Shown one piece after another: positions 1-64,000 of a stretch of DNA of 64,000 nt. The notes beneath the pieces are model-generated. The model was not told where the DNA came from, did no database searches, and worked only from the letters and a program-made list of their open reading frames with translations. A program made the position numbers and the translations under genes. Position 1 is the first letter of the stretch; every line of letters starts with the position of its first letter. The DNA is from Methylotenera sp. G11 (GTDB lineage Bacteria > Pseudomonadota > Gammaproteobacteria > Burkholderiales > Methylophilaceae), in the NCBI RefSeq assembly GCF_000799735.1, contig NZ_JUHH01000001.1:558001-622000 (forward strand), given 5' to 3'.

Positions 1-1251
1 CTTAGTAATGTCGTGGCCAACGCCTAATACGCCAACCAGCTCACCCAGATGGTCGTACATCGGGGTTTTGGTCGTTTCCAGTGTTTCCTGGTGATTGTCG
101 CTTGCAAACGTAACCACTTCTTCATTGACGTTGAGGCTGCCTTTGCTCACTGCCGCAAGGTCATTTTTGCGAAAAGAATCAGCCAGCTCTTTATCAAAAA
201 AGTCATAGTCAGTCCTGCCGATTATTTCATGCTCTTTCTTGCCGACAAACTTCTCGAAACGGGCGTTACAGCCAAGATATACGCCGTTAATGTCTTTTAG
301 CCACACCAGATCAGGAATGGTGTTCAAAATGGTTTTAAGTTTGGTTTCAGCGTCTTTTAGCGCATCTTTTGCCCTTGTACGCGATTCAACGAAAATCGCC
401 AGCGCAATTCCGACAAAAGTAAGGGCAAGCATGTAAAACCAGAAGTTCTGCAAGCCGGTAGCTGCAATGTCGTTGGCAAACAGACCTTTCCCCTGGAAAG
501 CGCCAAGCAAGGCCTGGATAGCGCTTATGCAGATGACCAGCGAGGCCCCGTGCTGACCGCGGCGCACGGCGCCCCACACCACGAGTGCGAACATCCAGTA
601 TCCATATGCCATCTGGCCTGAATTGGGCGCCCAATCCAGGAACGCAACCTGGCCGGCAAATAAAGTAAGAAAGAACAGCGTAAAAGTTTCAAGCAAACCC
701 CTGCCCGTGAACCAGCTATGGGGAAAGCTGCGCCATATCAAAAACAGCGGGGTTCCGAGCAGTATCCCCAGCATATCGGCCTGCCACCAGTGAAGTATAT
801 TGCCTGCAATGGTTTGCCAGCTAAGGTAACCTGCCATCAAAAGCGTAAACGGCCCGATCAGCGCACTGATAACAGGACTGACAACGGAGATCAGGACCAG
901 ATAGGCAAAATCGCGGGGTTGCTTAAGCTTAAGTTTATCGCCCAGCAGTTGATGAAAAAGCCAGCAGGCCAGCAGTGTTTCCAGTGTATTGCCTGCTGCA
1001 AGCAAGAACGAAATCGCCACAGGGTCATTCACCATCAATCCGGCAGCAACCGACCCTGCAAAAACGGCAGGCCAGTATTTCCAGCCTGCAACCAGCAAGG
1101 CTGCCAGCGCAAAACCTCCCGGTATCCAGAAAATGGTCGCGTTGCCATTCGCCGTAGATACGGTAAGCACCAGCTTGGCCAGCAATGCGTAACCCAATGC
1201 CAGGGCAGACATTCGGAACAAATCATTGCGCGAATATAGGGTAAGCTTCAT
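1..1251 (-). CDS. MASE1-PAS sensor protein, 3' part cut by the window edge
   Basis: The reading frame is open from the ATG at 1251 down to base 1, giving 417 residues; the C-terminus lies outside the window. The first ~290 residues are strongly hydrophobic with about eight membrane segments, and a WIPGGFALAALL motif near residue 40 matches the MASE1 integral membrane sensory domain. A PAS domain follows (ILNTIPDLVWLKD near residue 300, closing with GVLGVGHDITK at the edge). In this family MASE1-PAS is usually followed by GGDEF, EAL or histidine kinase domains, so the output is unknown. The gene starts 53 bp downstream of nhaA on the same strand and could be co-transcribed with it. Confidence 0.8.
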   Translation of the reverse strand, partial: MKLTLYSRNDLFRMSALALGYALLAKLVLTVSTANGNATIFWIPGGFALAALLVAGWKYWPAVFAGSVAAGLMVNDPVAISFLLAAGNTLETLLACWLFHQLLGDKLKLKQPRDFAYLVLISVVSPVISALIGPFTLLMAGYLSWQTIAGNILHWWQADMLGILLGTPLFLIWRSFPHSWFTGRGLLETFTLFFLTLFAGQVAFLDWAPNSGQMAYGYWMFALVVWGAVRRGQHGASLVICISAIQALLGAFQGKGLFANDIAATGLQNFWFYMLALTFVGIALAIFVESRTRAKDALKDAETKLKTILNTIPDLVWLKDINGVYLGCNARFEKFVGKKEHEIIGRTDYDFFDKELADSFRKNDLAAVSKGSLNVNEEVVTFASDNHQETLETTKTPMYDHLGELVGVLGVGHDITK

Positions 1252-1304
1252 GCTTTTGGGTTAAGCCTTGGTATTTTTAACAAATCATACCATCAATCAG
1301 TCGC

Positions 1305-2678
1305 TTAAACCTTGCTCCTGCCCAGCCACCACAGCCACACGAAGCCGATCAAACCAGACAGCAGCGACGCCGCCAGCACGCCAGTTTTCGCCATCAGCAA
1401 ATACTCCGGCTGATCGGCAAACCCTAATTCTGCAATAAAGATCGACATGGTAAACCCAATCCCACCCAGCACGGACACCGCTGCGATCTGACTGAATCGC
1501 GTCCCGCTCGGCAGCTGGCCTAAACCCAGCCGCAACGCCAGCCAGCAGGCGCCCGTAATGCCGATGAATTTACCGAACAGCAGCCCGGACATGACGCCTA
1601 GCATGACCGGGTGCGTAAACATCTCACCCGGCGAACTAAACTGCAGCGGAATCCCCGCATTGAACAAGGCAAATACCGGAATCACGATAAACGCTACCGG
1701 CAAATGCCAGATATGTTCCAGGCGCTGCAGCGGCGTTTGCACACCACGTACATCGTCTTCCAGCTGGTCTACGATGGCGTGAAGTTTTTCATTGGTCATC
1801 AGCGAATCATGCTGGTGGTGGCTGTGCATGAATAGCGCAAGCTGCGTTTTGATGCGCTCTATGAACAAACCAGGGTCATACTTGGACCTGGCCGGCACTG
1901 CAAACGCACCCAGCACCCCGGCAAGCGTGGCATGCACGCCTGACTGCAGCAAGGCATACCATAATAAAACCGCTACCAGGAAGTACGGCATGACTTTCCT
2001 GATGCCGGCAAAATTGAATGTGAAAAGCAAGGCAAGCAAGCCGGCAGAAACCGCCAGCCAGTGAATGGCCAGATCCTGCGTATAGAACAATGCAATCACG
2101 AGAACCGCACCCAGGTCATCTGCAATGGCAAGTGCCACAAGAAACGTGATCAGGGCTTTGGGCACCCTGCCCGCCAGCAGCACCAGCGCACCTACTGCAA
2201 ATGCAATATCCGTCGCCATAGGCACACCCCAGCCGCGGGCAGCATCGCCGTCAGGGTTAAACGCCAGGTAGATCAGCGCCGGGAATGCCATGCCGCCAAT
2301 AGCCGCAATGATAGGTAACGCTGCCTGGCGTATATCCGACAGCTCACCCACCATGATTTCGCGCTTCAGTTCCAGGCCGACCACGAAGAAAAACAGTGCC
2401 ATCAAGCCGTCATTGACCCAATGGTGAAGGCTCATGCTGATTGACCAGCCACCCACGCTGATATTCACCGGCAAATGGATCATATGCAGGTATGCCTCGG
2501 CTAAAAAGCTGTTGGCCAGGAACAGCGCAATGATTGCACTGCTCATTAACAACAAACCGCTGGTTGTCTGGCGATGAATGAATTCTTCAAACGGCGTCAG
2601 GACACGCTGAAAGGTGCGCTCCCAAGGTGCATATATAATACCGTCTGCCTTATCGGTGGGCGTCTGCTGTTGTGACAT
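1305..2678 (-). CDS. nhaA: Na+/H+ antiporter NhaA
   Basis: Inner-membrane antiporter that exports Na+ in exchange for H+, for pH and sodium homeostasis. The TDIAFA and ALAIADDLGA motifs are visible; the latter carries the adjacent ion-binding aspartates (residues ~187-188 here, equivalent to D163/D164 of E. coli NhaA). At 457 residues it is longer than the usual ~390. The extra length is a His- and Asp-rich cytoplasmic loop (HHQHD, near residue 290) seen in some proteobacterial NhaA subgroups. I start at the ATG at 2678 because the in-frame extension to 2855 has no antiporter-like sequence and overlaps the divergent ferredoxin-like gene. Confidence 0.95.
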   Translation of the reverse strand: MSQQQTPTDKADGIIYAPWERTFQRVLTPFEEFIHRQTTSGLLLMSSAIIALFLANSFLAEAYLHMIHLPVNISVGGWSISMSLHHWVNDGLMALFFFVVGLELKREIMVGELSDIRQAALPIIAAIGGMAFPALIYLAFNPDGDAARGWGVPMATDIAFAVGALVLLAGRVPKALITFLVALAIADDLGAVLVIALFYTQDLAIHWLAVSAGLLALLFTFNFAGIRKVMPYFLVAVLLWYALLQSGVHATLAGVLGAFAVPARSKYDPGLFIERIKTQLALFMHSHHQHDSLMTNEKLHAIVDQLEDDVRGVQTPLQRLEHIWHLPVAFIVIPVFALFNAGIPLQFSSPGEMFTHPVMLGVMSGLLFGKFIGITGACWLALRLGLGQLPSGTRFSQIAAVSVLGGIGFTMSIFIAELGFADQPEYLLMAKTGVLAASLLSGLIGFVWLWWLGRSKV

Positions 2679-2832
2679 AGTGATTCCGGCTGGTTTTGAT
2701 TTTAATATAGTGTATTCAGAAGTCAGGGTGATACGCTGAGCCCCATGCCTCATTGTAAACCGATATAGCCTGTTTGAAGCCCGCCTGCACGCCAAAAAAC
2801 AAGGTGTTACAATAAGCACCGTATGTAAACGT

Positions 2833-3048
2833 ATGTCCATGGATATGATGAACACCGCCCCGGAAGATGAAGTGATGTGTCAGTGCAGCGGCACCAGGAA
2901 AAGCAACATTCAAGCCTTGTTCGAACAGGGAATGGATATCGATGCCATTTCAAGATGGACAGGTGCGCTCTCGGGCTGCGGTGGCTGTGAATGGGATATT
3001 GCAGAGTTTCTGAACGCGCTGGGCGAACAAAAGAAAAACAGCTTGTAG
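2833..3048 (+). CDS. Small BFD-type [2Fe-2S] protein
   Basis: A 71-residue protein with the spacing of bacterioferritin-associated ferredoxin (Fer2_BFD) domains: a CQC pair near residue 17 and a CGGC pair near residue 50, joined by a helical stretch (NIQALFEQGMDIDAI). Four cysteines in C-x-C and C-x2-C pairs would bind one [2Fe-2S] cluster. Family members act in iron release from bacterioferritin or as electron-transfer modules. No bacterioferritin gene is nearby, so its role is open. Several ATGs lie close together (2833, 2839, 2845, 2848) with no clear ribosome-binding site, so the start is uncertain by up to five codons. It diverges from nhaA. Confidence 0.75.
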   Translation: MSMDMMNTAPEDEVMCQCSGTRKSNIQALFEQGMDIDAISRWTGALSGCGGCEWDIAEFLNALGEQKKNSL

Positions 3049-3104
3049 CAGCCCGCCTGGTTTAAGCCGATTTTCTTTTAAACCAGTCAGGTTCTAAAAC
3101 GGCA

Positions 3105-3557
3105 TTACCACTTCTGGGTGTCTTTAATATCAATGACTTTATCTGCCCGGGATTTTTCCCTGCCAGTGGCAACAGGTTCGTTAAGATGTTTTGAAAAACT
3201 CGTCATGTCGGAAAACCTTGCGCAGTTGATGCCTTTTTCTTTCAGGTTAGTAATAATCTTGTCGAATCCCGGATCATTACTCAGGATAGAAAACTGCTCA
3301 TCCGGATGCTGAATCGCCAGTTCACCCAGCTGGAAAGCAATGTTGAAATCAATCGTATTGCGCCGCCCGTTATCAAACTGTATATACTCGGCGTCTGTGC
3401 CCAGGGGTTGCAAAGCACATGCCAGAGCAAGGGGAATCACGTTATGGTGCGCCCCCAGGTAAATCTTGATGATCAATTTTTGAGCGCTTTTACTGATAAG
3501 GATGGAATTCCCTACATGCGTATTGTCATAATCAATAAAAACATAATGCGTTTGCAT
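3105..3557 (-). CDS. PIN-like domain protein
   Basis: A 150-residue protein resembling single-domain PIN/NYN-fold proteins. It opens with a hydrophobic strand ending in acidic residues (VFIDYDNTHVG), has a central DFNIAFQLGELA helix, and then a SILSNDPGFDKII strand-loop. This is the usual placement of the metal-binding acidic residues of PIN nucleases. PIN domains are typically RNases, but the substrate here cannot be told. No antitoxin-like partner overlaps it, so I do not call it a toxin. It stands alone between the small ferredoxin-like gene and the glycosyltransferase. Confidence 0.6.
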   Translation of the reverse strand: MQTHYVFIDYDNTHVGNSILISKSAQKLIIKIYLGAHHNVIPLALACALQPLGTDAEYIQFDNGRRNTIDFNIAFQLGELAIQHPDEQFSILSNDPGFDKIITNLKEKGINCARFSDMTSFSKHLNEPVATGREKSRADKVIDIKDTQKW

Positions 3558-3829
3558 GATGTGGCCTCTGAAATGTCATATGGCTATTATATACATCCAG
3601 CCGCAGACAAAGTCTATATATTCTGATTGAATCCGCTACGCTGAATCTTTGTACAGTACACGATTTGACCACAATGACAGCAATACGATCATCACCTGCC
3701 GCCAAATGATTTTTTCAGGATATTTAGCATGCCGCATACACCGTAATAGTTGTTTATGGTTTAAAGTTCGGCTGAGTGAATTGAATATCGAATATGCAAT
3801 TTAATAACTAACTTCAGACTTGTATTAAT

Positions 3830-4801
3830 ATGATTAAAAACCGCCAAAGCATTCTTGTTTTAACCTCCAGCAGCACAGGCAATAACGTTTTCATGACGCC
3901 TGCGATAAAACTGCTCCGAAAAATGCTGCCGGACAGCATGATCGAAGTCGTCGCATTAACCAAATTAAGCGCAGAGGTTTTCAGCGCCAACCCTTATATC
4001 AACCGCCTGCACATCATCAAAAGCGCATCCGCTTTCGATAAACTGGCAGAGAATTTCGACCACGTCATTCCGCTACACCCGAATACGATCAAAAAATACA
4101 GGTCTATCAGCACAAAGACTCACGCTTTGCCGCGCATTACCAACGACTACCACCATGCAGACCAGCTGCTGGATCATGTCGCAAAACTCCTGGACACAAC
4201 CGTTGAGATCACGGACAGACAATACTCGCTAGGTAGTCCGGCCAGGAATTTCATCATTGAAAAATCGTTTTATGAGAACAGGCCGATCATCAATATCCAC
4301 CTCGGCAGTGCAAGAGCCAACCTGCATGGCTGGAAATTCTGGTACACCAACCGCGCAGAAGAAGAAAAAGTCTGGAATACCGAAAACTATATTGCCTTAG
4401 GCCAGAAACTGCTTGAACATTACCCGAACCTGACCATCACCCTTACCGGCAGCAAAAGCGAGTCGTTCCTGGCTGAGCGATTCGTAAAAAAAATACCGGG
4501 AGCCATCAACCTTACCGGCAAAACAACCGTGCAGGATCTGCTTCAGCATATCGGCAATTGTGATCTATTCATATCGCATGACTGCGGGGTGCTGCATATT
4601 GCTTCAGCAACCAGTACGCCGATTATCGCGCTATTTGGCCCGACCAGCGCAGTCAGGACAGGCCCCTACCCGAAACGGCCTGACAACATTGTGATCAAAA
4701 AAGAAAACATGTCGGATATTAAAGTCAGTGACGTGATTGAGTCCGTAAACCATTTATTATCCGGGCAAAAACCGGCACTGTCTGCCTCAGGTGCAGCTTA
4801 G
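3830..4801 (+). CDS. Glycosyltransferase family 9 (heptosyltransferase-like)
   Basis: A 323-residue protein of the GT9 family, whose members transfer ADP-heptose or related sugars to lipopolysaccharide core. The N-terminal half has the SSSTGNNVFMTPAIKLLRKM opening (GDxxxxTPai-like). The C-terminal half has the nucleotide-sugar-binding signature SHDCGVLHIASATSTPIIALFGPT near residues 249-270. It is isolated rather than in an LPS operon, so donor and acceptor are unknown. A short hairpin without a T-tract (arms 4812-4819 and 4831-4838) follows the stop codon. Confidence 0.85.
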   Translation: MIKNRQSILVLTSSSTGNNVFMTPAIKLLRKMLPDSMIEVVALTKLSAEVFSANPYINRLHIIKSASAFDKLAENFDHVIPLHPNTIKKYRSISTKTHALPRITNDYHHADQLLDHVAKLLDTTVEITDRQYSLGSPARNFIIEKSFYENRPIINIHLGSARANLHGWKFWYTNRAEEEKVWNTENYIALGQKLLEHYPNLTITLTGSKSESFLAERFVKKIPGAINLTGKTTVQDLLQHIGNCDLFISHDCGVLHIASATSTPIIALFGPTSAVRTGPYPKRPDNIVIKKENMSDIKVSDVIESVNHLLSGQKPALSASGAA

Positions 4802-4870
4802 CACCGGGGGCATGCAACGTCATGGTGAGCCGTTGCATTCGAACGCGCCCAACGGAGAAATTTAAGTGAA

Positions 4871-4898
4871 AAAGGCCTGCGCTTATGCGCAGGCCTTT
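4871..4898 (-). terminator. Intrinsic terminator downstream of tRNA-Lys
   Basis: A perfect 12-bp stem (4871-4882 with 4887-4898, 4-nt loop) reads on the minus strand into a run of T residues. It sits just past the 3' end of the tRNA gene and also separates it from the convergent glycosyltransferase gene. Confidence 0.8.
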
Positions 4899-4906
4899 GG
4901 TGTGAC

Positions 4907-4982
4907 TGGTAGGAGATGCGAGGCTCGAACTCGCGACAAACGGATTAAGAGTCCGCTGCTCTACCAACTGAGCTAATCTCCC
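4907..4982 (-). tRNA. tRNA-Lys(CTT)
   Basis: The minus strand reads as a complete 76-nt cloverleaf: acceptor GGGAGAT pairing with ATCTCCT (a terminal G-U), D-arm AGCTCAGTTGGTAGAGC, anticodon stem-loop GCGGA-CTCTTAA-TCCGT with anticodon CTT, T-arm with GTTCGAGCC, and an encoded CCA end. It decodes AAG lysine codons. Confidence 0.97.
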
Positions 4983-5057
4983 GATGCCCGTATTATAAGG
5001 CTTTGCAGGTATTTATTAAACACTTATCGCGTCTGACCTACTATTAAAATCGCATAT

Positions 5058-7664
5058 TTAAGCACTATGCATCAGCATGTTGGGGTCTGTGGCTTCAGCC
5101 TCTTTAACGCGCTGTGCAATATGCGCCAGGGCTTCATCCACCTGGTCAATCAGTATCAGGCATAGATCGCCTTCACCCAGACATGACAGCGCGGTATCGA
5201 TCGCCAGGAACTCGCCACGGATCTCGTCGATTTTCGTGGCACGTTTAGCGTTCAGCAGTCCTTTTTGCAAAAGCTGCAATACTTCACCGTCAGCGCGCCC
5301 ACGCTGGCATTGATCCTGATACAGGATTACCTCATCAAAGGCATCACCGACAATCTCTGATTGGCGCATGATATCCACATCACGCCTGTCACCGGCACCG
5401 CTGATCACGACAATGCGTTTTTTTGCAGGGATATTCTCTACAGCCGATACCAGCGCAAGTATCGCATCCGGGTTGTGGCCATAATCGGCAATCACATTGG
5501 CACCGCGATATTCGAATACGTTAAACCTGCCGGGCGCAGTCGCGGCATCGTTAACAAAGGTGCTGATACCGGTCTGTATGGTTTTCCAGTCAACATTCAA
5601 AGCCCAGGCTGCGGCAATGGCTGCCATGGCATTTTCAACCTGGAAGCCGATCATGCCGTTTCTGGTAATGGGGATTGATGCCAGGTCAAAGCGCTGCTCA
5701 TCCTGATTCTGGGCCGCAACAATCTGGTTATTTTCCACATATACGACACGGTGCCCCTGCGCACGATGCGTTGCCATGACCGGGTGCTCGCGGTCATAAG
5801 TGAAGAATGTCACCGCTCCCGGGCAGGCAGCAGCCATCGCCACGGTCATGGGGTCAGCCGCATTCAATACGGCCATACCATCGGGCGCCACATTCTGCAC
5901 GACCACACGCTTCACCACCGCCAGGTCTTCTACCGTTGTAATAAAACTTAAGCCCAGGTGATCGCCAACGCCGATATTGGTCACGATTGCAACATTGCAG
6001 CGATCAAATGCCAGCCCCTCACGCAGGACACCGCCGCGGGCAGTCTCCAGCACCGCCGCGTCCACATCGGGATGCATCAGCACATTACGCGCACTCTTGG
6101 GCCCGCTGCAATCACCGGTATCGATGCGCTTGCCCTGGATATAAACGCCATCCGAGTTGGTCATGCCGACCCGTAACCCCTGGCAGCCAAGGATGTGCGC
6201 GGTCAGGCGCACCGTAGTCGTTTTACCGTTGGTGCCGGCAACCGTCACCAACGGAATGCGCCCATTATCCCCCGGCGCGAACATCGATGAAACAATAGCC
6301 TCGCCTACAGGCCTGCTTTTGCCGAAAGATGGTTGCAGATGCATGCGCAAACCCGGTGCGGCATTGGCCTCGACAATGCCGCCGCCCTGCTCTTCCAGCG
6401 GGTAAATAACGCTATCACACACGGCATCGATACCGCAGATATCCAGTCCCACCATCTGTGCTGCCGCAACCGCGCTGGCTGCCAGGTCAGGATGGACATC
6501 GTCGGTAACGTCCGTGGCTGTGCCGCCGGTACTTAAATTGGCGTTATTACGCAATATGACGCGTGCGCCTTTACTGGGCACTGAATCCAGCGTCAGGCCC
6601 TGCTCGGACAGGCAGGAAATGGCAATATCATCAATACGGATCTTGGTCAGCGATGTTGCATGCCCGGAGCCGCGACGCGGGTCGCTGTTAACAAGGTCAA
6701 CCAAAGCCTGAACGGTACTGCTGCCGTCACCGATCACCAGTGGCGGCTCGCGCCTTGCTGCGGCAACCAGTTGATTGCCGACAACCAGCAGGCGAAAATC
6801 GCTGCCCGGGATATATTTCTCCACCAGCACGTCTTCACGGACCGCGCTGGCAGCAGCATAAGCCGCATTGAGCTGCTCGCGGGTACTGATGTTGACAGTA
6901 ACACCTTTCCCCTGGTTGCCATCTTTAGGTTTGACGACTACCGGGCCGGCAATTTCAGCCATGGCACGCCAGGCATCTTCGATGTCTGTGACTTCGCGCC
7001 CGACAGGCACCGGAACACCGGCAGCATCCAGCAGTTTTTTAGTGAGCTCCTTGTCCTGGGCAATCGCTTCTGCAATCGCGCTGCTGCAATCGGTTTCCGC
7101 AGCCTGGATCCGGCGCTGACGGCTGCCCCAGCCGAACTGAACCAGGCTGCCTTCGGTTAATCGGCGGTATGGAATGTCTCTTGCGGCTGCCGCTTCAACA
7201 ATCGCGCCGGTACTGGGCCCAAGGCGCACATCTTCATCCAGGTCCTTAAGCTCGGCTATGGCGGCCACAAGATCGAAAGGCTTATCATCTACGGCGGTCA
7301 GGCACAACTGCTCCGCCAGTTCCAATGCCCGGCGCCCGACGGCCTCTTCGCTATACTCGATCACCACCTGAAACACATTGGGTTCCGGTGTCGTAGCGGT
7401 ACGGCTGAACGTAACCGGGCAGCCGGATTGCGCCTGCAGCGCGAGCGAAGCCACCTGAAGCACATGCGCCATCGCCACAGGACCGGAGTGTCCCATCAGC
7501 TGCAGCTGCCCGATTTCAGGAAAACGCTCTCGCAACCTTGCTTCAAAACCATCGATACTATCAATCCTGCATTCTTGATCGGTGCATGACACCACCGCCT
7601 CAATAGAGGTGTGGCGACTCCACAGATTAGGGCCACGTAGCGCACGTATGCGTGATACTTCCAT
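5058..7664 (-). CDS. cphA: Cyanophycin synthetase CphA
   Basis: An 868-residue, full-length CphA that polymerises Asp and Arg into cyanophycin (multi-L-arginyl-poly-L-aspartate), a nitrogen store. The N-terminal domain opens with IRALRGPNLWSRH. The central ATP-grasp domain (about residues 215-475, GPVVVKPKDGNQGKGVTV) ligates Asp. The C-terminal Mur-ligase-like domain (from about residue 480) has an intact VAGTNGKTTTVRLTAH P-loop and the downstream half with IADYGHNPDA, and ligates Arg. An AGGAAAA ribosome-binding site precedes the ATG at 7664. It lies 73 bp downstream of cphA' on the same strand, so the pair is probably an operon. No cyanophycinase gene is seen in the window. Confidence 0.95.
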   Translation of the reverse strand: MEVSRIRALRGPNLWSRHTSIEAVVSCTDQECRIDSIDGFEARLRERFPEIGQLQLMGHSGPVAMAHVLQVASLALQAQSGCPVTFSRTATTPEPNVFQVVIEYSEEAVGRRALELAEQLCLTAVDDKPFDLVAAIAELKDLDEDVRLGPSTGAIVEAAAARDIPYRRLTEGSLVQFGWGSRQRRIQAAETDCSSAIAEAIAQDKELTKKLLDAAGVPVPVGREVTDIEDAWRAMAEIAGPVVVKPKDGNQGKGVTVNISTREQLNAAYAAASAVREDVLVEKYIPGSDFRLLVVGNQLVAAARREPPLVIGDGSSTVQALVDLVNSDPRRGSGHATSLTKIRIDDIAISCLSEQGLTLDSVPSKGARVILRNNANLSTGGTATDVTDDVHPDLAASAVAAAQMVGLDICGIDAVCDSVIYPLEEQGGGIVEANAAPGLRMHLQPSFGKSRPVGEAIVSSMFAPGDNGRIPLVTVAGTNGKTTTVRLTAHILGCQGLRVGMTNSDGVYIQGKRIDTGDCSGPKSARNVLMHPDVDAAVLETARGGVLREGLAFDRCNVAIVTNIGVGDHLGLSFITTVEDLAVVKRVVVQNVAPDGMAVLNAADPMTVAMAAACPGAVTFFTYDREHPVMATHRAQGHRVVYVENNQIVAAQNQDEQRFDLASIPITRNGMIGFQVENAMAAIAAAWALNVDWKTIQTGISTFVNDAATAPGRFNVFEYRGANVIADYGHNPDAILALVSAVENIPAKKRIVVISGAGDRRDVDIMRQSEIVGDAFDEVILYQDQCQRGRADGEVLQLLQKGLLNAKRATKIDEIRGEFLAIDTALSCLGEGDLCLILIDQVDEALAHIAQRVKEAEATDPNMLMHSA

Positions 7665-7737
7665 TAAACAATTTTCCTCGTATTTAAGTTCTAGCGCGTA
7701 TTCATCAAAGCAAACAATGGGTTAAGTGCGGGTATTC

Positions 7738-9882
7738 TTATGCATCGGCCTGCTCCAGCGTGAATGTTTTCACCCCGGCACTGATCAGGTCAGGGGAAAT
7801 ACCCAGCGCCCAGGCCGCGGCAACAGCAGCAAGCAATGGCTCTACGCTGTCTGCGGCAACAGGTTTTGCTGCCGGATTCGTTAACAGGATCTTGCATAGA
7901 GACGATGTCAGCACCAGGCCGCTGCCTTTTTGCAGCACGGCACGCCCGCCTTGTTTCAGGTGATCTTTGATAATGGGTAATTCGGAGTTTTTAGCGAAAA
8001 ATATCACTTCCCCATCGCACAGTTCAGCCATCTTCACCGCCAGCGGGTCAGCGGCATTCAGCACGGCAGCGCCGTCGCCAAGCACTACATCAACTTGCGT
8101 ACGCAGCACGTTATAGACCTGGTCTGGGTTATCGATGTAGAACTCGCCAAAGTGCTTTTCAGGTTCGATATTGGTCACAATCCCCACCTGGCAGCGGTCG
8201 TAGCCCAGCCCTTCTGCGAGGATGGTCGAAAAGCTGTTTTCTATCACTGCGGCTTCGACTTTGGGATTCATCAATAGCTTCTGTGCAGCAGACCAGGTGG
8301 CGCAATTCCCTTTATCAATCTGCCGCTGGCCTGAGAACAGGCCATCACTGCAAGCCAGCCCGACATGGCTGCCGCTTAACTGGATGAATTTCGCCAGGAT
8401 TTTTGCAACCCGTGTTTTACCGCTGCTGCCGGCAATGCCGACTAAGGGTATGCGCCCGGTTTCATGTTCCTCGAACAGGCTATCGACAATCGCCTTGCCT
8501 ACCGGTCGCGGCTGGCCTTCCGCCGGCTTCAGGTGCATCAGCAGGCCAGGGCCGGCGTTTACTTCTACAATCGCGGCGCCCTGCACGTCCAGGGGTTTGG
8601 AAATATCTTCGGCCACCAGGTCAATGCCTGCAATATCAAGTCCGACAATGCGTGCTGCAAGTGAAACAGCGGCAGCGACTTCCGGGTGAACCTTGTCGGT
8701 GACGTCAAACGCCACGTTACCATTGCGCTGAACGATGATTGAAACATCTTTCGGCAACACGGCATCGGCACGATAACCCTGCCGTTCGATCTCGAATCTG
8801 ACTGCCGGGTTTTTATCAACGAGCAGCACATCCAGCGGAAATTCCTCTTCTTCACCGCGTCTCGGGTCAGAATTGATCTGTCGGTCAATCAGTTCACGGA
8901 CTGTGGCGATACCGTCGCCCAGTACAGAAACCGTCTCTCCGCGCGTTGCTGCGGCCAGCTTGCCGCCAACCACCAGTAAGCGGTGTTCGTTGCCGCGCAC
9001 AAAACGCTCGACCAGCACCTCGCTGCCTTCGGCATCTGCCAGATGATAGGCCGCCTCCACCTCAGCACGTGTCATCAGTTCAGTGGAGACGCCGCGTCCA
9101 TGATTTCCATCCGTAGGCTTGACTACGACCGGGACACCGATATCTTCAGCGGCCTCCCAGGCATCTTCCGCACTTTCCACAATCCGGCCTTCAGGCACGG
9201 GAACGCCGCAGCTGGTAAGCAACTGCTTGGTTAAATCCTTGTTGCGCGATATGCCTTCTGCAATCGCGCTGGTGCGGCCGGTTTCCGCGGTCCATACCCG
9301 ATGCTGGCGCGCGCCGTAACCAAGCTGCACCAGGTTGCCGTCTGTTAAACGGATAGATGGGATCCTGCGCTCAGTAGCCGCATCCACAATGCAGGCTGTA
9401 CTTGGCCCTAAACAATGCGCATCGACCAGTTCGCGCAAGTGGCTGATGGCTGCCTTTACATCGAAGGGTTTGTCTTCTATTGCGGCCATCACCAGATCGC
9501 GGCCTGCATGCATCGCCGCAATGCTGACCTTTTCGTTACGAGAACGCACAGCGACCTTGTAAACACCGCGCACAGAGGTGCTGCGCGCTTTGCCGAAACC
9601 GCCCTGCATGCCTGCCAGCGTTTGCAGTTCAAGGGTTACATGTTCCAGGATATGCCCTGGCCAGGTGCCTTCACGCAAGCGTTGCAGAAATCCGCCGGGT
9701 TCACCAATGCCGCAGCGGTGCTCTGCCAGCGTTGGCAGCCATGCAGTAAGACGTTCGTAAAAACCGGGGATCAGATTTGAAGGTGAGTCCTCCAAAGGAC
9801 CAATGTCGAGCCATACCTCCAGCACCGGGCGATATGTCCAGATATTCGGTCCGCGTAGTGCTAAAATCTTTAAGAACTTCAT
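7738..9882 (-). CDS. cphA': Second cyanophycin synthetase-like protein, C-terminally short
   Basis: A 714-residue CphA paralogue. It keeps the N-terminal domain (ILALRGPNIWTYRP) and the ATP-grasp domain (VPVVVKPTDGNHGRGVST). Its Mur-ligase part has an altered nucleotide loop (GIAGSSGKTRVAK instead of GTNGKTTT) and stops after the central domain (AAAWALGISPDLISAG...). It lacks about 150 residues that form the Mur ligase C-terminal domain in the neighbouring CphA. Paired cphA/cphA' genes are known in Betaproteobacteria. The missing part suggests that Arg ligation is lost or changed; it may act with CphA or on dipeptides, as CphA2 does. I choose the ATG at 9882, behind GGAAAG, rather than a TTG one codon upstream. 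Confidence 0.85.
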   Translation of the reverse strand: MKFLKILALRGPNIWTYRPVLEVWLDIGPLEDSPSNLIPGFYERLTAWLPTLAEHRCGIGEPGGFLQRLREGTWPGHILEHVTLELQTLAGMQGGFGKARSTSVRGVYKVAVRSRNEKVSIAAMHAGRDLVMAAIEDKPFDVKAAISHLRELVDAHCLGPSTACIVDAATERRIPSIRLTDGNLVQLGYGARQHRVWTAETGRTSAIAEGISRNKDLTKQLLTSCGVPVPEGRIVESAEDAWEAAEDIGVPVVVKPTDGNHGRGVSTELMTRAEVEAAYHLADAEGSEVLVERFVRGNEHRLLVVGGKLAAATRGETVSVLGDGIATVRELIDRQINSDPRRGEEEEFPLDVLLVDKNPAVRFEIERQGYRADAVLPKDVSIIVQRNGNVAFDVTDKVHPEVAAAVSLAARIVGLDIAGIDLVAEDISKPLDVQGAAIVEVNAGPGLLMHLKPAEGQPRPVGKAIVDSLFEEHETGRIPLVGIAGSSGKTRVAKILAKFIQLSGSHVGLACSDGLFSGQRQIDKGNCATWSAAQKLLMNPKVEAAVIENSFSTILAEGLGYDRCQVGIVTNIEPEKHFGEFYIDNPDQVYNVLRTQVDVVLGDGAAVLNAADPLAVKMAELCDGEVIFFAKNSELPIIKDHLKQGGRAVLQKGSGLVLTSSLCKILLTNPAAKPVAADSVEPLLAAVAAAWALGISPDLISAGVKTFTLEQADA

Positions 9883-9984
9883 CAATCTTTCCAGATGAAA
9901 AACAAAATTAAAAGTTTGCCAGCTTACTTCATCAAACTTACACCATACTTACAAGCAGCAATTTTCTTATCTATTTTGTAAGGC

Positions 9985-12333
9985 ATGCTGAATGTAGTAA
10001 ACTCGGCGACTGTGAACAGCAAAATACTATCCCCCAACCCATCCAGCAGGCAGCTGCCGAACGTCTGGCAATCAATAGTTCAATCGCATCTTGGTGATGC
10101 CGAGGAACCACAGGCCTGGCTAGAGATTAATCTTGACGAACAGCTACATTTTACAGAACATTTATTGCTAATTACCAACCGGCGATTAGTATATTTTGGC
10201 TCCGACGGAACTTTTTCAGGCGGGCACAATACACTGCTACGCGAACATATTTACCGTACCGGGTTAAAACTGCGCCAGCATGACCATGCCGGCATCTACA
10301 GCCTTGAGCTGTTTGACGGTCAATCACGGCTGGATCACTGGCGTTATACGCTGACCAGCGATACTTCATCAGCGCGCTTCACCAAGCAGTTCGAGCAGCA
10401 ATGTGCCAGCCATATCAGCGGCAAACCCGTGCCTGCCGAAGCTACCGAGCCTTGCCCAAAATGCAGGTACCCGCTTACGGCGGAGCAGGATGAATGCCCG
10501 CAATGCAGCAGCGAAATCGACACGCCACCCTCCACGTGGACATTGTTCCGCTTATGGCGCTTTGCCAGACCATACCAGTGGCAGTTGCTGGCGGGTTTCC
10601 TGCTGATGCTCGCGTCTACAGCCGCGACATTGGTGCCGCCCTACTTAACCATTCCGCTGATGGATAAAGTGCTGATCCCCTACCAGAATGGCGTCCCGAT
10701 AGATACCGGGCTGGTGACTCTCCTGCTGGGCGGGCTACTGGGTTCGGCGCTGCTGGCGTGGGGTCTTGGCTGGTCGAAAACCTACATCCTGGCGCTGGTC
10801 AGCGAACGTATCGGTGCCGACTTGCGCACGATCACCTACGATCATCTGCTCAAACTCTCGCTTGAATACTTCGGCGGGAAACGCACCGGCGACCTCATGG
10901 CGCGTATCGGCTCTGAATCTGACCGTATCTGCGTTTTCCTGTCATTGCACTTGCTGGATTTTGCGACCGATGTGCTCATGATCATCATGACGGCCGCGAT
11001 CCTGGTCTCCATCAACCCGGAACTTGCCCTGGTCACCTTGCTGCCATTGCCTTTCATCGCGTGGATGATTCATATCGTGCGCGATAGACTGCGCACCGGT
11101 TTCGAAAAAATCGACCGCGTATGGTCTGAAGTCAGTAATGTGCTGGCCGACACCATTCCAGGCATACGCGTAGTAAAAGCTTTTGCGCAGGAAGCGCGCG
11201 AATCGACCCGCTTCCGCGAAGCCAACCAGCATAACCTGGCCGTGAATGACCGCATCAACAAGATATGGTCATTATTTTCACCCAGCGTCACGCTGCTCAC
11301 TGAGATCGGCCTGCTCCTGGTGTGGGCGTTCGGCATCTGGCAGATCTCCAGGAATGAAATCAGCGTAGGTATCCTGACGGCATTCCTCGCCTACATCAGC
11401 CGGTTCTACACGCGCCTTGACTCCATGAGCCGCATCGTTTCAGTCACCCAGAAAGCTGCCTCCGGCGCAAAACGTATTTTCGATATTCTCGATCATGTTT
11501 CCAGCGTGCCGGAACCAAGCAACCCGGTTCATCTGGACAAGGTCAGCGGAAAGATTGAAATCCGTTCGGCAGGTTTCCGTTATGGCAACCGTGCCGTGAT
11601 CAAGGATCTGAACCTGACTATAGCACCAGGGGAAATGATAGGCCTCGTTGGCCACAGCGGTTCCGGCAAGAGCACACTGGTGAACCTGATGTGCCGTTTT
11701 TACGATGTCAGCACAGGGGCTATCAGCCTGGATGGCGTCAACATCCGCTCCCTGTCTATATCAGAATACAGGCGCAACATCGGCCTGGTGCTGCAGGAGC
11801 CGTTCCTGTTCTTTGGCAGCATCGCGGAAAACATCGCTTACGGTAAACCAGATGCCACGCGTGCAGAAATCATCGAGGCAGCGCGTGCCGCACATGCGCA
11901 TGAATTCATACTGCGCCTGCCGCACGGCTACGACTCACTGGTTGGCGAGCGCGGCCATGGCCTTTCCGGCGGTGAGCGCCAGCGCATCTCGATCGCGCGC
12001 GCCCTGCTCATTGACCCACGCATCCTGATACTTGATGAAGCCACCGCTTCGGTTGATACCGAGACCGAAAAAGAAATCCAGAAAGCCCTGGATAACCTGG
12101 TGCACGGACGTACCACGATCGCCATCGCACACCGCCTGTCTACCCTGCACAAAGCCAACCGGCTTGTCGTGATGGATCGGGGCCAGATTGTTGAAGTTGG
12201 CAGCCACGACGAACTGATGGCGAGCGAAGGTGCTTACTATCGGCTATACCAGGCCCAGGCCCGCAATGTAGATACCGACCTGGATGACCTGGTCAGCAAC
12301 GACGCTGTCGCCAATAAACAAGTAAATGCATAA
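9985..12333 (+). CDS. Cyanophycin-locus ABC exporter (fused TMD-NBD)
   Basis: A 782-residue half-transporter. Residues 1-150 form a domain of unknown function; a zinc-ribbon-like CPKC...CPQC (C157, C160, C171, C174) follows. A type I exporter membrane domain spans about 190-490, and the nucleotide-binding domain lies near 510-770 with Walker A GHSGSGKST, signature LSGGERQRIS and Walker B ILILDEATAS. Proteins of this architecture are annotated as cyanophycin-metabolism-associated ABC transporters because they accompany cphA genes. The substrate is not known. It diverges from cphA' across 99 bp and is followed after 3 bp by the DUF1854 gene, which indicates one transcript. Confidence 0.9.
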   Translation: MLNVVNSATVNSKILSPNPSSRQLPNVWQSIVQSHLGDAEEPQAWLEINLDEQLHFTEHLLLITNRRLVYFGSDGTFSGGHNTLLREHIYRTGLKLRQHDHAGIYSLELFDGQSRLDHWRYTLTSDTSSARFTKQFEQQCASHISGKPVPAEATEPCPKCRYPLTAEQDECPQCSSEIDTPPSTWTLFRLWRFARPYQWQLLAGFLLMLASTAATLVPPYLTIPLMDKVLIPYQNGVPIDTGLVTLLLGGLLGSALLAWGLGWSKTYILALVSERIGADLRTITYDHLLKLSLEYFGGKRTGDLMARIGSESDRICVFLSLHLLDFATDVLMIIMTAAILVSINPELALVTLLPLPFIAWMIHIVRDRLRTGFEKIDRVWSEVSNVLADTIPGIRVVKAFAQEARESTRFREANQHNLAVNDRINKIWSLFSPSVTLLTEIGLLLVWAFGIWQISRNEISVGILTAFLAYISRFYTRLDSMSRIVSVTQKAASGAKRIFDILDHVSSVPEPSNPVHLDKVSGKIEIRSAGFRYGNRAVIKDLNLTIAPGEMIGLVGHSGSGKSTLVNLMCRFYDVSTGAISLDGVNIRSLSISEYRRNIGLVLQEPFLFFGSIAENIAYGKPDATRAEIIEAARAAHAHEFILRLPHGYDSLVGERGHGLSGGERQRISIARALLIDPRILILDEATASVDTETEKEIQKALDNLVHGRTTIAIAHRLSTLHKANRLVVMDRGQIVEVGSHDELMASEGAYYRLYQAQARNVDTDLDDLVSNDAVANKQVNA

Positions 12334-12336
12334 GCC

Positions 12337-12819
12337 ATGAATACGATCAAATCCGACATAGACTTCCGGCTGCTACGCAACAGTGCCGGGCAACTGCAAT
12401 TCACTTCCGGCAACGGTGTTACATATGAAGATGTCAACCCGGTGCGCGCATTTCCCATATCTGCGCCTGACGAAGGGCTTTCCATCATCAGCAAGGAAGG
12501 CCATGAACTTGCGTGGATTCCTGACCTGGCAGCGATACCGTCAGAAATGAAAACACTGATCGACACTGTGCTGGCGCAGCGCGAGTTCATGCCGGTGATC
12601 CTGCGCATTATCCGCGTTTCAAGTTTCGCCACGCCCAGCACCTGGGATGTGGAAACCGACAAAGGCAACACCCAGCTGATACTCAAAGCTGAAGACCAGA
12701 TATGGCGGCCTAAAAATAACAGGCTGCTGATCACCGATAAAAATGGTGTTAATTTCACGATAGGCAGCATAGAGCAACTGGACAGACACTCCAGGAAACT
12801 GCTGGACAGGTTTCTATAA
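12337..12819 (+). CDS. DUF1854 protein of the cyanophycin locus
   Basis: A 160-residue soluble protein of the DUF1854 family, starting 3 bp after the ABC exporter stop. Visible family features are the conserved ISKEGHELAWIPDLAAIP stretch near residues 50-67 and the C-terminal ITDKNGVNFTIGSIEQLD. This family is found next to cyanophycin synthetase and the exporter, and no biochemical function is known to me. Tight coupling to the transporter gene suggests a partner or regulator of that exporter; this is inference. Confidence 0.85.
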   Translation: MNTIKSDIDFRLLRNSAGQLQFTSGNGVTYEDVNPVRAFPISAPDEGLSIISKEGHELAWIPDLAAIPSEMKTLIDTVLAQREFMPVILRIIRVSSFATPSTWDVETDKGNTQLILKAEDQIWRPKNNRLLITDKNGVNFTIGSIEQLDRHSRKLLDRFL

Positions 12820-13014
12820 CCTTACTGTTCCAATCCCGCTGTGCAGCAGGTCATGCGAGCCATCCTGGCATTACCGTTAAGCTGCGTTACCTGTGCTGTT
12901 TCAAACCACAAAAACCGCGCCTTGGGCACATCAAATAATGATAGAAACATTTTGGATATTGGCATATTGTTATAGATGTGAATATTGATTCATATTCATA
13001 CCTAATAATTAAAA

Positions 13015-15084
13015 ATGACCTTCAATTTCCTCAAAATCAGTTCAATTAAAACCAGGGTAACAACGCTTACCCTGGCTGTTTTTATTGCTGGCGTATGGGT
13101 ACTTTCATATTACACCACCCAGAAACTCCAAAGCGACCTCGCCAGACAGATCGGGCAGCAGCAACTTTCTACGACAGCCTTGCTGGCAAACCAGATCAAT
13201 AATGACCTGACAGAAAGACAACGCACACTTGAAAGCCTTGCTGAAAAAATAGGTCAGCTTGGATTCAGCGACCAGACCCAATTGCAAGCCTTTCTGGATG
13301 ACCGTTTCATCATCAAGCGGGATTACAACGCAGGCGCCACCATTATCAACTTTGACGGTAACGTGATCGCATCCACCCCCAGCCAGTTCAAACGCATGGG
13401 GATGAACTACAGGGACAGGGCCTTTATTGCCACAGCGCTGGATAAAGGGCAGCCGACCATCAGCGAGATATTGTATGGAAAAGTCATCAAAAATCTTGTA
13501 TTCGGCATTGCGGTACCGATTCGCAACCCTCAAGGCCAAGTGATCGGAGCACTGACTGGCGGTATTGACCTGACCAAGCCAAATTTCCTGGATAAGATCG
13601 CAAACAGCCGTTACGGCACTACCGGTTATTTCCTGCTGGAAGACCGAAAAACCAGGACGATCATTACCAGCACTGACAAACGCCGGGTGCTGCAGCACCA
13701 GTTGCCGCCAGGCGCCAGCAGGCTGATAGACCGCCACCTGCAAGGCTTTGAGGAAAGCGGGACTTCCATCAATGCATACGGGGTCGAAGTCTTGTCTTCC
13801 GCCAAGCAGATTCCCGTTGCCAATTGGATCATGGTCGCTTCTATCCCGACAGCGGAAGCCTTTGCTCCCATCAGGAAAATGCAGTCACTGATACTGATCA
13901 GCGCCTCCATATTCACCCTGGTGCTAGGCGCCATCATCTGGTGGCTGTTATGGCAGGAGCTGTCACCGATATTTTCAACCATCAAGAAGCTGGCTATTCT
14001 AGCCAAGCTTGATACACATAATGTGCTGCTCCCTGAAACCGGCCACGGTGAGATTCGAGACCTGATCAAAGCATTCAATCACCTGCTGACGGCACTACGT
14101 GACCGTGAGCATGCCCTTGAGGAAAGCGAGTTCAGGTGGAAATTCGCTATCGAAGGCACCGGTGACGGCTTGTGGGATTGGGATATAGCCAGTAATCATG
14201 TGTATTTCTCAAAATCGTGGAAAAAGATGCTGGGTTATAACGAAGGCGACATCAGTAACAACTTGAGCGAATGGGAAAAAATCATTCACCCTGAAGATAT
14301 AGCGAAAACGATGGCCTGCGTACAGGACCACCTGGATGGCAAAACACCGGTTTACATCAACGAACAACGTTTACTCTGCAAGGACGGCAGCTACAAATGG
14401 ATACTTGACCGCGGCCTTGTTGTCAGCCGTGATGAGCATGGCAAACCGCTGCGCGTCATCGGCACCCATGCCGATATCACCGAACGAAAGCAAATGGAAG
14501 AACTCATACGCAAACAGGCGCTATATGACCCCCTCACTAAACTGCCTAACCGCCGCCTGCTGCTCGATCGCTTAAGCCAGGTGATATCCGCAAGTAAACG
14601 CACCCGTAAATACGGCGCGCTGATTTTCCTTGATTTAGACAAATTCAAACCGCTTAACGACACGTACGGCCATGAAGCCGGCGACCTGCTGCTGGTCGAA
14701 GCGGCAAACCGGCTCAGGAACTGTGTGCGCGAAACGGACACGGTTTCCCGCATGGGAGGCGATGAATTTGTCATCGTACTTGCCGAGCTGAGTGCAGATA
14801 GCGCTACCGCAAAACTGGAGGCTGGAATGCTGGCAGAAAAGATCCGAATGGAACTCGCCAGAACTTATGTTTTGAAGATAAAAGACAAAGAAGGCGGAGA
14901 CCTTACCATCAGGCATCACTGTACGGCCAGCATAGGCGCAACGCTATTTATTGATGAAAAAGATTATATTAACGACATTCTGCGTCATGCTGACGATGCC
15001 ATGTACCAGGCAAAAAACGCCGGGCGCAACCGGGTCCATTTTTATGAGGCCGTCAGGAAAATCGACCGCATGCATGCAAGTTAG
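13015..15084 (+). CDS. Membrane PAS-GGDEF diguanylate cyclase
   Basis: A 689-residue membrane sensor that should make c-di-GMP. Transmembrane helices near residues 14-33 and 292-313 bracket a periplasmic Cache-type domain. A HAMP-like linker, a PAS domain (~375-495, ending GTHADITERKQMEE) and a GGDEF domain follow. The catalytic motif is intact (MGGDEF near residue 580), with an RETD five residues upstream that matches the inhibitory I-site, so the enzyme is probably active with product feedback. It stands alone; the upstream 195 bp shows no convincing ribosome-binding site. Confidence 0.9.
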   Translation: MTFNFLKISSIKTRVTTLTLAVFIAGVWVLSYYTTQKLQSDLARQIGQQQLSTTALLANQINNDLTERQRTLESLAEKIGQLGFSDQTQLQAFLDDRFIIKRDYNAGATIINFDGNVIASTPSQFKRMGMNYRDRAFIATALDKGQPTISEILYGKVIKNLVFGIAVPIRNPQGQVIGALTGGIDLTKPNFLDKIANSRYGTTGYFLLEDRKTRTIITSTDKRRVLQHQLPPGASRLIDRHLQGFEESGTSINAYGVEVLSSAKQIPVANWIMVASIPTAEAFAPIRKMQSLILISASIFTLVLGAIIWWLLWQELSPIFSTIKKLAILAKLDTHNVLLPETGHGEIRDLIKAFNHLLTALRDREHALEESEFRWKFAIEGTGDGLWDWDIASNHVYFSKSWKKMLGYNEGDISNNLSEWEKIIHPEDIAKTMACVQDHLDGKTPVYINEQRLLCKDGSYKWILDRGLVVSRDEHGKPLRVIGTHADITERKQMEELIRKQALYDPLTKLPNRRLLLDRLSQVISASKRTRKYGALIFLDLDKFKPLNDTYGHEAGDLLLVEAANRLRNCVRETDTVSRMGGDEFVIVLAELSADSATAKLEAGMLAEKIRMELARTYVLKIKDKEGGDLTIRHHCTASIGATLFIDEKDYINDILRHADDAMYQAKNAGRNRVHFYEAVRKIDRMHAS

Positions 15085-15112
15085 GCCAATTCAATAAACA
15101 GACCGTTAGCCG

Positions 15113-15934
15113 CTAGGCAGTGAAACGATGCTGCAGCTCACCAAGGTTCAATTCACCCAGAATCGCATCCAGCCTGTCCTGCGCATTTTTACGTGGCTGG
15201 CCTGTGTACCTGGCAATGATCAATTCATTTTTCATGGAATGTTCCCATCCGACCAGCTCAGTGACCGTCAGGCTGTAACCGGCACTTTCCAGCTGCAGGC
15301 AGCGCAATACGTTGGTAATCTGGCTTCCGAACTCCCGTGTGTGGATAGGATGGCGCCAGATCTCACTCAGCGGCGTTTTCCCGAAACTTTCGTTTTTGCG
15401 CTTTCTTAACACCTCAGCGACCTCAGCCTGGCAGCATGGCACCAGTACCATATATCTGGCGCGCTTTTTCAAGCCAAACTGGATCGCGTCATCGGTAGCA
15501 GTATTACAGGCATGCAATGCAGTCACAATATCCACACGCTCAGGAATCACCGGTGAAGAGATTGATTCCTCTACGGTCAAGTGCTCGAAATGCATACGGC
15601 CAAACCCAAGCTGAGCAGCCAGCAGCCTCGACCTCTCCACCAGTTCTGCACGAGTTTCAATGCCAATGACCTGCCCCGCTTCCAGTTGCTTAAGCAGTAA
15701 ATCATATAAAATAAAGCCGAGGTACGACTTTCCTGCACCATGGTCAACCAGCACAGGGTCAGGGTTACCAGTCAATACGTCGTTAAATAAAGGCTCGATG
15801 AAATTGACCAGGTGATAAACCTGCTTCAGTTTGCGACGGCTATCCTGATTGAGCTTGCCGTCACGCGTCAGGATATGCAGCTCTTTGAGCAGTTCTATGG
15901 ATTGATTGGGTTTGATTTCTGGGATAAGTGTCAT
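15113..15934 (-). CDS. SAM-dependent methyltransferase (Methyltransf_32-like)
   Basis: A 273-residue class I methyltransferase fold. The SAM-binding loop is seen as VLVDHGAGKSYLGFILYDLL near residues 61-80, followed by an acidic IGIETRAELV strand end. A DIVTALHACNTATDDAI block and a VLVPCCQAEVAEVL motif resemble the GSTCD/METTL25-type methyltransferase family. The substrate is unknown. It is convergent with the diguanylate cyclase gene, and its start lies about 30 bp from an inverted-repeat element. Confidence 0.75.
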   Translation of the reverse strand: MTLIPEIKPNQSIELLKELHILTRDGKLNQDSRRKLKQVYHLVNFIEPLFNDVLTGNPDPVLVDHGAGKSYLGFILYDLLLKQLEAGQVIGIETRAELVERSRLLAAQLGFGRMHFEHLTVEESISSPVIPERVDIVTALHACNTATDDAIQFGLKKRARYMVLVPCCQAEVAEVLRKRKNESFGKTPLSEIWRHPIHTREFGSQITNVLRCLQLESAGYSLTVTELVGWEHSMKNELIIARYTGQPRKNAQDRLDAILGELNLGELQHRFTA

Positions 15935-15963
15935 AGGTGCATTTTAAATCAAAAACTATTTTG

Positions 15964-16211
15964 GCCACAGATAAACACAGATGCACACAGATAAAAATCA
16001 ATAAAGCTGGCTGCAATGGTAAAATCATGCCGCCAAGGCGGTTTTACAGATGCCTCACACATCCGTTGTGTGGCCTCACAATAAGCCAAGGGCTGAAGCG
16101 CTGCCTGAAGTATCTTGAGTTTTCTGGCTCAACGAGATCGAGACGGCAAATAAAATTTACTCACTTAAGCGGTTTAGGGGTTATCTGTGTTCATCTGTGT
16201 TCATCTGTGGC
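15964..16211. repeat. 248-bp element with 31-bp terminal inverted repeats
   Basis: The left arm (15964-15994) and the reverse complement of the right arm (16181-16211) match at 29 of 31 positions. Each arm contains three spaced copies of CACAGAT. The interior carries small dyads (CCGCCAAGGCGG at 16030-16041) and no credible gene. It looks like a non-autonomous, MITE-like or REP-like repeat. Its right end lies 10 bp before the rbgA start codon. Confidence 0.75.
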
Positions 16212-16221
16212 GAATAAGTTT

Positions 16222-17163
16222 ATGAGTATTCAATGGTATCCGGGTCACATGACCCAAGCACGCAAGAAAGCCGAAGAAACCATGGAGTTTACCGACATGG
16301 TGATTGAGGTGCTGGATGCGCGCGTACCTGCCGCCAGCCATAACCCAATGATTGATGAGATACGCCTGTTCCGTCAGCGTCCGCAGCTCAAGATATTGAA
16401 CAAGGCAGACCTTGCCGACCCGGACGTCACGCAGGCCTGGTTGAATTACTTTAATGCACAACCCAACACCAAAGCCGTAGCGCTTTCATGTAAAAAACCA
16501 GGTGATGCAAAGAAAATCCCTGCCATCTGCCGCAAAATTGCGCCACACCGCGGCTCACACCTGAAACCGCTGCGCATGATGATCATGGGCATACCGAACG
16601 TCGGTAAATCCACGCTCATGAACGCACTGCTCAACCGCCGCGTTGCAAAAGTGGGTGATGAACCGGCCGTGACCAAAAGCCAGCAGCGTTTTGATATTGA
16701 CGACACCATGAGTATCACCGACACTCCGGGCATGATGTGGCCGAAAATCGCCTATGATTCAGATGGTTATATGCTGGCGGCCAGCCATGCCATTGGCCGC
16801 AACGCGGTAATCGATGAAGATGTAGCGACATTTTTGGCCAACATCCTGCTTAAAAGCTACCCTGCCCTGCTTAACACGCGCTACAAACTGGATGCGATGA
16901 AGCTCGACGTGAATGTCATGGATGGCGTAGACCTGCTGGAAGCGATTGCAAAACGCCGTTCCTATAAGCGCCATGATGGCCTGTGGGATATGGAAAAAAC
17001 CGCTGTTGCCTTTCTCACCGATTACCGCAGCGGCGCGATTGGCCGCGTCAGCCTGGAATCTCCGGCATCCAGGGCTGAAATGATGGCGCAAACCCTGCCT
17101 GAACAACCGAACACGTCAGAAAACAACACGGATACTGACAACGCGACTGACACCTCTCTGTAA
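16222..17163 (+). CDS. rbgA: Ribosome biogenesis GTPase YlqF/RbgA
   Basis: A 313-residue circularly permuted GTPase of the YlqF/RbgA family, which assists late large-subunit assembly. Motifs run in permuted order: G4 NKAD (near residue 59), then G1 GIPNVGKSTLMNAL (~119-132), then G3 DTPGMMWPK (~166). The N-terminal MSIQWYPGHMTQARK opening is the family hallmark. I start at the ATG at 16222; the frame extends upstream to 15937 only through the inverted-repeat element, whose translation is not family-like. The C-terminal ~25 residues are an Asn/Thr/Asp-rich tail. The rep gene follows after 10 bp. Confidence 0.93.
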   Translation: MSIQWYPGHMTQARKKAEETMEFTDMVIEVLDARVPAASHNPMIDEIRLFRQRPQLKILNKADLADPDVTQAWLNYFNAQPNTKAVALSCKKPGDAKKIPAICRKIAPHRGSHLKPLRMMIMGIPNVGKSTLMNALLNRRVAKVGDEPAVTKSQQRFDIDDTMSITDTPGMMWPKIAYDSDGYMLAASHAIGRNAVIDEDVATFLANILLKSYPALLNTRYKLDAMKLDVNVMDGVDLLEAIAKRRSYKRHDGLWDMEKTAVAFLTDYRSGAIGRVSLESPASRAEMMAQTLPEQPNTSENNTDTDNATDTSL

Positions 17164-17173
17164 GACCCCCGCA

Positions 17174-19192
17174 ATGCTTAACTCCATGAATACGCCTCAA
17201 CGCGAGGCAGTGAAATACCTTGATGGCCCGCTGTTGGTGCTGGCCGGCGCCGGTAGCGGCAAAACCCGCGTCATCACGCAGAAGATCAGCTACCTGATCA
17301 ACGAGGCTGGCTACAGCCCCAAAGAAATCGCCGCAATCACGTTTACCAACAAAGCCGCGCTGGAAATGCAGGAGCGTGTAGGCAAGCTGATGCAGGGTAC
17401 AAACATCAAGGGCCTGACGATTGCCACGTTCCATTCGCTAGGCTTGCAAATGCTGCGTGCTGAAGCGTCGCTGCTGGGCTATAAACCGCAGTTCTCCATC
17501 CTGGACTCATCCGACAGTTTCAAGATACTGGCCGATGTGCTGGCAACGACAGATAAGCAGCTCCTGCGCAAAACCCAATGGCAGATATCGAGCTGGAAAA
17601 ACGCTTTCATCAACCCGGATCAGGCCAAGGCGCAGGCAGATGAAGAGCTGACTGTGGCAGCTGCAAAGGTATATCAAATCTACCAGCAGACACTGAAAGC
17701 CTATCAGGCGGTAGATTTCGATGACCTGATCAAGCTGCCGGTTGAGTTATTCGAACAACACGAAGAAGCACTGAACAAATGGCAGCGCAAACTGCAATAC
17801 CTGCTGATCGACGAATACCAGGATACCAATGCCTGCCAGTACAAACTCGTGAAAATGCTCACCGGCGTGCGCGGGCAGTTTACCGCCGTAGGCGATGACG
17901 ACCAGGCCATCTACGGCTGGCGCGGTGCAGATGTGGAAAACCTGCGCCAGCTTACTACCGACTTCAGCAAGCTCAAAGTCATCAAGCTGGAACAGAATTA
18001 CCGTTCTACCGTACGTATCTTGCGGGCAGCCAACCAGGTGATCAGCAATAACCCGAAACTGTTCGAGAAAAAACTATGGAGCGAGCACGGCACCGGCGAA
18101 ATGATCCAGATCACTGCGGCAATGAGCGAAGAACACGAGGCGGAAAGCGTCGTGATGAAGCTGCAGGCGCACAAGTTTGAAAACCGCACCTATTACAAAG
18201 ATTACGCCATACTCTACCGCGGCAACCATCAGGCACGCATTCTTGAGCAGCACTTACGCAACCATAAAATCCCTTACACGGTATCGGGCGGGCAATCGTT
18301 TTTTGATAAAGCAGAGATCAAGGATTTGATCAGCTACCTGCGCCTGGTGGCAAATGAAGACGACGACCCGGCATTCATCCGCGCCGCGACCACCCCAAAA
18401 AAAGGCATAGGCAACACCACACTGGAGCGTTTGGGTGAGTATGCCAGCGCGCATAAAATATCGCTGTTTGCCGCCGCATTCGAAGGCGGTTTTCAAAGCC
18501 AGGTCGGCAACAAGCAGCTGGAAGACCTGCTGACTTTTTGTCAGTATATTAACAAGCTGCAGGATAGAGCCGTGCGCGATCCCGCAGGCGAAGTGTTGAA
18601 TGATCTGCTGGCAGCGATACAATACGAGACATTCCTTTACGATACAGAAGAACAGCGTGCCGCCGAGGTTAAATGGGCGAACGTGCTGGACTTTGTCGGC
18701 TGGCTCACGAAAAAAGGCGAGCCCAGCACTGAATACGGCAATGAAACCGACGGCAAGAACCTGCTGGAACTGACGCAGATGGTAACCCTGATGAGCATGC
18801 TGGAAGGCCGCGAGAACGGTGAACCCGATGCGGTGAAACTATCGACGCTGCACGCATCCAAAGGCCTGGAGTTCGGTCATGTATTCCTGATTGGCTGCGA
18901 AGAAGGCATATTGCCGCACCGTGAAAGCATCGACAACAACAAGATCGAAGAAGAACGCCGCCTGATGTATGTCGGCATCACACGTGCGCAAAAAACACTG
19001 AATATCTCATGGTGCAAAAAGCGTAAACGTGCCGGTGAAATGGAAGCGTGCGAACCCAGCCGTTTCATCGCAGAGATTCCCAAAGATGATGTACGCCACT
19101 TTGGCAACCCGTTTAATAAAGACCCGGAAGCCAGTAAAGATTTCGGTAAATCCAAAATGGCGAATATCAGAGCCATGCTAGGTAAGAATTAG
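17174..19192 (+). CDS. rep: ATP-dependent DNA helicase Rep
   Basis: A 672-residue SF1A 3'-5' helicase, nearly the length of E. coli Rep. Visible motifs are Walker A AGAGSGKTRVIT, motif Ia AITFTNKAA, Walker B LLIDEYQDTN, motif III GDDDQAIYGWRGAD, motif IV EQNYRST, motif V STLHASKGLEF and motif VI RRLMYVGITRAQ. It displaces proteins ahead of replication forks and aids restart. A second ATG at 17186 (MNTPQREAV) could be the true start. It lies 10 bp after rbgA and is probably co-transcribed. Confidence 0.95.
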   Translation: MLNSMNTPQREAVKYLDGPLLVLAGAGSGKTRVITQKISYLINEAGYSPKEIAAITFTNKAALEMQERVGKLMQGTNIKGLTIATFHSLGLQMLRAEASLLGYKPQFSILDSSDSFKILADVLATTDKQLLRKTQWQISSWKNAFINPDQAKAQADEELTVAAAKVYQIYQQTLKAYQAVDFDDLIKLPVELFEQHEEALNKWQRKLQYLLIDEYQDTNACQYKLVKMLTGVRGQFTAVGDDDQAIYGWRGADVENLRQLTTDFSKLKVIKLEQNYRSTVRILRAANQVISNNPKLFEKKLWSEHGTGEMIQITAAMSEEHEAESVVMKLQAHKFENRTYYKDYAILYRGNHQARILEQHLRNHKIPYTVSGGQSFFDKAEIKDLISYLRLVANEDDDPAFIRAATTPKKGIGNTTLERLGEYASAHKISLFAAAFEGGFQSQVGNKQLEDLLTFCQYINKLQDRAVRDPAGEVLNDLLAAIQYETFLYDTEEQRAAEVKWANVLDFVGWLTKKGEPSTEYGNETDGKNLLELTQMVTLMSMLEGRENGEPDAVKLSTLHASKGLEFGHVFLIGCEEGILPHRESIDNNKIEEERRLMYVGITRAQKTLNISWCKKRKRAGEMEACEPSRFIAEIPKDDVRHFGNPFNKDPEASKDFGKSKMANIRAMLGKN

Positions 19193-19264
19193 TGGCTTTT
19201 GAATCACTGAAAGGCCTTTACAGAAACCAAAGATTGATTCAGTTTTTCACAGAAATATCAAAAA

Positions 19265-19499
19265 GTCGTCATTCCGGCATACGACTTTGCAAGTGCTTTA
19301 GCGCTTAGAAAATCGGAGTGCCTGTGGTACGGAGGCCGGAATCCAGGCAAGGTGATATTTAGAGTGTTGATTTTAAAAAAATTAATGTAGAAATCCATAC
19401 ACAACTTAATTCTTTTTTAAAAATTAATATGGATCCTTGCTTGTACCATTTTATTTGACCATGAAACCTGTCTGGATTCCGGCCTCCGCCGGAATGACG
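19265..19499. repeat. Dispersed repeat, copy A
   Basis: About 235 bp between rep and uup, bounded by GTCGTCATTCCGGC on the left and GCCGGAATGACG on the right. Shared blocks with copy B (63147-63364) include GGAATCCAG, CAAGGTG, TTTAGAGT, TAATGTA, GAAACCTG and CTGGATTCCGGCCT. The interior is AT-rich and non-coding. This is the main content of the 334-bp gap 19193-19526. Confidence 0.75.
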
Positions 19500-19526
19500 G
19501 AATTAGAAGATATTTGAAAGTTACAC

Positions 19527-21443
19527 ATGCCTTACATCACCCTGGACAACGCTTCACTTGCATACGGCCATCACGCACTGCTCGACCATGCATCATTTCA
19601 ACTCGATGCCGGAGAACGTGTCGGCCTGATCGGCCGTAACGGCGCAGGAAAATCCAGCCTGCTCAAAGTGATAGCGGGCACCTCCAAGCTGGATGACGGC
19701 ACCGTATGGCGCGATCCGGGGGCACGCGTCGTCTACGTACCGCAAGAGCCGGAGCTGGACGCAACCCACACCGTATTCGAGGCCGTTGCTGAAGGCTTGG
19801 GCAGCTTGCAGCAAACGATTGTAGATTATCACCAGGTCACGCACGACATGGGCATGCCAGATGCGGATATCGAAGCGCTCATGACCCGCATGCAAGCCTT
19901 GCAGCATGACCTTGATGCACAGAACGGCTGGGCAGCGCAATCACGCGTAGAAGCCGTATTAAGCCGCCTGAACCTGAATGCCGATGCACTCATCAGCACC
20001 CTGTCCGGCGGCTGGCGCAAGCGTGTGGCGCTGGGTCGCGCACTGGTTGCCGAGCCTGAAGTATTGCTGCTGGACGAACCGACCAACCACCTGGACCTGA
20101 GCGCTATCGAGTGGCTGGAAGACCTGCTTCTGGGCTTTAACGGCAGCGTATTGTTCATTACCCATGACCGGCGCTTTCTGGATCGGCTTGCAACGCGCAT
20201 CACTGAACTGGACCGTGGCAAGCTAACCGATTTCACCGGCAACTTCAGCCAATACCAGATTAAAAAAGAAGAACTGCTGGCAATTGAAGAAACCCATGCC
20301 GCAAAATTCGATAAATTCCTGGCACAGGAAGAAGTATGGATACGCCAAGGCATCAAAGCGCGCCGCACACGTAACGAAGGCCGCGTACGCCGCCTGGAAG
20401 CGCTGCGCCTGGAACGCGCCGCGCGCCGCGAACGCCAGGGCAACGTAAAACTCAATGTGGATGCCGGTGAGCGCAGCGGAAAACTGATCGCCGAACTGGA
20501 AAACGTGAGCAAATCATACGGCGATAAAACACTGATCAAAAACTTCAGTGCCCGTATTTTACGCGGCGACAAAATCGGTTTGCTTGGCCCTAACGGGGTA
20601 GGTAAAACCACCCTGCTCAAACTGATCCTCGGTGAAATAGAAGCAGACAGCGGCCATATTGAACGCGGCAGCAAGCAGAGTGTTGCCTACTTTGACCAGA
20701 TGCGCGAACAATTGAATGAAGAAGCCACACTGGCTGACACGATCAGCCCGGGCTCCGACTTTGTAGAAATCGGCAACGAACGCAAACATGTCATCAGCTA
20801 CCTTGAAGATTTTCTGTTTCCGCCGCAGCGCTCACGCTCGCCGGTCAAGTCGCTTTCCGGCGGCGAACGCAACCGCTTGCTGCTCGCACGCCTGTTTGCG
20901 CGCCCTGCCAACATCCTGGTGCTGGATGAACCGACCAATGACCTGGATATTGATACGCTGGAATTGCTGGAGAGCCTGCTTCAGGACTTTAGCGGCACGC
21001 TGTTCCTGGTCAGCCATGACCGCGCTTTCCTGGAAAATACCGTGACGCAGGTCATTGCTTTTGAAGGCAATGGCCAGCTCACCGAATTCGGCGGCGGCTA
21101 CGACGATTGGCAGCGCTATACGCAAAAACGCCTGGAAGACCAGAAAACCGCCACCAATACGCAGCAGGCCAAAGCCAAGCAATCGGCTGCGCCTGCAAAC
21201 ACCCCGGCAGCAAAACCTGCGTCATCCAAACTGAGCTTTAAAGAGCAAAAAGAACTGGAAGAACTCCCGCTTGCCATTGAAAAACTCGAAACCGAACAGC
21301 TCACGATCAATGAAGAACTGGCCAAACCGGAAACTTACAGCAATACCGAATTGGTCAAATCGCTGCAAATGCGGCTGGACGGGATCAATACAGAAATCGA
21401 AGCCAAAATAACGCGATGGGATGCGCTGGAAAAGAAAGTCTGA
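19527..21443 (+). CDS. uup: ABC-F ATPase Uup
   Basis: A 638-residue soluble protein with two ABC ATPase domains and no membrane segment. First domain: Walker A GRNGAGKSSLLK, signature LSGGWRKRVALG, Walker B LLLDEPTNHLDL. Second domain: GPNGVGKTTLLK, LSGGERNRLLLA, LVLDEPTNDLDI. A charged linker rich in Arg (~270-310) and a C-terminal coiled coil after residue ~550 fit Uup. Uup binds DNA and ribosomes and is linked to suppression of transposon excision and to ribosome function. Its promoter must lie within or near the dispersed repeat just upstream. Confidence 0.93.
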   Translation: MPYITLDNASLAYGHHALLDHASFQLDAGERVGLIGRNGAGKSSLLKVIAGTSKLDDGTVWRDPGARVVYVPQEPELDATHTVFEAVAEGLGSLQQTIVDYHQVTHDMGMPDADIEALMTRMQALQHDLDAQNGWAAQSRVEAVLSRLNLNADALISTLSGGWRKRVALGRALVAEPEVLLLDEPTNHLDLSAIEWLEDLLLGFNGSVLFITHDRRFLDRLATRITELDRGKLTDFTGNFSQYQIKKEELLAIEETHAAKFDKFLAQEEVWIRQGIKARRTRNEGRVRRLEALRLERAARRERQGNVKLNVDAGERSGKLIAELENVSKSYGDKTLIKNFSARILRGDKIGLLGPNGVGKTTLLKLILGEIEADSGHIERGSKQSVAYFDQMREQLNEEATLADTISPGSDFVEIGNERKHVISYLEDFLFPPQRSRSPVKSLSGGERNRLLLARLFARPANILVLDEPTNDLDIDTLELLESLLQDFSGTLFLVSHDRAFLENTVTQVIAFEGNGQLTEFGGGYDDWQRYTQKRLEDQKTATNTQQAKAKQSAAPANTPAAKPASSKLSFKEQKELEELPLAIEKLETEQLTINEELAKPETYSNTELVKSLQMRLDGINTEIEAKITRWDALEKKV

Positions 21444-21551
21444 TGAAACTACCGGATTGAATCAGTCCCAGGCACATTCAACCCGACTCCGGACGTTAAC
21501 GCTACTCAAAACCAGCGACTGCCCATCTCACTATAGCGCTATAGCAAGTCA

Positions 21552-24500
21552 CTACGGCGCTATGGCAAGCTGCTCCGCTTCATAAACGCGCATTTTCAGT
21601 AAATCTTCAAACTGCTGGATCGGGAGCGGCCTGCCGAACAGATAACCCTGGTAGCAGGTGCAACCTTTATTAAGCAGGAAATGCAGCTGTTCTTCGGTTT
21701 CTACGCCTTCAGCGATAATGTCCAGGCTCAGGCTTTTTGCCATCGCGATGATGGTATGCACAATCGCCTGGTCGCTTGGGTCTGTAATCAGGTCGCGCAC
21801 GAATGATTGATCAATCTTAAGCTGGTTCAATGGCAGGCGCTTCAGGTACATCAATGATGAATAGCCGGTGCCGAAATCATCCAGTGAGAACTGCACACCG
21901 ATTTCGCGCAGTGTGGTCATGGTGGCGATGATATCTTCCACATTTTCGAGCAGCAGGCTTTCCGTCAGTTCCAGCTTGAGCAGTGCAGGATTAATGCCAT
22001 GCCGGTTCACGGCATCCTGTATCTGCTCCGCAAAGTCGGCCTGGCGGAATTGCTTGGCGCTGACGTTAATCGACAATACAATGTCTTTTGTGAATTTGCT
22101 CTGCTGCCAGGCATTCAGTTGCGAACACGCAGTTTCAATCACCCATTTGCCAATCGGCAGGATCAGGCCGATTTCTTCTGCCAGCGAAATAAAGTGGAAA
22201 GGCAACACCATGCCGCGTTCAGGGTGCATCCAGCGTATCAGTGCCTCTGCACCCAGTGCCTGCCCAAGATTATTGACCTGAAGCTGGTAATGCAGCTGGA
22301 ACTGTTCGTTATCAAAGGCTTTATGCAGCTCACGCTCAAGCAGCGCACGGTTGTTAATGACTTCCTGCATCACAGGGTCGAAAAACCGTATCGCATTGCG
22401 CCCGGCGGTCTTGGATTGGTACATGGCAATATCAGCCTGCTTGAGCAGCTCGTCGGATTCTATTTCATGGCCGCTGAACAAGGTTGCGCCAATGCTTGTC
22501 GTGCTGTGGTATTCGTAAGCGTTAAGCTGATATGCCTGATTAAGCACACTCAGGATCTTCTCGCAGATCAGCTCGGCCTGTCTGGCAGCCTCGAATATGG
22601 AGTCGCTTAAACCTTCCAGCATGATGACAAACTCATCGCCACCGATACGCGCTACGGTATCGCCTTCCCGCACGCAGGAAGTCAGCCTTTCCGAAACCTG
22701 TTTCAAGAGCAGGTCGCCGACATCATGGCCTAGCGTATCATTCAGCGTCTTGAAATGGTCTAGGTCAAGAAACAGGATCGCACCGCCGCCTTTACCCCTT
22801 GAGCTGGTGACAAGCGCCTGGCTTAGCCTGTCCATGAGCAGCCGCCTGTTTGGTAGGCCGGTGAGCGAATCGTAATAGGCTAAATGCTGTATCTCTTCTT
22901 CAGCGGATTTCCGCGAAGTAATGTCAACCAGGGTTGCCACGTAATTGACGATCGTGCCGTCACGGCCTTTTACCGCGGTGAAAGTAAGGTGCGCCGGGTA
23001 GACTTCGCCGTTCTTGCGCCTATTCCAGACATCGCCTTCCCATGAGCCGGTATTGACAATGCTTTCCCACATGCTTGCATAAAAATCCATGTCATGGCGG
23101 CCGGAGCTGAGCATGCCAGGATGTTTGCCTATGATCTCATCTTCTGAATACCCGGTGATCTGGCTGAAGGCACTATTTACGCGCAGTATCACGCGGTTGG
23201 CATCGGTCACCAGCATCCCCTCCTGAGACTCAAACGCAATGGCGGCAATCTGCAGGTTCTGCTCAATCAATTTGCGTTCTATTGCGATTCCCGCCAGGCG
23301 CGCGGACTGTTCAAGGATGTTCAGGTCGGATTTGGTATGCTCGCGCGATTCATGATGATAAATTGCGAACGTCCCCAGCAATTCTCCGGACGAGGAGCGG
23401 ATTGGCTGTGAGCAGCAGGCACCAAAACGGGCTTGCGCCGCCAGATCCTTCAATGTGGCCCAATAAGGGTGAGTGGCAATATCTCCCACGACCACACGCT
23501 CACCGGTAAACACTGCCGCAGAGCAGGATCCGACGCCAATGCCGATCTCAACCCGGCTAATCGCTGTTCTGAAAAAAATAGGCAGGTTGCATGCAATGCA
23601 TTTACTGAAAAACTTGCTTTCCGTATCCATCAGCATCACGCTGCAGGTCATTTCCGGATTTAATTTTTCGATACCGCGCACGATCACTTTAAGGATATTG
23701 GGCAGCGGCTCATCACTGGCCAGCTGTTCAAAAATAATATTCCGCAGATATTCGTACTTTTCGAACTTTTTCTGCTCCAGGTTCTTTTCAATCAGGCTGG
23801 CCTGCATTTTTGCAAGGCATCCCAGAGCACTGTTTTCCATATCATCCGTAATCGGTAAGGTATGCTGCAGGTTACCGGTACTCAACTTGGTCACATGCTC
23901 CTGAATCTCATCTACCGACCCTCCAAGCTGGGTTTTCAAGGCCAGGTAAGCCTTGCGGCAAGTGAATATAAAGGCAAAGCTGAACAAAGCTGCCAGGATT
24001 TTCAGAATGATAGAAAGCGTTTCTGCAGATTTTGCTGCATTCAGGCTGCGCTCGGTAATGGTTGTGCTGACGTCGTTGATGGACCGGATAATGGCGGCAA
24101 TGGCTTGCTGGTATTTGCCATCCTGCAGGATCTGGGTTGCCCTCGCCCTCCTGGCTTCAATATCCAGTCCCGGGGCTTCAATCAGCTTCATCGCACGTAA
24201 CTCTGTGGCGTTGATCTCATCAAACCTGGAGTCGGCCTCCTTGAGTTTGCGATACTCCTGTTCTGAAAATCCTTCCTGCTTGATTAAATCGAGCAGAGCG
24301 ATCGGCCGTTCTGAAGACATGCTTTCTTTGATGCCCAAACCCAGGTAAGGCTGGTTATGCCGCTCTGGCCGGACCTGCCTGCCTTCGCGGATAGCCATAA
24401 TGCTCTGGTACTGCTTCTTATAAGCAGGGTTGCCTGTTGCAACGTAGGTGAGCGCCATGCGCCTCTGGTCATCCAAAGACTGGCGGAACTCACTGAGCAG

Positions 24501-24653
24501 CAGAACGGATTGATAGCGGATCCCTTTGGCGTAATCAATCTTTCTTTCCAGCAGGATGTGCGATACGAAATAAATCGCAATGGCAATCAATACCCCCATG
24601 GAAGTCCATGTGTATCGTGCAAAAGGGCTGGCTGACATGTTTTTTATAGCCAT
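21552..24653 (-). CDS. Membrane GAF-PAS-GGDEF-EAL protein
   Basis: A 1033-residue c-di-GMP enzyme. An N-terminal helix (MGVLIAIAIYFVSHILL), a helical periplasmic region and a second helix near residue 215 precede a GAF domain (~310-460), a PAS domain (~470-590, EGMLVTDANRVILRVN), a GGDEF domain (RIGGDEF near 670) and an EAL domain (EALIRW near 803, DDFGTGYSSLMYLKR near 935). The catalytic motifs of both output domains look intact, so net activity cannot be predicted. The last codons overlap an imperfect tandem 21-bp repeat. It lies downstream of lapD on the same strand, but 110 bp of AT-rich DNA separates them. Confidence 0.9.
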   Translation of the reverse strand: MAIKNMSASPFARYTWTSMGVLIAIAIYFVSHILLERKIDYAKGIRYQSVLLLSEFRQSLDDQRRMALTYVATGNPAYKKQYQSIMAIREGRQVRPERHNQPYLGLGIKESMSSERPIALLDLIKQEGFSEQEYRKLKEADSRFDEINATELRAMKLIEAPGLDIEARRARATQILQDGKYQQAIAAIIRSINDVSTTITERSLNAAKSAETLSIILKILAALFSFAFIFTCRKAYLALKTQLGGSVDEIQEHVTKLSTGNLQHTLPITDDMENSALGCLAKMQASLIEKNLEQKKFEKYEYLRNIIFEQLASDEPLPNILKVIVRGIEKLNPEMTCSVMLMDTESKFFSKCIACNLPIFFRTAISRVEIGIGVGSCSAAVFTGERVVVGDIATHPYWATLKDLAAQARFGACCSQPIRSSSGELLGTFAIYHHESREHTKSDLNILEQSARLAGIAIERKLIEQNLQIAAIAFESQEGMLVTDANRVILRVNSAFSQITGYSEDEIIGKHPGMLSSGRHDMDFYASMWESIVNTGSWEGDVWNRRKNGEVYPAHLTFTAVKGRDGTIVNYVATLVDITSRKSAEEEIQHLAYYDSLTGLPNRRLLMDRLSQALVTSSRGKGGGAILFLDLDHFKTLNDTLGHDVGDLLLKQVSERLTSCVREGDTVARIGGDEFVIMLEGLSDSIFEAARQAELICEKILSVLNQAYQLNAYEYHSTTSIGATLFSGHEIESDELLKQADIAMYQSKTAGRNAIRFFDPVMQEVINNRALLERELHKAFDNEQFQLHYQLQVNNLGQALGAEALIRWMHPERGMVLPFHFISLAEEIGLILPIGKWVIETACSQLNAWQQSKFTKDIVLSINVSAKQFRQADFAEQIQDAVNRHGINPALLKLELTESLLLENVEDIIATMTTLREIGVQFSLDDFGTGYSSLMYLKRLPLNQLKIDQSFVRDLITDPSDQAIVHTIIAMAKSLSLDIIAEGVETEEQLHFLLNKGCTCYQGYLFGRPLPIQQFEDLLKMRVYEAEQLAIAP

Positions 24654-24763
24654 TGCATGCCTTGAAAGAACAAACCTGCTGTTGACAACAATTTCATAGA
24701 TAAATGTACAGAATCAAATATTGTTTTTATTAAATACCGCTTTTTTAATAGGGCTGGCATGAT

Positions 24764-26707
24764 CTAAATATCTTCCGGCCGCCCTACCCCGTACCCTAAC
24801 ACCCCATCAAGATGTAAATCAACCAGTAATTTCCATTGATCCGCATCTTCTACAGCAACGCCATAAACCTTGATATCCAGGCCGTGCGCCACTTGTGCTA
24901 CAGATTCGATCAGGAACTGGTTATCCTTGTTATCGACAAGCCCATGCACGTAGCCGCCGTCTATCTTAATATAATCCAGCTTGAGCTTGCTCAGGTAGCC
25001 AAATGAAGAGAAACCGCGTCCAAAATGATCAAGGCCGACACGCGTGCCGTACACTGCAAGCTTCTTGATGAATTCCCTGAGGGCTTCTATATTCTCAAGA
25101 ACACCATACTCAGGAACCTCGATCAGCAACCTGGAAGCGGCTGCTGGATTTTCAGCCAATTCAGCGCAGAGCCAATCAACAAAAACCTGGTTCTGGACAC
25201 TGGATGGAAAAATGTTGACCGCAATGGGTGTAGCGCCATAACGCTTGGCTACCAGTCTTGAAAACACCTCAGCGACCATGACCTTGTCAAAATCCATGGC
25301 GAGGCCATGCCGGTTTGCCATCTGGGTATATATCCTGGCAGGAATCATTTCCCCTTTGGCGTCAGTAAGCCGCATCAGCGCTTCGTAGTGCAGTATTGCA
25401 GCAGCAGCATCCTTGACCGGCTGCATCAATAAAGACAAACGGTTGTTCTGTAACGCTTCTCGCAGCACTTCACCCCAATGTGTCGAAGTATTGACGACGC
25501 TCGCAACAGATTTCGACGGCACCACCAGATGCATCGCATTAGGCCCTTCATGCTGTGCGGTGCGCAATGCAAGGTCGGTTGCCGACATCACCTCGCCATA
25601 GCTTTCATTACTGAACAGCGCGATGCCGACATGCCCGACTTCATCAGCTTCCACCAGGCCACGCTCCTTGAACCTTGGCAATGAGCGCGCAATCCTGTCA
25701 CCCAGGTCAGCGGCCTCCTGTTCATCGACATTGCTGATCACGACGGCAAAAGTTGCGCCGGATAAGTGTGCTACAAAGTACTCCTGATTAGGCTGCGCCT
25801 TGCAGATTGCATTAATGAAACTTGCCGTGTTGCGCAGCAGTTCGTCACCGGCCTGGAAACCGTGCGTCTTGTTGTATTCCTTGAAATTTTTCAGCTCAAG
25901 AAGAATCACGGCGCCGTGTTCACCTGTTTTAATCAGATGATTAAGCTGCATGTCGAAATAACGCCTGTTGGCCAGATTGGTCAGGCTATCCAGGTAGTTT
26001 TCAGAACGCAGGCGTTCAATTGAGGCAGACTGCTCGTCAAACATCTGCCTGACCTTATTCGTCATGCGGTTCATGGCTTCAACAACGCTGCGCAATTCAA
26101 TGGTCCACGGCAGCCTGGTCTGTATCGGGTACTCGCGGTCACAGATTGCACGCGCCTGCGCTTCTACCATGCGCAAAGGATTAAGTATGTAATGCAGGGC
26201 GACCACTCCCAGGATTGCAGCCAGTACCGACATGCCTGCAAACCACAGGAAAGTCTGTATCGCACTCGACCACAAGGACATATAGGCATAACCAGGGTTT
26301 ACCAGAACCTTGACCATACCCGCCTGCTGCCAGCCGGACATGATCAGCGCCTCACCCGGCGGCGTATCCAGTTTGAACATATCAATAAACCATTCAGGCA
26401 CATCATTCAGATTGACCTGCTGTGTTTTGTTAATGATGGTTTTACCCTCGACATCGGTAACCAGCACCTGGCGATAATAACCACTATCAGAAACGGCGCT
26501 GACCATGCGTTCGACCATGACGTAATCCTGGTCGCTGATGTGCGGGGATAAAGACATGCCCAGCGAGGTTGCGGTGTCCTGGGAGATGGTGCGCAATTGG
26601 TTATTCAGATAACTGCGCGTATTTTCTATGCTAAGTGAAAATGAGCCTATGAATAGCATCGTAAAAAGCAGGACTATCATCGCCAAAAGCTGCTTAAGTA
26701 ACGTCAT
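24764..26707 (-). CDS. lapD: LapD-type c-di-GMP receptor
   Basis: A 647-residue inner-membrane receptor of the LapD/MoxY class. A first membrane helix at residues 5-25 is followed by a periplasmic LapD_MoxY domain, a second helix (~150-172), a HAMP segment, and GGDEF- and EAL-like domains. Both are degenerate: the GGDEF position reads SGATF, and the DDFGTG motif of EAL enzymes reads DHFGRG. It should therefore bind c-di-GMP rather than make or break it. In characterised systems LapD bound to c-di-GMP holds the protease LapG away from the adhesin. lapG starts 20 bp upstream in the same operon. AAAGGA precedes the start. Confidence 0.92.
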   Translation of the reverse strand: MTLLKQLLAMIVLLFTMLFIGSFSLSIENTRSYLNNQLRTISQDTATSLGMSLSPHISDQDYVMVERMVSAVSDSGYYRQVLVTDVEGKTIINKTQQVNLNDVPEWFIDMFKLDTPPGEALIMSGWQQAGMVKVLVNPGYAYMSLWSSAIQTFLWFAGMSVLAAILGVVALHYILNPLRMVEAQARAICDREYPIQTRLPWTIELRSVVEAMNRMTNKVRQMFDEQSASIERLRSENYLDSLTNLANRRYFDMQLNHLIKTGEHGAVILLELKNFKEYNKTHGFQAGDELLRNTASFINAICKAQPNQEYFVAHLSGATFAVVISNVDEQEAADLGDRIARSLPRFKERGLVEADEVGHVGIALFSNESYGEVMSATDLALRTAQHEGPNAMHLVVPSKSVASVVNTSTHWGEVLREALQNNRLSLLMQPVKDAAAAILHYEALMRLTDAKGEMIPARIYTQMANRHGLAMDFDKVMVAEVFSRLVAKRYGATPIAVNIFPSSVQNQVFVDWLCAELAENPAAASRLLIEVPEYGVLENIEALREFIKKLAVYGTRVGLDHFGRGFSSFGYLSKLKLDYIKIDGGYVHGLVDNKDNQFLIESVAQVAHGLDIKVYGVAVEDADQWKLLVDLHLDGVLGYGVGRPEDI

Positions 26708-26726
26708 CTTGAATCCTTTACAAGTT

Positions 26727-27434
26727 TCACTCGAACTCCTTACCCATACGCGATGTCATGTCACGCCACAATGCAATGCTGCTTGGGCTGCCTGATCTGC
26801 TTTTGCCTGATGCACGCTCTTTAGCCAGCCACAAGCCCTGGCCGTTAAACGTATATACCGGGGCAAGATCCTTGCGTTCGGAAGCCGGTTTGATTTCAGG
26901 GTTAAGGTTATCCAATACCAGCGGCACCGCCGCAGGCCTTTCATAATAGGTCAGCACCATATGCGAGCGGTTGACGGGGTTAACGGTATCGGCCTTAACA
27001 TAAGTAATGGTCAGCTTCTCCATCGGCACATTCAGCGCAATCAATGTAAAGTATTTCGCAATTGAAAAATCCTCACAGTCGCCGCCGCCTGATGCAATGG
27101 TTTCCAGTGGCGTTGACCAGTAATCTTCAACGCCGTAATGATCATAATCAGAGACCCAAAGCACGTTCTGATTAAAAAAATCATTCACCAGCACCAGTTT
27201 CTCCTCCGTCGACCTGCCCTGGCTTGAATACACAAGCTGCACCCAATCCGCCACACGTTTGCGCCCTGCTGCCTTGTATTTACGCTCAATCGCAGAAAAC
27301 TGCTTATCCGATATAGTTATATTGAAACTATCGCCGACCACGGCCGGCAACAGAAACGATACCCCTAATAGCAAAACTACTACGATCAGACGCAGACACG
27401 GTGCAATAGGTCTTATTGTGATGCAATGTGGCAT
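26727..27434 (-). CDS. lapG: Periplasmic cysteine protease LapG
   Basis: A 235-residue transglutaminase-like cysteine protease (BTLCP family) with an N-terminal signal-like helix (residues 13-32). The catalytic triad is visible: C120 in GGGDCEDFSIAKY, H158 in NRSHMVLTYY and D175 in LVLDNLN, with spacing close to that of Pseudomonas LapG. Family members bind Ca2+ and cut a di-alanine site in the N-terminus of the LapA-type adhesin, which releases the cell from the surface. The expected substrate is the 2067-residue adhesin encoded upstream at 29197-35400. It is immediately upstream of lapD. Confidence 0.93.
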   Translation of the reverse strand: MPHCITIRPIAPCLRLIVVVLLLGVSFLLPAVVGDSFNITISDKQFSAIERKYKAAGRKRVADWVQLVYSSQGRSTEEKLVLVNDFFNQNVLWVSDYDHYGVEDYWSTPLETIASGGGDCEDFSIAKYFTLIALNVPMEKLTITYVKADTVNPVNRSHMVLTYYERPAAVPLVLDNLNPEIKPASERKDLAPVYTFNGQGLWLAKERASGKSRSGSPSSIALWRDMTSRMGKEFE

Positions 27435-27480
27435 TGTCTATTTGAGTATATTTTCTAAGCCTAAGCGAATAACACACATA

Positions 27481-27510
27481 AAAAAACCGGAGATTTAAAT
27501 CCGGTTTTTT
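27481..27510 (-). terminator. Intrinsic terminator after the TolC-like gene
   Basis: AAAAAACCGG (27481-27490) and CCGGTTTTTT (27501-27510) form a 10-bp stem with a 10-nt loop, ending in a T-run on either strand. It lies 77 bp past the stop of the minus-strand TolC-like gene and 47 bp before lapG, separating the two transcripts. Confidence 0.8.
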
Positions 27511-27586
27511 AAAATCACCCTGGAAGTATAAGCATCTCACTCACTGAAGTATAAGGCGCCATTTGCTACCAGTAGCCTGTGTAAAA

Positions 27587-28909
27587 TTATTTTGCTGCCA
27601 CTTCTTTAGACTCATCTCTTGGCGCAACGCCAAGTGTTTCAAGAAGTTTACCCATATCGGCCATTAAGCGGTAACGGGAAAACAAGTCAATATACTGCGC
27701 ATCCAGATAGTTTGAACGTCCGATATACAGCTCGTTTTCAGAATCCAGCAAGTCCAGCAAAGTACGTTGACCTAAATTAAATTGCTGTGCGTAGCCATCG
27801 CGCGTTCTCGCTGCCGCTTCGGCTGTCGCTTTCAATTTTGGCAAGCGATCCTGCGCGGTCACCATGGAGTTCCATGATAGTCGCAGGCTTTCCTCTACCT
27901 GGCGCTGAGTACGGTGGAACACTTCTGTCGCCTCTTGAATCTGAACAGTGGTTTCAGAGATCTTGGCTACATCTGAACCACCGTTAAACAAGTTATAACG
28001 CATACGCAGCATGGCATAAGCATCATTGTTTTTATAATTAACACCATCCAGGTCATTATTGAAGCTGGTACCCAGCTCAAGGTGTAAACGCGGTTTCAAT
28101 AAAGACTCTGCTGCCCTGTTCTGTGCCTGTGCAGCCTCAATATCCGCCATTGCCGAGCGCAGGATAGGATTGCTTTCCAATGAAGTGCTCAATGCCTCAT
28201 CCACACTTGCCGGGGCATTCGCCACATCTGGCTTGACCAGTGTATCCGGCATCGCGCCAACTACACGGTTGTATGCAATGTTGGATTCCCTGAGGTTTGC
28301 CTCTGCAGCCGCAACGTTGGCTTGTGAAAGTGACAGCCTGGCTTGCGCCTGATCCAGGTCGGCCTTACGTCCGATACCACCTTCACTGCGGATTTTGATC
28401 TGGGTAAATGTTTTTTCGTGAACTTCAAGGTTGGCCTGCGCCAACTTGAGCAACTCTGAGCGACGCAGCACGTTTAAATAAGCCTCAACAGCTTTCAAAC
28501 CTATCTGCTCGGAAGTACCCATCACCTTGCGTGATGCAGAACTCAAGCGCGCTTGTTGACGCTCTACTTCGCTGGCGGTTGCCGAGCCATCATAAATCAG
28601 CTGGGAAAGTGTCAAGCCGGCTTCGCGTCGGGTCAGTGTATCGTCATGCCCAGGTCTGGGCCGTGTTGTAATATTCTTGCTCCACTCGCTACCGTAACCC
28701 AGGTTCATATCAATTTTTGGGTAGTAGCCACCTTCTGCCTGTTTAACCGCATGATCGATTGATAATTTGCGATTCGCATCGATCAGAATGTCTGGATTCG
28801 ACCTGACAGTCTGGTTGACAGCTTCAGCCAGAGTGGTTGCACTGGCTGCCCCGATCAAGCCAATTTGACACGCTAATGACACTGCAAGCACTATCAACTT
28901 CTTATTCAT
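27587..28909 (-). CDS. lapE: TolC-family outer-membrane channel (LapE-like)
   Basis: A 440-residue outer-membrane factor for type I secretion. The signal peptide (MNKKLIVLAVSLACQIGLIGAASA) is followed by two homologous alpha-helical/beta repeats typical of TolC (TLAEAVNQTVRSNPDI at the start; LFNGGSDVAKI and the NLGQRTLLDLLDSENEL block in the second half). I start at the ATG at 28909, behind GAGG, rather than 12 codons upstream. With LapB and LapC encoded at 36801-40365 it would complete the export channel for the adhesin next door. Confidence 0.9.
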   Translation of the reverse strand: MNKKLIVLAVSLACQIGLIGAASATTLAEAVNQTVRSNPDILIDANRKLSIDHAVKQAEGGYYPKIDMNLGYGSEWSKNITTRPRPGHDDTLTRREAGLTLSQLIYDGSATASEVERQQARLSSASRKVMGTSEQIGLKAVEAYLNVLRRSELLKLAQANLEVHEKTFTQIKIRSEGGIGRKADLDQAQARLSLSQANVAAAEANLRESNIAYNRVVGAMPDTLVKPDVANAPASVDEALSTSLESNPILRSAMADIEAAQAQNRAAESLLKPRLHLELGTSFNNDLDGVNYKNNDAYAMLRMRYNLFNGGSDVAKISETTVQIQEATEVFHRTQRQVEESLRLSWNSMVTAQDRLPKLKATAEAAARTRDGYAQQFNLGQRTLLDLLDSENELYIGRSNYLDAQYIDLFSRYRLMADMGKLLETLGVAPRDESKEVAAK

Positions 28910-29121
28910 TTTCAACCTCACTTTTCTTATTTTACGTGGCCACACGTTTAGTTACACTTAATTTACAATGTAATTGCATAACCAATCTATTGCAAATTAA
29001 TTTTAATAATATTCTACAAATAAATCATGCGCTTGTTGCTAAAAAGAGACACTTGAAATGTAAACAAATGTAATCTTGAAAAAAACAGGCCAATTGAATG
29101 AATTGTGCCTGCGATACATAA

Positions 29122-29151
29122 AAAAACAGACGTTATGACACGTCTGTTTTT
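29122..29151 (-). terminator. Intrinsic terminator of the adhesin gene
   Basis: AAAAACAGACG and CGTCTGTTTTT form an 11-bp stem with an 8-nt loop, 46 bp past the adhesin stop codon on the minus strand. Confidence 0.8.
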
Positions 29152-29196
29152 AAAGGTCAGCTAACCTGATTAAACTTCTATAGTCAGATTTAGCGT

Positions 29197-32100
29197 CTAT
29201 GAAGTGTAATCAATTTGCCCGTTGCCAATCAAAGTATTGATATCAAAATTAGTGGCTGTCGTATTTTGCAGTGTAGCAACAACATGTGTAGTGCCTCCTG
29301 CAACGCCATCCAGATCCAGCACCACATTCGTATTGGCACCTGACTGAACGAATGTGATGAAAGAGCCTGGAGATGCGGCAAACTCTGCAGCCGTTATTTC
29401 TGCACCAGCCAGAACATCACTGATATCCAGAATATCTGCATTTGCACTCACCGCGCCATTCGCCGGATTCAGGTTGCCCAGAGTGAAATCCGTGATGATA
29501 TCCGGCCCGTCGCCATTCGTCATCACGAACCTGTCCACGCCGTCGCCACCGGTCAGGGTATCAGTACCTGCTCCACCTACAAGCACGTCATTGCCGCCTA
29601 ACCCACTAAGCACGTCATCGCCAAGATTGCCCAGCAGGTAATCGGTATTGATGGTACCGATCAGCGTATCGTTAGGTGTGCCATCATTGATTCCGCTCTG
29701 CGTTGCACTGGCAGGGTATAAAGTAGCCGCTAAAGTACCGCTTACGGTATCGCCGTCACCATCGACTCCGACGATATTGTATGAAAGGTCTACCGGGTCG
29801 CCGGCGCTTGACTCGCCATAAGCGAACACGCCCAGTTTGTAGTTGCCGGTCGTATTCAAGGAATCAATCTGCAAGGCGCTGAAGCTGTCGGTAGTTTCCA
29901 CAACAAAAACCCAGCCACTTTGCAAACCGACAATATTAATTGTACCGTTCGCATTAATAGTGTAGTCCAGCGTTATTCCGTTTACGCTTTGACCATCATG
30001 GATTTCCGTGGCGGTTCCGGCCTGAACCTGTGCCAGCGTTCCGCTATAGACCCTTACGGCAGTGATAGATACAGGGGTTTCACCACTAGCATCACCATAA
30101 TATACATTGTCACTATCTGCCAAGATGGCTTTAATCGTGATGTCAGCATGGCTGGCACCGGCAGTAAGGCTGATTTCCTGTTTGAATGAAGTAGTCAGGT
30201 TATGTGTGCCATCTGCCGTGTAAACCGCATTGCCGCCATTACCGCTCACCGTACCGTTGGTGAAGTCAAAACGGATACCATCGGTGCCATTAAAGCTTTG
30301 ACCGTTACCGATACCAATAGCACTCGAGTTGGTGTTGACTGTCAGGCCGGATTTCGTTGTCAGCACCACATCTTCCGTAGTGCCGCCGATATTGGAAATT
30401 GCCTTCAAGGTCACATTACCGCCGCCAACACTGTTCAAGTTGGTTGCAGTGGTTTCAGTGCCGTTACTGATCACGCCATTGGAATGCATGGTGTAACTGC
30501 CGCCAGCACCGCTTAATGGGTCCGGATTAATATCGATCCAGTATGCAACATTTGAACCGCTCGTTAATACACCATTAGGCGCAAGCGCCGAAGAAGTGGT
30601 CGCCACAAGAATCGTATAGTCAATCACGCCATTGGTCTGTCCATAATGGAGATATAACTGCTGACCGTTGTAGGCCAGATGGTTACCGGTGCTTTCATCA
30701 ATCGCTGCCACGCCATCGGTAATAGTAAACCTGACGGTTTGCACACCATCGGCGCCAGACACAAAATGCAGGTTCTCAGTGATTGCAGGCGCTGTGGCCA
30801 AATCAATCATATGGATTGCTGTTGGTGTGAGTGAAACCGGGTTGGTGTCCACGAATTCGATGGACAGCGGGTTGGTGGTGCTGATGTTGGTGCTCACGAC
30901 GTCGCCGTCATTGTCGGTCACGGTGATGGTGGCGGTCACTTTGATCAGGCTGCTGATGTCCAGGGTGTTGTCTTCCGCAGGTACCGGGCCTTGGTTGTTG
31001 TCATGTTCCAGGGCAACGTTGGAGACCAGGGTCACGGTGTTGCCGGACAGGGTCACGGTAAAGGCGACGTTGCTGCCGTTGTACAGGCCGCTGATGGTCT
31101 GGCCGTCCGGTGAGACGGATAAGGTGATCGGGTAGTTGCCGTCAGTGGTGACCAGGCCAGTGGCAGTGCCGCCTGCCAGGGTCAGGGCGTAGGTCACTAC
31201 GCCGCCGTCGGTGCCGTCAACGCCTGAGGCCGTATAGGTTGGTGGCGTGATGGTGGCGGTCGCTTCTTTGCCCTCGCCCGCGCCGCTCGCTTCAACCACG
31301 CTCAGTGCGCCCAGGGTCGGGGCGACGACGTTGGTGATGCTTGGGTTGGTGTCCACGAATTCGATGGACAGCGGGTTGGTGGTGCTGATGTTGGTGCTCA
31401 CGACGTCGCCGTCGTTGTCGGTCACGGTGATGGTGGCGGTCACTTTGATCAGGCTGCTGATGTCCAGGGTGTTGTCTTCCGCAGGTACCGGGCCTTGGTT
31501 GTTGTCATGTTCCAGCGCAACGTTGGAGACCAGGGTCACGGTGTTGCCGGACAGGGTCACGGTAAAGGCGACGTTGCTGCCGTTGTACAGGCCGCTGATG
31601 GTCTGGCCGTCTGGTGAGACGGATAAGGTGATCGGGTAGTTGCCGTCAGTGGTGACCAGGCCGGTGGCGGTGCCGCCTGCCAGAGTCAGGGCGTAGGTCA
31701 CTACGCCGCCGTCGGTGCCGTCAACGCCTGAGGCCGTATAGGTCGGTGGCGTGATGGTGGCGGTCACTTCTTTGCCCTCGCCCGCGCCGCTCGCTTCAAC
31801 CACGCTCAGTGCGCCCAGGGTCGGGGCGACGACGTTGGTGATGCTTGGGTTGGTGTCCACGAATTCGATGGACAGCGGGTTGGTGGTGCTGATGTTGGTG
31901 CTCACGACGTCGCCGTCGTTGTCGGTCACGGTGATGGTGGCGGTCACTTTGATCAGGCTGCTGATGTCCAGGGTGTTGTCTTCCGCAGGTACCGGGCCTT
32001 GGTTGTTGTCATGTTCCAGGGCAACGTTGGAGACCAGGGTCACGGTGTTGCCGGACAGGGTCACGGTAAAGGCGACGTTGCTGCCGTTGTACAGGCCGCT

Positions 32101-35100
32101 GATGGTCTGGCCGTCCGGTGAGACGGATAAGGTGATCGGGTAGTTGCCGTCAGTCGTGACCAGGCCAGTGGCAGTGCCGCCTGCCAGGGTCAGGGCGTAG
32201 GTCACTACGCCGCCGTCGGTGCCGTCAACGCCTGAGGCCGTATAGGTTGGTGGCGTGATGGTGGCGGTCGCTTCTTTGCCCTCGCCCGCGCCGCTCGCTT
32301 CAACCACGCTCAGTGCGCCCAGGGTCGGGGCGACGACGTTGGTGATGCTTGGGTTGGTGTCCACGAATTCGATGGACAGCGGGTTGGTGGTGCTGATGTT
32401 GGTGCTCACGACGTCGCCGTCATTGTCGGTCACGGTGATGGTGGCGGTCACTTTGATCAGGCTGCTGATGTCCAGGGTGTTGTCTTCCGCAGGTACCGGG
32501 CCTTGGTTGTTGTCATGTTCCAGGGCAACGTTGGAGACCAGGGTCACGGTGTTGCCGGACAGGGTCACGGTAAAGGCGACGTTGCTGCCGTTGTACAGGC
32601 CGCTGATGGTCTGGCCGTCCGGTGAGACTGATAAGGTGATCGGGTAGTTGCCGTCAGTCGTGACCAGGCCGGTGGCGGTGCCGCCTGCCAGAGTCAGGGC
32701 GTAGGTCACTACGCCGCCGTCGGTGCCGTCAACGCCTGAGGCCGTATAGGTTGGTGGCGTGATGGTGGCGGTCGCTTCTTTGCCCTCGCCCGCGCCGCTC
32801 GCTTCAACCACGCTCAGTGCGCCCAGGGTCGGGGCGACGACGTTGGTGATGCTTGGGTTGGTGTCCACGAATTCGATGGACAGCGGGTTGGTGGTGCTGA
32901 TGTTGGTGCTCACGACGTCGCCGTCATTGTCGGTCACGGTGATGGTGGCGGTCACTTTGATCAGGCTGCTGATGTCCAGGGTGTTGTCTTCCGCAGGTAC
33001 CGGGCCTTGGTTGTTGTCATGTTCCAGGGCAACGTTGGAGACCAGGGTCACGGTGTTGCCGGACAGGGTCACGGTAAAGGCGACGTTGCTGCCGTTGTAC
33101 AGGCCGCTGATGGTCTGGCCGTCCGGTGAGACTGATAAGGTGATCGGGTAGTTGCCGTCAGTCGTGACCAGGCCGGTGGCGGTGCCGCCTGCCAGAGTCA
33201 GGGCGTAGGTCACTACGCCGCCGTCGGTGCCGTCAACGCCTGAGGCCGTATAGGTCGGTGGCGTGATGGTGGCGGTCGCTTCTTTGCCCTCGCCCGCGCC
33301 GCTCGCTTCAACCACGCTCAGTGCGCCCAGGGTCGGGGCGACGACGTTGGTGATGCTTGGGTTGGTGTCCACGAATTCGATGGACAGCGGGTTGGTGGTG
33401 CTGATGTTAGTGCTCACGACGTCGCCGTCATTGTCGGTCACGGTGATGGTGGCGGTCACTTTGATCAGGCTGCTGATGTCCAGGGTGTTGTCTTCCGCAG
33501 GTACCGGGCCTTGGTTGTTGTCATGTTCCAGCGCAACGTTGGAGACCAGGGTCACGGTGTTGCCGGACAGGGTCACGGTAAAGGCGACGTTGCTGCCGTT
33601 GTACAGGCCGCTGATGGTCTGGCCGTCTGGTGAGACGGATAAGGTGATCGGGTAGTTGCCGTCAGTGGTGACCAGGCCAGTGGCGGTGCCGCCTGCCAGG
33701 GTCAGGGCGTAGGTCACTACGCCGCCGTCGGTGCCGTCAACGCCTGAGGCCGTATAGGTCGGTGGCGTGATGGTGGCGGTCGCTTCTTTGCCCTCGCCCG
33801 CGCCGCTCGCTTCAACCACGCTCAGTGCGCCCAGGGTCGGGGCGACAACGTTGGTGATGCTTGGGTTGGTGTCCACGAATTCGATGGACAGCGGGTTGGT
33901 GGTGCTGATGTTGGTGCTCACGACGTCGCCGTCATTGTCGGTCACGGTGATGGTGGCGGTCACTTTGATCAGGCTGCTGATGTCCAGGGTGTTGTCTTCC
34001 GCAGGTACCGGGCCTTGGTTGTTGTCATGTTCCAGCGCAACGTTGGAGACCAGGGTCACGGTGTTGCCGGACAGGGTCACGGTAAAGGCGACGTTGCTGC
34101 CGTTGTACAGGCCGCTGATGGTCTGGCCGTCCGGTGAGACGGATAAGGTGATCGGGTAGTTGCCGTCAGTGGTGACCAGGCCAGTGGCGGTGCCGCCTGC
34201 CAGGGTCAGGGCGTAGGTCGTTGTTAAACTTTGCAGGCCATCTGCACCGGCAAGATAAGTAAACTCAGGTGCAGTAATGGTAGCTGTCGCTTCTTTACCC
34301 TCGCCTGCACCACTCGCTTCGACCACGCTCAGTGCGCCCAGGGTCGGAGCCGCAGTCACATTAAGGAGCGGTACATCATCAATAATTGTAATCACAATAG
34401 ACGCATTTGCACTTAGGCCAGCCGCGTCGGTCACTACAACGGTAAATGAGTCTGTTTCATCGCCTGCATTATCATTGGTGTTGGTAGTCAGGGTATAGCT
34501 GTATGTGAAAGTGCCATTGCCATCATAAGCGGTGATTTTCAGGAAACCGTAATTACCGGGAATTTCTTCACCGACAAGCGCAGCCAAGCCACCTGCACCG
34601 ATAGTGAACTGCACACCACCAATAGTGATGCTTGCAATGTCAGCCAGGCCTTCCGCATCTGCGATCACAATAGTGCCGCCGAGCGCTGTTTCCGCATCGG
34701 TATCTTTGCTGGTACCGTCTTTGTCCGTGCCTGCCTGATCAAGCCCCTCTTCAAAAACCTGCCCTGGAGACACAATACCATCTATTGCAGTATGTGGGGG
34801 CGGAGTCTGCTCCGGAGGCGTATACACAGGAGGAGTCACGTCAATAGTTGGCGGGGTCTGAATAATAGGGGCTGTTTCAGGCACCGGTGGCAGTTCTTCA
34901 TGCATTGGAGGAAACGCTAAAGAAATAGGCCCTGTAGGGTAACCACTGTTGACATTACCCAAGGTATTGTCAAAATCAATCACCAGCGGTGTAGATGTGC
35001 CTTCATCGCCGGCTTCACCGCCCGCTGCGGCAGGATTAGCGACTGCATTAGGATCCCTGCCCTCGGCAATCGCCTTGGCAATACGCGCGGCTTCGTCTGA

Positions 35101-35400
35101 AGCTTCTTTTTCGATTGATGTTGAGGCGTGCGCGCTGTATATTTCAGGGTCCAGCATGATATGTGCCGAACGCGGCAAATCAAGGTGACTGCCGTTTTGG
35201 AATTCGATGATCACGCCGCCATCGGCAGACGTAACAATGGTTTCATTGGCAAATACTTTGTCACCAACCTGCAGGACACGCTCTGCACCGTTAGCATCAA
35301 CCGCCTTGACTAAGCCGACTACTGTCTTGACGGTGCCTACAGAAGATAATTGCGTACCTGAAGTGACAGCTTTTACCGTAGTTGTATTTTCAATTGCCAT
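29197..35400 (-). CDS. lapA: Large RTX adhesin with LapG-cleavable retention module
   Basis: A 2067-residue type I secreted adhesin. Residues 1-110 form the retention module (VGTVKTVVGLVKAVDANG, LQVGDKVFANETI). An AAAGG at 124-128 is the probable LapG di-alanine site, by analogy with TAAG in Pseudomonas LapA. A Pro-rich linker and one Ig-like domain ending in DDVP follow. Seven 168-residue repeats come next, from about residue 345 to 1520; copies 2-7 are nearly identical at protein level. Unique domains and RTX nonapeptides (GGNDVLVGGAGTD, near 1920-1955) precede the C-terminal secretion signal. An AAAGGAG site precedes the ATG. The gene is monocistronic, between a terminator and a long leader. 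LapA-like by architecture, not by sequence identity. Confidence 0.92.
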   Translation of the reverse strand: MAIENTTTVKAVTSGTQLSSVGTVKTVVGLVKAVDANGAERVLQVGDKVFANETIVTSADGGVIIEFQNGSHLDLPRSAHIMLDPEIYSAHASTSIEKEASDEAARIAKAIAEGRDPNAVANPAAAGGEAGDEGTSTPLVIDFDNTLGNVNSGYPTGPISLAFPPMHEELPPVPETAPIIQTPPTIDVTPPVYTPPEQTPPPHTAIDGIVSPGQVFEEGLDQAGTDKDGTSKDTDAETALGGTIVIADAEGLADIASITIGGVQFTIGAGGLAALVGEEIPGNYGFLKITAYDGNGTFTYSYTLTTNTNDNAGDETDSFTVVVTDAAGLSANASIVITIIDDVPLLNVTAAPTLGALSVVEASGAGEGKEATATITAPEFTYLAGADGLQSLTTTYALTLAGGTATGLVTTDGNYPITLSVSPDGQTISGLYNGSNVAFTVTLSGNTVTLVSNVALEHDNNQGPVPAEDNTLDISSLIKVTATITVTDNDGDVVSTNISTTNPLSIEFVDTNPSITNVVAPTLGALSVVEASGAGEGKEATATITPPTYTASGVDGTDGGVVTYALTLAGGTATGLVTTDGNYPITLSVSPDGQTISGLYNGSNVAFTVTLSGNTVTLVSNVALEHDNNQGPVPAEDNTLDISSLIKVTATITVTDNDGDVVSTNISTTNPLSIEFVDTNPSITNVVAPTLGALSVVEASGAGEGKEATATITPPTYTASGVDGTDGGVVTYALTLAGGTATGLVTTDGNYPITLSVSPDGQTISGLYNGSNVAFTVTLSGNTVTLVSNVALEHDNNQGPVPAEDNTLDISSLIKVTATITVTDNDGDVVSTNISTTNPLSIEFVDTNPSITNVVAPTLGALSVVEASGAGEGKEATATITPPTYTASGVDGTDGGVVTYALTLAGGTATGLVTTDGNYPITLSVSPDGQTISGLYNGSNVAFTVTLSGNTVTLVSNVALEHDNNQGPVPAEDNTLDISSLIKVTATITVTDNDGDVVSTNISTTNPLSIEFVDTNPSITNVVAPTLGALSVVEASGAGEGKEATATITPPTYTASGVDGTDGGVVTYALTLAGGTATGLVTTDGNYPITLSVSPDGQTISGLYNGSNVAFTVTLSGNTVTLVSNVALEHDNNQGPVPAEDNTLDISSLIKVTATITVTDNDGDVVSTNISTTNPLSIEFVDTNPSITNVVAPTLGALSVVEASGAGEGKEVTATITPPTYTASGVDGTDGGVVTYALTLAGGTATGLVTTDGNYPITLSVSPDGQTISGLYNGSNVAFTVTLSGNTVTLVSNVALEHDNNQGPVPAEDNTLDISSLIKVTATITVTDNDGDVVSTNISTTNPLSIEFVDTNPSITNVVAPTLGALSVVEASGAGEGKEATATITPPTYTASGVDGTDGGVVTYALTLAGGTATGLVTTDGNYPITLSVSPDGQTISGLYNGSNVAFTVTLSGNTVTLVSNVALEHDNNQGPVPAEDNTLDISSLIKVTATITVTDNDGDVVSTNISTTNPLSIEFVDTNPVSLTPTAIHMIDLATAPAITENLHFVSGADGVQTVRFTITDGVAAIDESTGNHLAYNGQQLYLHYGQTNGVIDYTILVATTSSALAPNGVLTSGSNVAYWIDINPDPLSGAGGSYTMHSNGVISNGTETTATNLNSVGGGNVTLKAISNIGGTTEDVVLTTKSGLTVNTNSSAIGIGNGQSFNGTDGIRFDFTNGTVSGNGGNAVYTADGTHNLTTSFKQEISLTAGASHADITIKAILADSDNVYYGDASGETPVSITAVRVYSGTLAQVQAGTATEIHDGQSVNGITLDYTINANGTINIVGLQSGWVFVVETTDSFSALQIDSLNTTGNYKLGVFAYGESSAGDPVDLSYNIVGVDGDGDTVSGTLAATLYPASATQSGINDGTPNDTLIGTINTDYLLGNLGDDVLSGLGGNDVLVGGAGTDTLTGGDGVDRFVMTNGDGPDIITDFTLGNLNPANGAVSANADILDISDVLAGAEITAAEFAASPGSFITFVQSGANTNVVLDLDGVAGGTTHVVATLQNTTATNFDINTLIGNGQIDYTS
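30838..34361 (-). repeat. Seven tandem 504-bp repeats inside the adhesin gene
   Basis: The sequence recurs with a period of exactly 504 bp: the CACTCAGTGCGCCCAGGGTC block is seen near 31301, 31805, 32309, 32813, 33317, 33821 and 34325. Each unit codes for 168 residues (TLGALSVVEASGAGEG ... SIEFVDTNPS). The copy nearest the N-terminus has a divergent segment (APEFTYLAGADGLQSLTT). Between the others most differences are synonymous; one copy has KEVTAT for KEATAT (about 31768). Confidence 0.95.
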
Positions 35401-35757
35401 GATGAACTCCTTTATAACCGCACGATTTATATTTAAAAATAATGTTTCATGATTTGAGGTTATGTTAGAGCACTAGGTCTACGAGTTATATAGTACCTTG
35501 GTACTAGACCGCGGCCGGACGGAACGTGAATATGCGACAAATGCATTATCAATAAAGTTAATAAAAAATCCATTTAAAAACAATTGGTTAAAAAATAAAA
35601 GCTTTATCTTAAAGTTGGAATGCCGGATGAATTACAGGCCAATACACGCTACTGACACGCTAACGGCAGCATCAGGATCCCATGCTGTACTATTGTAAAA
35701 TAGCGCCTAAAGCGTAAGCTTCTGTATCGTAAGCTTTCAAGTAAGGAGATCGAATCG
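35401..35757. promoter_or_regulatory. Divergent control region, adhesin and lytic transglycosylase
   Basis: 357 bp with no gene. It holds the leaders of the minus-strand adhesin gene and the plus-strand transglycosylase gene. A nested dyad at 35476-35509 stands out: GGTCTA ... TAGACC around TAGTACC-TT-GGTACTA (35491-35506). This has the size of a dimeric-regulator operator. Flanks are AT-rich (35530-35620). No promoter hexamers could be assigned with confidence. Confidence 0.45.
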
Positions 35758-36690
35758 ATGAGATGCCGAATCTTTTTTACCTCTATCGGCTATGCCTCTA
35801 TTCTTGCAATAGAAGCGAACATTGCTTTTGCTGATGCAATTGCCAATTCGCAGGAAAGGCTGGAGCCGCCGAAAATCCAGGCCATACTGACGGCTGCAAA
35901 AATTCAGGAAAAGGACCTCAGCAACCCGGATGCCGCCTGGCAGGCGGCAACGAGCTACTGCGAAGCTTCCAGACTAGGCAGCATAGAAGCGCAATATCGC
36001 CTGGGCATGCTCTACAGGTTTGGCAAAGGCGTGCCCACAAACCTGGCCTTTTCCGACGCACTTTTCTCGCTAGCCAGCAGCCAGGGGCATGCGGATGCCA
36101 CCAAGATGCTGGACACCATCAAGTTATCATCATCGGAACTGCCGCCTTGCGTGGTCGGTGAATCCTTGCCTGAACGCCCCGTTGTAACAGCGCTCAACCT
36201 CCCTGACGATGCTGTCGACATTGAACGCCGTATCGCTGTTCTGTCCGAGGCTAAAAGATGGATCATCGACCTTGTTGCCACAATCGCAGACCGCCACCAG
36301 ATTGACCCAAAACTGGTGCTGGCAATTATTGCGGTTGAATCCAACTTCAATGTCAGGGCGCAATCGCCCAAAGATGCCATGGGCCTGATGCAGTTGATTC
36401 CAGGCACGGCTGACCGATTCAATATCAAGAATGCTTTCGATGCCTCACAGAACATCAAAGGCGGGGTCAGGTATTTGCGCTGGCTACTGTCTTATTATCA
36501 CGGGGACGTCAAACTGGTAGCCGCTGCTTATAACGCCGGAGAAAAAGCGGTTGATCGGTATAAAGGCGTACCGCCCTACCCTGAAACCAGAAAATACGTG
36601 AAGCGCGTCATGGAGCTGTACCAGCGTCAATCACACCCGTACGATGAAAAAATCACGGACCCATCACCGATCATTACGCGACCAGGCTGA
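35758..36690 (+). CDS. Lytic transglycosylase with Sel1-like repeat
   Basis: A 310-residue exported protein. After a signal-like N-terminus (cut near AFA, residue ~25), a Sel1-type repeat (~68-115, EAQYRLGMLYRFGKGVPTN) precedes an SLT domain (~165-290). Catalytic Glu194 lies in AIIAVESNFN, followed by AMGLMQLIPGTADRF and AAAYNAGEKAVDRY, the standard family motifs. It cleaves peptidoglycan glycan strands. AAGGAG sits 8 bp before the ATG. Placed between the adhesin and its exporter genes, it may help the secretion apparatus cross the wall; this is inference. Confidence 0.9.
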   Translation: MRCRIFFTSIGYASILAIEANIAFADAIANSQERLEPPKIQAILTAAKIQEKDLSNPDAAWQAATSYCEASRLGSIEAQYRLGMLYRFGKGVPTNLAFSDALFSLASSQGHADATKMLDTIKLSSSELPPCVVGESLPERPVVTALNLPDDAVDIERRIAVLSEAKRWIIDLVATIADRHQIDPKLVLAIIAVESNFNVRAQSPKDAMGLMQLIPGTADRFNIKNAFDASQNIKGGVRYLRWLLSYYHGDVKLVAAAYNAGEKAVDRYKGVPPYPETRKYVKRVMELYQRQSHPYDEKITDPSPIITRPG

Positions 36691-36747
36691 CCGGTACATT
36701 ATCCTGCTATCTATTTCTACCCTATCCACATCACGGATTTGCATATC

Positions 36748-36786
36748 TGCCGTGACCATCTGCACAGGATTTAGATGATCACGGCA
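36748..36786. terminator. Hairpin between convergent transglycosylase and lapC genes
   Basis: Arms 36748-36761 and 36773-36786 pair at 13 of 14 positions around an 11-nt loop. It lacks a strong T-tract, so its action as a terminator is uncertain, but its position between two convergent stop codons fits one. Confidence 0.4.
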
Positions 36787-36800
36787 AATGCCGTTTAAAC

Positions 36801-38210
36801 CTAGCGCTCGCGCATGGCATCATACCTGGCCTTGATGATGGGCTTGAGCAGATAACTCAGGATGGTTTTCTTGCCAGTTTTTATGTGTACTGTCGCAACC
36901 ATGCCAGGCATGATAGGGAGCGCCTTTTTGCTGGCACTGAACGTGGTTGATTTCGTGCGCACGCGGACAATGTAGAAGCTCTCGGTTTTATCGCCTTTCT
37001 CGGTTGTGATCGTATCCGCGGTGATATTCTCGACATTTGCATCAAGGCCACCGTAGATTGAGAAGTCATAGGCGGTCACCTTGACAGTGGCTTCCTGGCC
37101 GGGGCTGATAAAACCGACATCTGAAGGACGGATTTTGGTTTCCACCAGTAAATTATCCTCCAAAGGTACGATTTCCATCACTTCCATGCCTGGCTGAATC
37201 ACGCCACCGACCGTTGTGACCTTGAGCTGCTTGATAATTCCGGCTACGGGAGACCTCACTGCGGTACGCGCCAGCCTGTCTTCCGCTGCCATGCTGACAG
37301 CACTGGTACCGGCCAGCTCGGCTCTGGCCAGGTTCAGGTCGGCGGCTGCATCGGAGCGGAATTTTGCCATGGAAGCCGTGATTTTGGAGCGTGCCTCGGC
37401 TGAGGCCTGTTCCAGCCGCGGTATCGCCAGACGCGCGGCATCCATCTGCCCTTTCACGTCACTTAACTGGCGTTCCAGACGCAGGATCTCCACCGCCGAC
37501 ATCACGCCCTGGGCGGCCATAGGCTTGCTGATTTTAAGCTCCTGACTCACTAAATCATGGCTTTCCTGCAGCTGCTGGTAACTGGCTTTCTTTTCACTCA
37601 GCTCCTGAGCACGCTGTTCAGCCTGCTGGCGAAGCACCATCATCGCGGTATTCAGTTCCTGCTGGCGCGTTTCCATGAGCATCCGCTCCTCATTGACCAG
37701 CTGCGGGTTGGTTTTCATGAGTTCAGCGGGCGGCTTAAATGGCTGGCCGGTTGCTTCGGCCTCCAGGCGCGACACTTTTGCCAGCAGGGCTTCCTGCTTG
37801 GCCTGCGTCTCATTCATGGATGAAGAAAAACGTGTCGGATCCAGCTTCATGATGATCTGGCCTTTCTGCACCAGATCGCCAACCTTGACCGGAATGTCGG
37901 AAACGATACCGCCTTCCAGATTCTGGATCACCTGCACCTGGCTGGAGGGAATCACCTTGCCCTCGCCCACGGTGATTTCATCGATCTCGGCAAAATAAGC
38001 CCAGATCAGGAAAATGAATATAAATGCAAACACACTGCGGATAATCATGGAACCAAAGCGTGGCGCAGACTCAAACAGTGCAGCATTGCTGTCAGACAGC
38101 AGCTCAATATCGCTGCTGCTTACCTGCTGCGGCTTTATGGAAAAAAATTCAATCAATCTCGAAAACAGCGATATTACGTTTTTCTTCTTTGGATCAGTTT
38201 TTTGCAACAT
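36801..38210 (-). CDS. lapC: Type I secretion membrane fusion protein (LapC-like)
   Basis: A 469-residue HlyD-family adaptor. One membrane helix (~57-76, SVFAFIFIFLIWAYFAEI) leads into a barrel/lipoyl half (GEGKVIPSSQVQVIQNLEGGIV), a long coiled-coil hairpin (~150-320, rich in Q, E and A) and the returning lipoyl/barrel half (RSPVAGIIKQLKVTTVGGVIQPG). It bridges the LapB ATPase to the TolC-like channel. GGAGGATTAA precedes the ATG. Its start overlaps the end of lapB by 17 bp, which indicates translational coupling. Confidence 0.93.
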   Translation of the reverse strand: MLQKTDPKKKNVISLFSRLIEFFSIKPQQVSSSDIELLSDSNAALFESAPRFGSMIIRSVFAFIFIFLIWAYFAEIDEITVGEGKVIPSSQVQVIQNLEGGIVSDIPVKVGDLVQKGQIIMKLDPTRFSSSMNETQAKQEALLAKVSRLEAEATGQPFKPPAELMKTNPQLVNEERMLMETRQQELNTAMMVLRQQAEQRAQELSEKKASYQQLQESHDLVSQELKISKPMAAQGVMSAVEILRLERQLSDVKGQMDAARLAIPRLEQASAEARSKITASMAKFRSDAAADLNLARAELAGTSAVSMAAEDRLARTAVRSPVAGIIKQLKVTTVGGVIQPGMEVMEIVPLEDNLLVETKIRPSDVGFISPGQEATVKVTAYDFSIYGGLDANVENITADTITTEKGDKTESFYIVRVRTKSTTFSASKKALPIMPGMVATVHIKTGKKTILSYLLKPIIKARYDAMRER

Positions 38211-40365
38211 TTAATCCTCCACCTGCTAATGCTTTTAAAATCTGATCTTTTGGCCCGTCTGCAACAATGCGCCCGTTGTCAATGACAAGCAGCCTGTTGA
38301 CCAGGGTCAGCATCGAAGACCGGTGTGTAATCAGTATCAGCGTCTTGCCTTGCGTGTGCTGTTCCAGCTTCACCTTAAGGTTATCTTCGCTGCGATTATC
38401 CAGCGAGTTGCTTGGGTCATCCAGCATCAGGATCGGCGGATCCAGCAGCAGGCCCCGCGCAATTGCCACCGACTGTTTCTGCCCGCTGGACAAGCCGGCA
38501 CCACGCTCGCCTATCGGCATATCGAAACCTTGCGGATGGCGGTTGATGAACTCGGATGCGCAGGAAATGTTCGCGGCACGGATTACCGCCAGGTCATCGA
38601 CATAGGGTGCGCCAAGCACTATGTTGTCACGCACCGTGCCAAAGAACAGCAAAGGCTCATCCGGCACATAACCGATATTCTTGCGCAGTTCTGCCGGATC
38701 AATCTGGCGTATATCGACACCGTCGACCCATATCGAACCTTCTGTAGGCTGGTACAGCCCCAGAATGAGCTTTTCGATGGTGGTTTTACCGGAACCGATA
38801 CGGCCTATGATGCCGAGACGATCACCTGGTTTCACATGAAAAGAGACATTCTGCAATGCCCCGACCTGCTGGCCGGGATAACTGAAACTGACATTCTTGA
38901 ATTCAATCTCGCCTTTAAAGCTCTGGCGATTCACAAAACTCTTTCCTGGCTCGCGTTCAACGGGAAGCGCCATCATGCGGTTGATACCGTCAAGTGCGGC
39001 ACGGGCATGATGAAAGCGGGTCAACAATGAAGCGATTTGCGACAGTGGCGCCAATGCGCGCCCTGATAGCAGGCTGCAGGCCACCAGCGCGCCCATGGTC
39101 ATTTCTTTTTCCGATATCAGGTAAACCCCTGCCACCACTACGCCAACCGTCGCCATAGTCTGGAAGAAAGTGGCGGAGTTCGTCGCCAGCAATGACAGCA
39201 CACGCGCCTTTAAGCTCAGTTTGCCAAGGTGGCCGATCTGCTGTTCCCACCGGCGCTGCATAGGCCCTTCGGCACCGATGGCCTTGATGGTTTCCAGCCC
39301 GGTCAGCGTTTCGATTAAGGTAGCCTGCCGTTGTGAAGATGTGCGGAATGTCTCGCCGATCACGCTTGCGAGCGACTTCTGCACCATGAAAGATACCATC
39401 AGGATCAATGGCGCCGCCACCAGCACCGGAACGACAGCTACGCCGCCCAGCCACCAGATAATGAAAAGGAATATCACCAGGAACGGCAAATCAACCAGGG
39501 TAGTGATCGTTGCGGATGTGATGAATTCACGGAAAGACTCAAACTCCTGCACACTGCTGGCGATGGCGCCTACGGACTGCGGCCGGGCTTCCATGCGGAT
39601 GGCCTGGATCCTCTCAAAAATATTGGCGGATAAAATAATGTCTATTTTTTTGCCGGCAACATCAATGAAATATCCTCTCAGCGTGCGCATCACGAAGTCG
39701 AATATATAAATGACAACGACCCCGACAACAAGCACCCACAAGGTTTCAAACGTATTGTTAGGGACAACGCGATCGTACACATTCATCGTGAATAAAGGTA
39801 TCGCCAATGCAAAGAGGTTCACAAGCAGCGATGCCGCAAGGACTTCGCTATAGATCGGCCAGGCCAGTTTTACCGTATCCCAGAACCAGTTCACAGGACG
39901 TGGAATGAAACTGACATCCGAACGGCTGTCAAACTTGAAAGCCGGTTTAACGTAAATGGCAAAGCCTGTGTAAAGTGCGCCAATTTCCTCCAGCGGCACT
40001 TCCATCTCGGCGGCTCCGGCTTCCGGGCTCAGCAAGCGCACCGATCCATTCCTGGCATTCCGCAGCAGGATGGCTGCCCCGCCATCCTTTAGCAGCAGCA
40101 CTACCGGCAACGTAATATCGGCGATCTTGTCCAATGGGCGTTTCACAACGCGCGCAGTCAAGCCGGCGCGCGCTGCCGCCCGCGGGAACAGGTCGGGGGT
40201 AAGCCGCGATGAATCAAGCGGCAATCCTGCAATCAGGGTTTGGGCTGAAAATGGCCGGTGCTGGATCCTCGTCAGCAACACCAGGCAATTAGTCAGTGGA
40301 TCATCTGGGAGCAAAGCGTCTTTGGGTATATCCCAGGCTTCTTTTTTTATTGCACTTTCAGCCAT
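38194..40365 (-). CDS. lapB: Type I secretion ABC transporter (LapB-like)
   Basis: A 723-residue ABC exporter with an N-terminal C39-like domain (~15-150), a six-helix membrane domain (~165-450) and a nucleotide-binding domain (Walker A GRIGSGKTTIEK, signature LSSGQKQSVAIA, Walker B ILMLDDPSN). The residue after the Walker B aspartate is Asp instead of the usual catalytic Glu, which is worth noting. I start at the ATG at 40365, six bases behind AAGGAA, not at a codon 21 bp upstream. It should export the RTX adhesin together with LapC and the TolC-like protein. Confidence 0.92.
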   Translation of the reverse strand: MAESAIKKEAWDIPKDALLPDDPLTNCLVLLTRIQHRPFSAQTLIAGLPLDSSRLTPDLFPRAAARAGLTARVVKRPLDKIADITLPVVLLLKDGGAAILLRNARNGSVRLLSPEAGAAEMEVPLEEIGALYTGFAIYVKPAFKFDSRSDVSFIPRPVNWFWDTVKLAWPIYSEVLAASLLVNLFALAIPLFTMNVYDRVVPNNTFETLWVLVVGVVVIYIFDFVMRTLRGYFIDVAGKKIDIILSANIFERIQAIRMEARPQSVGAIASSVQEFESFREFITSATITTLVDLPFLVIFLFIIWWLGGVAVVPVLVAAPLILMVSFMVQKSLASVIGETFRTSSQRQATLIETLTGLETIKAIGAEGPMQRRWEQQIGHLGKLSLKARVLSLLATNSATFFQTMATVGVVVAGVYLISEKEMTMGALVACSLLSGRALAPLSQIASLLTRFHHARAALDGINRMMALPVEREPGKSFVNRQSFKGEIEFKNVSFSYPGQQVGALQNVSFHVKPGDRLGIIGRIGSGKTTIEKLILGLYQPTEGSIWVDGVDIRQIDPAELRKNIGYVPDEPLLFFGTVRDNIVLGAPYVDDLAVIRAANISCASEFINRHPQGFDMPIGERGAGLSSGQKQSVAIARGLLLDPPILMLDDPSNSLDNRSEDNLKVKLEQHTQGKTLILITHRSSMLTLVNRLLVIDNGRIVADGPKDQILKALAGGGLNVAKN

Positions 40366-40447
40366 AACGTTCCTTAGCAAAGTCAATTATTGGGCAAATG
40401 GTTATGTTTATAAAATCCGGGGCGGGCTTTGTTTACGGCACCCCGAT

Positions 40448-40795
40448 TTACAGAATCCCATTATCCGACACGACAATATCATTGGTGCCGGACAGTCGCC
40501 CGCGCGCATCAAGCCGGTTAACGATCTTTTCACGCACTTTCGATGGCAGGTCAGTAAAGGTGATGACGTTCTTATCGATCAAGACATCAATCAAGTCCTC
40601 GATAACGCGGATAAAATCAATATCCGATTGCGTTAAATCCATCAATGCATCATTGGTGAGATTCTGGGGTGGGTTGCCGCCAAAAAACCGGAGAATATCG
40701 GCATGGTCATTAGGCAGGAATTCGGTTACATTGGTTTGGGGCCTTAAAAAAATCCCGGTAATCAGACCGGCAGCATCTCGACTTACGTAAGGCAT
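40448..40795 (-). CDS. Small conserved protein next to lapB
   Basis: A 115-residue soluble acidic protein. It opens with MPYVSRDAAGLITGIF and has a conserved-looking DIDFIRVIEDLIDVLIDKNVITFTDLP core. Proteins of this pattern are often database-named 'tryptophan synthase subunit beta-like', but nothing here resembles the PLP enzyme and I would not use that name. The function is unknown. The ATG at 40795 is favoured because AAGGG lies 7 bp upstream; an ATG two codons earlier is too close to it. It lies 82 bp upstream of lapB on the same strand, so it may belong to the secretion operon. Confidence 0.7.
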   Translation of the reverse strand: MPYVSRDAAGLITGIFLRPQTNVTEFLPNDHADILRFFGGNPPQNLTNDALMDLTQSDIDFIRVIEDLIDVLIDKNVITFTDLPSKVREKIVNRLDARGRLSGTNDIVVSDNGIL

Positions 40796-40952
40796 GGTCA
40801 TACCCTTGTATTAATGATTGCGTTTGATAATAACATGGAAAATAATGCGCTTATGTACCACATAATTTGCGGTTATCCATATTAACAATTATTTACAATG
40901 ATCCGCCAGCAGCATGGCTATTATTGAAAAAAACCAAAATGAAGGCAGCACA

Positions 40953-41627
40953 ATGAATTTCCTAGTCAGCAAAAATCCAGTTCTGATTGACCAGTATTGG
41001 AATATTTTGCTGGAACAAGGTTCGTCATTATTACTATCCGACTTCACAGACCTGGTGTGGAGGGCGAAAACATCAGATAAAGGGCTGGTGCTCGTGGACA
41101 CCCAGGTCGATGGCTTTGCCGGGATGCATAGCCTCACCGAGCTGAAACGCATCAACCAAAGCCTCAAAGTGCTCATCATCGCGATTGACCTGACAACCGA
41201 AGACGAGCTGTCGGCACTGGCAGCAGGGGCATCCGGCAGCTGCCGATCCAATCTGCTGCCGGATAAAGTACGCCAGATATTTACCACAGTGCAGGATGGC
41301 GGTGTCTGGATTTCAAGCACGGGGTTACCGCAGTTATTGCAGCGTTTCAAGCGCCTGGAAGAGATGTCGAGTAAAAACGCTCCAAAAAATGAATCTGCCC
41401 AGCAGCATGAAAAAATATCGTCATTGACCCCGCGCGAACGAGAAATCGTAGAATTGGTCGCAAGCGGCGATTGCAATAAAATCATCGCCAGCAAACTCAA
41501 CATTGCAGACCGTACCGTAAAGGCGCATTTGTCAGTGATATTTCAAAAACTGAAAGTCAACGACCGACTGCAATTAGCCTTGCTGGCTAACAAGTCCTTG
41601 GATAATAAAAATCGTGCCGGTTTATAG
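40953..41627 (+). CDS. LuxR-family regulator with atypical receiver
   Basis: A 224-residue protein. The N-terminal ~115 residues resemble a receiver domain (VLVDTQVDGFAGMHSL, then LIIAIDLTTEDELSALAAGASG) but lack the usual acidic pair near the start, so phosphorylation is doubtful. The C-terminal HTH is a clear LuxR/FixJ type (SLTPREREIVELVASGD ... DRTVKAHLSVIFQKLKV, residues ~150-205). I use the ATG at 40953, preceded by AAGGCAG, rather than one 13 codons upstream. It diverges from the small gene of the lapB operon and precedes the riboswitch-controlled cluster. Either could be its target. Confidence 0.85.
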   Translation: MNFLVSKNPVLIDQYWNILLEQGSSLLLSDFTDLVWRAKTSDKGLVLVDTQVDGFAGMHSLTELKRINQSLKVLIIAIDLTTEDELSALAAGASGSCRSNLLPDKVRQIFTTVQDGGVWISSTGLPQLLQRFKRLEEMSSKNAPKNESAQQHEKISSLTPREREIVELVASGDCNKIIASKLNIADRTVKAHLSVIFQKLKVNDRLQLALLANKSLDNKNRAGL

Positions 41628-41715
41628 CCAGGCACTTACAGTCACAACTCCGCATCCGCCCCTATTACTCATACAAAAATCCTGACCTTGCATATGTCTG
41701 GACAGCGTTTATTCC

Positions 41716-41735
41716 CAATGCAGGCGCCTGCATTG
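41716..41735. promoter_or_regulatory. 20-bp perfect palindrome
   Basis: CAATGCAGGC followed by its exact reverse complement GCCTGCATTG. It ends 28 bp before a -35 box. It could be an operator for the riboswitch promoter, or the stem of a terminator for the LuxR-type gene, though no T-tract follows. Confidence 0.45.
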
Positions 41736-41763
41736 CACATTTCTTCATACTCAACTTTAATGA

Positions 41764-41792
41764 TTGACACTTAACAATTCCCACAGTAGGAT
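41764..41792 (+). promoter_or_regulatory. Sigma70-type promoter of the riboswitch transcript
   Basis: TTGACA (41764-41769, perfect -35) and TAGGAT (41787-41792, -10) with 17-bp spacing. Transcription would start near 41799, about 75-80 nt before the riboswitch core. Confidence 0.65.
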
Positions 41793-41869
41793 TGCGGTCT
41801 TTAATGTATGCATTTGATTGAATCACCTGATCAAATGCCATGCAATATATTTAAATTGCGTTAAGTTTT

Positions 41870-41965
41870 TAAAACGATAAAAGGCAAACCATTCGAAAGA
41901 TTGGGGCGCAAAGTTACCGGTCTAATGAGCCCAGGCTCTATGACAGCGGGATTGCTAAATAGAAT
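41870..41965 (+). promoter_or_regulatory. Class I c-di-GMP riboswitch (GEMM-I)
   Basis: The core matches the GEMM-I consensus in order: GGCAAACC, a short helix capped by a GAAA tetraloop (ATTCGAAAGATTGG), the invariant GCGCAAAG, then ACCGG-TCTAATG, a small stem (GAGC-CCAG-GCTC), CTATGA and AGCGGGATTGC. The CTAATG/CTATGA pair is the tetraloop receptor that docks the GAAA loop. It binds c-di-GMP and controls the downstream gene. A CCCCGG followed by TTTTTT (42001-42012) about 40-50 nt on could be the 3' arm of a terminator, with GCGGG of the aptamer as a possible partner. The first gene of the plus-strand cluster begins about 400 nt downstream. Confidence 0.92.
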
Positions 41966-42371
41966 TGCACAGATCGATTCCAACAGCTCTACCCACATAT
42001 CCCCGGTTTTTTGCTTTGTATGCCATCAGCATTCCTACGGCTGCCCTTTTCGTTTTAACGCTGCATGCAATATTAAATGGATGTGTGTTCACAATTTAAT
42101 GCACATCATTTGCCATCATTAAAACTGACTTTTTACAGAGTGAAGACTTATTGCTTAAAAAATAAAAAATCCATTTATTGAATAGTATTTAAAAACAACC
42201 GCATAAAAAAGGCGGTGAAGAATAAATTTGAATGACCTCAACTTTAATCAACAAAGGAATTATTTCGGAAAGTTGGTAATTGTACTGTTATAGCAACTTA
42301 AAACAGTGCCGAAAGCACAGCTGAAAAACATCATCAGTTGCAATTGTCGATCAAAGAAATTTTATTTAAAT

Positions 42372-43028
42372 ATGTTAACTGGATTTTCTGGCAAGACCGC
42401 TGGCGCAACAGCTACAGCCATAGTACCGGCTACCCATTTACTCACTATAGTACAGCGCATACTCAACTCACAGGACAATACTAAAATCACCCTGCCTGGC
42501 ATGGGTGCCATCAGCATATTCCCGCTGCGCCGTGAGTATCACGCTGATGTCGAACACATGGAAGCGTTCTGCACTTCACCTGCTGCAGAATTTGAAATCA
42601 CGCTACTCGACAGCCAGGCGCCAGCTGCGGTCTCACACGCGAAGAGGGATGTCAGGGACCTGCTCTGGCAGCTTGCTTTCTATATTCATGAAGAAAGCCT
42701 CATCGAAGGCTGCTCTGAAAACGATGTGATTCAATTCAGCCGCTGGCCGAACCTGACACGGTTGCCGACCACCCCGAATACAGCGCGGATAAGCGCACTG
42801 CTCACTCGCCACCCTACATCGGTCACGCTGGTGAGGCGTATCCTGGGAATCGATAAAAGTGAAGTAAACCGCGTCATCAGCGCAGCCATCAGCGCCGGTA
42901 TCGTGAATACGGTGAGCCACGCCCCATCCCTGGCAAGCCCTGATTCATCGATCACTGAAACAAAAGCAGTGCCGTCGCAAAAACCCAGCCTGTGGAATTC
43001 CCTGTTCGCAAAAATCTCAAGTCTGTAA
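42372..43028 (+). CDS. Unknown protein with C-terminal winged-helix-like region
   Basis: A 218-residue protein that I do not recognise by name. The N-terminal half is mixed alpha/beta (ATHLLTIVQRILNSQDNTKI, LPGMGAISIFPLRREYHAD) and shows no catalytic motif. The C-terminal half (RWPNLTRLPTTPNTARISAL, then RRILGIDKSEVNRVISAAIS) reads like a winged-helix or effector-type helix bundle. The last 40 residues are low complexity. It is the first gene behind the c-di-GMP riboswitch and ends 3 bp before the small GTPase gene, which suggests a GTPase partner. The start is uncertain: ATG at 42372 or GTG at 42306, neither with a strong ribosome-binding site. Confidence 0.7.
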   Translation: MLTGFSGKTAGATATAIVPATHLLTIVQRILNSQDNTKITLPGMGAISIFPLRREYHADVEHMEAFCTSPAAEFEITLLDSQAPAAVSHAKRDVRDLLWQLAFYIHEESLIEGCSENDVIQFSRWPNLTRLPTTPNTARISALLTRHPTSVTLVRRILGIDKSEVNRVISAAISAGIVNTVSHAPSLASPDSSITETKAVPSQKPSLWNSLFAKISSL

Positions 43029-43031
43029 ACC

Positions 43032-43577
43032 ATGGAAAACAAAATCATTTTTGCAGGTCCGGTCGGATCCGGAAAAACCACATCAATCAGTTCTGTCAGC
43101 GACATTCTGGTAGTCGGTACGGAGGCGAAAGCGACCGACGAGGTTGCACAGCGCAAGGATAATACTACCGTAGCCATGGATTACGGCATCCTGAATCTTG
43201 AAGGTGGCAGTAAAGTGCATCTTTACGGCACACCCGGGCAGGACCGCTTCAACTTCATGTGGGAAATCCTGAGCGAAAACGCGATGGGCTTCGTCATCCT
43301 GATCGATAGCGCAAGGCCAGATCCGCTGGCAGACCTGGACCATTACCTGACGGCATTCAGCAAACCTATCGCTAAATGCAATGGCGTGGTTGTGATTGGC
43401 GTTACCCGCACCGAGCTCAACCCGCAGGGCGGGCTGCTGGATAAACTCCATGAGCGTGTGATGGCGCATCAATTGAATATCCCGATTTTAGAAGTGGACG
43501 GGCGTGAGCGGCAGGATGTGAAACAAATGCTGCTAGCCCTGCTCGCTTTGCTGGACCCAAGCACAAGCCGCCATTAA
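43032..43577 (+). CDS. Ras-like small GTPase
   Basis: A 181-residue single-domain GTPase of the prokaryotic Ras-like/MglA-related class. The P-loop is GPVGSGKTT (residues 9-17), the switch I region TTVAMDYG (45-52), and the G3 motif YGTPGQDRF (65-73), with a Gln as in eukaryotic Arf/Ras proteins. The usual NKxD is replaced by GVTRTEL (123-129), as in related bacterial GTPases. No lipid-attachment signal or membrane helix is seen. Such GTPases are commonly paired with Roadblock/LC7 proteins, two of which lie downstream. The gene sits 3 bp after the unknown protein and 6 bp before the ABC-phosphatase fusion. Confidence 0.9.
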   Translation: MENKIIFAGPVGSGKTTSISSVSDILVVGTEAKATDEVAQRKDNTTVAMDYGILNLEGGSKVHLYGTPGQDRFNFMWEILSENAMGFVILIDSARPDPLADLDHYLTAFSKPIAKCNGVVVIGVTRTELNPQGGLLDKLHERVMAHQLNIPILEVDGRERQDVKQMLLALLALLDPSTSRH

Positions 43578-43583
43578 TCCGAT

Positions 43584-44957
43584 ATGAATAAAATAGTGCC
43601 TATACTGTTACCCGAGCCGCATAAAAGCATGCCTGCAAGCGCTGAGCAGCAAGAAGCCGGCGAAATCCCGACGTCTTCTGCCCCCTTGCTGGTGCTCAAT
43701 AATTTCGGCGTCGCTTTCGGTAAAAAAGTCGTGTTATCCGAAATCACGCTCAGCATCCCTGAGCTGGGAGCATTCGTGCTGCTGGGACCTTCCGGTACCG
43801 GCAAATCGACTTTGTTGCGCACGCTGGCCGGGCTCAGCAGTGCCAGCCCGTCTTTCCGCATGTGGGGTGAAGCCTATTATCGCGGGGCGGTTCTAACCGA
43901 GAAGGAACGGCCGGATCTCGTAGCCCAGAGCGCCCAGCTCATGATGTCCTCGGTACTTGAAAATATCGTGGTAAACCTGCCTGAGCGCAACCAGCTGACG
44001 CGAGCCATGCAATACGATCTTGCCAGGCGCCTGCTTCAGCATGCAGGCCTGGACGAGTTATGCGACAAACTGGACCTCCCCGTGGTGCAACTGCCTTTGG
44101 CACTGCAGCGCCATCTTTCCATTCTGCGCGAGGTAGTGTCCAGCCCGCATCTCTTATGTATCGATGAACCGACCACCGGGCTCAATGACCATGAAAGCGC
44201 CCGCCTGTTGAACTACCTGCGTGAGGAATCGACACGGCGCGCCCTGCTGGTCGTTCTGCACAACCAGCAACATGCAAGGCAGTTAGGTGGTACGGCGATC
44301 CTGATCGCGGGCGGCCAGGTGCAGGAACAGCAAGCAATCCCGCAGATATTCGACAGACCGGTTTCCCATGCGGCACGCGAATTTTCACGCACCGGCTCAT
44401 GCAATGTAGCCAGCCCGGGCACGCCTCCTGAGCATCTTGATGATTCTGTGATACCGGCAAAGCCATTACCCAAGGCAGCGCTGGCAGGATCAAGAAGCCA
44501 GTCCGGACCCCGCGGGTTTTTATGGCTAAAAAAAGGAAAACTCGCAGGCACTCCTGTACCCGGCGTTTATTTCGATATGGAATATGACCTGAAGGCATTG
44601 CAGCGTGTAGGCATCACCACACTGATCACACTGACAGAAACCGCCCTGGATAACGCAAAACTTGCACCTTTCGGGATCAGGAGCATCTGGGAACCGATTC
44701 CCGATATGGAGGCGCCATCAATCGAGCAAGGCATACGCATCTGCAAATTGATTGAAACCCTGCTTACGCAAGGCCAGGTCATTGCGGTGCATTGCCGCGC
44801 CGGGCTTGGCCGTACAGGCACCATACTCGCTGCACACCTGATCTGGGAAGGAAAAGGTTCGCTCAGCGCATTGGAATATGTACGTAGAATCGAACCACGC
44901 TGGGTGCAGTCCGAAGCGCAAGTCAAATTCCTGGAAACGTTTTCAAACAGGGTATGA
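43584..44957 (+). CDS. ABC ATPase fused to dual-specificity phosphatase
   Basis: A 457-residue soluble fusion. Residues ~35-260 are an ABC ATPase with Walker A GPSGTGKST (68-76), a Q-loop VAQSAQ, and Walker B LLCIDEP (190-196). The LSGGQ signature is replaced by QLPLALQRHLS (169-179), and there is no permease partner, so transport is unlikely. Residues ~325-455 are a dual-specificity/tyrosine phosphatase with the catalytic HCRAGLGR (H403, C404, R410) followed by TG, and a likely general acid D374 in IPDMEAPS. This pairing is unusual. It may be a signalling ATPase with a phosphatase output that works with the adjacent GTPase. It starts 6 bp after that gene. Confidence 0.88.
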   Translation: MNKIVPILLPEPHKSMPASAEQQEAGEIPTSSAPLLVLNNFGVAFGKKVVLSEITLSIPELGAFVLLGPSGTGKSTLLRTLAGLSSASPSFRMWGEAYYRGAVLTEKERPDLVAQSAQLMMSSVLENIVVNLPERNQLTRAMQYDLARRLLQHAGLDELCDKLDLPVVQLPLALQRHLSILREVVSSPHLLCIDEPTTGLNDHESARLLNYLREESTRRALLVVLHNQQHARQLGGTAILIAGGQVQEQQAIPQIFDRPVSHAAREFSRTGSCNVASPGTPPEHLDDSVIPAKPLPKAALAGSRSQSGPRGFLWLKKGKLAGTPVPGVYFDMEYDLKALQRVGITTLITLTETALDNAKLAPFGIRSIWEPIPDMEAPSIEQGIRICKLIETLLTQGQVIAVHCRAGLGRTGTILAAHLIWEGKGSLSALEYVRRIEPRWVQSEAQVKFLETFSNRV

Positions 44958-45073
44958 AACACCACCGACATTCAAGAATCATCTCCCGCTCCATAACGAG
45001 ATAGTGATGAGGCAGTAAAAACAGCAAAATAATTGCAACTAACAACTTAATTAATCAAGAAAAGGAATTTTAT

Positions 45074-45478
45074 ATGACCAAATTAAATGATGCTTTACAG
45101 GCAGCGACCACATCAATCCCAGAATGCCTGGCAGCAGGCTATATCGACCTTGCCAGCGGCATGCTGCTCGGCATCAAGTCCGTGGACTCGCAGCCGACAG
45201 AAGTCGTTGAATTGCTGGCGGCTGCAACTGCCGATTTGTTTCAGGGCCCAAATGTAAAAATGATCGAAAGCATCTTTAAAAAAGCGCGCGGCCTTGCAGA
45301 AGACGGCCATCATTACTTTCAGGAAATCATCATCAACAGCGACAACCTGATTCACATCTTCATCCGCGGTAAAAACGAAGAGCAGGTTGCCTGTTTTGTA
45401 TGCCGCAAATCAGCCAACCTCGGCATGGTACTGACAAAATCACGCAGCAACATGCCTATGGTAGAAGCTGCACTGTAA
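45074..45478 (+). CDS. Roadblock/LC7-like protein 1
   Basis: A 134-residue protein whose pattern fits the Roadblock/LC7 (profilin-like) fold: an N-terminal helix, a GYIDLASGMLLGI strand pair, a long central helix (EVVELLAAATADLF), three strands (YFQEIIINSDNLIHIFIR, QVACFVCRK) and a closing helix region. Roadblock proteins bind small GTPases and act as activating or scaffold partners, as MglB does for MglA. AAGGAATTT precedes the ATG. A 116-bp gap separates it from the fusion gene, and a strong intrinsic terminator follows it. Confidence 0.7.
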   Translation: MTKLNDALQAATTSIPECLAAGYIDLASGMLLGIKSVDSQPTEVVELLAAATADLFQGPNVKMIESIFKKARGLAEDGHHYFQEIIINSDNLIHIFIRGKNEEQVACFVCRKSANLGMVLTKSRSNMPMVEAAL

Positions 45479-45488
45479 TCACACAGCG

Positions 45489-45524
45489 CCCCGGAGCAGG
45501 GATGTACTGCAACGGGGTCTTTTT
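45489..45524 (+). terminator. Intrinsic terminator between the two Roadblock genes
   Basis: CCCCG-ga-GCAG ... CTGC-aa-CGGGG forms a stem with a small symmetric internal bulge (45489-45517), followed by TCTTTTT. It lies inside the same-strand gene cluster, so it may split it into two transcripts or act as a partial stop. Confidence 0.7.
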
Positions 45525-45561
45525 ACTCTAAATCAGCCAGTTCAGCTGGAAAGCGTTTCAT

Positions 45562-45975
45562 ATGTATAGCACCCAAAAAACTCCTGAAGAGGCACGTACA
45601 TCAGCCTTAAGGTCTGTATTACGTGAACTTAATGCAACTTCTGACGACATTGAAGCATCGGCATGTATTTCAAGTGACGGCTTCAGCCTCGCCGCAGTCC
45701 TTGGCAACAACGTCGATCCTGACCGTTTTGGCGCGATGTGCGCATCCCTGCTGGCACTTGCCCAGCGTGCTGCACAGGAAGTGCAGCGCGGCAATCTGAA
45801 ACTGGTACTGGTTGAAGGCGAACAAGGCGTAATGCTGCTGGTACAGGCAGGGCCAAACACCATCCTCGCCGTTGCAGCCAAACCCAGCAAAAACCTTGGC
45901 ATGATTTTCATGGATGCCAAGAAATTCTCCAAAAAACTGCTTGAAACCCTGGAAAGCCATCCATTAAAAACGTAA
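45562..45975 (+). CDS. Roadblock/LC7-domain protein 2
   Basis: A 137-residue Roadblock/LC7 protein, closer to the MglB-type consensus than its neighbour: LRSVLRELNATSDDIEASACISSDGFSLAA at the start, a central helix (RFGAMCASLLALAQRAAQEV), then LKLVLVEGEQGVMLLVQAGPNTILAVAA and a final helix. The expected role is regulation or scaffolding of the small GTPase encoded 2.5 kb upstream. GGAAAG precedes the ATG. The ferredoxin-globin gene starts 15 bp after its stop. Confidence 0.88.
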   Translation: MYSTQKTPEEARTSALRSVLRELNATSDDIEASACISSDGFSLAAVLGNNVDPDRFGAMCASLLALAQRAAQEVQRGNLKLVLVEGEQGVMLLVQAGPNTILAVAAKPSKNLGMIFMDAKKFSKKLLETLESHPLKT

Positions 45976-45990
45976 CAACAGACCTGAACC

Positions 45991-47607
45991 ATGGCACACC
46001 TAAAATACCAGTCACATGACCAGCAGAGCCGTGATATTCATTCACGAAACGCTGAAAACGTACTTGACGCATTGCTGCGTCAAGGCATCAACATCCCATT
46101 CTCCTGCCGCAGCGGCGTCTGCCACGTATGCGTGCAGCAATGCAGGCATGGCGATATCCCACCGTCAGCGCAGAAAGGATTAGCGCCGGAACTCGTAAAA
46201 CAAGGCTATTTCCTGCCCTGCCAGTGCACGCCTGTGGGCGATATGCAGATTGCCGCTCCCACCGGGCTTTTCCAGACCACGCTGGTTCACAGCAAGGAAA
46301 TGCTTTCATCCCACGTGTGCAGAATACTGCTGGAACCGCCAACCGACTTCGCTTACAAAGCCGGACAGTTCATCAACCTGCGCCGCCCGGATGGCATCAC
46401 GCGCAGCTACTCACTCGCCAGCCTGCCAGCTGAAGATTATTTCCTGGAACTGCACGTGCTGCGCCAGGATGGCGGCATCATGAGCAACTGGCTCGTCGAT
46501 GAACTCAATACCGGTGACGGCATCGACATCCAGAACGCAGAAGGCAGCTGCCATTACCAGACAACGGCGGAAGATTCTCCTCTGCTGATGATAGGCACCG
46601 GAACAGGACTGGCACCGCTGATCGGGATTGTGCGCGATGCCCTGCACCACCGCCATCAGCATGAGATTCATCTTTATCACGGCGGCAGGAGCACAGACCG
46701 GTTTTACCTGCACGAGCAATTACGGCAGCTGGAACAGGCGCATAGCAATTTCCATTATCACGAATGCATATCCGGCACTTCTGAAGTACCGGAAAACACC
46801 TTTGCCGGGCGTGTGCATGAGATCGCCTTCTCACGGCATCCGAATGTGCATGGCTGGAATGTCTATCTTGCCGGCCTTGCCGAAATGGTCGACAGCGGCA
46901 CCCTGCTCGCGGCCAGGCATGGCGCACTGCCACATCACATCCATAGTGATGCCTTTACGCTGCGTGACTTACGCCAGAACAAGCGTGAGGACAGCAAGCC
47001 TCAGCCTGAAGATGATGATAGCGCTAAATACCCACCGCCGGATGCAGCGCTATGGGCAGCGCTGCAGGACGGAAAACTGCTCACATCCATACTCACGGAT
47101 TTCTATACCATGGTGTATGCCGACGAGAAACTTGCGTCATTTTTCAACGGCGTCACCAAGCAGCGCCTGATCGAAAAACAATACCTTTTTATTCGCCAGA
47201 TACTCACGGGAGAAAAAGTGTATTTTGGCGACAGGCCACGCAATTCGCACCACTGGATGGTGATCTCGGATGAACTGTTTGACCATCGCGAATCCATCAT
47301 GCTGCACTGCCTGCACAAGCATGGCCTGCCGGAGCCCATGATACACAGGTTCATGGAAATGGAAGGTTTCTACAGGCGCGACATTGTGAAAGCCGCTCCT
47401 TTTGCACGCGTGATAGGCGGCATAGAAAAACCATTTGAAGGTTTTGATGAAATCACGATGGACGTAGGTACCCTGTGCGACAGCTGCTCGCGCGAAGTAG
47501 CGCCTGGCGAAAAGGTCATCTATCACGTCCGCATAGGCAAAATCCATTGTTCGGACTGCAGCACCCGGCATCATCATGAGATACCACCGGCAAATGCCGG
47601 CGTTTAG
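45991..47607 (+). CDS. Ferredoxin-FNR reductase-truncated globin fusion
   Basis: A 538-residue multidomain redox protein. Residues 1-90 are a plant-type [2Fe-2S] ferredoxin (C39, C44, C47, C77). Residues ~95-325 are a ferredoxin-NAD(P)+ reductase-like unit with flavin motif RSYS (138-141) and nucleotide motif IGTGTGLAP (201-209). Residues ~350-468 are a truncated-globin-like domain with probable proximal His420 (SHHWMVISDELFD). The tail carries two CxxC pairs (C496/C499, C520/C523) that could form a zinc ribbon. An electron path NAD(P)H-FAD-[2Fe-2S]-heme would suit NO dioxygenase or O2/NO sensing; this is inference. The order and the tail differ from classical flavohemoglobin. Confidence 0.88.
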   Translation: MAHLKYQSHDQQSRDIHSRNAENVLDALLRQGINIPFSCRSGVCHVCVQQCRHGDIPPSAQKGLAPELVKQGYFLPCQCTPVGDMQIAAPTGLFQTTLVHSKEMLSSHVCRILLEPPTDFAYKAGQFINLRRPDGITRSYSLASLPAEDYFLELHVLRQDGGIMSNWLVDELNTGDGIDIQNAEGSCHYQTTAEDSPLLMIGTGTGLAPLIGIVRDALHHRHQHEIHLYHGGRSTDRFYLHEQLRQLEQAHSNFHYHECISGTSEVPENTFAGRVHEIAFSRHPNVHGWNVYLAGLAEMVDSGTLLAARHGALPHHIHSDAFTLRDLRQNKREDSKPQPEDDDSAKYPPPDAALWAALQDGKLLTSILTDFYTMVYADEKLASFFNGVTKQRLIEKQYLFIRQILTGEKVYFGDRPRNSHHWMVISDELFDHRESIMLHCLHKHGLPEPMIHRFMEMEGFYRRDIVKAAPFARVIGGIEKPFEGFDEITMDVGTLCDSCSREVAPGEKVIYHVRIGKIHCSDCSTRHHHEIPPANAGV

Positions 47608-47616
47608 GAGTTTTGT

Positions 47617-48255
47617 ATGTTTTTTGGCGTTACACACGTTGATGTACCCGTTTGCGACCTGGCAAGGTCAGAGGAGTTCTGGGGCAAGCTGATCGGCTTG
47701 CAGAAAATCAAGCATGGCGAAGGTTTCATTGACCTGGATTCAGGCTCCGTGATCCTGCGCCTCATCCATGTCAACCAGATTACGCGTCCCGTCACTTTAA
47801 GGGTCAGTGTGCCGGATGTGAAGGTCGCTTTCGACAAACTGATAGGTTCAGGCGGCCGTGCGCTGTATGAGATTCAGCGTACGCCAGCCCTGGAACTGGA
47901 GGCTCATGTTGCTGACCCGGACGGCAATTCTGTAGTGGTATGGCGAGAACTGAACGAAGATGAATATGGCTTTGTTCCGGAACTGCCCAAACAAGGTGAG
48001 TGGCATAGCGACGCTGAAGAATTATTCAACGAACTGCTTAAATACGTTCCAGCCCTGTTCCGCGCCATGGCAAGGCGCAAGGTGACTAAAATCATTGAAG
48101 AAGTCGCGGGCTATGACCATTCTCCGGTAACGCGCCAGCATGTGATACGCGGCTACATACTGGCCAGTGCCAAAATCAAACGCGATCGCCTGATTGAACC
48201 GCTGAAGATGTGCGGCATAGACCCGGAAAACTACAAAGAAGAGTTTGACGCCTGA
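47617..48255 (+). CDS. VOC-domain protein with PCP_red-like C-terminus
   Basis: A 212-residue protein in two parts. Residues 1-115 form a glyoxalase/VOC fold (FFGVTHVDVPVCDLARSEEFWGKL, then EAHVADPDGNSVVVWREL); most metal ligands of true glyoxalases are not evident. Residues ~125-205 resemble the small domain at the C-terminus of the light-independent protochlorophyllide reductase B subunit (PCP_red: DAEELFNELLKYVPALFRAM, ITRQHV-like VTRQHVIRGYI). No photosynthesis genes are present, so the domain has another use here. TAGGAG precedes the ATG, and the gene lies 9 bp after the globin fusion as the last gene of the cluster. Confidence 0.78.
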   Translation: MFFGVTHVDVPVCDLARSEEFWGKLIGLQKIKHGEGFIDLDSGSVILRLIHVNQITRPVTLRVSVPDVKVAFDKLIGSGGRALYEIQRTPALELEAHVADPDGNSVVVWRELNEDEYGFVPELPKQGEWHSDAEELFNELLKYVPALFRAMARRKVTKIIEEVAGYDHSPVTRQHVIRGYILASAKIKRDRLIEPLKMCGIDPENYKEEFDA

Positions 48256-48329
48256 ATGCGCCCAGGCCTTTAACAAGCTGGCTGATGGCCGCTTTATGGA
48301 AAAAAGCAGGCCATCAGCAACGTATGCAA

Positions 48330-48914
48330 CTAAACCGGCCGGCTTGCACAGATCCGCTGCATCACGGCAGGCGCAGGCTCTTTAATTTCACCCTGCTCAA
48401 ATGCGCGAATCTCCAGCAAGGGCGCATAAACCGATTTAAGCTCATCTGGCCGCAGCAGGTAATCCGGGCTGCTCGGTCTGCCGTAGCGCTCGTTCCCGAC
48501 CATAAATGTTTCATAGATCAGCACGCCGCCGGGCGCCAGCATCTGTGCAAGCACCGTGAGCAAAGGCCGGAATAAATAGCGGCTAACGACAATCCCATCA
48601 TAAATCCCGCTGACGCCGCCATCAGCCCCGCCGGCGAAGTACATTTCACCGTATCGCGGGTCTGATACAGGCCAGCTTCCGGTCTCAAGATCGGCAACAG
48701 CCGCATTGATATTGGCATAGCCTTGTAAACCGGCCACAGCCACAGGATCCCGGTCTACCGCATCCACCATGTAGCCCTGCCCGGCCAGCCAGATGGCATG
48801 GCGGCCGCTCCCGCAGGCGAGGTCCAGTACGCGGCCACCTTCAGGAATCAATGCCGCATGCTTGATGACCCATGGTGACGGATTTGCTGCCAAATGTAAT
48901 ACTCCAGCACCCAT
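48330..48914 (-). CDS. Class I SAM-dependent methyltransferase
   Basis: A 194-residue protein with a clear SAM-binding motif I (RVLDLACGSGRHAIWLAGQG, residues ~28-47), motif II acidic end (VDAVDRDPVAVAG) and post-motif LAPGGVLIYETFM. It resembles TehB/UbiE-like small-molecule or thiopurine-type methyltransferases; the substrate is unknown. I start at the ATG at 48914, one base after the parC stop (TGAGATG on the minus strand), rather than at the upstream in-frame codon inside parC. This spacing implies translational coupling to parC. Confidence 0.85.
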   Translation of the reverse strand: MGAGVLHLAANPSPWVIKHAALIPEGGRVLDLACGSGRHAIWLAGQGYMVDAVDRDPVAVAGLQGYANINAAVADLETGSWPVSDPRYGEMYFAGGADGGVSGIYDGIVVSRYLFRPLLTVLAQMLAPGGVLIYETFMVGNERYGRPSSPDYLLRPDELKSVYAPLLEIRAFEQGEIKEPAPAVMQRICASRPV

Positions 48915-48915
48915 C

Positions 48916-51201
48916 TCAGAACAAGCTTGGCTGTTTTTTAACCGCAGGCTTGCTCTCCTGAACCGCATGCCCTTTCCTGGCACGTTTCAGCACAAACTTG
49001 CTGAGGGCTTCGCCTTCAATCACTTTGGCTTTACCTCTCACCATGATAGTGGCTGAAAGCCCGTCGCTCAATTCAACCCGGGATAATGACGCTTTATCCG
49101 GAATATCCATCATGCGCACGCCTTTGCCGCCGTTCGGATATTCATTCACTTCGCTCACCGGAAACACCAACAGCTTGTTTTCTGAGGAGGTGACCGCAAC
49201 ATGCGTCCTCGCATCCAGCCTGATCGGCTGCAGGATCGCCGCATTACCTTCCGGCTTCATGAAAGCCTTGCCGGCTTTTGGCCTGGCGATCAGTCCCTTT
49301 AACGGAGCAATGAACCCATAACTGTTAGATGTGGTGAACAGGTACCTGTCGTCTTCCTTACCGGAGATTGCATGGATCAGCTTGCCCCCGTTCTGCACCT
49401 CGATGATCGAACTTACGGGGATGCCATCGCCTTTGCCACCGGGCACAGTCGAAGCATCAAATGCATAACACCGGCCGTTGGTATCCAGCAATACGATCGG
49501 CAGGACCGTACGCGTTTCAATCACGGCAAACTCGGCATCACCGGATTTCCAGGTGATTGAGTCGCGCTCGATGCCATGCCCCTGCCGTGCCCTGATCCAG
49601 CCGTTCCTGGACAGCAGGATGGTAACCGGCTCATCTACCACAAATGCCTTCTGGCCACCCTGTACCCGCTCAACCGGTTCAATCAGGGTGCGGCGTTCAT
49701 CACCGTATTTATCCGCATCCTGCTTGATTTCTTTTGCAGTCAGCCTGCGCAATTTGGCATCACTGCCCAAAACGGTCTGCAAGCCATCGGCTTCTTCACG
49801 CAAATCCTTCAGTTCTTTTTCAATCTTGAAACCCTCCAGCCGTGCCAGCTGGCGTAAGCGGATTTCCAGTATATCTTCCGCCTGTATTTCAGTGAGCTGG
49901 AAAGCGGCGATCAGATCCGCCTTCGGTTCATCCGAATTGCGGATGACCTTGATCACCTCATCAATATGCAGAAAGGCAATCATGCGCCCTTCCAGAATAT
50001 GGATGCGCTTATTGATCTTATCCAGGTCAAACTGGCAGCGCCTGCGCACGACATTAAGGCGGAATGCGATCCATTCCTTAAGGATGGTGACCATGCCTTT
50101 CTGCGCAGGCAGCCCGTCGGTACCGATCATCACCATATTGACCGGGCATGAGACTTCCATGCTGGTATGCAGCAGCAGGAATGCCATCAGCTCATCACTG
50201 GAAACCTTGCTGGTCTTAGGCTCGATGATCAGGCGCACTTCTTTCTTGCCTTCGCTTTTTACGGTATCAATCATGCTCAGGGCCGATTGTTTTACCAGCA
50301 ACTGATCCTGGTCTATCGTCTTTTTGTCTTTTTTCGGCTTGGGGTTGGAGATGGCGAGTATTTCATCCTGTATGGTTTCCACAGAAACGCCATGCGGCAA
50401 TTCATTGATGATGATGCGCCACTGGCCACGTGCCATCGGCTCGACCACCCACCTGGCACGCAGCCTTAATGAACCACGCCCGCTTTCATAGGTAGAAAGT
50501 ATATCGGCGGTTTGCGTAATCAGCTGGCCGCCACCGGGAAAGTCCGGCCCCGGCACATGCTGCATGAACTCGGCTGTGGTGCAGTGCGGGTTATCCATGA
50601 TGTGCAGCACCGCGTTTGCGATTTCACGCATGTTATGCGGCACCATTTCAGTCGCCATGCCCACGGCAATGCCGGAAGCGCCGTTCAGCAGCATCATCGG
50701 CAAACGTGCCGGCAGCATGACCGGCTCCTGAAAAGCGCCATCGTAGTTGCTCTGGAAATCAACGGTACCGCGGTCGATTTCAGATAATAACAAGTCAGCA
50801 ATCGGTGATAACCGCATCTCGGTGTAGCGCATGGCAGCAGCGCCGTCACCATCCCGCGAGCCGAAGTTACCCTGCCCGTCAATCAAGGGGTAGCGCAAGG
50901 TAAAGTCCTGCGCCAGGCGCACGGCGGCCTCATAAGCGGAACTGTCGCCGTGCGGATGGTACATGCCCAGCACGTTACCGACCACACGGGCGGATTTCAC
51001 CGGCTTGACGCCTGCCACCAGCCCCATTTCCTTCATCGCATACAGAATGCGGCGCTGCACAGGTTTCTGGCCGTCTTCTACGGAAGGCAGCGCACGTCCT
51101 TTTACTACGGATACGGCATAGGCCAGATAGGCTTCTTCTGCATATTCACCAATCGGGACTGCATTTTCTTCGTTATTGTTTTCTTGCATACTGGTATCCA
51201 T
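48916..51201 (-). CDS. parC: Topoisomerase IV subunit A
   Basis: A 761-residue type IIA topoisomerase A subunit that breaks and rejoins DNA to decatenate daughter chromosomes. The catalytic Tyr lies in [12 protein letters not shown] near residue 120. The quinolone-determining stretch [12 protein letters not shown] keeps Ser and Glu at the positions changed in resistant strains, so it looks wild type. The C-terminal domain (~490-740) has the beta-pinwheel repeats of ParC rather than a GyrA box. The ATG at 51201 overlaps the parE stop as TGATG; the codon three bases upstream is TTG and is less likely. Confidence 0.95.
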
Positions 51202-53186
51202 CAAACATCAGCCTCCACATCGTTACCGCGGCGCTCCATCCACTCTTTCCTGGCAGCAGACTCATTCTTTGCCATGAGCATATCAAACATCCTAAGCGCA
51301 TCATCCACTTCCCCTTCAGGCAAGCGCACCTGCACCAGGCGACGGGTATCCGGGCATAGCGTGGTCTCCCACAACTGCTCCGGATTCATTTCACCCAGGC
51401 CTTTAAAACGCTGGATGCCCAGCCTTTCTTCGGCAATCCCTTCGCGCTTCAGCTTTTCTATCGTGGATATTTTCTCGGCATCATCCGATACATAAATCTT
51501 GCGCAGCGGCTTGTTTTTGCCGTGTGCCGGCACATCAATGCGATACAGCGGCGGCTGCGAAATATACACATGGCCACGCTCGATCAGTTTAGGCGCGTGC
51601 CTTAACAGCATGGTGAGCAGTAATACCTGGATGTGCGAACCGTCCACATCCGCATCAGATAAAATACATAACTTGCCGTAGCGCAGGCCGGAAAAATCCG
51701 GGTCATCCTTGAGCGTGTGCGGCTCTATGCCCAGTGCCACAAAGATATCATGCACTTCCGAATTGGCGAATATGCGCCCCGCATCGACCTCCCAGGTATT
51801 TAAAACCTTGCCGCGCAATGGCAGCAGAGACTGGAACTCATTGTTGCGACCCATTTTTGCGCTGCCACCGGCAGAATCACCCTCCACCAGGAACAGTTCC
51901 GCCTCCAGCGTGCCGGCAGCTTCGCAGTCCGTGAGTTTGGCAGGCATGAGATTGATGCCGCTGGTCTTGCGCTTTTCTATTTTCTGCGTGGATTTATTGC
52001 GGGCTGCAGCCGTGCGGTTCACCAGGTCAGAAATGCGTTTTGCATGTTCCACATTCTGCGTCAGCCAGTTCTCCATGAGTGGCTTCACGGCGGATGCCAC
52101 CATCTTCATGGCATCACGATTGGTCAGCTTCTCTTTGGTCTGTCCCTGGAACTGCGGATCCAGCACTTTTGCCGCCAGTACATAACAGACGTTATTCCAG
52201 ACGTCTTCCGATGAAACCTTGATACCACGCTGCATCATGCCGTGATGTTCCATGAACGACTTCACTGCCTCGAATACCCCGTTACGCATACCGGCTTCGT
52301 GCGTGCCGCCGGAAAGCGTCGGGATCAGGTTTACATAGGATTCACCGCGGCCGCCGCCTGCACCAAAGAACAATGCCCATATCGCGCCTTCACCTTTGGA
52401 AATGCCGTCCGTGTTTTCCTGGTGGTAAAACTCATCGGAAACGATCGGGATAGGCATTTCATCATCAGCCGCTTCACGCTCGCCAACCAGCTCATCAAGA
52501 TATTCCGGCAAACCATCCGCATACGTCCATGAACGCTCCTCGAAACCATCGCTGCCTTCGATAGCGAGCGTGACGCTGACACCGCGCAGCAATACGGCCT
52601 TGGACTTGATCAGGTGTTCCAGCTGCTGGATTGAAACTTTGGGCGAATCGAAATACCTGGGATCAGGCCAGCATTTTACCGTGGTGCCGGTATCGCGTTT
52701 CAGGCACTTGCCGACTTCGGTCAGCGGTTCTACGCAGTTGCCATTTTCAAAAGACAGGTTGTACACTTTACCATTACGCTTCACCTTCACTTCCAGGCGG
52801 GTAGACAAAGCATTAGTGACGGAAACACCTACACCGTGCAGGCCGCCTGAGAAACGATAAGAACTGCTTTCGTCTTCTTTATCGAATTTACCTCCGGCAT
52901 GAAGCTGCACGAACACGAGTTCTACGGCTGGCTGGGTTTCGCCTTTGGGCACCTCGACCGGAATGCCGCGGCCATTATCCGACACTTCTACCGCACCATC
53001 CTTAAACACAGTGACATGGATATTGGTGGCATGGCCACCCAATGCCTCATCTGCCGCGTTATCAATCACCTCCTGGACAATGTGCGTCGGTGAATCCGTA
53101 CGTGTATACATGCCGGGCCTGGCGCGTACCGGTTCCAACCCCCTTAAAACCTTTACCGAATCTGCGTCGTATTCTTTTTCTGCCAT
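51201..53186 (-). CDS. parE: Topoisomerase IV subunit B
   Basis: A 661-residue ATPase subunit of topoisomerase IV. The GHKL ATP-binding motifs are present: [22 protein letters not shown] and [15 protein letters not shown]. The TOPRIM motifs are [19 protein letters not shown] and [13 protein letters not shown]. Its length and its lack of the ~170-residue GyrB insertion favour ParE. It forms an operon with parC (one-base overlap) and the methyltransferase gene. Confidence 0.95.
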
Positions 53187-53488
53187 TGAGCTAACCTTTG
53201 AAGTTTATATTCCAAGTTTAATTGAGCTGCGCTTGTTTTTATTAATTAATCAGGATTTTTAGCTAGATTCTATTAAAAATTTGCCGCGACAGTAACTAGG
53301 TCGCTTAACTTATATAACCGGCCGACGCGACATGCCTGAAAACCTGCCTGTTTTTTCCGCAGATCAAAGGCACTGACGGATTTTACACAGCCGTTCTGCT
53401 GTCAAATCTTCAACCCGGTTAAATGTTCACCCAAGTTGGCGTAATATGCACTCATCAGTAAACCTGAATGATGAATGGGAGTAAGAAA
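53187..53488. other. Intergenic region between parE and a small gene
   Basis: About 300 bp holding the leader of parE (minus) and of the small plus-strand gene. It is AT-rich near 53220-53280. I could not assign promoter elements and saw no repeat or RNA. Confidence 0.4.
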
Positions 53489-53701
53489 ATGCACGATGCT
53501 TCTATTAAATCCAAATTAAACCGGCTGGAAGACAAATTAGCCGCCATCCAGAAAAGGCTGCAATGGATAGCGGCAGAGGAGGCAAAATCCCCTCATGTGA
53601 ATGAGCCAGCCCATTATTTTAAAGACAAAGATACATTATTGAAAAAAGCCGATAACGCGCTTGATGAATTAAAAGCCCTGTTTACCAAGCCGTGGGTCTG
53701 A
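53489..53701 (+). CDS. Small coiled-coil protein of unknown function
   Basis: A 70-residue, highly charged protein predicted to be almost all helix, with heptad-like spacing (SKLNRLEDKLAAIQKRLQWI and KADNALDELKALF). No enzyme motif is seen. GGGAG lies 6 bp before the ATG at 53489, which is why I prefer it to the ATG at 53468. It stands alone and is convergent with the HD-GYP gene. Confidence 0.6.
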   Translation: MHDASIKSKLNRLEDKLAAIQKRLQWIAAEEAKSPHVNEPAHYFKDKDTLLKKADNALDELKALFTKPWV

Positions 53702-53762
53702 GCCGCCACTGCCGGAAAGGCGCACCTGAACCGGCGCATAGGAATTACCCTGTGCGCAGGCA

Positions 53763-55400
53763 TTACATTGTCAGGTAGTCTTCCACTTTCAGCCCGAATG
53801 CATCCATCGGCAAGTCAGAATGAATCATGATCTCTTTTTTGTTCTTGGGCTGGTTCATCAGGTCGATATGAATGGGAGTCTCCAGTTTTTCCCTGTATTT
53901 GTTCATCACTACCATGATCACGGGTTTCATGCGCCAGGTCTTATTCTGCTTGATCACAAACCCTACGTCACCGGTATTTAACCTGACCATGGTGCCAACC
54001 GGATAGATGCCGATCACCTGGATGAACTGATCCAGCATCTGCGGGTGGAACAGGCGGCCTTTCTGCTTGTACATAAAATCCAGCGCCTTGTTCGGCGGCA
54101 GCGCAACTTCACAGTTGCGGCCATTGATCAGGGATACATAGGTATCGACAATGCAGATCATGTTTCCGTAAAGCCCTATCTGGCCGCCTTTCCTGCCCAT
54201 GGGGTAGCCGGTGCCATCAAAATGCTCATGGTGATTGGCGATAATCTCCCTGACGATCTTACTCTGGTTGGATTTCATGGCGATATTGATGCCATTCTGC
54301 ACATGATCATCCTTGTACACCCTGAATTTAGTGATGTTTTTAATACTATTGATCTTTGATACGCCTTTAGGCTTGACTTCCCCTACATCGTGCAGCATTC
54401 CGCCCAGCCCGACTTCGATCAGGTCCTGCTTGTAGAGGCACATCTCACGCCCGAGGGCGACCATCAGCAGCGACACATCGATCGCATGCTGGTAGGAATG
54501 CTCATCCAGCTTCCTGATGTTATTCACCAGCTGCATCGCTTCCGGGTTGCGCGTAATGCTATCAACCACATCGGCCACCGCTTCTTTGGCAACATTGACG
54601 GATTCATGCAATGATGAATCATTCATATCCAGCGCCAGGGTCGTCTGTGCAACATCCATGAAATTATTCTGGGTCGCCTTGGCAACCGGCATTTCCTGCG
54701 CCAGGGATGCCGTGGTCACGTAATTGGTCATCTTGTCGGAGATCGGGCTGTTGCTGAATTCAAACTGCGCACGCAGCTCTTTGGCTAACTGCATGCGCCG
54801 CATATCTTCCTTGACCGAAGTATTCAGGTGTTTTCTGGACTGATGTATCTTATTGGGATTAAAGTTTTCTTTAATCTTGGGTATGCCGCTGATCATGTCT
54901 ACAAGCGGGGAAATAATCGACCTGAACAGCCGGGGCCTGGCAGCAGCCGGCACCGGCTCTGCCGCTTTGTTTTCCTGCTGAGGGGCCGCAGCTTCGTGCA
55001 AGGTCGAAGCCAGTGTACCTGTGGGTTTTACCGGCGCTTCAGGCGGCTTGACAGCTTCTTCCGCTTTGACCGAAGCCGGTTTTGGTTTACTGCCTTTAGC
55101 TTCATCGGCAAGGAACTGCTGCAACAGGTCGCCCTGCGCAACCGGCTTGCCCTTTTCAGGCTGTGCTGCTTTTTTCTTGAATGTGACGTTAACCGAACGG
55201 TCTTTGTCTACGATAATGAACTTGCATACTTTCCTGATCTCATTGAGCTCTTTTTCTTCTTCGATCAGGAAACCTTTAAAGATAAACCGCGACTGCTCCC
55301 ACGGAATATCGAGTGCGGTCACGTACATACCCAGACTGACATCTTCAGCCTCAACCCGGATCTCATTATCTAGCAAAGGTTTGTCTAATAAATCACGCAT
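53763..55400 (-). CDS. DUF3391-HD-GYP protein
   Basis: A 545-residue soluble protein. The N-terminal DUF3391 domain (~10-105, VEAEDVSLGMYVTALDIPW) is followed by a Pro/Ala/Lys-rich linker (~105-175) and an HD-GYP domain (~310-470). The hydrolase motifs are HHEHFDGTGYP (intact) and GGMLHDVGEV, where the usual Lys of HDIGK is Glu. HD-GYP enzymes hydrolyse c-di-GMP to GMP, but the changed residue leaves activity open. I start at the ATG at 55400; the frame extends two codons further only to a TTG. It is the third kind of c-di-GMP domain in the window. Confidence 0.88.
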   Translation of the reverse strand: MRDLLDKPLLDNEIRVEAEDVSLGMYVTALDIPWEQSRFIFKGFLIEEEKELNEIRKVCKFIIVDKDRSVNVTFKKKAAQPEKGKPVAQGDLLQQFLADEAKGSKPKPASVKAEEAVKPPEAPVKPTGTLASTLHEAAAPQQENKAAEPVPAAARPRLFRSIISPLVDMISGIPKIKENFNPNKIHQSRKHLNTSVKEDMRRMQLAKELRAQFEFSNSPISDKMTNYVTTASLAQEMPVAKATQNNFMDVAQTTLALDMNDSSLHESVNVAKEAVADVVDSITRNPEAMQLVNNIRKLDEHSYQHAIDVSLLMVALGREMCLYKQDLIEVGLGGMLHDVGEVKPKGVSKINSIKNITKFRVYKDDHVQNGINIAMKSNQSKIVREIIANHHEHFDGTGYPMGRKGGQIGLYGNMICIVDTYVSLINGRNCEVALPPNKALDFMYKQKGRLFHPQMLDQFIQVIGIYPVGTMVRLNTGDVGFVIKQNKTWRMKPVIMVVMNKYREKLETPIHIDLMNQPKNKKEIMIHSDLPMDAFGLKVEDYLTM

Positions 55401-55406
55401 TATCAA

Positions 55407-55797
55407 TCACTCTGTTATCAGGAAAAATCATCTCATCATTCAATACTGCCGTGCCGCCATAGACCAGAAGATTCAATCTTTCCTCACCCTGCACTGCCAC
55501 GTCACCTGCCCGCCAACCCTTATCCAGGCTGGATATTCATCGTTAGTGGACTGCCATCACCAACGATTAAAACCAGTCGACACTTTACGATAATTCCCAA
55601 TAAAAAAATAGGGTTTTTATGCTTTGCAACTGCATAAACAACGGCCTTTCTGTTCACGTTTCCACGCTAGCTGCAAAATTAATCAAACATCTCAACTACA
55701 TAGATTGCACACACGGATAAGTCATTTTTAATAATAAATTTGCAATTTGAAGATCGAATATGCTTAACTAGCATAAGTGCCATCAAGAAAGCTCTGT
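55407..55797. other. Intergenic region between divergent c-di-GMP genes
   Basis: About 390 bp between the HD-GYP gene (minus) and the GGDEF gene (plus). It presumably holds both promoters. The last 100 bp is AT-rich; I found no RNA, repeat or operator that I can support. Confidence 0.4.
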
Positions 55798-57537
55798 ATG
55801 GGAGCGCAACTTAATCTTAATGATTTGCATGCAAAGCTATCGTTGCCGATACGATTCGCTGTTGCAGTCATTATTTTTTTAATTGCACTCACGCTGCGCA
55901 TCTGGGCATGGCAGCCTGAATCCGGGCTGGCTTTCATCACGTTTTATCCGGCGGTATTCTTGTGTTTTTATCTTTGCGGGTCCCAGCCTGGGGCTCTCGT
56001 TACGATTCTTTCTGCTGTTTCCGCCTTCTATACTTTCTCGCCGCCCTACTGGTCATTCAACGTCACCAACGAAAACATCAGCGCAGCTGCGTTCTTCCTG
56101 GTATCTGCCTGGGTAATGGGCTACGTACTCACCAGAGGGCATTACTGGCACAACCAGCTTATCAGTAAAGAACACGACAGGCTTGAAGAAATCGGCAAAG
56201 AACTGCAGACAACCAATGAACTGCTGATGCTGGCTGAACGCTCAGTCAGCGCCGGCGCATGGCGCTGGTATATCGACACGGACAGGATGGTCTGGTCCGA
56301 ACAACTATATAAACTCTTCTGCCTGAATCCCGACGTTGACAAGCCAACCTTTGAGACCTGGCGCAAGATCGTGCATCCGGACGATCTTAAAGGTGCAGAA
56401 AACCTGATAAAAGAGGCTAGCCGCAACCTGAACGCTTTCGTGACATTTTACCGTGTCATCCTGCCTACCGGCCATATCCGCTGGATTGACAGCTATGGAG
56501 GCCCGATCTATGACAAGCAAGGCAAGCTGGTTGAATTTTCCGGTATCTGCATCAACTCAACGAGCCTGCATCTGGCGGAGCAGCAGATACAGGAAAGCGA
56601 GCAACGGTTCCGCAACATGTTCACCAACCTTACGGTCGGATACCAGGCACTTGATATCAACGGCTGCTGGCTGGATGCGAACCATAAAATGGCGCACATA
56701 CTGGGCTTTGCAACACCGGAGGAAATGATAGGCCAACGCTTTACCGACAGCTGGTCTGATGTGGCCGAAGGATTCGCCACCTTCTACCAGCACTTTAAAG
56801 ACCACAATTTTGTGGAAGGCGAATTCATGCTGAAACGCCGTGATCAGCAGCCGATTACGGTCATCATTTCAGGTCGCATCCAGCGCAACAAGGAAGGCAA
56901 GTTCATTTGTGCCCATAGTGTGATTATCGACATCACTGAACGCCAGAAGATGGAACAGAAAATTATCGATATGAATGCCGAACTGGAATTAAAAATAGCG
57001 GCACGCACCGCGGAACTCTCGAAAGCCAATGAAGACCTGCGGCACCTGTCAAGGCATGATGCCCTGACCGGAATGCATAACCGCTTATCCGCTAACGAAA
57101 GATTACGCTCGGAATTCATCAGCATGAAACGTTCCCAGAATAATTATGCAATCCTGATGCTGGATATTGACTTCTTCAAGGAGGTTAACGACATCCACGG
57201 ACATGCCATTGGCGATAGCGTTTTGCAGCAGCTGGCGCAGATATTGAAGACCACGCTGCGAGAGAGTGACTTTGCCGCCCGTTATGGCGGGGAAGAATTC
57301 CTGCTGCTGCTGCCGAACACCGAACTGTTCGAAGCGAGGTTAGTGGCCGAAAAGATTCGCCACACCATAGAAGCCACACCGCACCCCGTTGCCGGGAAAA
57401 TAACGGTGAGCATCGGTGTCGCTATCGCGACCCCTGAAGAGGTGGACGAATATATCGCGGTAAAAGAATCTGATGATTATCTGTATGCCGCTAAAAAGTC
57501 CGGACGCAACTGCATCATGGCGGCAACGCATCACTGA
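55798..57537 (+). CDS. DUF4118-PAS-PAS-GGDEF diguanylate cyclase
   Basis: A 579-residue membrane protein. Three to four N-terminal helices (~18-110) with the FITFYPAVFLCFYLCG pattern match the DUF4118 (KdpD-like) membrane domain. Two PAS/PAC units follow (~150-265, WRWYIDTDRMVWSEQLYKLF; ~270-390), then a coiled linker and a GGDEF domain (DALTGMHNRLSANERL; RYGGEEF near residue 496). The active-site motif is intact as GGEEF, so c-di-GMP synthesis is likely. I use the ATG at 55798 rather than a GTG seven codons upstream. It diverges from the HD-GYP gene, possibly an antagonistic pair. Confidence 0.9.
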   Translation: MGAQLNLNDLHAKLSLPIRFAVAVIIFLIALTLRIWAWQPESGLAFITFYPAVFLCFYLCGSQPGALVTILSAVSAFYTFSPPYWSFNVTNENISAAAFFLVSAWVMGYVLTRGHYWHNQLISKEHDRLEEIGKELQTTNELLMLAERSVSAGAWRWYIDTDRMVWSEQLYKLFCLNPDVDKPTFETWRKIVHPDDLKGAENLIKEASRNLNAFVTFYRVILPTGHIRWIDSYGGPIYDKQGKLVEFSGICINSTSLHLAEQQIQESEQRFRNMFTNLTVGYQALDINGCWLDANHKMAHILGFATPEEMIGQRFTDSWSDVAEGFATFYQHFKDHNFVEGEFMLKRRDQQPITVIISGRIQRNKEGKFICAHSVIIDITERQKMEQKIIDMNAELELKIAARTAELSKANEDLRHLSRHDALTGMHNRLSANERLRSEFISMKRSQNNYAILMLDIDFFKEVNDIHGHAIGDSVLQQLAQILKTTLRESDFAARYGGEEFLLLLPNTELFEARLVAEKIRHTIEATPHPVAGKITVSIGVAIATPEEVDEYIAVKESDDYLYAAKKSGRNCIMAATHH

Positions 57538-57624
57538 AACCGGCTCATTCACACGCCACGGCAATATCGGCATCGCTGCCCTTCCCGCTTCAGGCAGCCA
57601 TCCAGACCTGTGCGCAACTACAGC

Positions 57625-60003
57625 TTAATCGTTATCCTGGACAGCTGCTGTTTTAGGCTTGCCAAAATCATAGCGCACACCTACCCAACCTGCACGCGGC
57701 GCCCCTGGTGACTGGAACTGTTCAGCCTGCCATCCGCTCGGGTCCAGGTTCAGGCTTTTATCTGCGGTATTAAAGGCATTGGTGCCGAGAATGCCCATGG
57801 TAGAGTAATCTTTATCCGCAAGGTTGATGAGCTTCATGAATGCCGTCCAGTTCTCATGGAACTTCCAGTTGGCGTCCATGTTAAAAATGGTGTAACCGGC
57901 AACCTTGCCATTAGGGTCTTTATTATTCTCGTCGCCACGCGCATATACACCCGCGCTCGATATCACGTTCAGGCCAACATTCAGCTTGGGCGTAAAATCA
58001 TAGGCAAGACGTACTTTGAGCGAGTGTTTAGGAATATTGGGTAGATAATCCCCGCGTTTTGCGGTGTAATTACCGTCATTTGCCAGGGCTTCTGCCGACG
58101 TGTTGTTTTCATTGTGAAACACCACACTGTCCTGATAAGTGGCACGCAGGTACTGGTAGTTGGCTGTCATATGGAATTTATCGAAATCGCCGCCAAAGCC
58201 CAGCTCAAGGCCTTGCCGCTGCGTCTTGCCTACGTTGTCGAAATATCCCAGGTTAAAACTGTTGCCGCTGCTGATGAATTGAATGTCATCATTCAGTTTC
58301 GTCTGGAACACTGTTGCGTTCCAGCGCATATTGGGGCTGATCAAGCCTCGCACACCAGCTTCAAATGTCTTGGAAACCACGGGTTTAAGCACGGGATCAG
58401 CCAGGAAATCCGTCGGCAGCCGGCATGGGGTAAGCGGGTCTGCACAGCTTAACTCAATCGGGGATGGCGCACGCATGCCTTCGTTGTAGCCGCCATAAAA
58501 GCCTAACGCGGGACTGACGTTGTAATTCAGGCCTACAGCAGGGTTGAAACGGTTGAACGAATGCGTGATGTGATCGGAATCTCCAGAAACATATTTTCCG
58601 GTGTTAGGATCTGCCTCCATCTTGTCTTTGATGTTTACCCGCACGTAGTTATAGCGGCCAGACAGGGTCAAATGCAATTTTTCGGTCACAGAAAAAATAT
58701 CCGTGGCATATAACCCGTAATATTGATTCCTAGTGCGAATATCCGTTTCCCTCTCAAATGCACCGGCAGCTACCGCACCACGGTCGGCAGTGAACTCTGT
58801 AGGCTGCTCATCAGATTTATAGCTACTTCTGCCCAAGTCAGCGCTTAAACCGGCAGTGAACTGGTTTTTGTGGTTCATCACATTGCCCAGGAACGAATAT
58901 TGTGCTGTCAAACCATAACCGAGCTGGCTGGTGCTGGATTTTTCATTAAAACCCTGACTGGCAATATCGACAGACTCCGGCAGGCTCTGGTCGCACTGCG
59001 CACCGACATCCTGGTCAGCAAGGCTGGCGTTGTAGCAATCATTGGTGTTACTTGCAAAATTGTTGATGCGGCTATTGCGTACATAAATATTGCCGGCAAT
59101 CAGGTGGTCATCACTGAGAAAATGGCTGCCTTTCAGATTAACCATCTGCATGCGATTATTGATCGTATCCGGATACGTGTAAGCCTGCTCGGGCTTGTTC
59201 AGCCAGCTTTTTGGCAATGCCTGCACACCATTCAGGTTGTTATGCGCCAGTGTCACGCTGAGATCAAGATCGGTTGTTTCATTCTGCCAGCCGATTTTAC
59301 CGAACAGCTGATTGACTTCACTGGATGATGAGTCGCGCCAGCCGTCTTCTTTGGAGTGATTGCCGGTGATGAAATAATCAACATTCCCGTCTACGCCGCC
59401 GTAGCTTGCATTCAAACCACGGCGCCCCCATGACCCGCCGGACATTTCCGCTGACAGGCCGGGATTGCTGGCACCGCTTTTAGTGTTCACCGATAAGGCG
59501 CCACCGAGGGTATTAAGGCCAAAAACAGGGTTGGAACCCGGCATCAGGTTAATGCTGGAGATCGCGCTCTGGGGAATGAGACCCCAGTTTACGGTATCGC
59601 CAAACGGCTCGTTGATACGCACGCCATCCTGGAACACTGAAAGTCCCTGTGGTGCACCGGCAAGCGGAGAAGCGGTAAAACCGCGGAAATTCACATCAGC
59701 CATATAAGGGTTGCTCTGCCCTTCGGTAATGGTGACCCCGCCGAGATTGTTATTGATGTAATCAGACAATTCCAAAGTGTGCTGCTGCGCCAGGTCCTTG
59801 GCTTTTACCGACTGAACATTCGCCGGCACCTGGTCAAGCGCCACGCCCACACCTGGCAACGGCGTGGTTGATACCACTTCAACCGCACCCAGCTCTATCG
59901 CCTCAGCCCTGTTTTCCGCCAATACTTGCTGCGGTGTAGCGTAGGCGGCAATGATTGCAGCTACGATGATTTTGGGTTGCATTTTTGGCAGTATGGTTTT
60001 CAT
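57625..60003 (-). CDS. TonB-dependent outer-membrane receptor
   Basis: A 792-residue receptor. The signal peptide (to about VLAEN, residue ~30) precedes a plug domain (~55-170: QVPANVQSVKAKDLAQQHTL, then GVTITEGQSNPYMADVNFRG, GVRINEPFGDTVNWG). A 22-strand-type barrel follows, closing with the aromatic-end VGVRYDFGK. It takes up a siderophore, cobalamin, metal complex or organic ligand using TonB energy; the ligand cannot be told. No TonB or transport partners adjoin it. Its leader is AT-rich and I see no clear Fur box or cobalamin riboswitch. Confidence 0.92.
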   Translation of the reverse strand: MKTILPKMQPKIIVAAIIAAYATPQQVLAENRAEAIELGAVEVVSTTPLPGVGVALDQVPANVQSVKAKDLAQQHTLELSDYINNNLGGVTITEGQSNPYMADVNFRGFTASPLAGAPQGLSVFQDGVRINEPFGDTVNWGLIPQSAISSINLMPGSNPVFGLNTLGGALSVNTKSGASNPGLSAEMSGGSWGRRGLNASYGGVDGNVDYFITGNHSKEDGWRDSSSSEVNQLFGKIGWQNETTDLDLSVTLAHNNLNGVQALPKSWLNKPEQAYTYPDTINNRMQMVNLKGSHFLSDDHLIAGNIYVRNSRINNFASNTNDCYNASLADQDVGAQCDQSLPESVDIASQGFNEKSSTSQLGYGLTAQYSFLGNVMNHKNQFTAGLSADLGRSSYKSDEQPTEFTADRGAVAAGAFERETDIRTRNQYYGLYATDIFSVTEKLHLTLSGRYNYVRVNIKDKMEADPNTGKYVSGDSDHITHSFNRFNPAVGLNYNVSPALGFYGGYNEGMRAPSPIELSCADPLTPCRLPTDFLADPVLKPVVSKTFEAGVRGLISPNMRWNATVFQTKLNDDIQFISSGNSFNLGYFDNVGKTQRQGLELGFGGDFDKFHMTANYQYLRATYQDSVVFHNENNTSAEALANDGNYTAKRGDYLPNIPKHSLKVRLAYDFTPKLNVGLNVISSAGVYARGDENNKDPNGKVAGYTIFNMDANWKFHENWTAFMKLINLADKDYSTMGILGTNAFNTADKSLNLDPSGWQAEQFQSPGAPRAGWVGVRYDFGKPKTAAVQDND

Positions 60004-60366
60004 GATTCCACTTTTAATTTAATTTTTGGTACTTTTAATTTTTGGACGATTTTACTGTGAGCGATTATAGATTGCACATTAACGGGATTTTACAATTTGT
60101 AACAATTTAAAGCAATTCACAGCCCGCTGTGGCTATTTGAATGATTAAATACCATAGGCGATGGCATGAACCTGCAATCAGGAGATGAACGGGCGCGGCA
60201 AGGCAACAGATGCCGGCCAGTATATGCAAGACGGATTAAGGCCAATAAAAACAGGCGATACTATGTAAGCAACCAGGCTAGGCTGCCCAGGCAAAACAAT
60301 GGCGGCCGGCATGTTCAAAGCCGGTGCCGCCATCGGTGTATTGCCGGATCGCAATATGCCGGCCAA
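60004..60366. other. Intergenic region between TonB receptor and nasA
   Basis: About 360 bp: the AT-rich leader of the TonB receptor (minus) and the 3' flank of nasA (minus). A GC-rich imperfect hairpin at 60301-60332 (GGCGGCCGGC ... GCCGGTGCCGCC) lies 35 bp past the nasA stop. It may terminate nasA, although its T-tract is weak. Confidence 0.45.
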
Positions 60367-63087
60367 TCAAGCTTTGCCGTGCACGGTGATCAGTTTTTTA
60401 AGCTCCGGCACGCACGAGCCGCATTGCGTTCCGCATTTGAGCTTGTTTTGCAATGTGATCAGGTCCGCCCCTCTTGATACGGCATCGATGATTTCATTCT
60501 CTGACACATCCAGGCAGCTGCAGACTACCTTGCCCCGTCCGGAATGGCCAGACGGCGGCGCACTCAAAGGTGCCAGCGCCCATCTTCTGACTTCTGCAGT
60601 GAACTCACCGGAGGTCATGGCCTCTTTCAGCCAGTCTGAAGCAATGGTTTCACCGACCAGGCGGATACCAGTCACTTTCTTGACCGAACCTTCATCTCCC
60701 GTCGATTCAACCAGGATACGTTTACTGATGCCGCGTTTATCATCCTGGTAATTCAGCAGCGGCATATCATCGGTCATATCCAGGATCGCATCGATCTCGG
60801 CAATCAGTGACAGGTCCGGCGATTCATCATTGGCCGCCTTGAATATGAGCATGCCGGCGTAACCATGCTGCTGGCGGCCAAACAGGCCACAGGTCGCGTA
60901 TTGAAACCTCGGCAGCAAAGCGCGTATCTTCTGCAGCGATGACAGATCCCTGATTGCGCGCATGACGGTCATGCGCCAGGGCAAGGTCAACTTCTCCACC
61001 TTGATCGCCGTGTGCTTCAGCTCTGGCTGTTTTGATATCTTGTCGAACAATGGTGGCATCATGGCGTTGACCCCCAGCCCGTTCATAAACTCGCTGCCCC
61101 AATGCATGGGAATGTAAGTCTGGGTCACCTGAATATCATTGGAAGCTTTTACCGGCAGCACCAGGCTGCCGCGCTTGTTGCCGACCCTGACAATATCGCC
61201 ATCCTTAATCAGGCGGCGCGACATATCATCCGGGTTCATATAGATAAACGGCTCTTCAACGTGATTGAATAACTGCGCCGCCGTACCGGTCCGGCTCATG
61301 CCGTGCCACTGGTCGCGCAAACGCCCGGTTAACAGATGCAGCGGATGGCGTGCGTCGATTTTATCTGCCGTTGCCTTATAACTTGTATTGACGAATCGCG
61401 CTTTGCCGTCTGCGGTTGGAAACACCCCGTCCGCATATAAACGCGCTTTACCGGCGGCATCACCGGGCTTGAACGGCCACTGCTGGGGGCCTTGTTCATT
61501 CAGCAGACGGTAGCTTAAGCCTGTAATGTCCAGGTCACGGCCACGGGTGGTCTTGCGGTGTTCGTTAAAAATCTCTTCTGTTTCGGCATAAGGAAACAGC
61601 GTGGATGCCTTGCCCAGCCGCTGCTCCAGGCGTCGTGCAAAATCCACCATGATCGCCCAATCGTGGCGTGCCTCTGCCGGTGTCGCGACAGCAGGATTTA
61701 CGCGGGTGATCCTGCGCTCGGAGTTTGTCACCGAGCCTTCTTTTTCACCCCAGGTGCTGGCCGGCAGCAATACGTCGGCATACTTGCCAGTACTGGTGTT
61801 GTTAAACGCATCCTGCACGACGACCAGTTCGGCATTACCCAGCGCTTCAAGTACATTGTTGAGGTCGGGCATGGAGTGTGCGGGGTTGGTGCAGGCAATC
61901 CAGATCGCCTTGACCTCACCTGCTTTTACCGCATCAAACATTTCCACGGCAGTCTTGCCGGCGGCCTCAGGAACGCTATCAACACCCCATAATCGGGCGA
62001 TTTCTGCACGATGCCCGGCATTTGACAGGTCACGATGGCCTGACATCAGGTTAGCCATGCCGCCTACTTCGCGCCCGCCCATGGCATTAGGCTGGCCTGT
62101 CAGTGAAAATGGCCCCGCCCCTGGCTTGCCGATTTGCCCGGTCGCAAGATGCAGGTTGATCAGCGCCGCATTCTTATCGGTACCGTAGACCGACTGATTC
62201 AAACCCATGCAGTACATTGACAGGCTGGGACCCTGGCCAAACCATTTCGCGGCAGTCACGATATCCGACTCTTTGATGCCGCAAATATCTGCGACCATTT
62301 TCGGCGTGTATTCACGAACGGTATCTTTCAACATTTCAAAGCCGGTTGTGCTGGTTTTGATAAAAGCATTATCCAGCATACCCTCCCACAGCAGCACATG
62401 CAGCATGCCGTTAAACAGGGCAACATCGGTTCCGGGCAGGATTGCCAGGTGCAGATCGGCAGACTCTGCGGTATCGGTGCGCCGTGGGTCCACTACAATG
62501 ATCTTCAGGTCCGGATTCGCTTTTTTGGCGTCCTCGATGCGTCTGAAAATGATCGGGTGGGCAAAAGCGGTATTCGACCCGGCGATCAGCAGGCAGTTTG
62601 TATGATCGATGTCTTCATAGCAGGCTGGCGGCGCATCAGACCCCAATGTAACCTTATAGCCGGCAACTGCGGATGACATGCACAGGCGTGAGTTCGAATC
62701 TACATTATTGGTGCCGATCAGGCCTTTGGCCAGTTTATTGAAAACGTAATAATCCTCGGTCAGCAGCTGGCCTGAAATATAGAAAGCCACGCTGTCCGGG
62801 CCATGCTGCTGAATGGTTTCTGCAAACTTATCCGCGACAAAATCCAGTGACTCATCCCAGCTGGCGCGCGCTCTTTTATCTTCACGCCGGGTGCGCATTT
62901 CAGGATACAGCAGCCGGTTATCAAGTTTGGCAGTCAGGTGCAGCGTAGAACCTTTGGTACACAGGCGGCCGAAATTGGCCGGATGGTCAGGATCGCCCTT
63001 CACATCGACAATCACGCCGTTTTCAGAATGAATGATCACGCCGCAGCCAACGCCACAGTAACAGCAGGTAGATTTTGTTTGCTTCAT
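60367..63087 (-). CDS. nasA: Assimilatory nitrate reductase catalytic subunit
   Basis: A 906-residue cytoplasmic molybdenum bis-MGD enzyme that reduces nitrate to nitrite. The N-terminal [4Fe-4S] motif CCYCGVGCGV ... CTKG is followed by the molybdopterin domains (NVDSNSRLCMSSAVAGYK carries the expected Mo-ligand Cys; GQPNAMGGREVGG is typical of NasA). The C-terminus adds a BFD-type [2Fe-2S] module (VCSCLDVSENEI ... CGTQCGSCVPEL), as in Klebsiella-type NasA. No signal peptide is present. A dispersed repeat lies upstream, between it and nirD. Confidence 0.95.
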   Translation of the reverse strand: MKQTKSTCCYCGVGCGVIIHSENGVIVDVKGDPDHPANFGRLCTKGSTLHLTAKLDNRLLYPEMRTRREDKRARASWDESLDFVADKFAETIQQHGPDSVAFYISGQLLTEDYYVFNKLAKGLIGTNNVDSNSRLCMSSAVAGYKVTLGSDAPPACYEDIDHTNCLLIAGSNTAFAHPIIFRRIEDAKKANPDLKIIVVDPRRTDTAESADLHLAILPGTDVALFNGMLHVLLWEGMLDNAFIKTSTTGFEMLKDTVREYTPKMVADICGIKESDIVTAAKWFGQGPSLSMYCMGLNQSVYGTDKNAALINLHLATGQIGKPGAGPFSLTGQPNAMGGREVGGMANLMSGHRDLSNAGHRAEIARLWGVDSVPEAAGKTAVEMFDAVKAGEVKAIWIACTNPAHSMPDLNNVLEALGNAELVVVQDAFNNTSTGKYADVLLPASTWGEKEGSVTNSERRITRVNPAVATPAEARHDWAIMVDFARRLEQRLGKASTLFPYAETEEIFNEHRKTTRGRDLDITGLSYRLLNEQGPQQWPFKPGDAAGKARLYADGVFPTADGKARFVNTSYKATADKIDARHPLHLLTGRLRDQWHGMSRTGTAAQLFNHVEEPFIYMNPDDMSRRLIKDGDIVRVGNKRGSLVLPVKASNDIQVTQTYIPMHWGSEFMNGLGVNAMMPPLFDKISKQPELKHTAIKVEKLTLPWRMTVMRAIRDLSSLQKIRALLPRFQYATCGLFGRQQHGYAGMLIFKAANDESPDLSLIAEIDAILDMTDDMPLLNYQDDKRGISKRILVESTGDEGSVKKVTGIRLVGETIASDWLKEAMTSGEFTAEVRRWALAPLSAPPSGHSGRGKVVCSCLDVSENEIIDAVSRGADLITLQNKLKCGTQCGSCVPELKKLITVHGKA

Positions 63088-63146
63088 TGGTTGATTACTC
63101 TTTTAGCTAAATGCTTTAAATAAACCGGGAATTGATTCAATTCACA

Positions 63147-63364
63147 GTCGTCATTCCCGCGTAACCGTAAAGGTCATCACCGCTCATCTAGGCCGCTAAA
63201 GCGGCAAGATGAAGCGCGATAGGCGGGAATCCAGTCAAGGTGGCGTTTAGAGTCGTTATTTCAGAGAAAGTAATGTAAAAATGACTCATTGATACTTCAC
63301 TCTATGTACATCAATTTATATGTTCAGGAAACCTGCCTGGATTCCGGCCTGCGCCGGAATGACG
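63147..63364. repeat. Dispersed repeat, copy B
   Basis: About 218 bp with the same ends and block order as copy A (19265-19499): GTCGTCATTCC, GGAATCCAG, CAAGGTG, TTTAGAGT, TAATGTA, GAAACCTG, CTGGATTCCGGCCT and GCCGGAATGACG. The left part has its own small hairpin (GCCGCTAAAGCGGC). It fills most of the 331-bp gap between nirD and nasA, which are on the same strand. Confidence 0.75.
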
Positions 63365-63418
63365 CAGGTGGAAGAAATGACAGACAGAGGCAAGTCTTTA
63401 GCGTAAGCCCATACCTGA

Positions 63419-63733
63419 CTACGCTTTTAGTTCCAAATATACGATTCCGTCTTCAACCTTGGTTTTGAAACATGCGGTTTCGCCCACATCCGGCTCTTCC
63501 GCTTTGCCGTCTACCAGGCTGATTTTCCAGCTATGCAATGGGCAGGCAACCTTGTCGCCGTACACAATCCCCTGAGACAGCGGGCCGCCTTTGTGCGGGC
63601 ACTGGTTGTTAATCGCATAGACCTGGTCATCCGCCAGGCGGAACACGCCGATTTCCTTGTCTTTGGCACGCACGACACGTGCGCCTAATTTCGGAATATC
63701 TTCCAGCAACAGTACTTTTACCCAATTACTCAT
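63419..63733 (-). CDS. nirD: Nitrite reductase small subunit (Rieske-type)
   Basis: A 104-residue Rieske-fold protein with the cluster-binding pairs CPHKGG (near residue 46) and CPLHSW (near residue 66), in the NirD arrangement. NirD is the small subunit of NAD(P)H-dependent assimilatory nitrite reductase. The large subunit gene nirB is not in the window; upstream (higher coordinates) lies a kinase gene instead. The next gene downstream is nasA, 331 bp away across the dispersed repeat. Confidence 0.9.
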   Translation of the reverse strand: MSNWVKVLLLEDIPKLGARVVRAKDKEIGVFRLADDQVYAINNQCPHKGGPLSQGIVYGDKVACPLHSWKISLVDGKAEEPDVGETACFKTKVEDGIVYLELKA

Positions 63734-63773
63734 CTTGTTTAATCCTTTGTGTAAAACTTGATATCGCCCTGAA

Positions 63774-64000
63774 TCAGACGATGATTAATAAATAAATCAA
63801 TAAAAAATTCAAAATCAAGGAAAAAATAGCAATCCACTGCCATTTTACAAACCGTGCCCTGGCTACCAGGGGCGTTCTCGCAGGCGCCAGAATAGGCTTC
63901 AACTCACCATATTCAAGTGCCAGCAGCATTTCTTCTGCCGTTTCAAAACGGGATTCCGGGTTACGCGATACCGCTTTCAGGATAATATTTTCCAGCCAGT
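63774..64000 (-). CDS. C-terminus of a Ser/Thr protein kinase-like membrane protein (partial)
   Basis: 75 codons are open from the window edge to a TGA at 63774-63776. They begin WLENIILKAVSRNPESRFET and continue AEEMLLALEYGELKP, the pattern at the end of the kinase C-lobe. A basic stretch and a final membrane helix (IAIFSLILNFLLIYLLIIV) follow. Kinase or kinase/phosphatase genes of this type are common beside nitrate assimilation genes. The N-terminus lies outside the window. nirD starts 40 bp downstream. Confidence 0.7.
   Translation of the reverse strand, partial: WLENIILKAVSRNPESRFETAEEMLLALEYGELKPILAPARTPLVARARFVKWQWIAIFSLILNFLLIYLLIIV

Follow-up and report, generated by a model that had tools for sequence, protein, structure and literature searches.

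A putative Group 3 MglA operon with a predicted Roadblock-fold/ABC ATPase-phosphatase pair, a ferredoxin-reductase-globin protein and, at some loci, a c-di-GMP-I riboswitch

In Myxococcus, an MglA-like GTPase and its Roadblock partner MglB act in the polarity of motility; we know of no Myxococcus MglA/MglB operon that contains genes like C and F described below. The Myxococcus GTPase belongs to Group 1 in the available text of PMC4316618, whereas the closest described relatives of the locus analysed here are the Group 3 MglA proteins of the same source. According to that text, these occur in beta- and gamma-Proteobacteria, are encoded next to a receiver-like/winged helix-turn-helix (wHTH) protein and one or two MglB proteins, and have an odd G4 motif and a DAR-type G5 motif. 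The only experiment on a Group 3 MglA found, among the matches listed, was in Snodgrassella (PMC11112851, available part). Conservons, the operons of actinobacterial Group 2 MglA (PMC13343842), also combine a small GTPase with a Roadblock protein, to which some add a cytochrome P450 or a GAF protein as accessory, but they have a histidine kinase and CvnC as core, belong to another phylum and, in the available text, are not named as carrying an ABC-phosphatase.

The cluster consists of seven genes on the same strand, designated A to G, within a stretch of 64 kb from Methylotenera (hereafter the window, the whole stretch of DNA analysed; Table 1). All open reading frames were intact with ATG start codons, and 412 nt lay between the riboswitch and gene A, the start of which is probably that shared with locus L007 (42372) rather than the GTG at 42306 of the ORF list. 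The intergenic gaps from A to G were, in order, 3, 6, 116, 83, 15 and 9 bp; the spacing of mostly 3–15 bp given in the initial annotation therefore held for four of the six gaps and not for those of 116 and 83 bp. Pfam domains of B (Ras/ATP_bind_1), C (ABC_tran with the DSP-type phosphatase families Tc-R-P, PTP-SAK and DSPc) and F (Fer2, FAD and NAD domains, Bac_globin) agreed with the Ras-like GTPase, ABC/phosphatase fusion and ferredoxin-reductase-globin fusion recognised there. For G, annotated as a VOC/PCP_red-like gene, the Glyoxalase and DUF2621 domains were found, but PCP_red stayed below the cut-off; since only the window and L007 have G beside the cluster, it is not a core member as had been supposed.

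Table 1. Features of the cluster and its upstream region, in positions of the whole stretch.
Feature	Position	Strand	Remarks
Promoter-like TTGACA-N17-TAGGAT	41764..41792	+	10/12 consensus; L007 counterpart TTGACA-N17-TAGCAT at the same place
c-di-GMP-I (GEMM-I) riboswitch aptamer (predicted)	41873..41959	+	RF01051, 79.6 bits; also before A in L007, L008, L011 and L013
412-nt leader	41960..42371	+	aptamer-proximal part better kept in L007 (by eye)
A, 218 aa, C-terminal winged helix	42372..43028	+	counterpart of Group 3 MglA companion protein
B, MglA-type small GTPase	43032..43577	+	GPVGSGKT, YGTPGQ, TRTE for NKxD, DGR near DAR
C, ABC ATPase fused to DSP-type phosphatase	43584..44957	+	Walker A/B kept, LSGGQ degenerate, HCRAGLGRTG
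D, second Roadblock-fold protein (predicted model), highly conserved	45074..45478	+	Pfam matches all below cut-off
Stem-loop followed by UCUUUUU, just 3' of D	45488..45518	+	attenuator or mRNA stabiliser; z -2.99
E, Robl_LC7 (MglB-like)	45562..45975	+	sole Robl_LC7 match in genome
F, 2Fe-2S ferredoxin - FAD/NAD reductase - Bac_globin (truncated type) - CxxC...CxxC tail	45991..47607	+	
G, VOC/glyoxalase-like domain and DUF2621	47617..48255	+	adjoins cluster in 2/18 loci

The GTPase core, assigned by motifs and neighbourhood, fits Group 3 MglA. In B, the G3 motif lacks the usual Asp and has PGQ, with GTPGQ invariant in all 10 aligned rows; and G4 departs from [NT]KxD, its TR being invariant in 10/10 rows. 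Agreement with a DAR-type G5 is partial: the site is DGR in the window and DAR in L014, and its Arg is present in nine of the ten rows while the middle residue varies. The named loci, from Methylotenera, Nitrosomonadales, Gallionella, Rhodocyclaceae and Thiohalophilus, fall within the beta/gamma-proteobacterial range of the group, and two potential MglB-like partners are present, E with a Robl_LC7 domain and D with a Roadblock-like model. Upstream of the GTPase, A provides the C-terminal wHTH region; the winged-helix character proposed for it was seen in the predicted model, while all of its Pfam HTH matches were below the cut-off. The window A differs from the Group 3 companion in having no N-terminal receiver-like region; its relatives in L013, L053 and L059 carry an N-terminal extension (374–384 aa), and no PATAN or receiver domain was matched above the Pfam cut-off in A or these longer relatives. 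As A, B and the Roadblock proteins resemble a published core (PMC4316618, available text), the designation 'candidate new system' was too strong. What is new here is the D–C pair, the ferredoxin-reductase-globin-CxxC protein and the riboswitch found at some loci; the main text of PMC4316618 contains neither the word 'phosphatase' nor the word 'globin'.

C combines two potential activities. The phosphatase motif HCxxGxGRTG was present in 18/18 aligned rows, in agreement with the HCxxGxxR active site of DSPs, and Walker A and B were kept in the rows that span them. The LSGGQ signature was degenerate in rows spanning it (for example, LPLALQR), which makes ATP hydrolysis doubtful. With the exception of LSGGQ in C, the alignments show the catalytic or cofactor motifs to be kept in B, C and F. 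D gave no Robl_LC7 match in Pfam at E 0.1, but its AlphaFold2 model (pLDDT 79.8) had MglB as best Foldseek match (E 2e-6, TM 0.67), with MglB/Roadblock structures ranking first; D is thus predicted to have a Roadblock fold, and the presence of two Roadblock-like proteins was borne out, by domain match for E and by modelling for D. The stem-loop behind D had gone unmentioned in the initial annotation. Across loci, the sequence at this position had a mean z of -2.3, with 10 of 19 stretches below -2 (L057 left out), compared with a mean of -0.2 and 1 of 16 after C (L057 and L063 left out), an imperfect control as its 75 nt reach into the D gene at loci with a short C–D gap. Values above -2 were obtained for the second copy in L008 and for L009, L010, L053–L056, L061 and L063.

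In F, the globin motif HHWMV and the CxxC...CxxC tail were kept in all 11 rows. Like flavohemoglobin Hmp (PMC4476040, available text), F unites a globin and an FAD/NAD reductase in one chain, but it has in addition a 2Fe-2S ferredoxin and the CxxC tail, and its globin is of the truncated type and located behind the reductase. Coupling of a globin to a Roadblock domain, a type of link not known to the initial annotation, has a precedent in the proposed sensor HGbRL of Methylacidiphilum; as described in the available text of PMC4476040, this is a single fused protein of two domains with an N-terminal globin of another type and no reductase part. Strong matches to the globin part of F (at least 164 bits) were found in 5 of 369 genomes of the class, all among the eight genomes with a strong D homologue (hypergeometric 1e-9, or 5e-8 without the window genome, genomes being taken as independent). 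Thiohalophilus has the globin-CxxC part alone, without reductase, at the place of F.

Gene content and order were conserved beyond this genome, so the cluster is no local accident; one refutation set out in the initial annotation, that the genes occur together only here, was thus not borne out. Of the 18 loci in which D has a strong homologue, 13 combined A, B, C and D, and all 18, including three with no GTPase found in the stretch (L055, L056 and L062), had C in the same orientation as D and less than 0.7 kb away from it. With D as the sole query, 11 loci were retrieved, which contained C in 11, B in eight, F in four and the riboswitch in one (L013). E is located between D and F in the window, in the metagenome bins L007–L012 and in L053 and L060; F is missing at seven of the 18 loci (in genome G798 it is on another contig), and six had no E-like match. 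The window GTPase was 87% identical to a Methylotenera GTPase. The counts omit L058, which represents the same place as L013, and L014–L025 and L064–L072, which have no strong D; they include L057 and L063, where C is distant (28–31% identity) and GTPase-like stretches lie inside larger proteins.

The aptamer upstream of A matched RF01051 over the complete model (1–87 of 87; gathering score 35, E 5e-14), confirming the GEMM-I riboswitch of the initial annotation, and was the single match in the 2.5-Mb genome. From its sequence it is a c-di-GMP-I riboswitch, with predicted ligand binding and gene control. It is a full-length member of the GEMM-I family that differs in the type of operon targeted; no GTPase/Roadblock target of this riboswitch was found among the matches listed in the open-access literature. 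The riboswitch precedes A in five of the 18 strong-D loci, which belong to two distinct regions of the GTPase tree, both well supported, and was not found in the other 13, including both Gallionella loci. Permissive Rfam searches revealed no missed riboswitch in L009, L010, L012, L053, L054, L059, L060 and L061; L055–L057, L062 and L063 were searched at Rfam gathering scores and, as were all other loci, with a model derived from the five known aptamers, which produced one weak extra match, in L008. Control of the cluster transcript by c-di-GMP, as annotated, is therefore consistent with the recurrence of the aptamer but would be an add-on, given its absence from 13 loci. The proposed promoter is present as a sequence, but such sites are no commoner than by chance (5 in the region against a mean of 6.9 in shuffles). 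The own genome encodes 22 GGDEF matches, and six of 17 loci had GGDEF genes near the cluster; this excess is weak (binomial 0.04, taking the density in the own genome as a rough background) and was not used as main evidence.

The leader is poorly conserved in its middle part in the window and in L007, where it has 445 nt, and in L008, L011 and L013 the earliest possible start codon of A follows the aptamer at a distance of 158–225 nt. In unconstrained folds the part of the leader nearest the aptamer can pair with it, and the aptamer was broken in the window, L007 and L011, the three cases of 87 nt in which it was also enforced. Folds with and without the aptamer revealed no one platform common to all five leaders. 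A U-run following CCCCGG in the window leader is not kept in L007, and no terminator model is claimed.

We favour, with a probability of about 0.55, the view that the cluster represents a Group 3 MglA operon elaborated by the addition of a second NTPase–Roadblock pair (C–D) and the globin protein F, with c-di-GMP as an input. Composition and conservation are observed; for the target and the biochemistry we infer the following scheme. Through the aptamer, c-di-GMP would govern how strongly the whole unit is expressed and thereby the dose of a signalling complex of two NTPases and two Roadblock proteins, whose outputs would be the GTPase and the phosphatase. E may be to B the regulator that MglB is to MglA, while the ATPase of C may be regulated by D, and the nucleotide state of C would gate its phosphatase. 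F could sense or remove O2/NO and signal the state of its heme or its redox state to one of the Roadblock proteins. Owing to the ribosome-binding site of D and the stem-loop that follows this gene, more D than E and F may be produced. The outcome would be a decision related to surfaces or biofilms, with type IV pili as the most likely target; 11 PF00437 matches over the cut-off in the own genome make such pili possible.

A different arrangement, which we regard as unlikely yet the strongest competitor, is that two units lie side by side: c-di-GMP-controlled signalling by A to D, and an F, placed behind the stem-loop and no more than co-regulated, that handles NO or O2 as an NO dioxygenase complete in itself, much like flavohemoglobin. 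A single F chain contains every component needed to carry electrons from NAD(P)H via FAD and 2Fe-2S to heme, in the window the stem-loop parts D from E–F, and F is absent from the seven loci, or located on another contig, as mentioned above. The restriction of strong globin matches to strong-D genomes argues against this, as does the position of the MglB-like E between D and F, and the reductase-free Thiohalophilus protein suits a sensor better than an enzyme. That riboswitch control extends no further than a short RNA from the leader or a small peptide, with separate promoters for the genes, appears very unlikely. The long leaders with their poorly conserved middle would suit it; the shorter distances in three loci and the recurrent association of aptamer and A in two parts of the GTPase tree would not. 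Nor was a terminator-like site seen on the + strand from 41959 to 42372 in a scan of loops of 3–8; within that scan, the other refutation set out in the initial annotation, a riboswitch transcript ending before A with independent promoters for the genes, was likewise not borne out. An anti-phage defence unit is extremely improbable and was rejected: PADLOC matches (seven families, best mad3 at 8e-12) were limited to the ATPase stretches of C, with A, B, D, E and F giving none at E 0.001, and neither riboswitch control nor a redox protein suggests defence.

The nature of A bears on two further readings. If A regulates transcription, the operon would be a transcription-control circuit and not a spatial switch, as suggested for Group 3 by Wuichet and Sogaard-Andersen (PMC4316618, available text). 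The winged-helix matches and the model of A point in this direction, but the former are sub-threshold, and of the nine best structural matches to the model one was an RNA polymerase III winged helix and eight were FAM91A1 or SEA/GATOR1-KICSTOR chains, the latter eight at E 0.014 or worse, with none of the nine below 0.001. To our knowledge, FAM91A1 and SEA/GATOR1-KICSTOR chains are not DNA-binding proteins, and we rate a transcriptional role as rather unlikely. Comparison of A with structures by sequence profile returned designed repeat proteins as best matches, which were taken as artefacts. The same structural matches allow the distinctly speculative and improbable idea that the cluster mirrors in its composition the logic of the eukaryotic Rag-Ragulator-GATOR1 system. 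Its Ras-like GTPase, two Roadblock proteins and A, with a winged-helix part related to FAM91 and GATOR1-type proteins, would then receive c-di-GMP input through the riboswitch and heme/redox input through the globin, and the second output would be a phosphatase gated by an ABC ATPase under Roadblock control.

Neither a link from a c-di-GMP-binding RNA to MglA nor a Roadblock protein tied to an ABC ATPase-phosphatase was reported among the matches listed in the open-access literature. If the elaborated Group 3 operon is the correct reading, c-di-GMP would act through RNA on how much of an MglA-type GTPase switch is made, and a second Roadblock protein would be tied to an ABC ATPase-phosphatase instead of the GTPase. 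The variant described here gives Group 3 MglA candidate inputs, c-di-GMP and O2/NO, and a candidate output enzyme.

The initial annotation had taken the riboswitch-led genes for a candidate system, and neighbourhood searches with the GTPase (B) and then with the Roadblock-fold protein (D) found them together well beyond the window. The host genome is a single contig of 2.545 Mb, in which the window covers bases 558001-622000. There the aptamer lies 412 nt before a series of seven genes on the same strand with intergenic gaps, A to G, of 3, 6, 116, 83, 15 and 9 bp (table). Using B as query against genome contigs, we identified 19 loci, the closest named relative being a Methylotenera bin (87% GTPase identity). 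Seven of these (L007-L013; Methylotenera, two Nitrosomonadales, two Gallionella, Rhodocyclaceae and Thiohalophilus) carried A-B-C-D-E and F in near-identical order, L013 with the globin part of F only. The remaining 12 had a GTPase without C; among them, L014 showed a weak D-like match and an E-like one, and L015 and L024 an E-like match.

Features of the operon and its surroundings in the window, and of selected loci of relatives (L008-L060)
Feature	Coordinates	Strand	Annotation	Basis
Genes 5' of the operon	38194-41627		ABC transporter (Peptidase_C39 match below cut-off), 117-aa protein, LuxR-type regulator; same order conserved in L007	
Palindrome	41716-41735		may be the transcript end of the LuxR-type regulator	
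Aptamer	41873-41959	+	c-di-GMP-I, full length	RF01051, 79.6 bits
A	42372-43028	+	winged-helix matches, weak only	Pfam-type domain search
B	43032-43577	+	Ras/ATP_bind_1	domain search
C	43584-44957	+	ABC_tran + DSP-type phosphatase	domain search
D	45074-45478	+	no domain above cut-off	domain search
Stem-loop after D	45488-45518		followed by a U-run	z -2.99
E	45562-45975	+	Robl_LC7	domain search
F	45991-47607	+	Fer2, FAD_binding_6, NAD_binding_1, Bac_globin	domain search
G	47617-48255	+	Glyoxalase + DUF2621	domain search
GGDEF domains	14518-15033, 22395-22880, 25538-25996, 57052-57510		four of the 22 in the genome	
Aptamer-like match	L008:16106-16205	+	second, weak; about 200 nt 5' of a large GGDEF gene	21.5 bits, E 0.07
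Large GGDEF gene	L008:16404-19442			
Split gene C	L011:10558-11953		two frames, 130 + 322 aa; assembly error or broken gene	
Extra Roadblock ORF	L012:8485-8997	+	E-like, 3' of F	26% identity, E 7e-6
Genes 5' of B	L060:11865-15973	-	A homologue inside an 865-aa ORF with GAF and histidine-kinase-type domains; receiver gene with EAL-like end (by eye)	

D is the best-conserved protein of the operon (relatives 67-96% identical to that of the window) and was chosen as a survey query unbiased towards B, with a cut-off of E <= 1e-8 and matches of at least 169 bits regarded as strong. Within the order, 7 of 399 genomes gave a match, a strong one in six cases; within the class, 20 of 369 did so, eight of them strongly. 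A phylum sample of 398 genomes yielded 29 with a match (five strong, each already counted; the others 40-69 bits). In the phylum survey, many genomes of family f247 (G8xx-G10xx) had distant D-like proteins of 40-69 bits, some in 2-3 copies. Neighbourhoods were read at the strong-D loci, a set of 18 comprising the window, L007-L013, L053-L057 and L059-L063. Every one of these loci has C, whereas B was present at 15, A at 13, E at 12, F at 11 (L013 again counted for its globin part), the riboswitch at five and G at two; at the 11 loci found by D alone, the counts were C 11, B 8, F 4 and riboswitch 1. This co-occurrence ties D first to C and second to the GTPase. L055 and L056, with C-D and no GTPase found, have response-regulator-like and histidine-kinase-like genes 3' in the same direction (by eye) and a GGDEF gene, the latter a further link of the C-D pair to c-di-GMP.

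The window aptamer is the sole RF01051 match genome-wide, and RF01051 was also found 5' of A in L007, L008, L011 and L013, the distance to the first possible start of A ranging from 158 to 445 nt across carriers. A model made from the five aptamers revealed no additional strong aptamer in 29 sources, and permissive Rfam searches were negative for L009, L010, L012, L053, L054, L059, L060 and L061. In the GTPase tree, several deeper forks of which are open, carriers fall in two separate well-supported clades: the first has the riboswitch in four of six rows (both Gallionella rows lack it), the second in Thiohalophilus and in neither of its two other rows. Either two gains or several losses would explain this pattern; whichever applies, the presence of carriers in two clades indicates that the tie between riboswitch and operon is no local accident. 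Two G residues preceding CAAA (AAA in L013) were invariant in all five aptamers, and G at that position presumably favours c-di-GMP over cGAMP. Unconstrained folding disrupted the aptamer in the window, L007 and L011, gaining about 10-12 kcal/mol. This is compatible with a bistable leader without proving one, as ligand and tertiary contacts are left out of such folding.

The operon is best explained as an elaborated form of the Group 3 MglA system. Judged by its motifs, B carries marks described for MglA, namely a G3 without the usual Asp and a G4 departing from [NT]KxD, and its G5 resembles the DAR type given for such GTPases (PMC4316618): G3 read GTPGQ in 10 of 10 aligned rows and the deviating G4 contained TR in 10 of 10; the Arg of the DAR-like G5 was present in nine of 10, with a variable middle residue (DGR in the window, DAR in L014). 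A of the window represents the C-terminal part alone; its homologues in L013, L053 and L059 (374-384 aa) have an N-terminal extension, in which Pfam detected no family above cut-off. With the predicted model of window A (pLDDT 72), eight of the nine best Foldseek matches were FAM91A1 and chains of SEA/GATOR1-KICSTOR complexes (E 0.014-0.46) and the fifth was an RNA polymerase III winged helix; no match fell below E 0.001, and comparing A with solved structures by sequence profile did not back a GATOR1-like relation. Npr2/3 are described as combining tandem winged helices with longin domains, the latter related to Roadblock (PMC3521125); together with the matches of the A model, this hints at, without establishing, a Rag-Ragulator-GATOR1-like composition of the operon.

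The predicted model of D has helices and strands in Roadblock order, and a structure search with it retrieved MglB of Thermus and of Myxococcus along with further Roadblock structures (E 2e-6 or weaker). In C, the phosphatase signature HCxxGxGRTG was conserved in 18 of 18 aligned rows. Walker A and B were intact wherever a row covers them; LSGGQ was not kept. The stem-loop following D had a mean z of -2.3 over 19 stretches, which are related and hence not 19 independent tests, with 10 (about half) below -2, compared with -0.2 over 16 control stretches after C (one below -2). L008 and L011 each have two copies of D, which together with the stem-loop suggests that D output exceeds that of E and F.

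All four ferredoxin cysteines of F were kept in the 10 rows with that domain, and the globin HHWMV and CxxC...CxxC tail in 11 of 11. The globin-and-tail part, searched in the 369 class genomes (E 1e-10; strong, at least 164 bits), matched 13, of which five were strong and eight scored 43-55 bits. The five genomes with a strong match all fall within the eight with strong D, an overlap with a chance probability of 1e-9 (5e-8 leaving out the window genome) when genomes are treated as independent, which is not quite true. In genome G798 the strong globin part sits on a different contig, and three of the eight strong-D genomes (G129, G598 and G793) gave no globin-and-tail match. The HGbRL fusion offers a precedent for a globin-Roadblock link (PMC4476040). 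Conservons, related Group 2-type systems, are described with P450 or GAF accessory proteins attached (PMC13343842). Among the matches listed from the open-access literature, there was no c-di-GMP riboswitch on an MglA/Roadblock operon and neither an ABC-phosphatase nor a ferredoxin-reductase-globin companion of one.

With 22 GGDEF matches genome-wide, we propose that the c-di-GMP level would set transcript or translation of the whole unit. E would act on B, by analogy with MglB on MglA, and D on C; F would supply heme or redox state as input, the outputs being the phosphatase of C, and B. In Snodgrassella, whose mglA belongs to Group 3, gut colonisation has been linked to a mutation in an orphan mglB that lies elsewhere in the genome, and soft-agar spreading points perhaps to type IV pili (PMC11112851). 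This hint, and the 13 matches to the secretion/pilus ATPase family PF00437 in the Methylotenera genome (11 over cut-off), make pili the best guess for the target of the operon.
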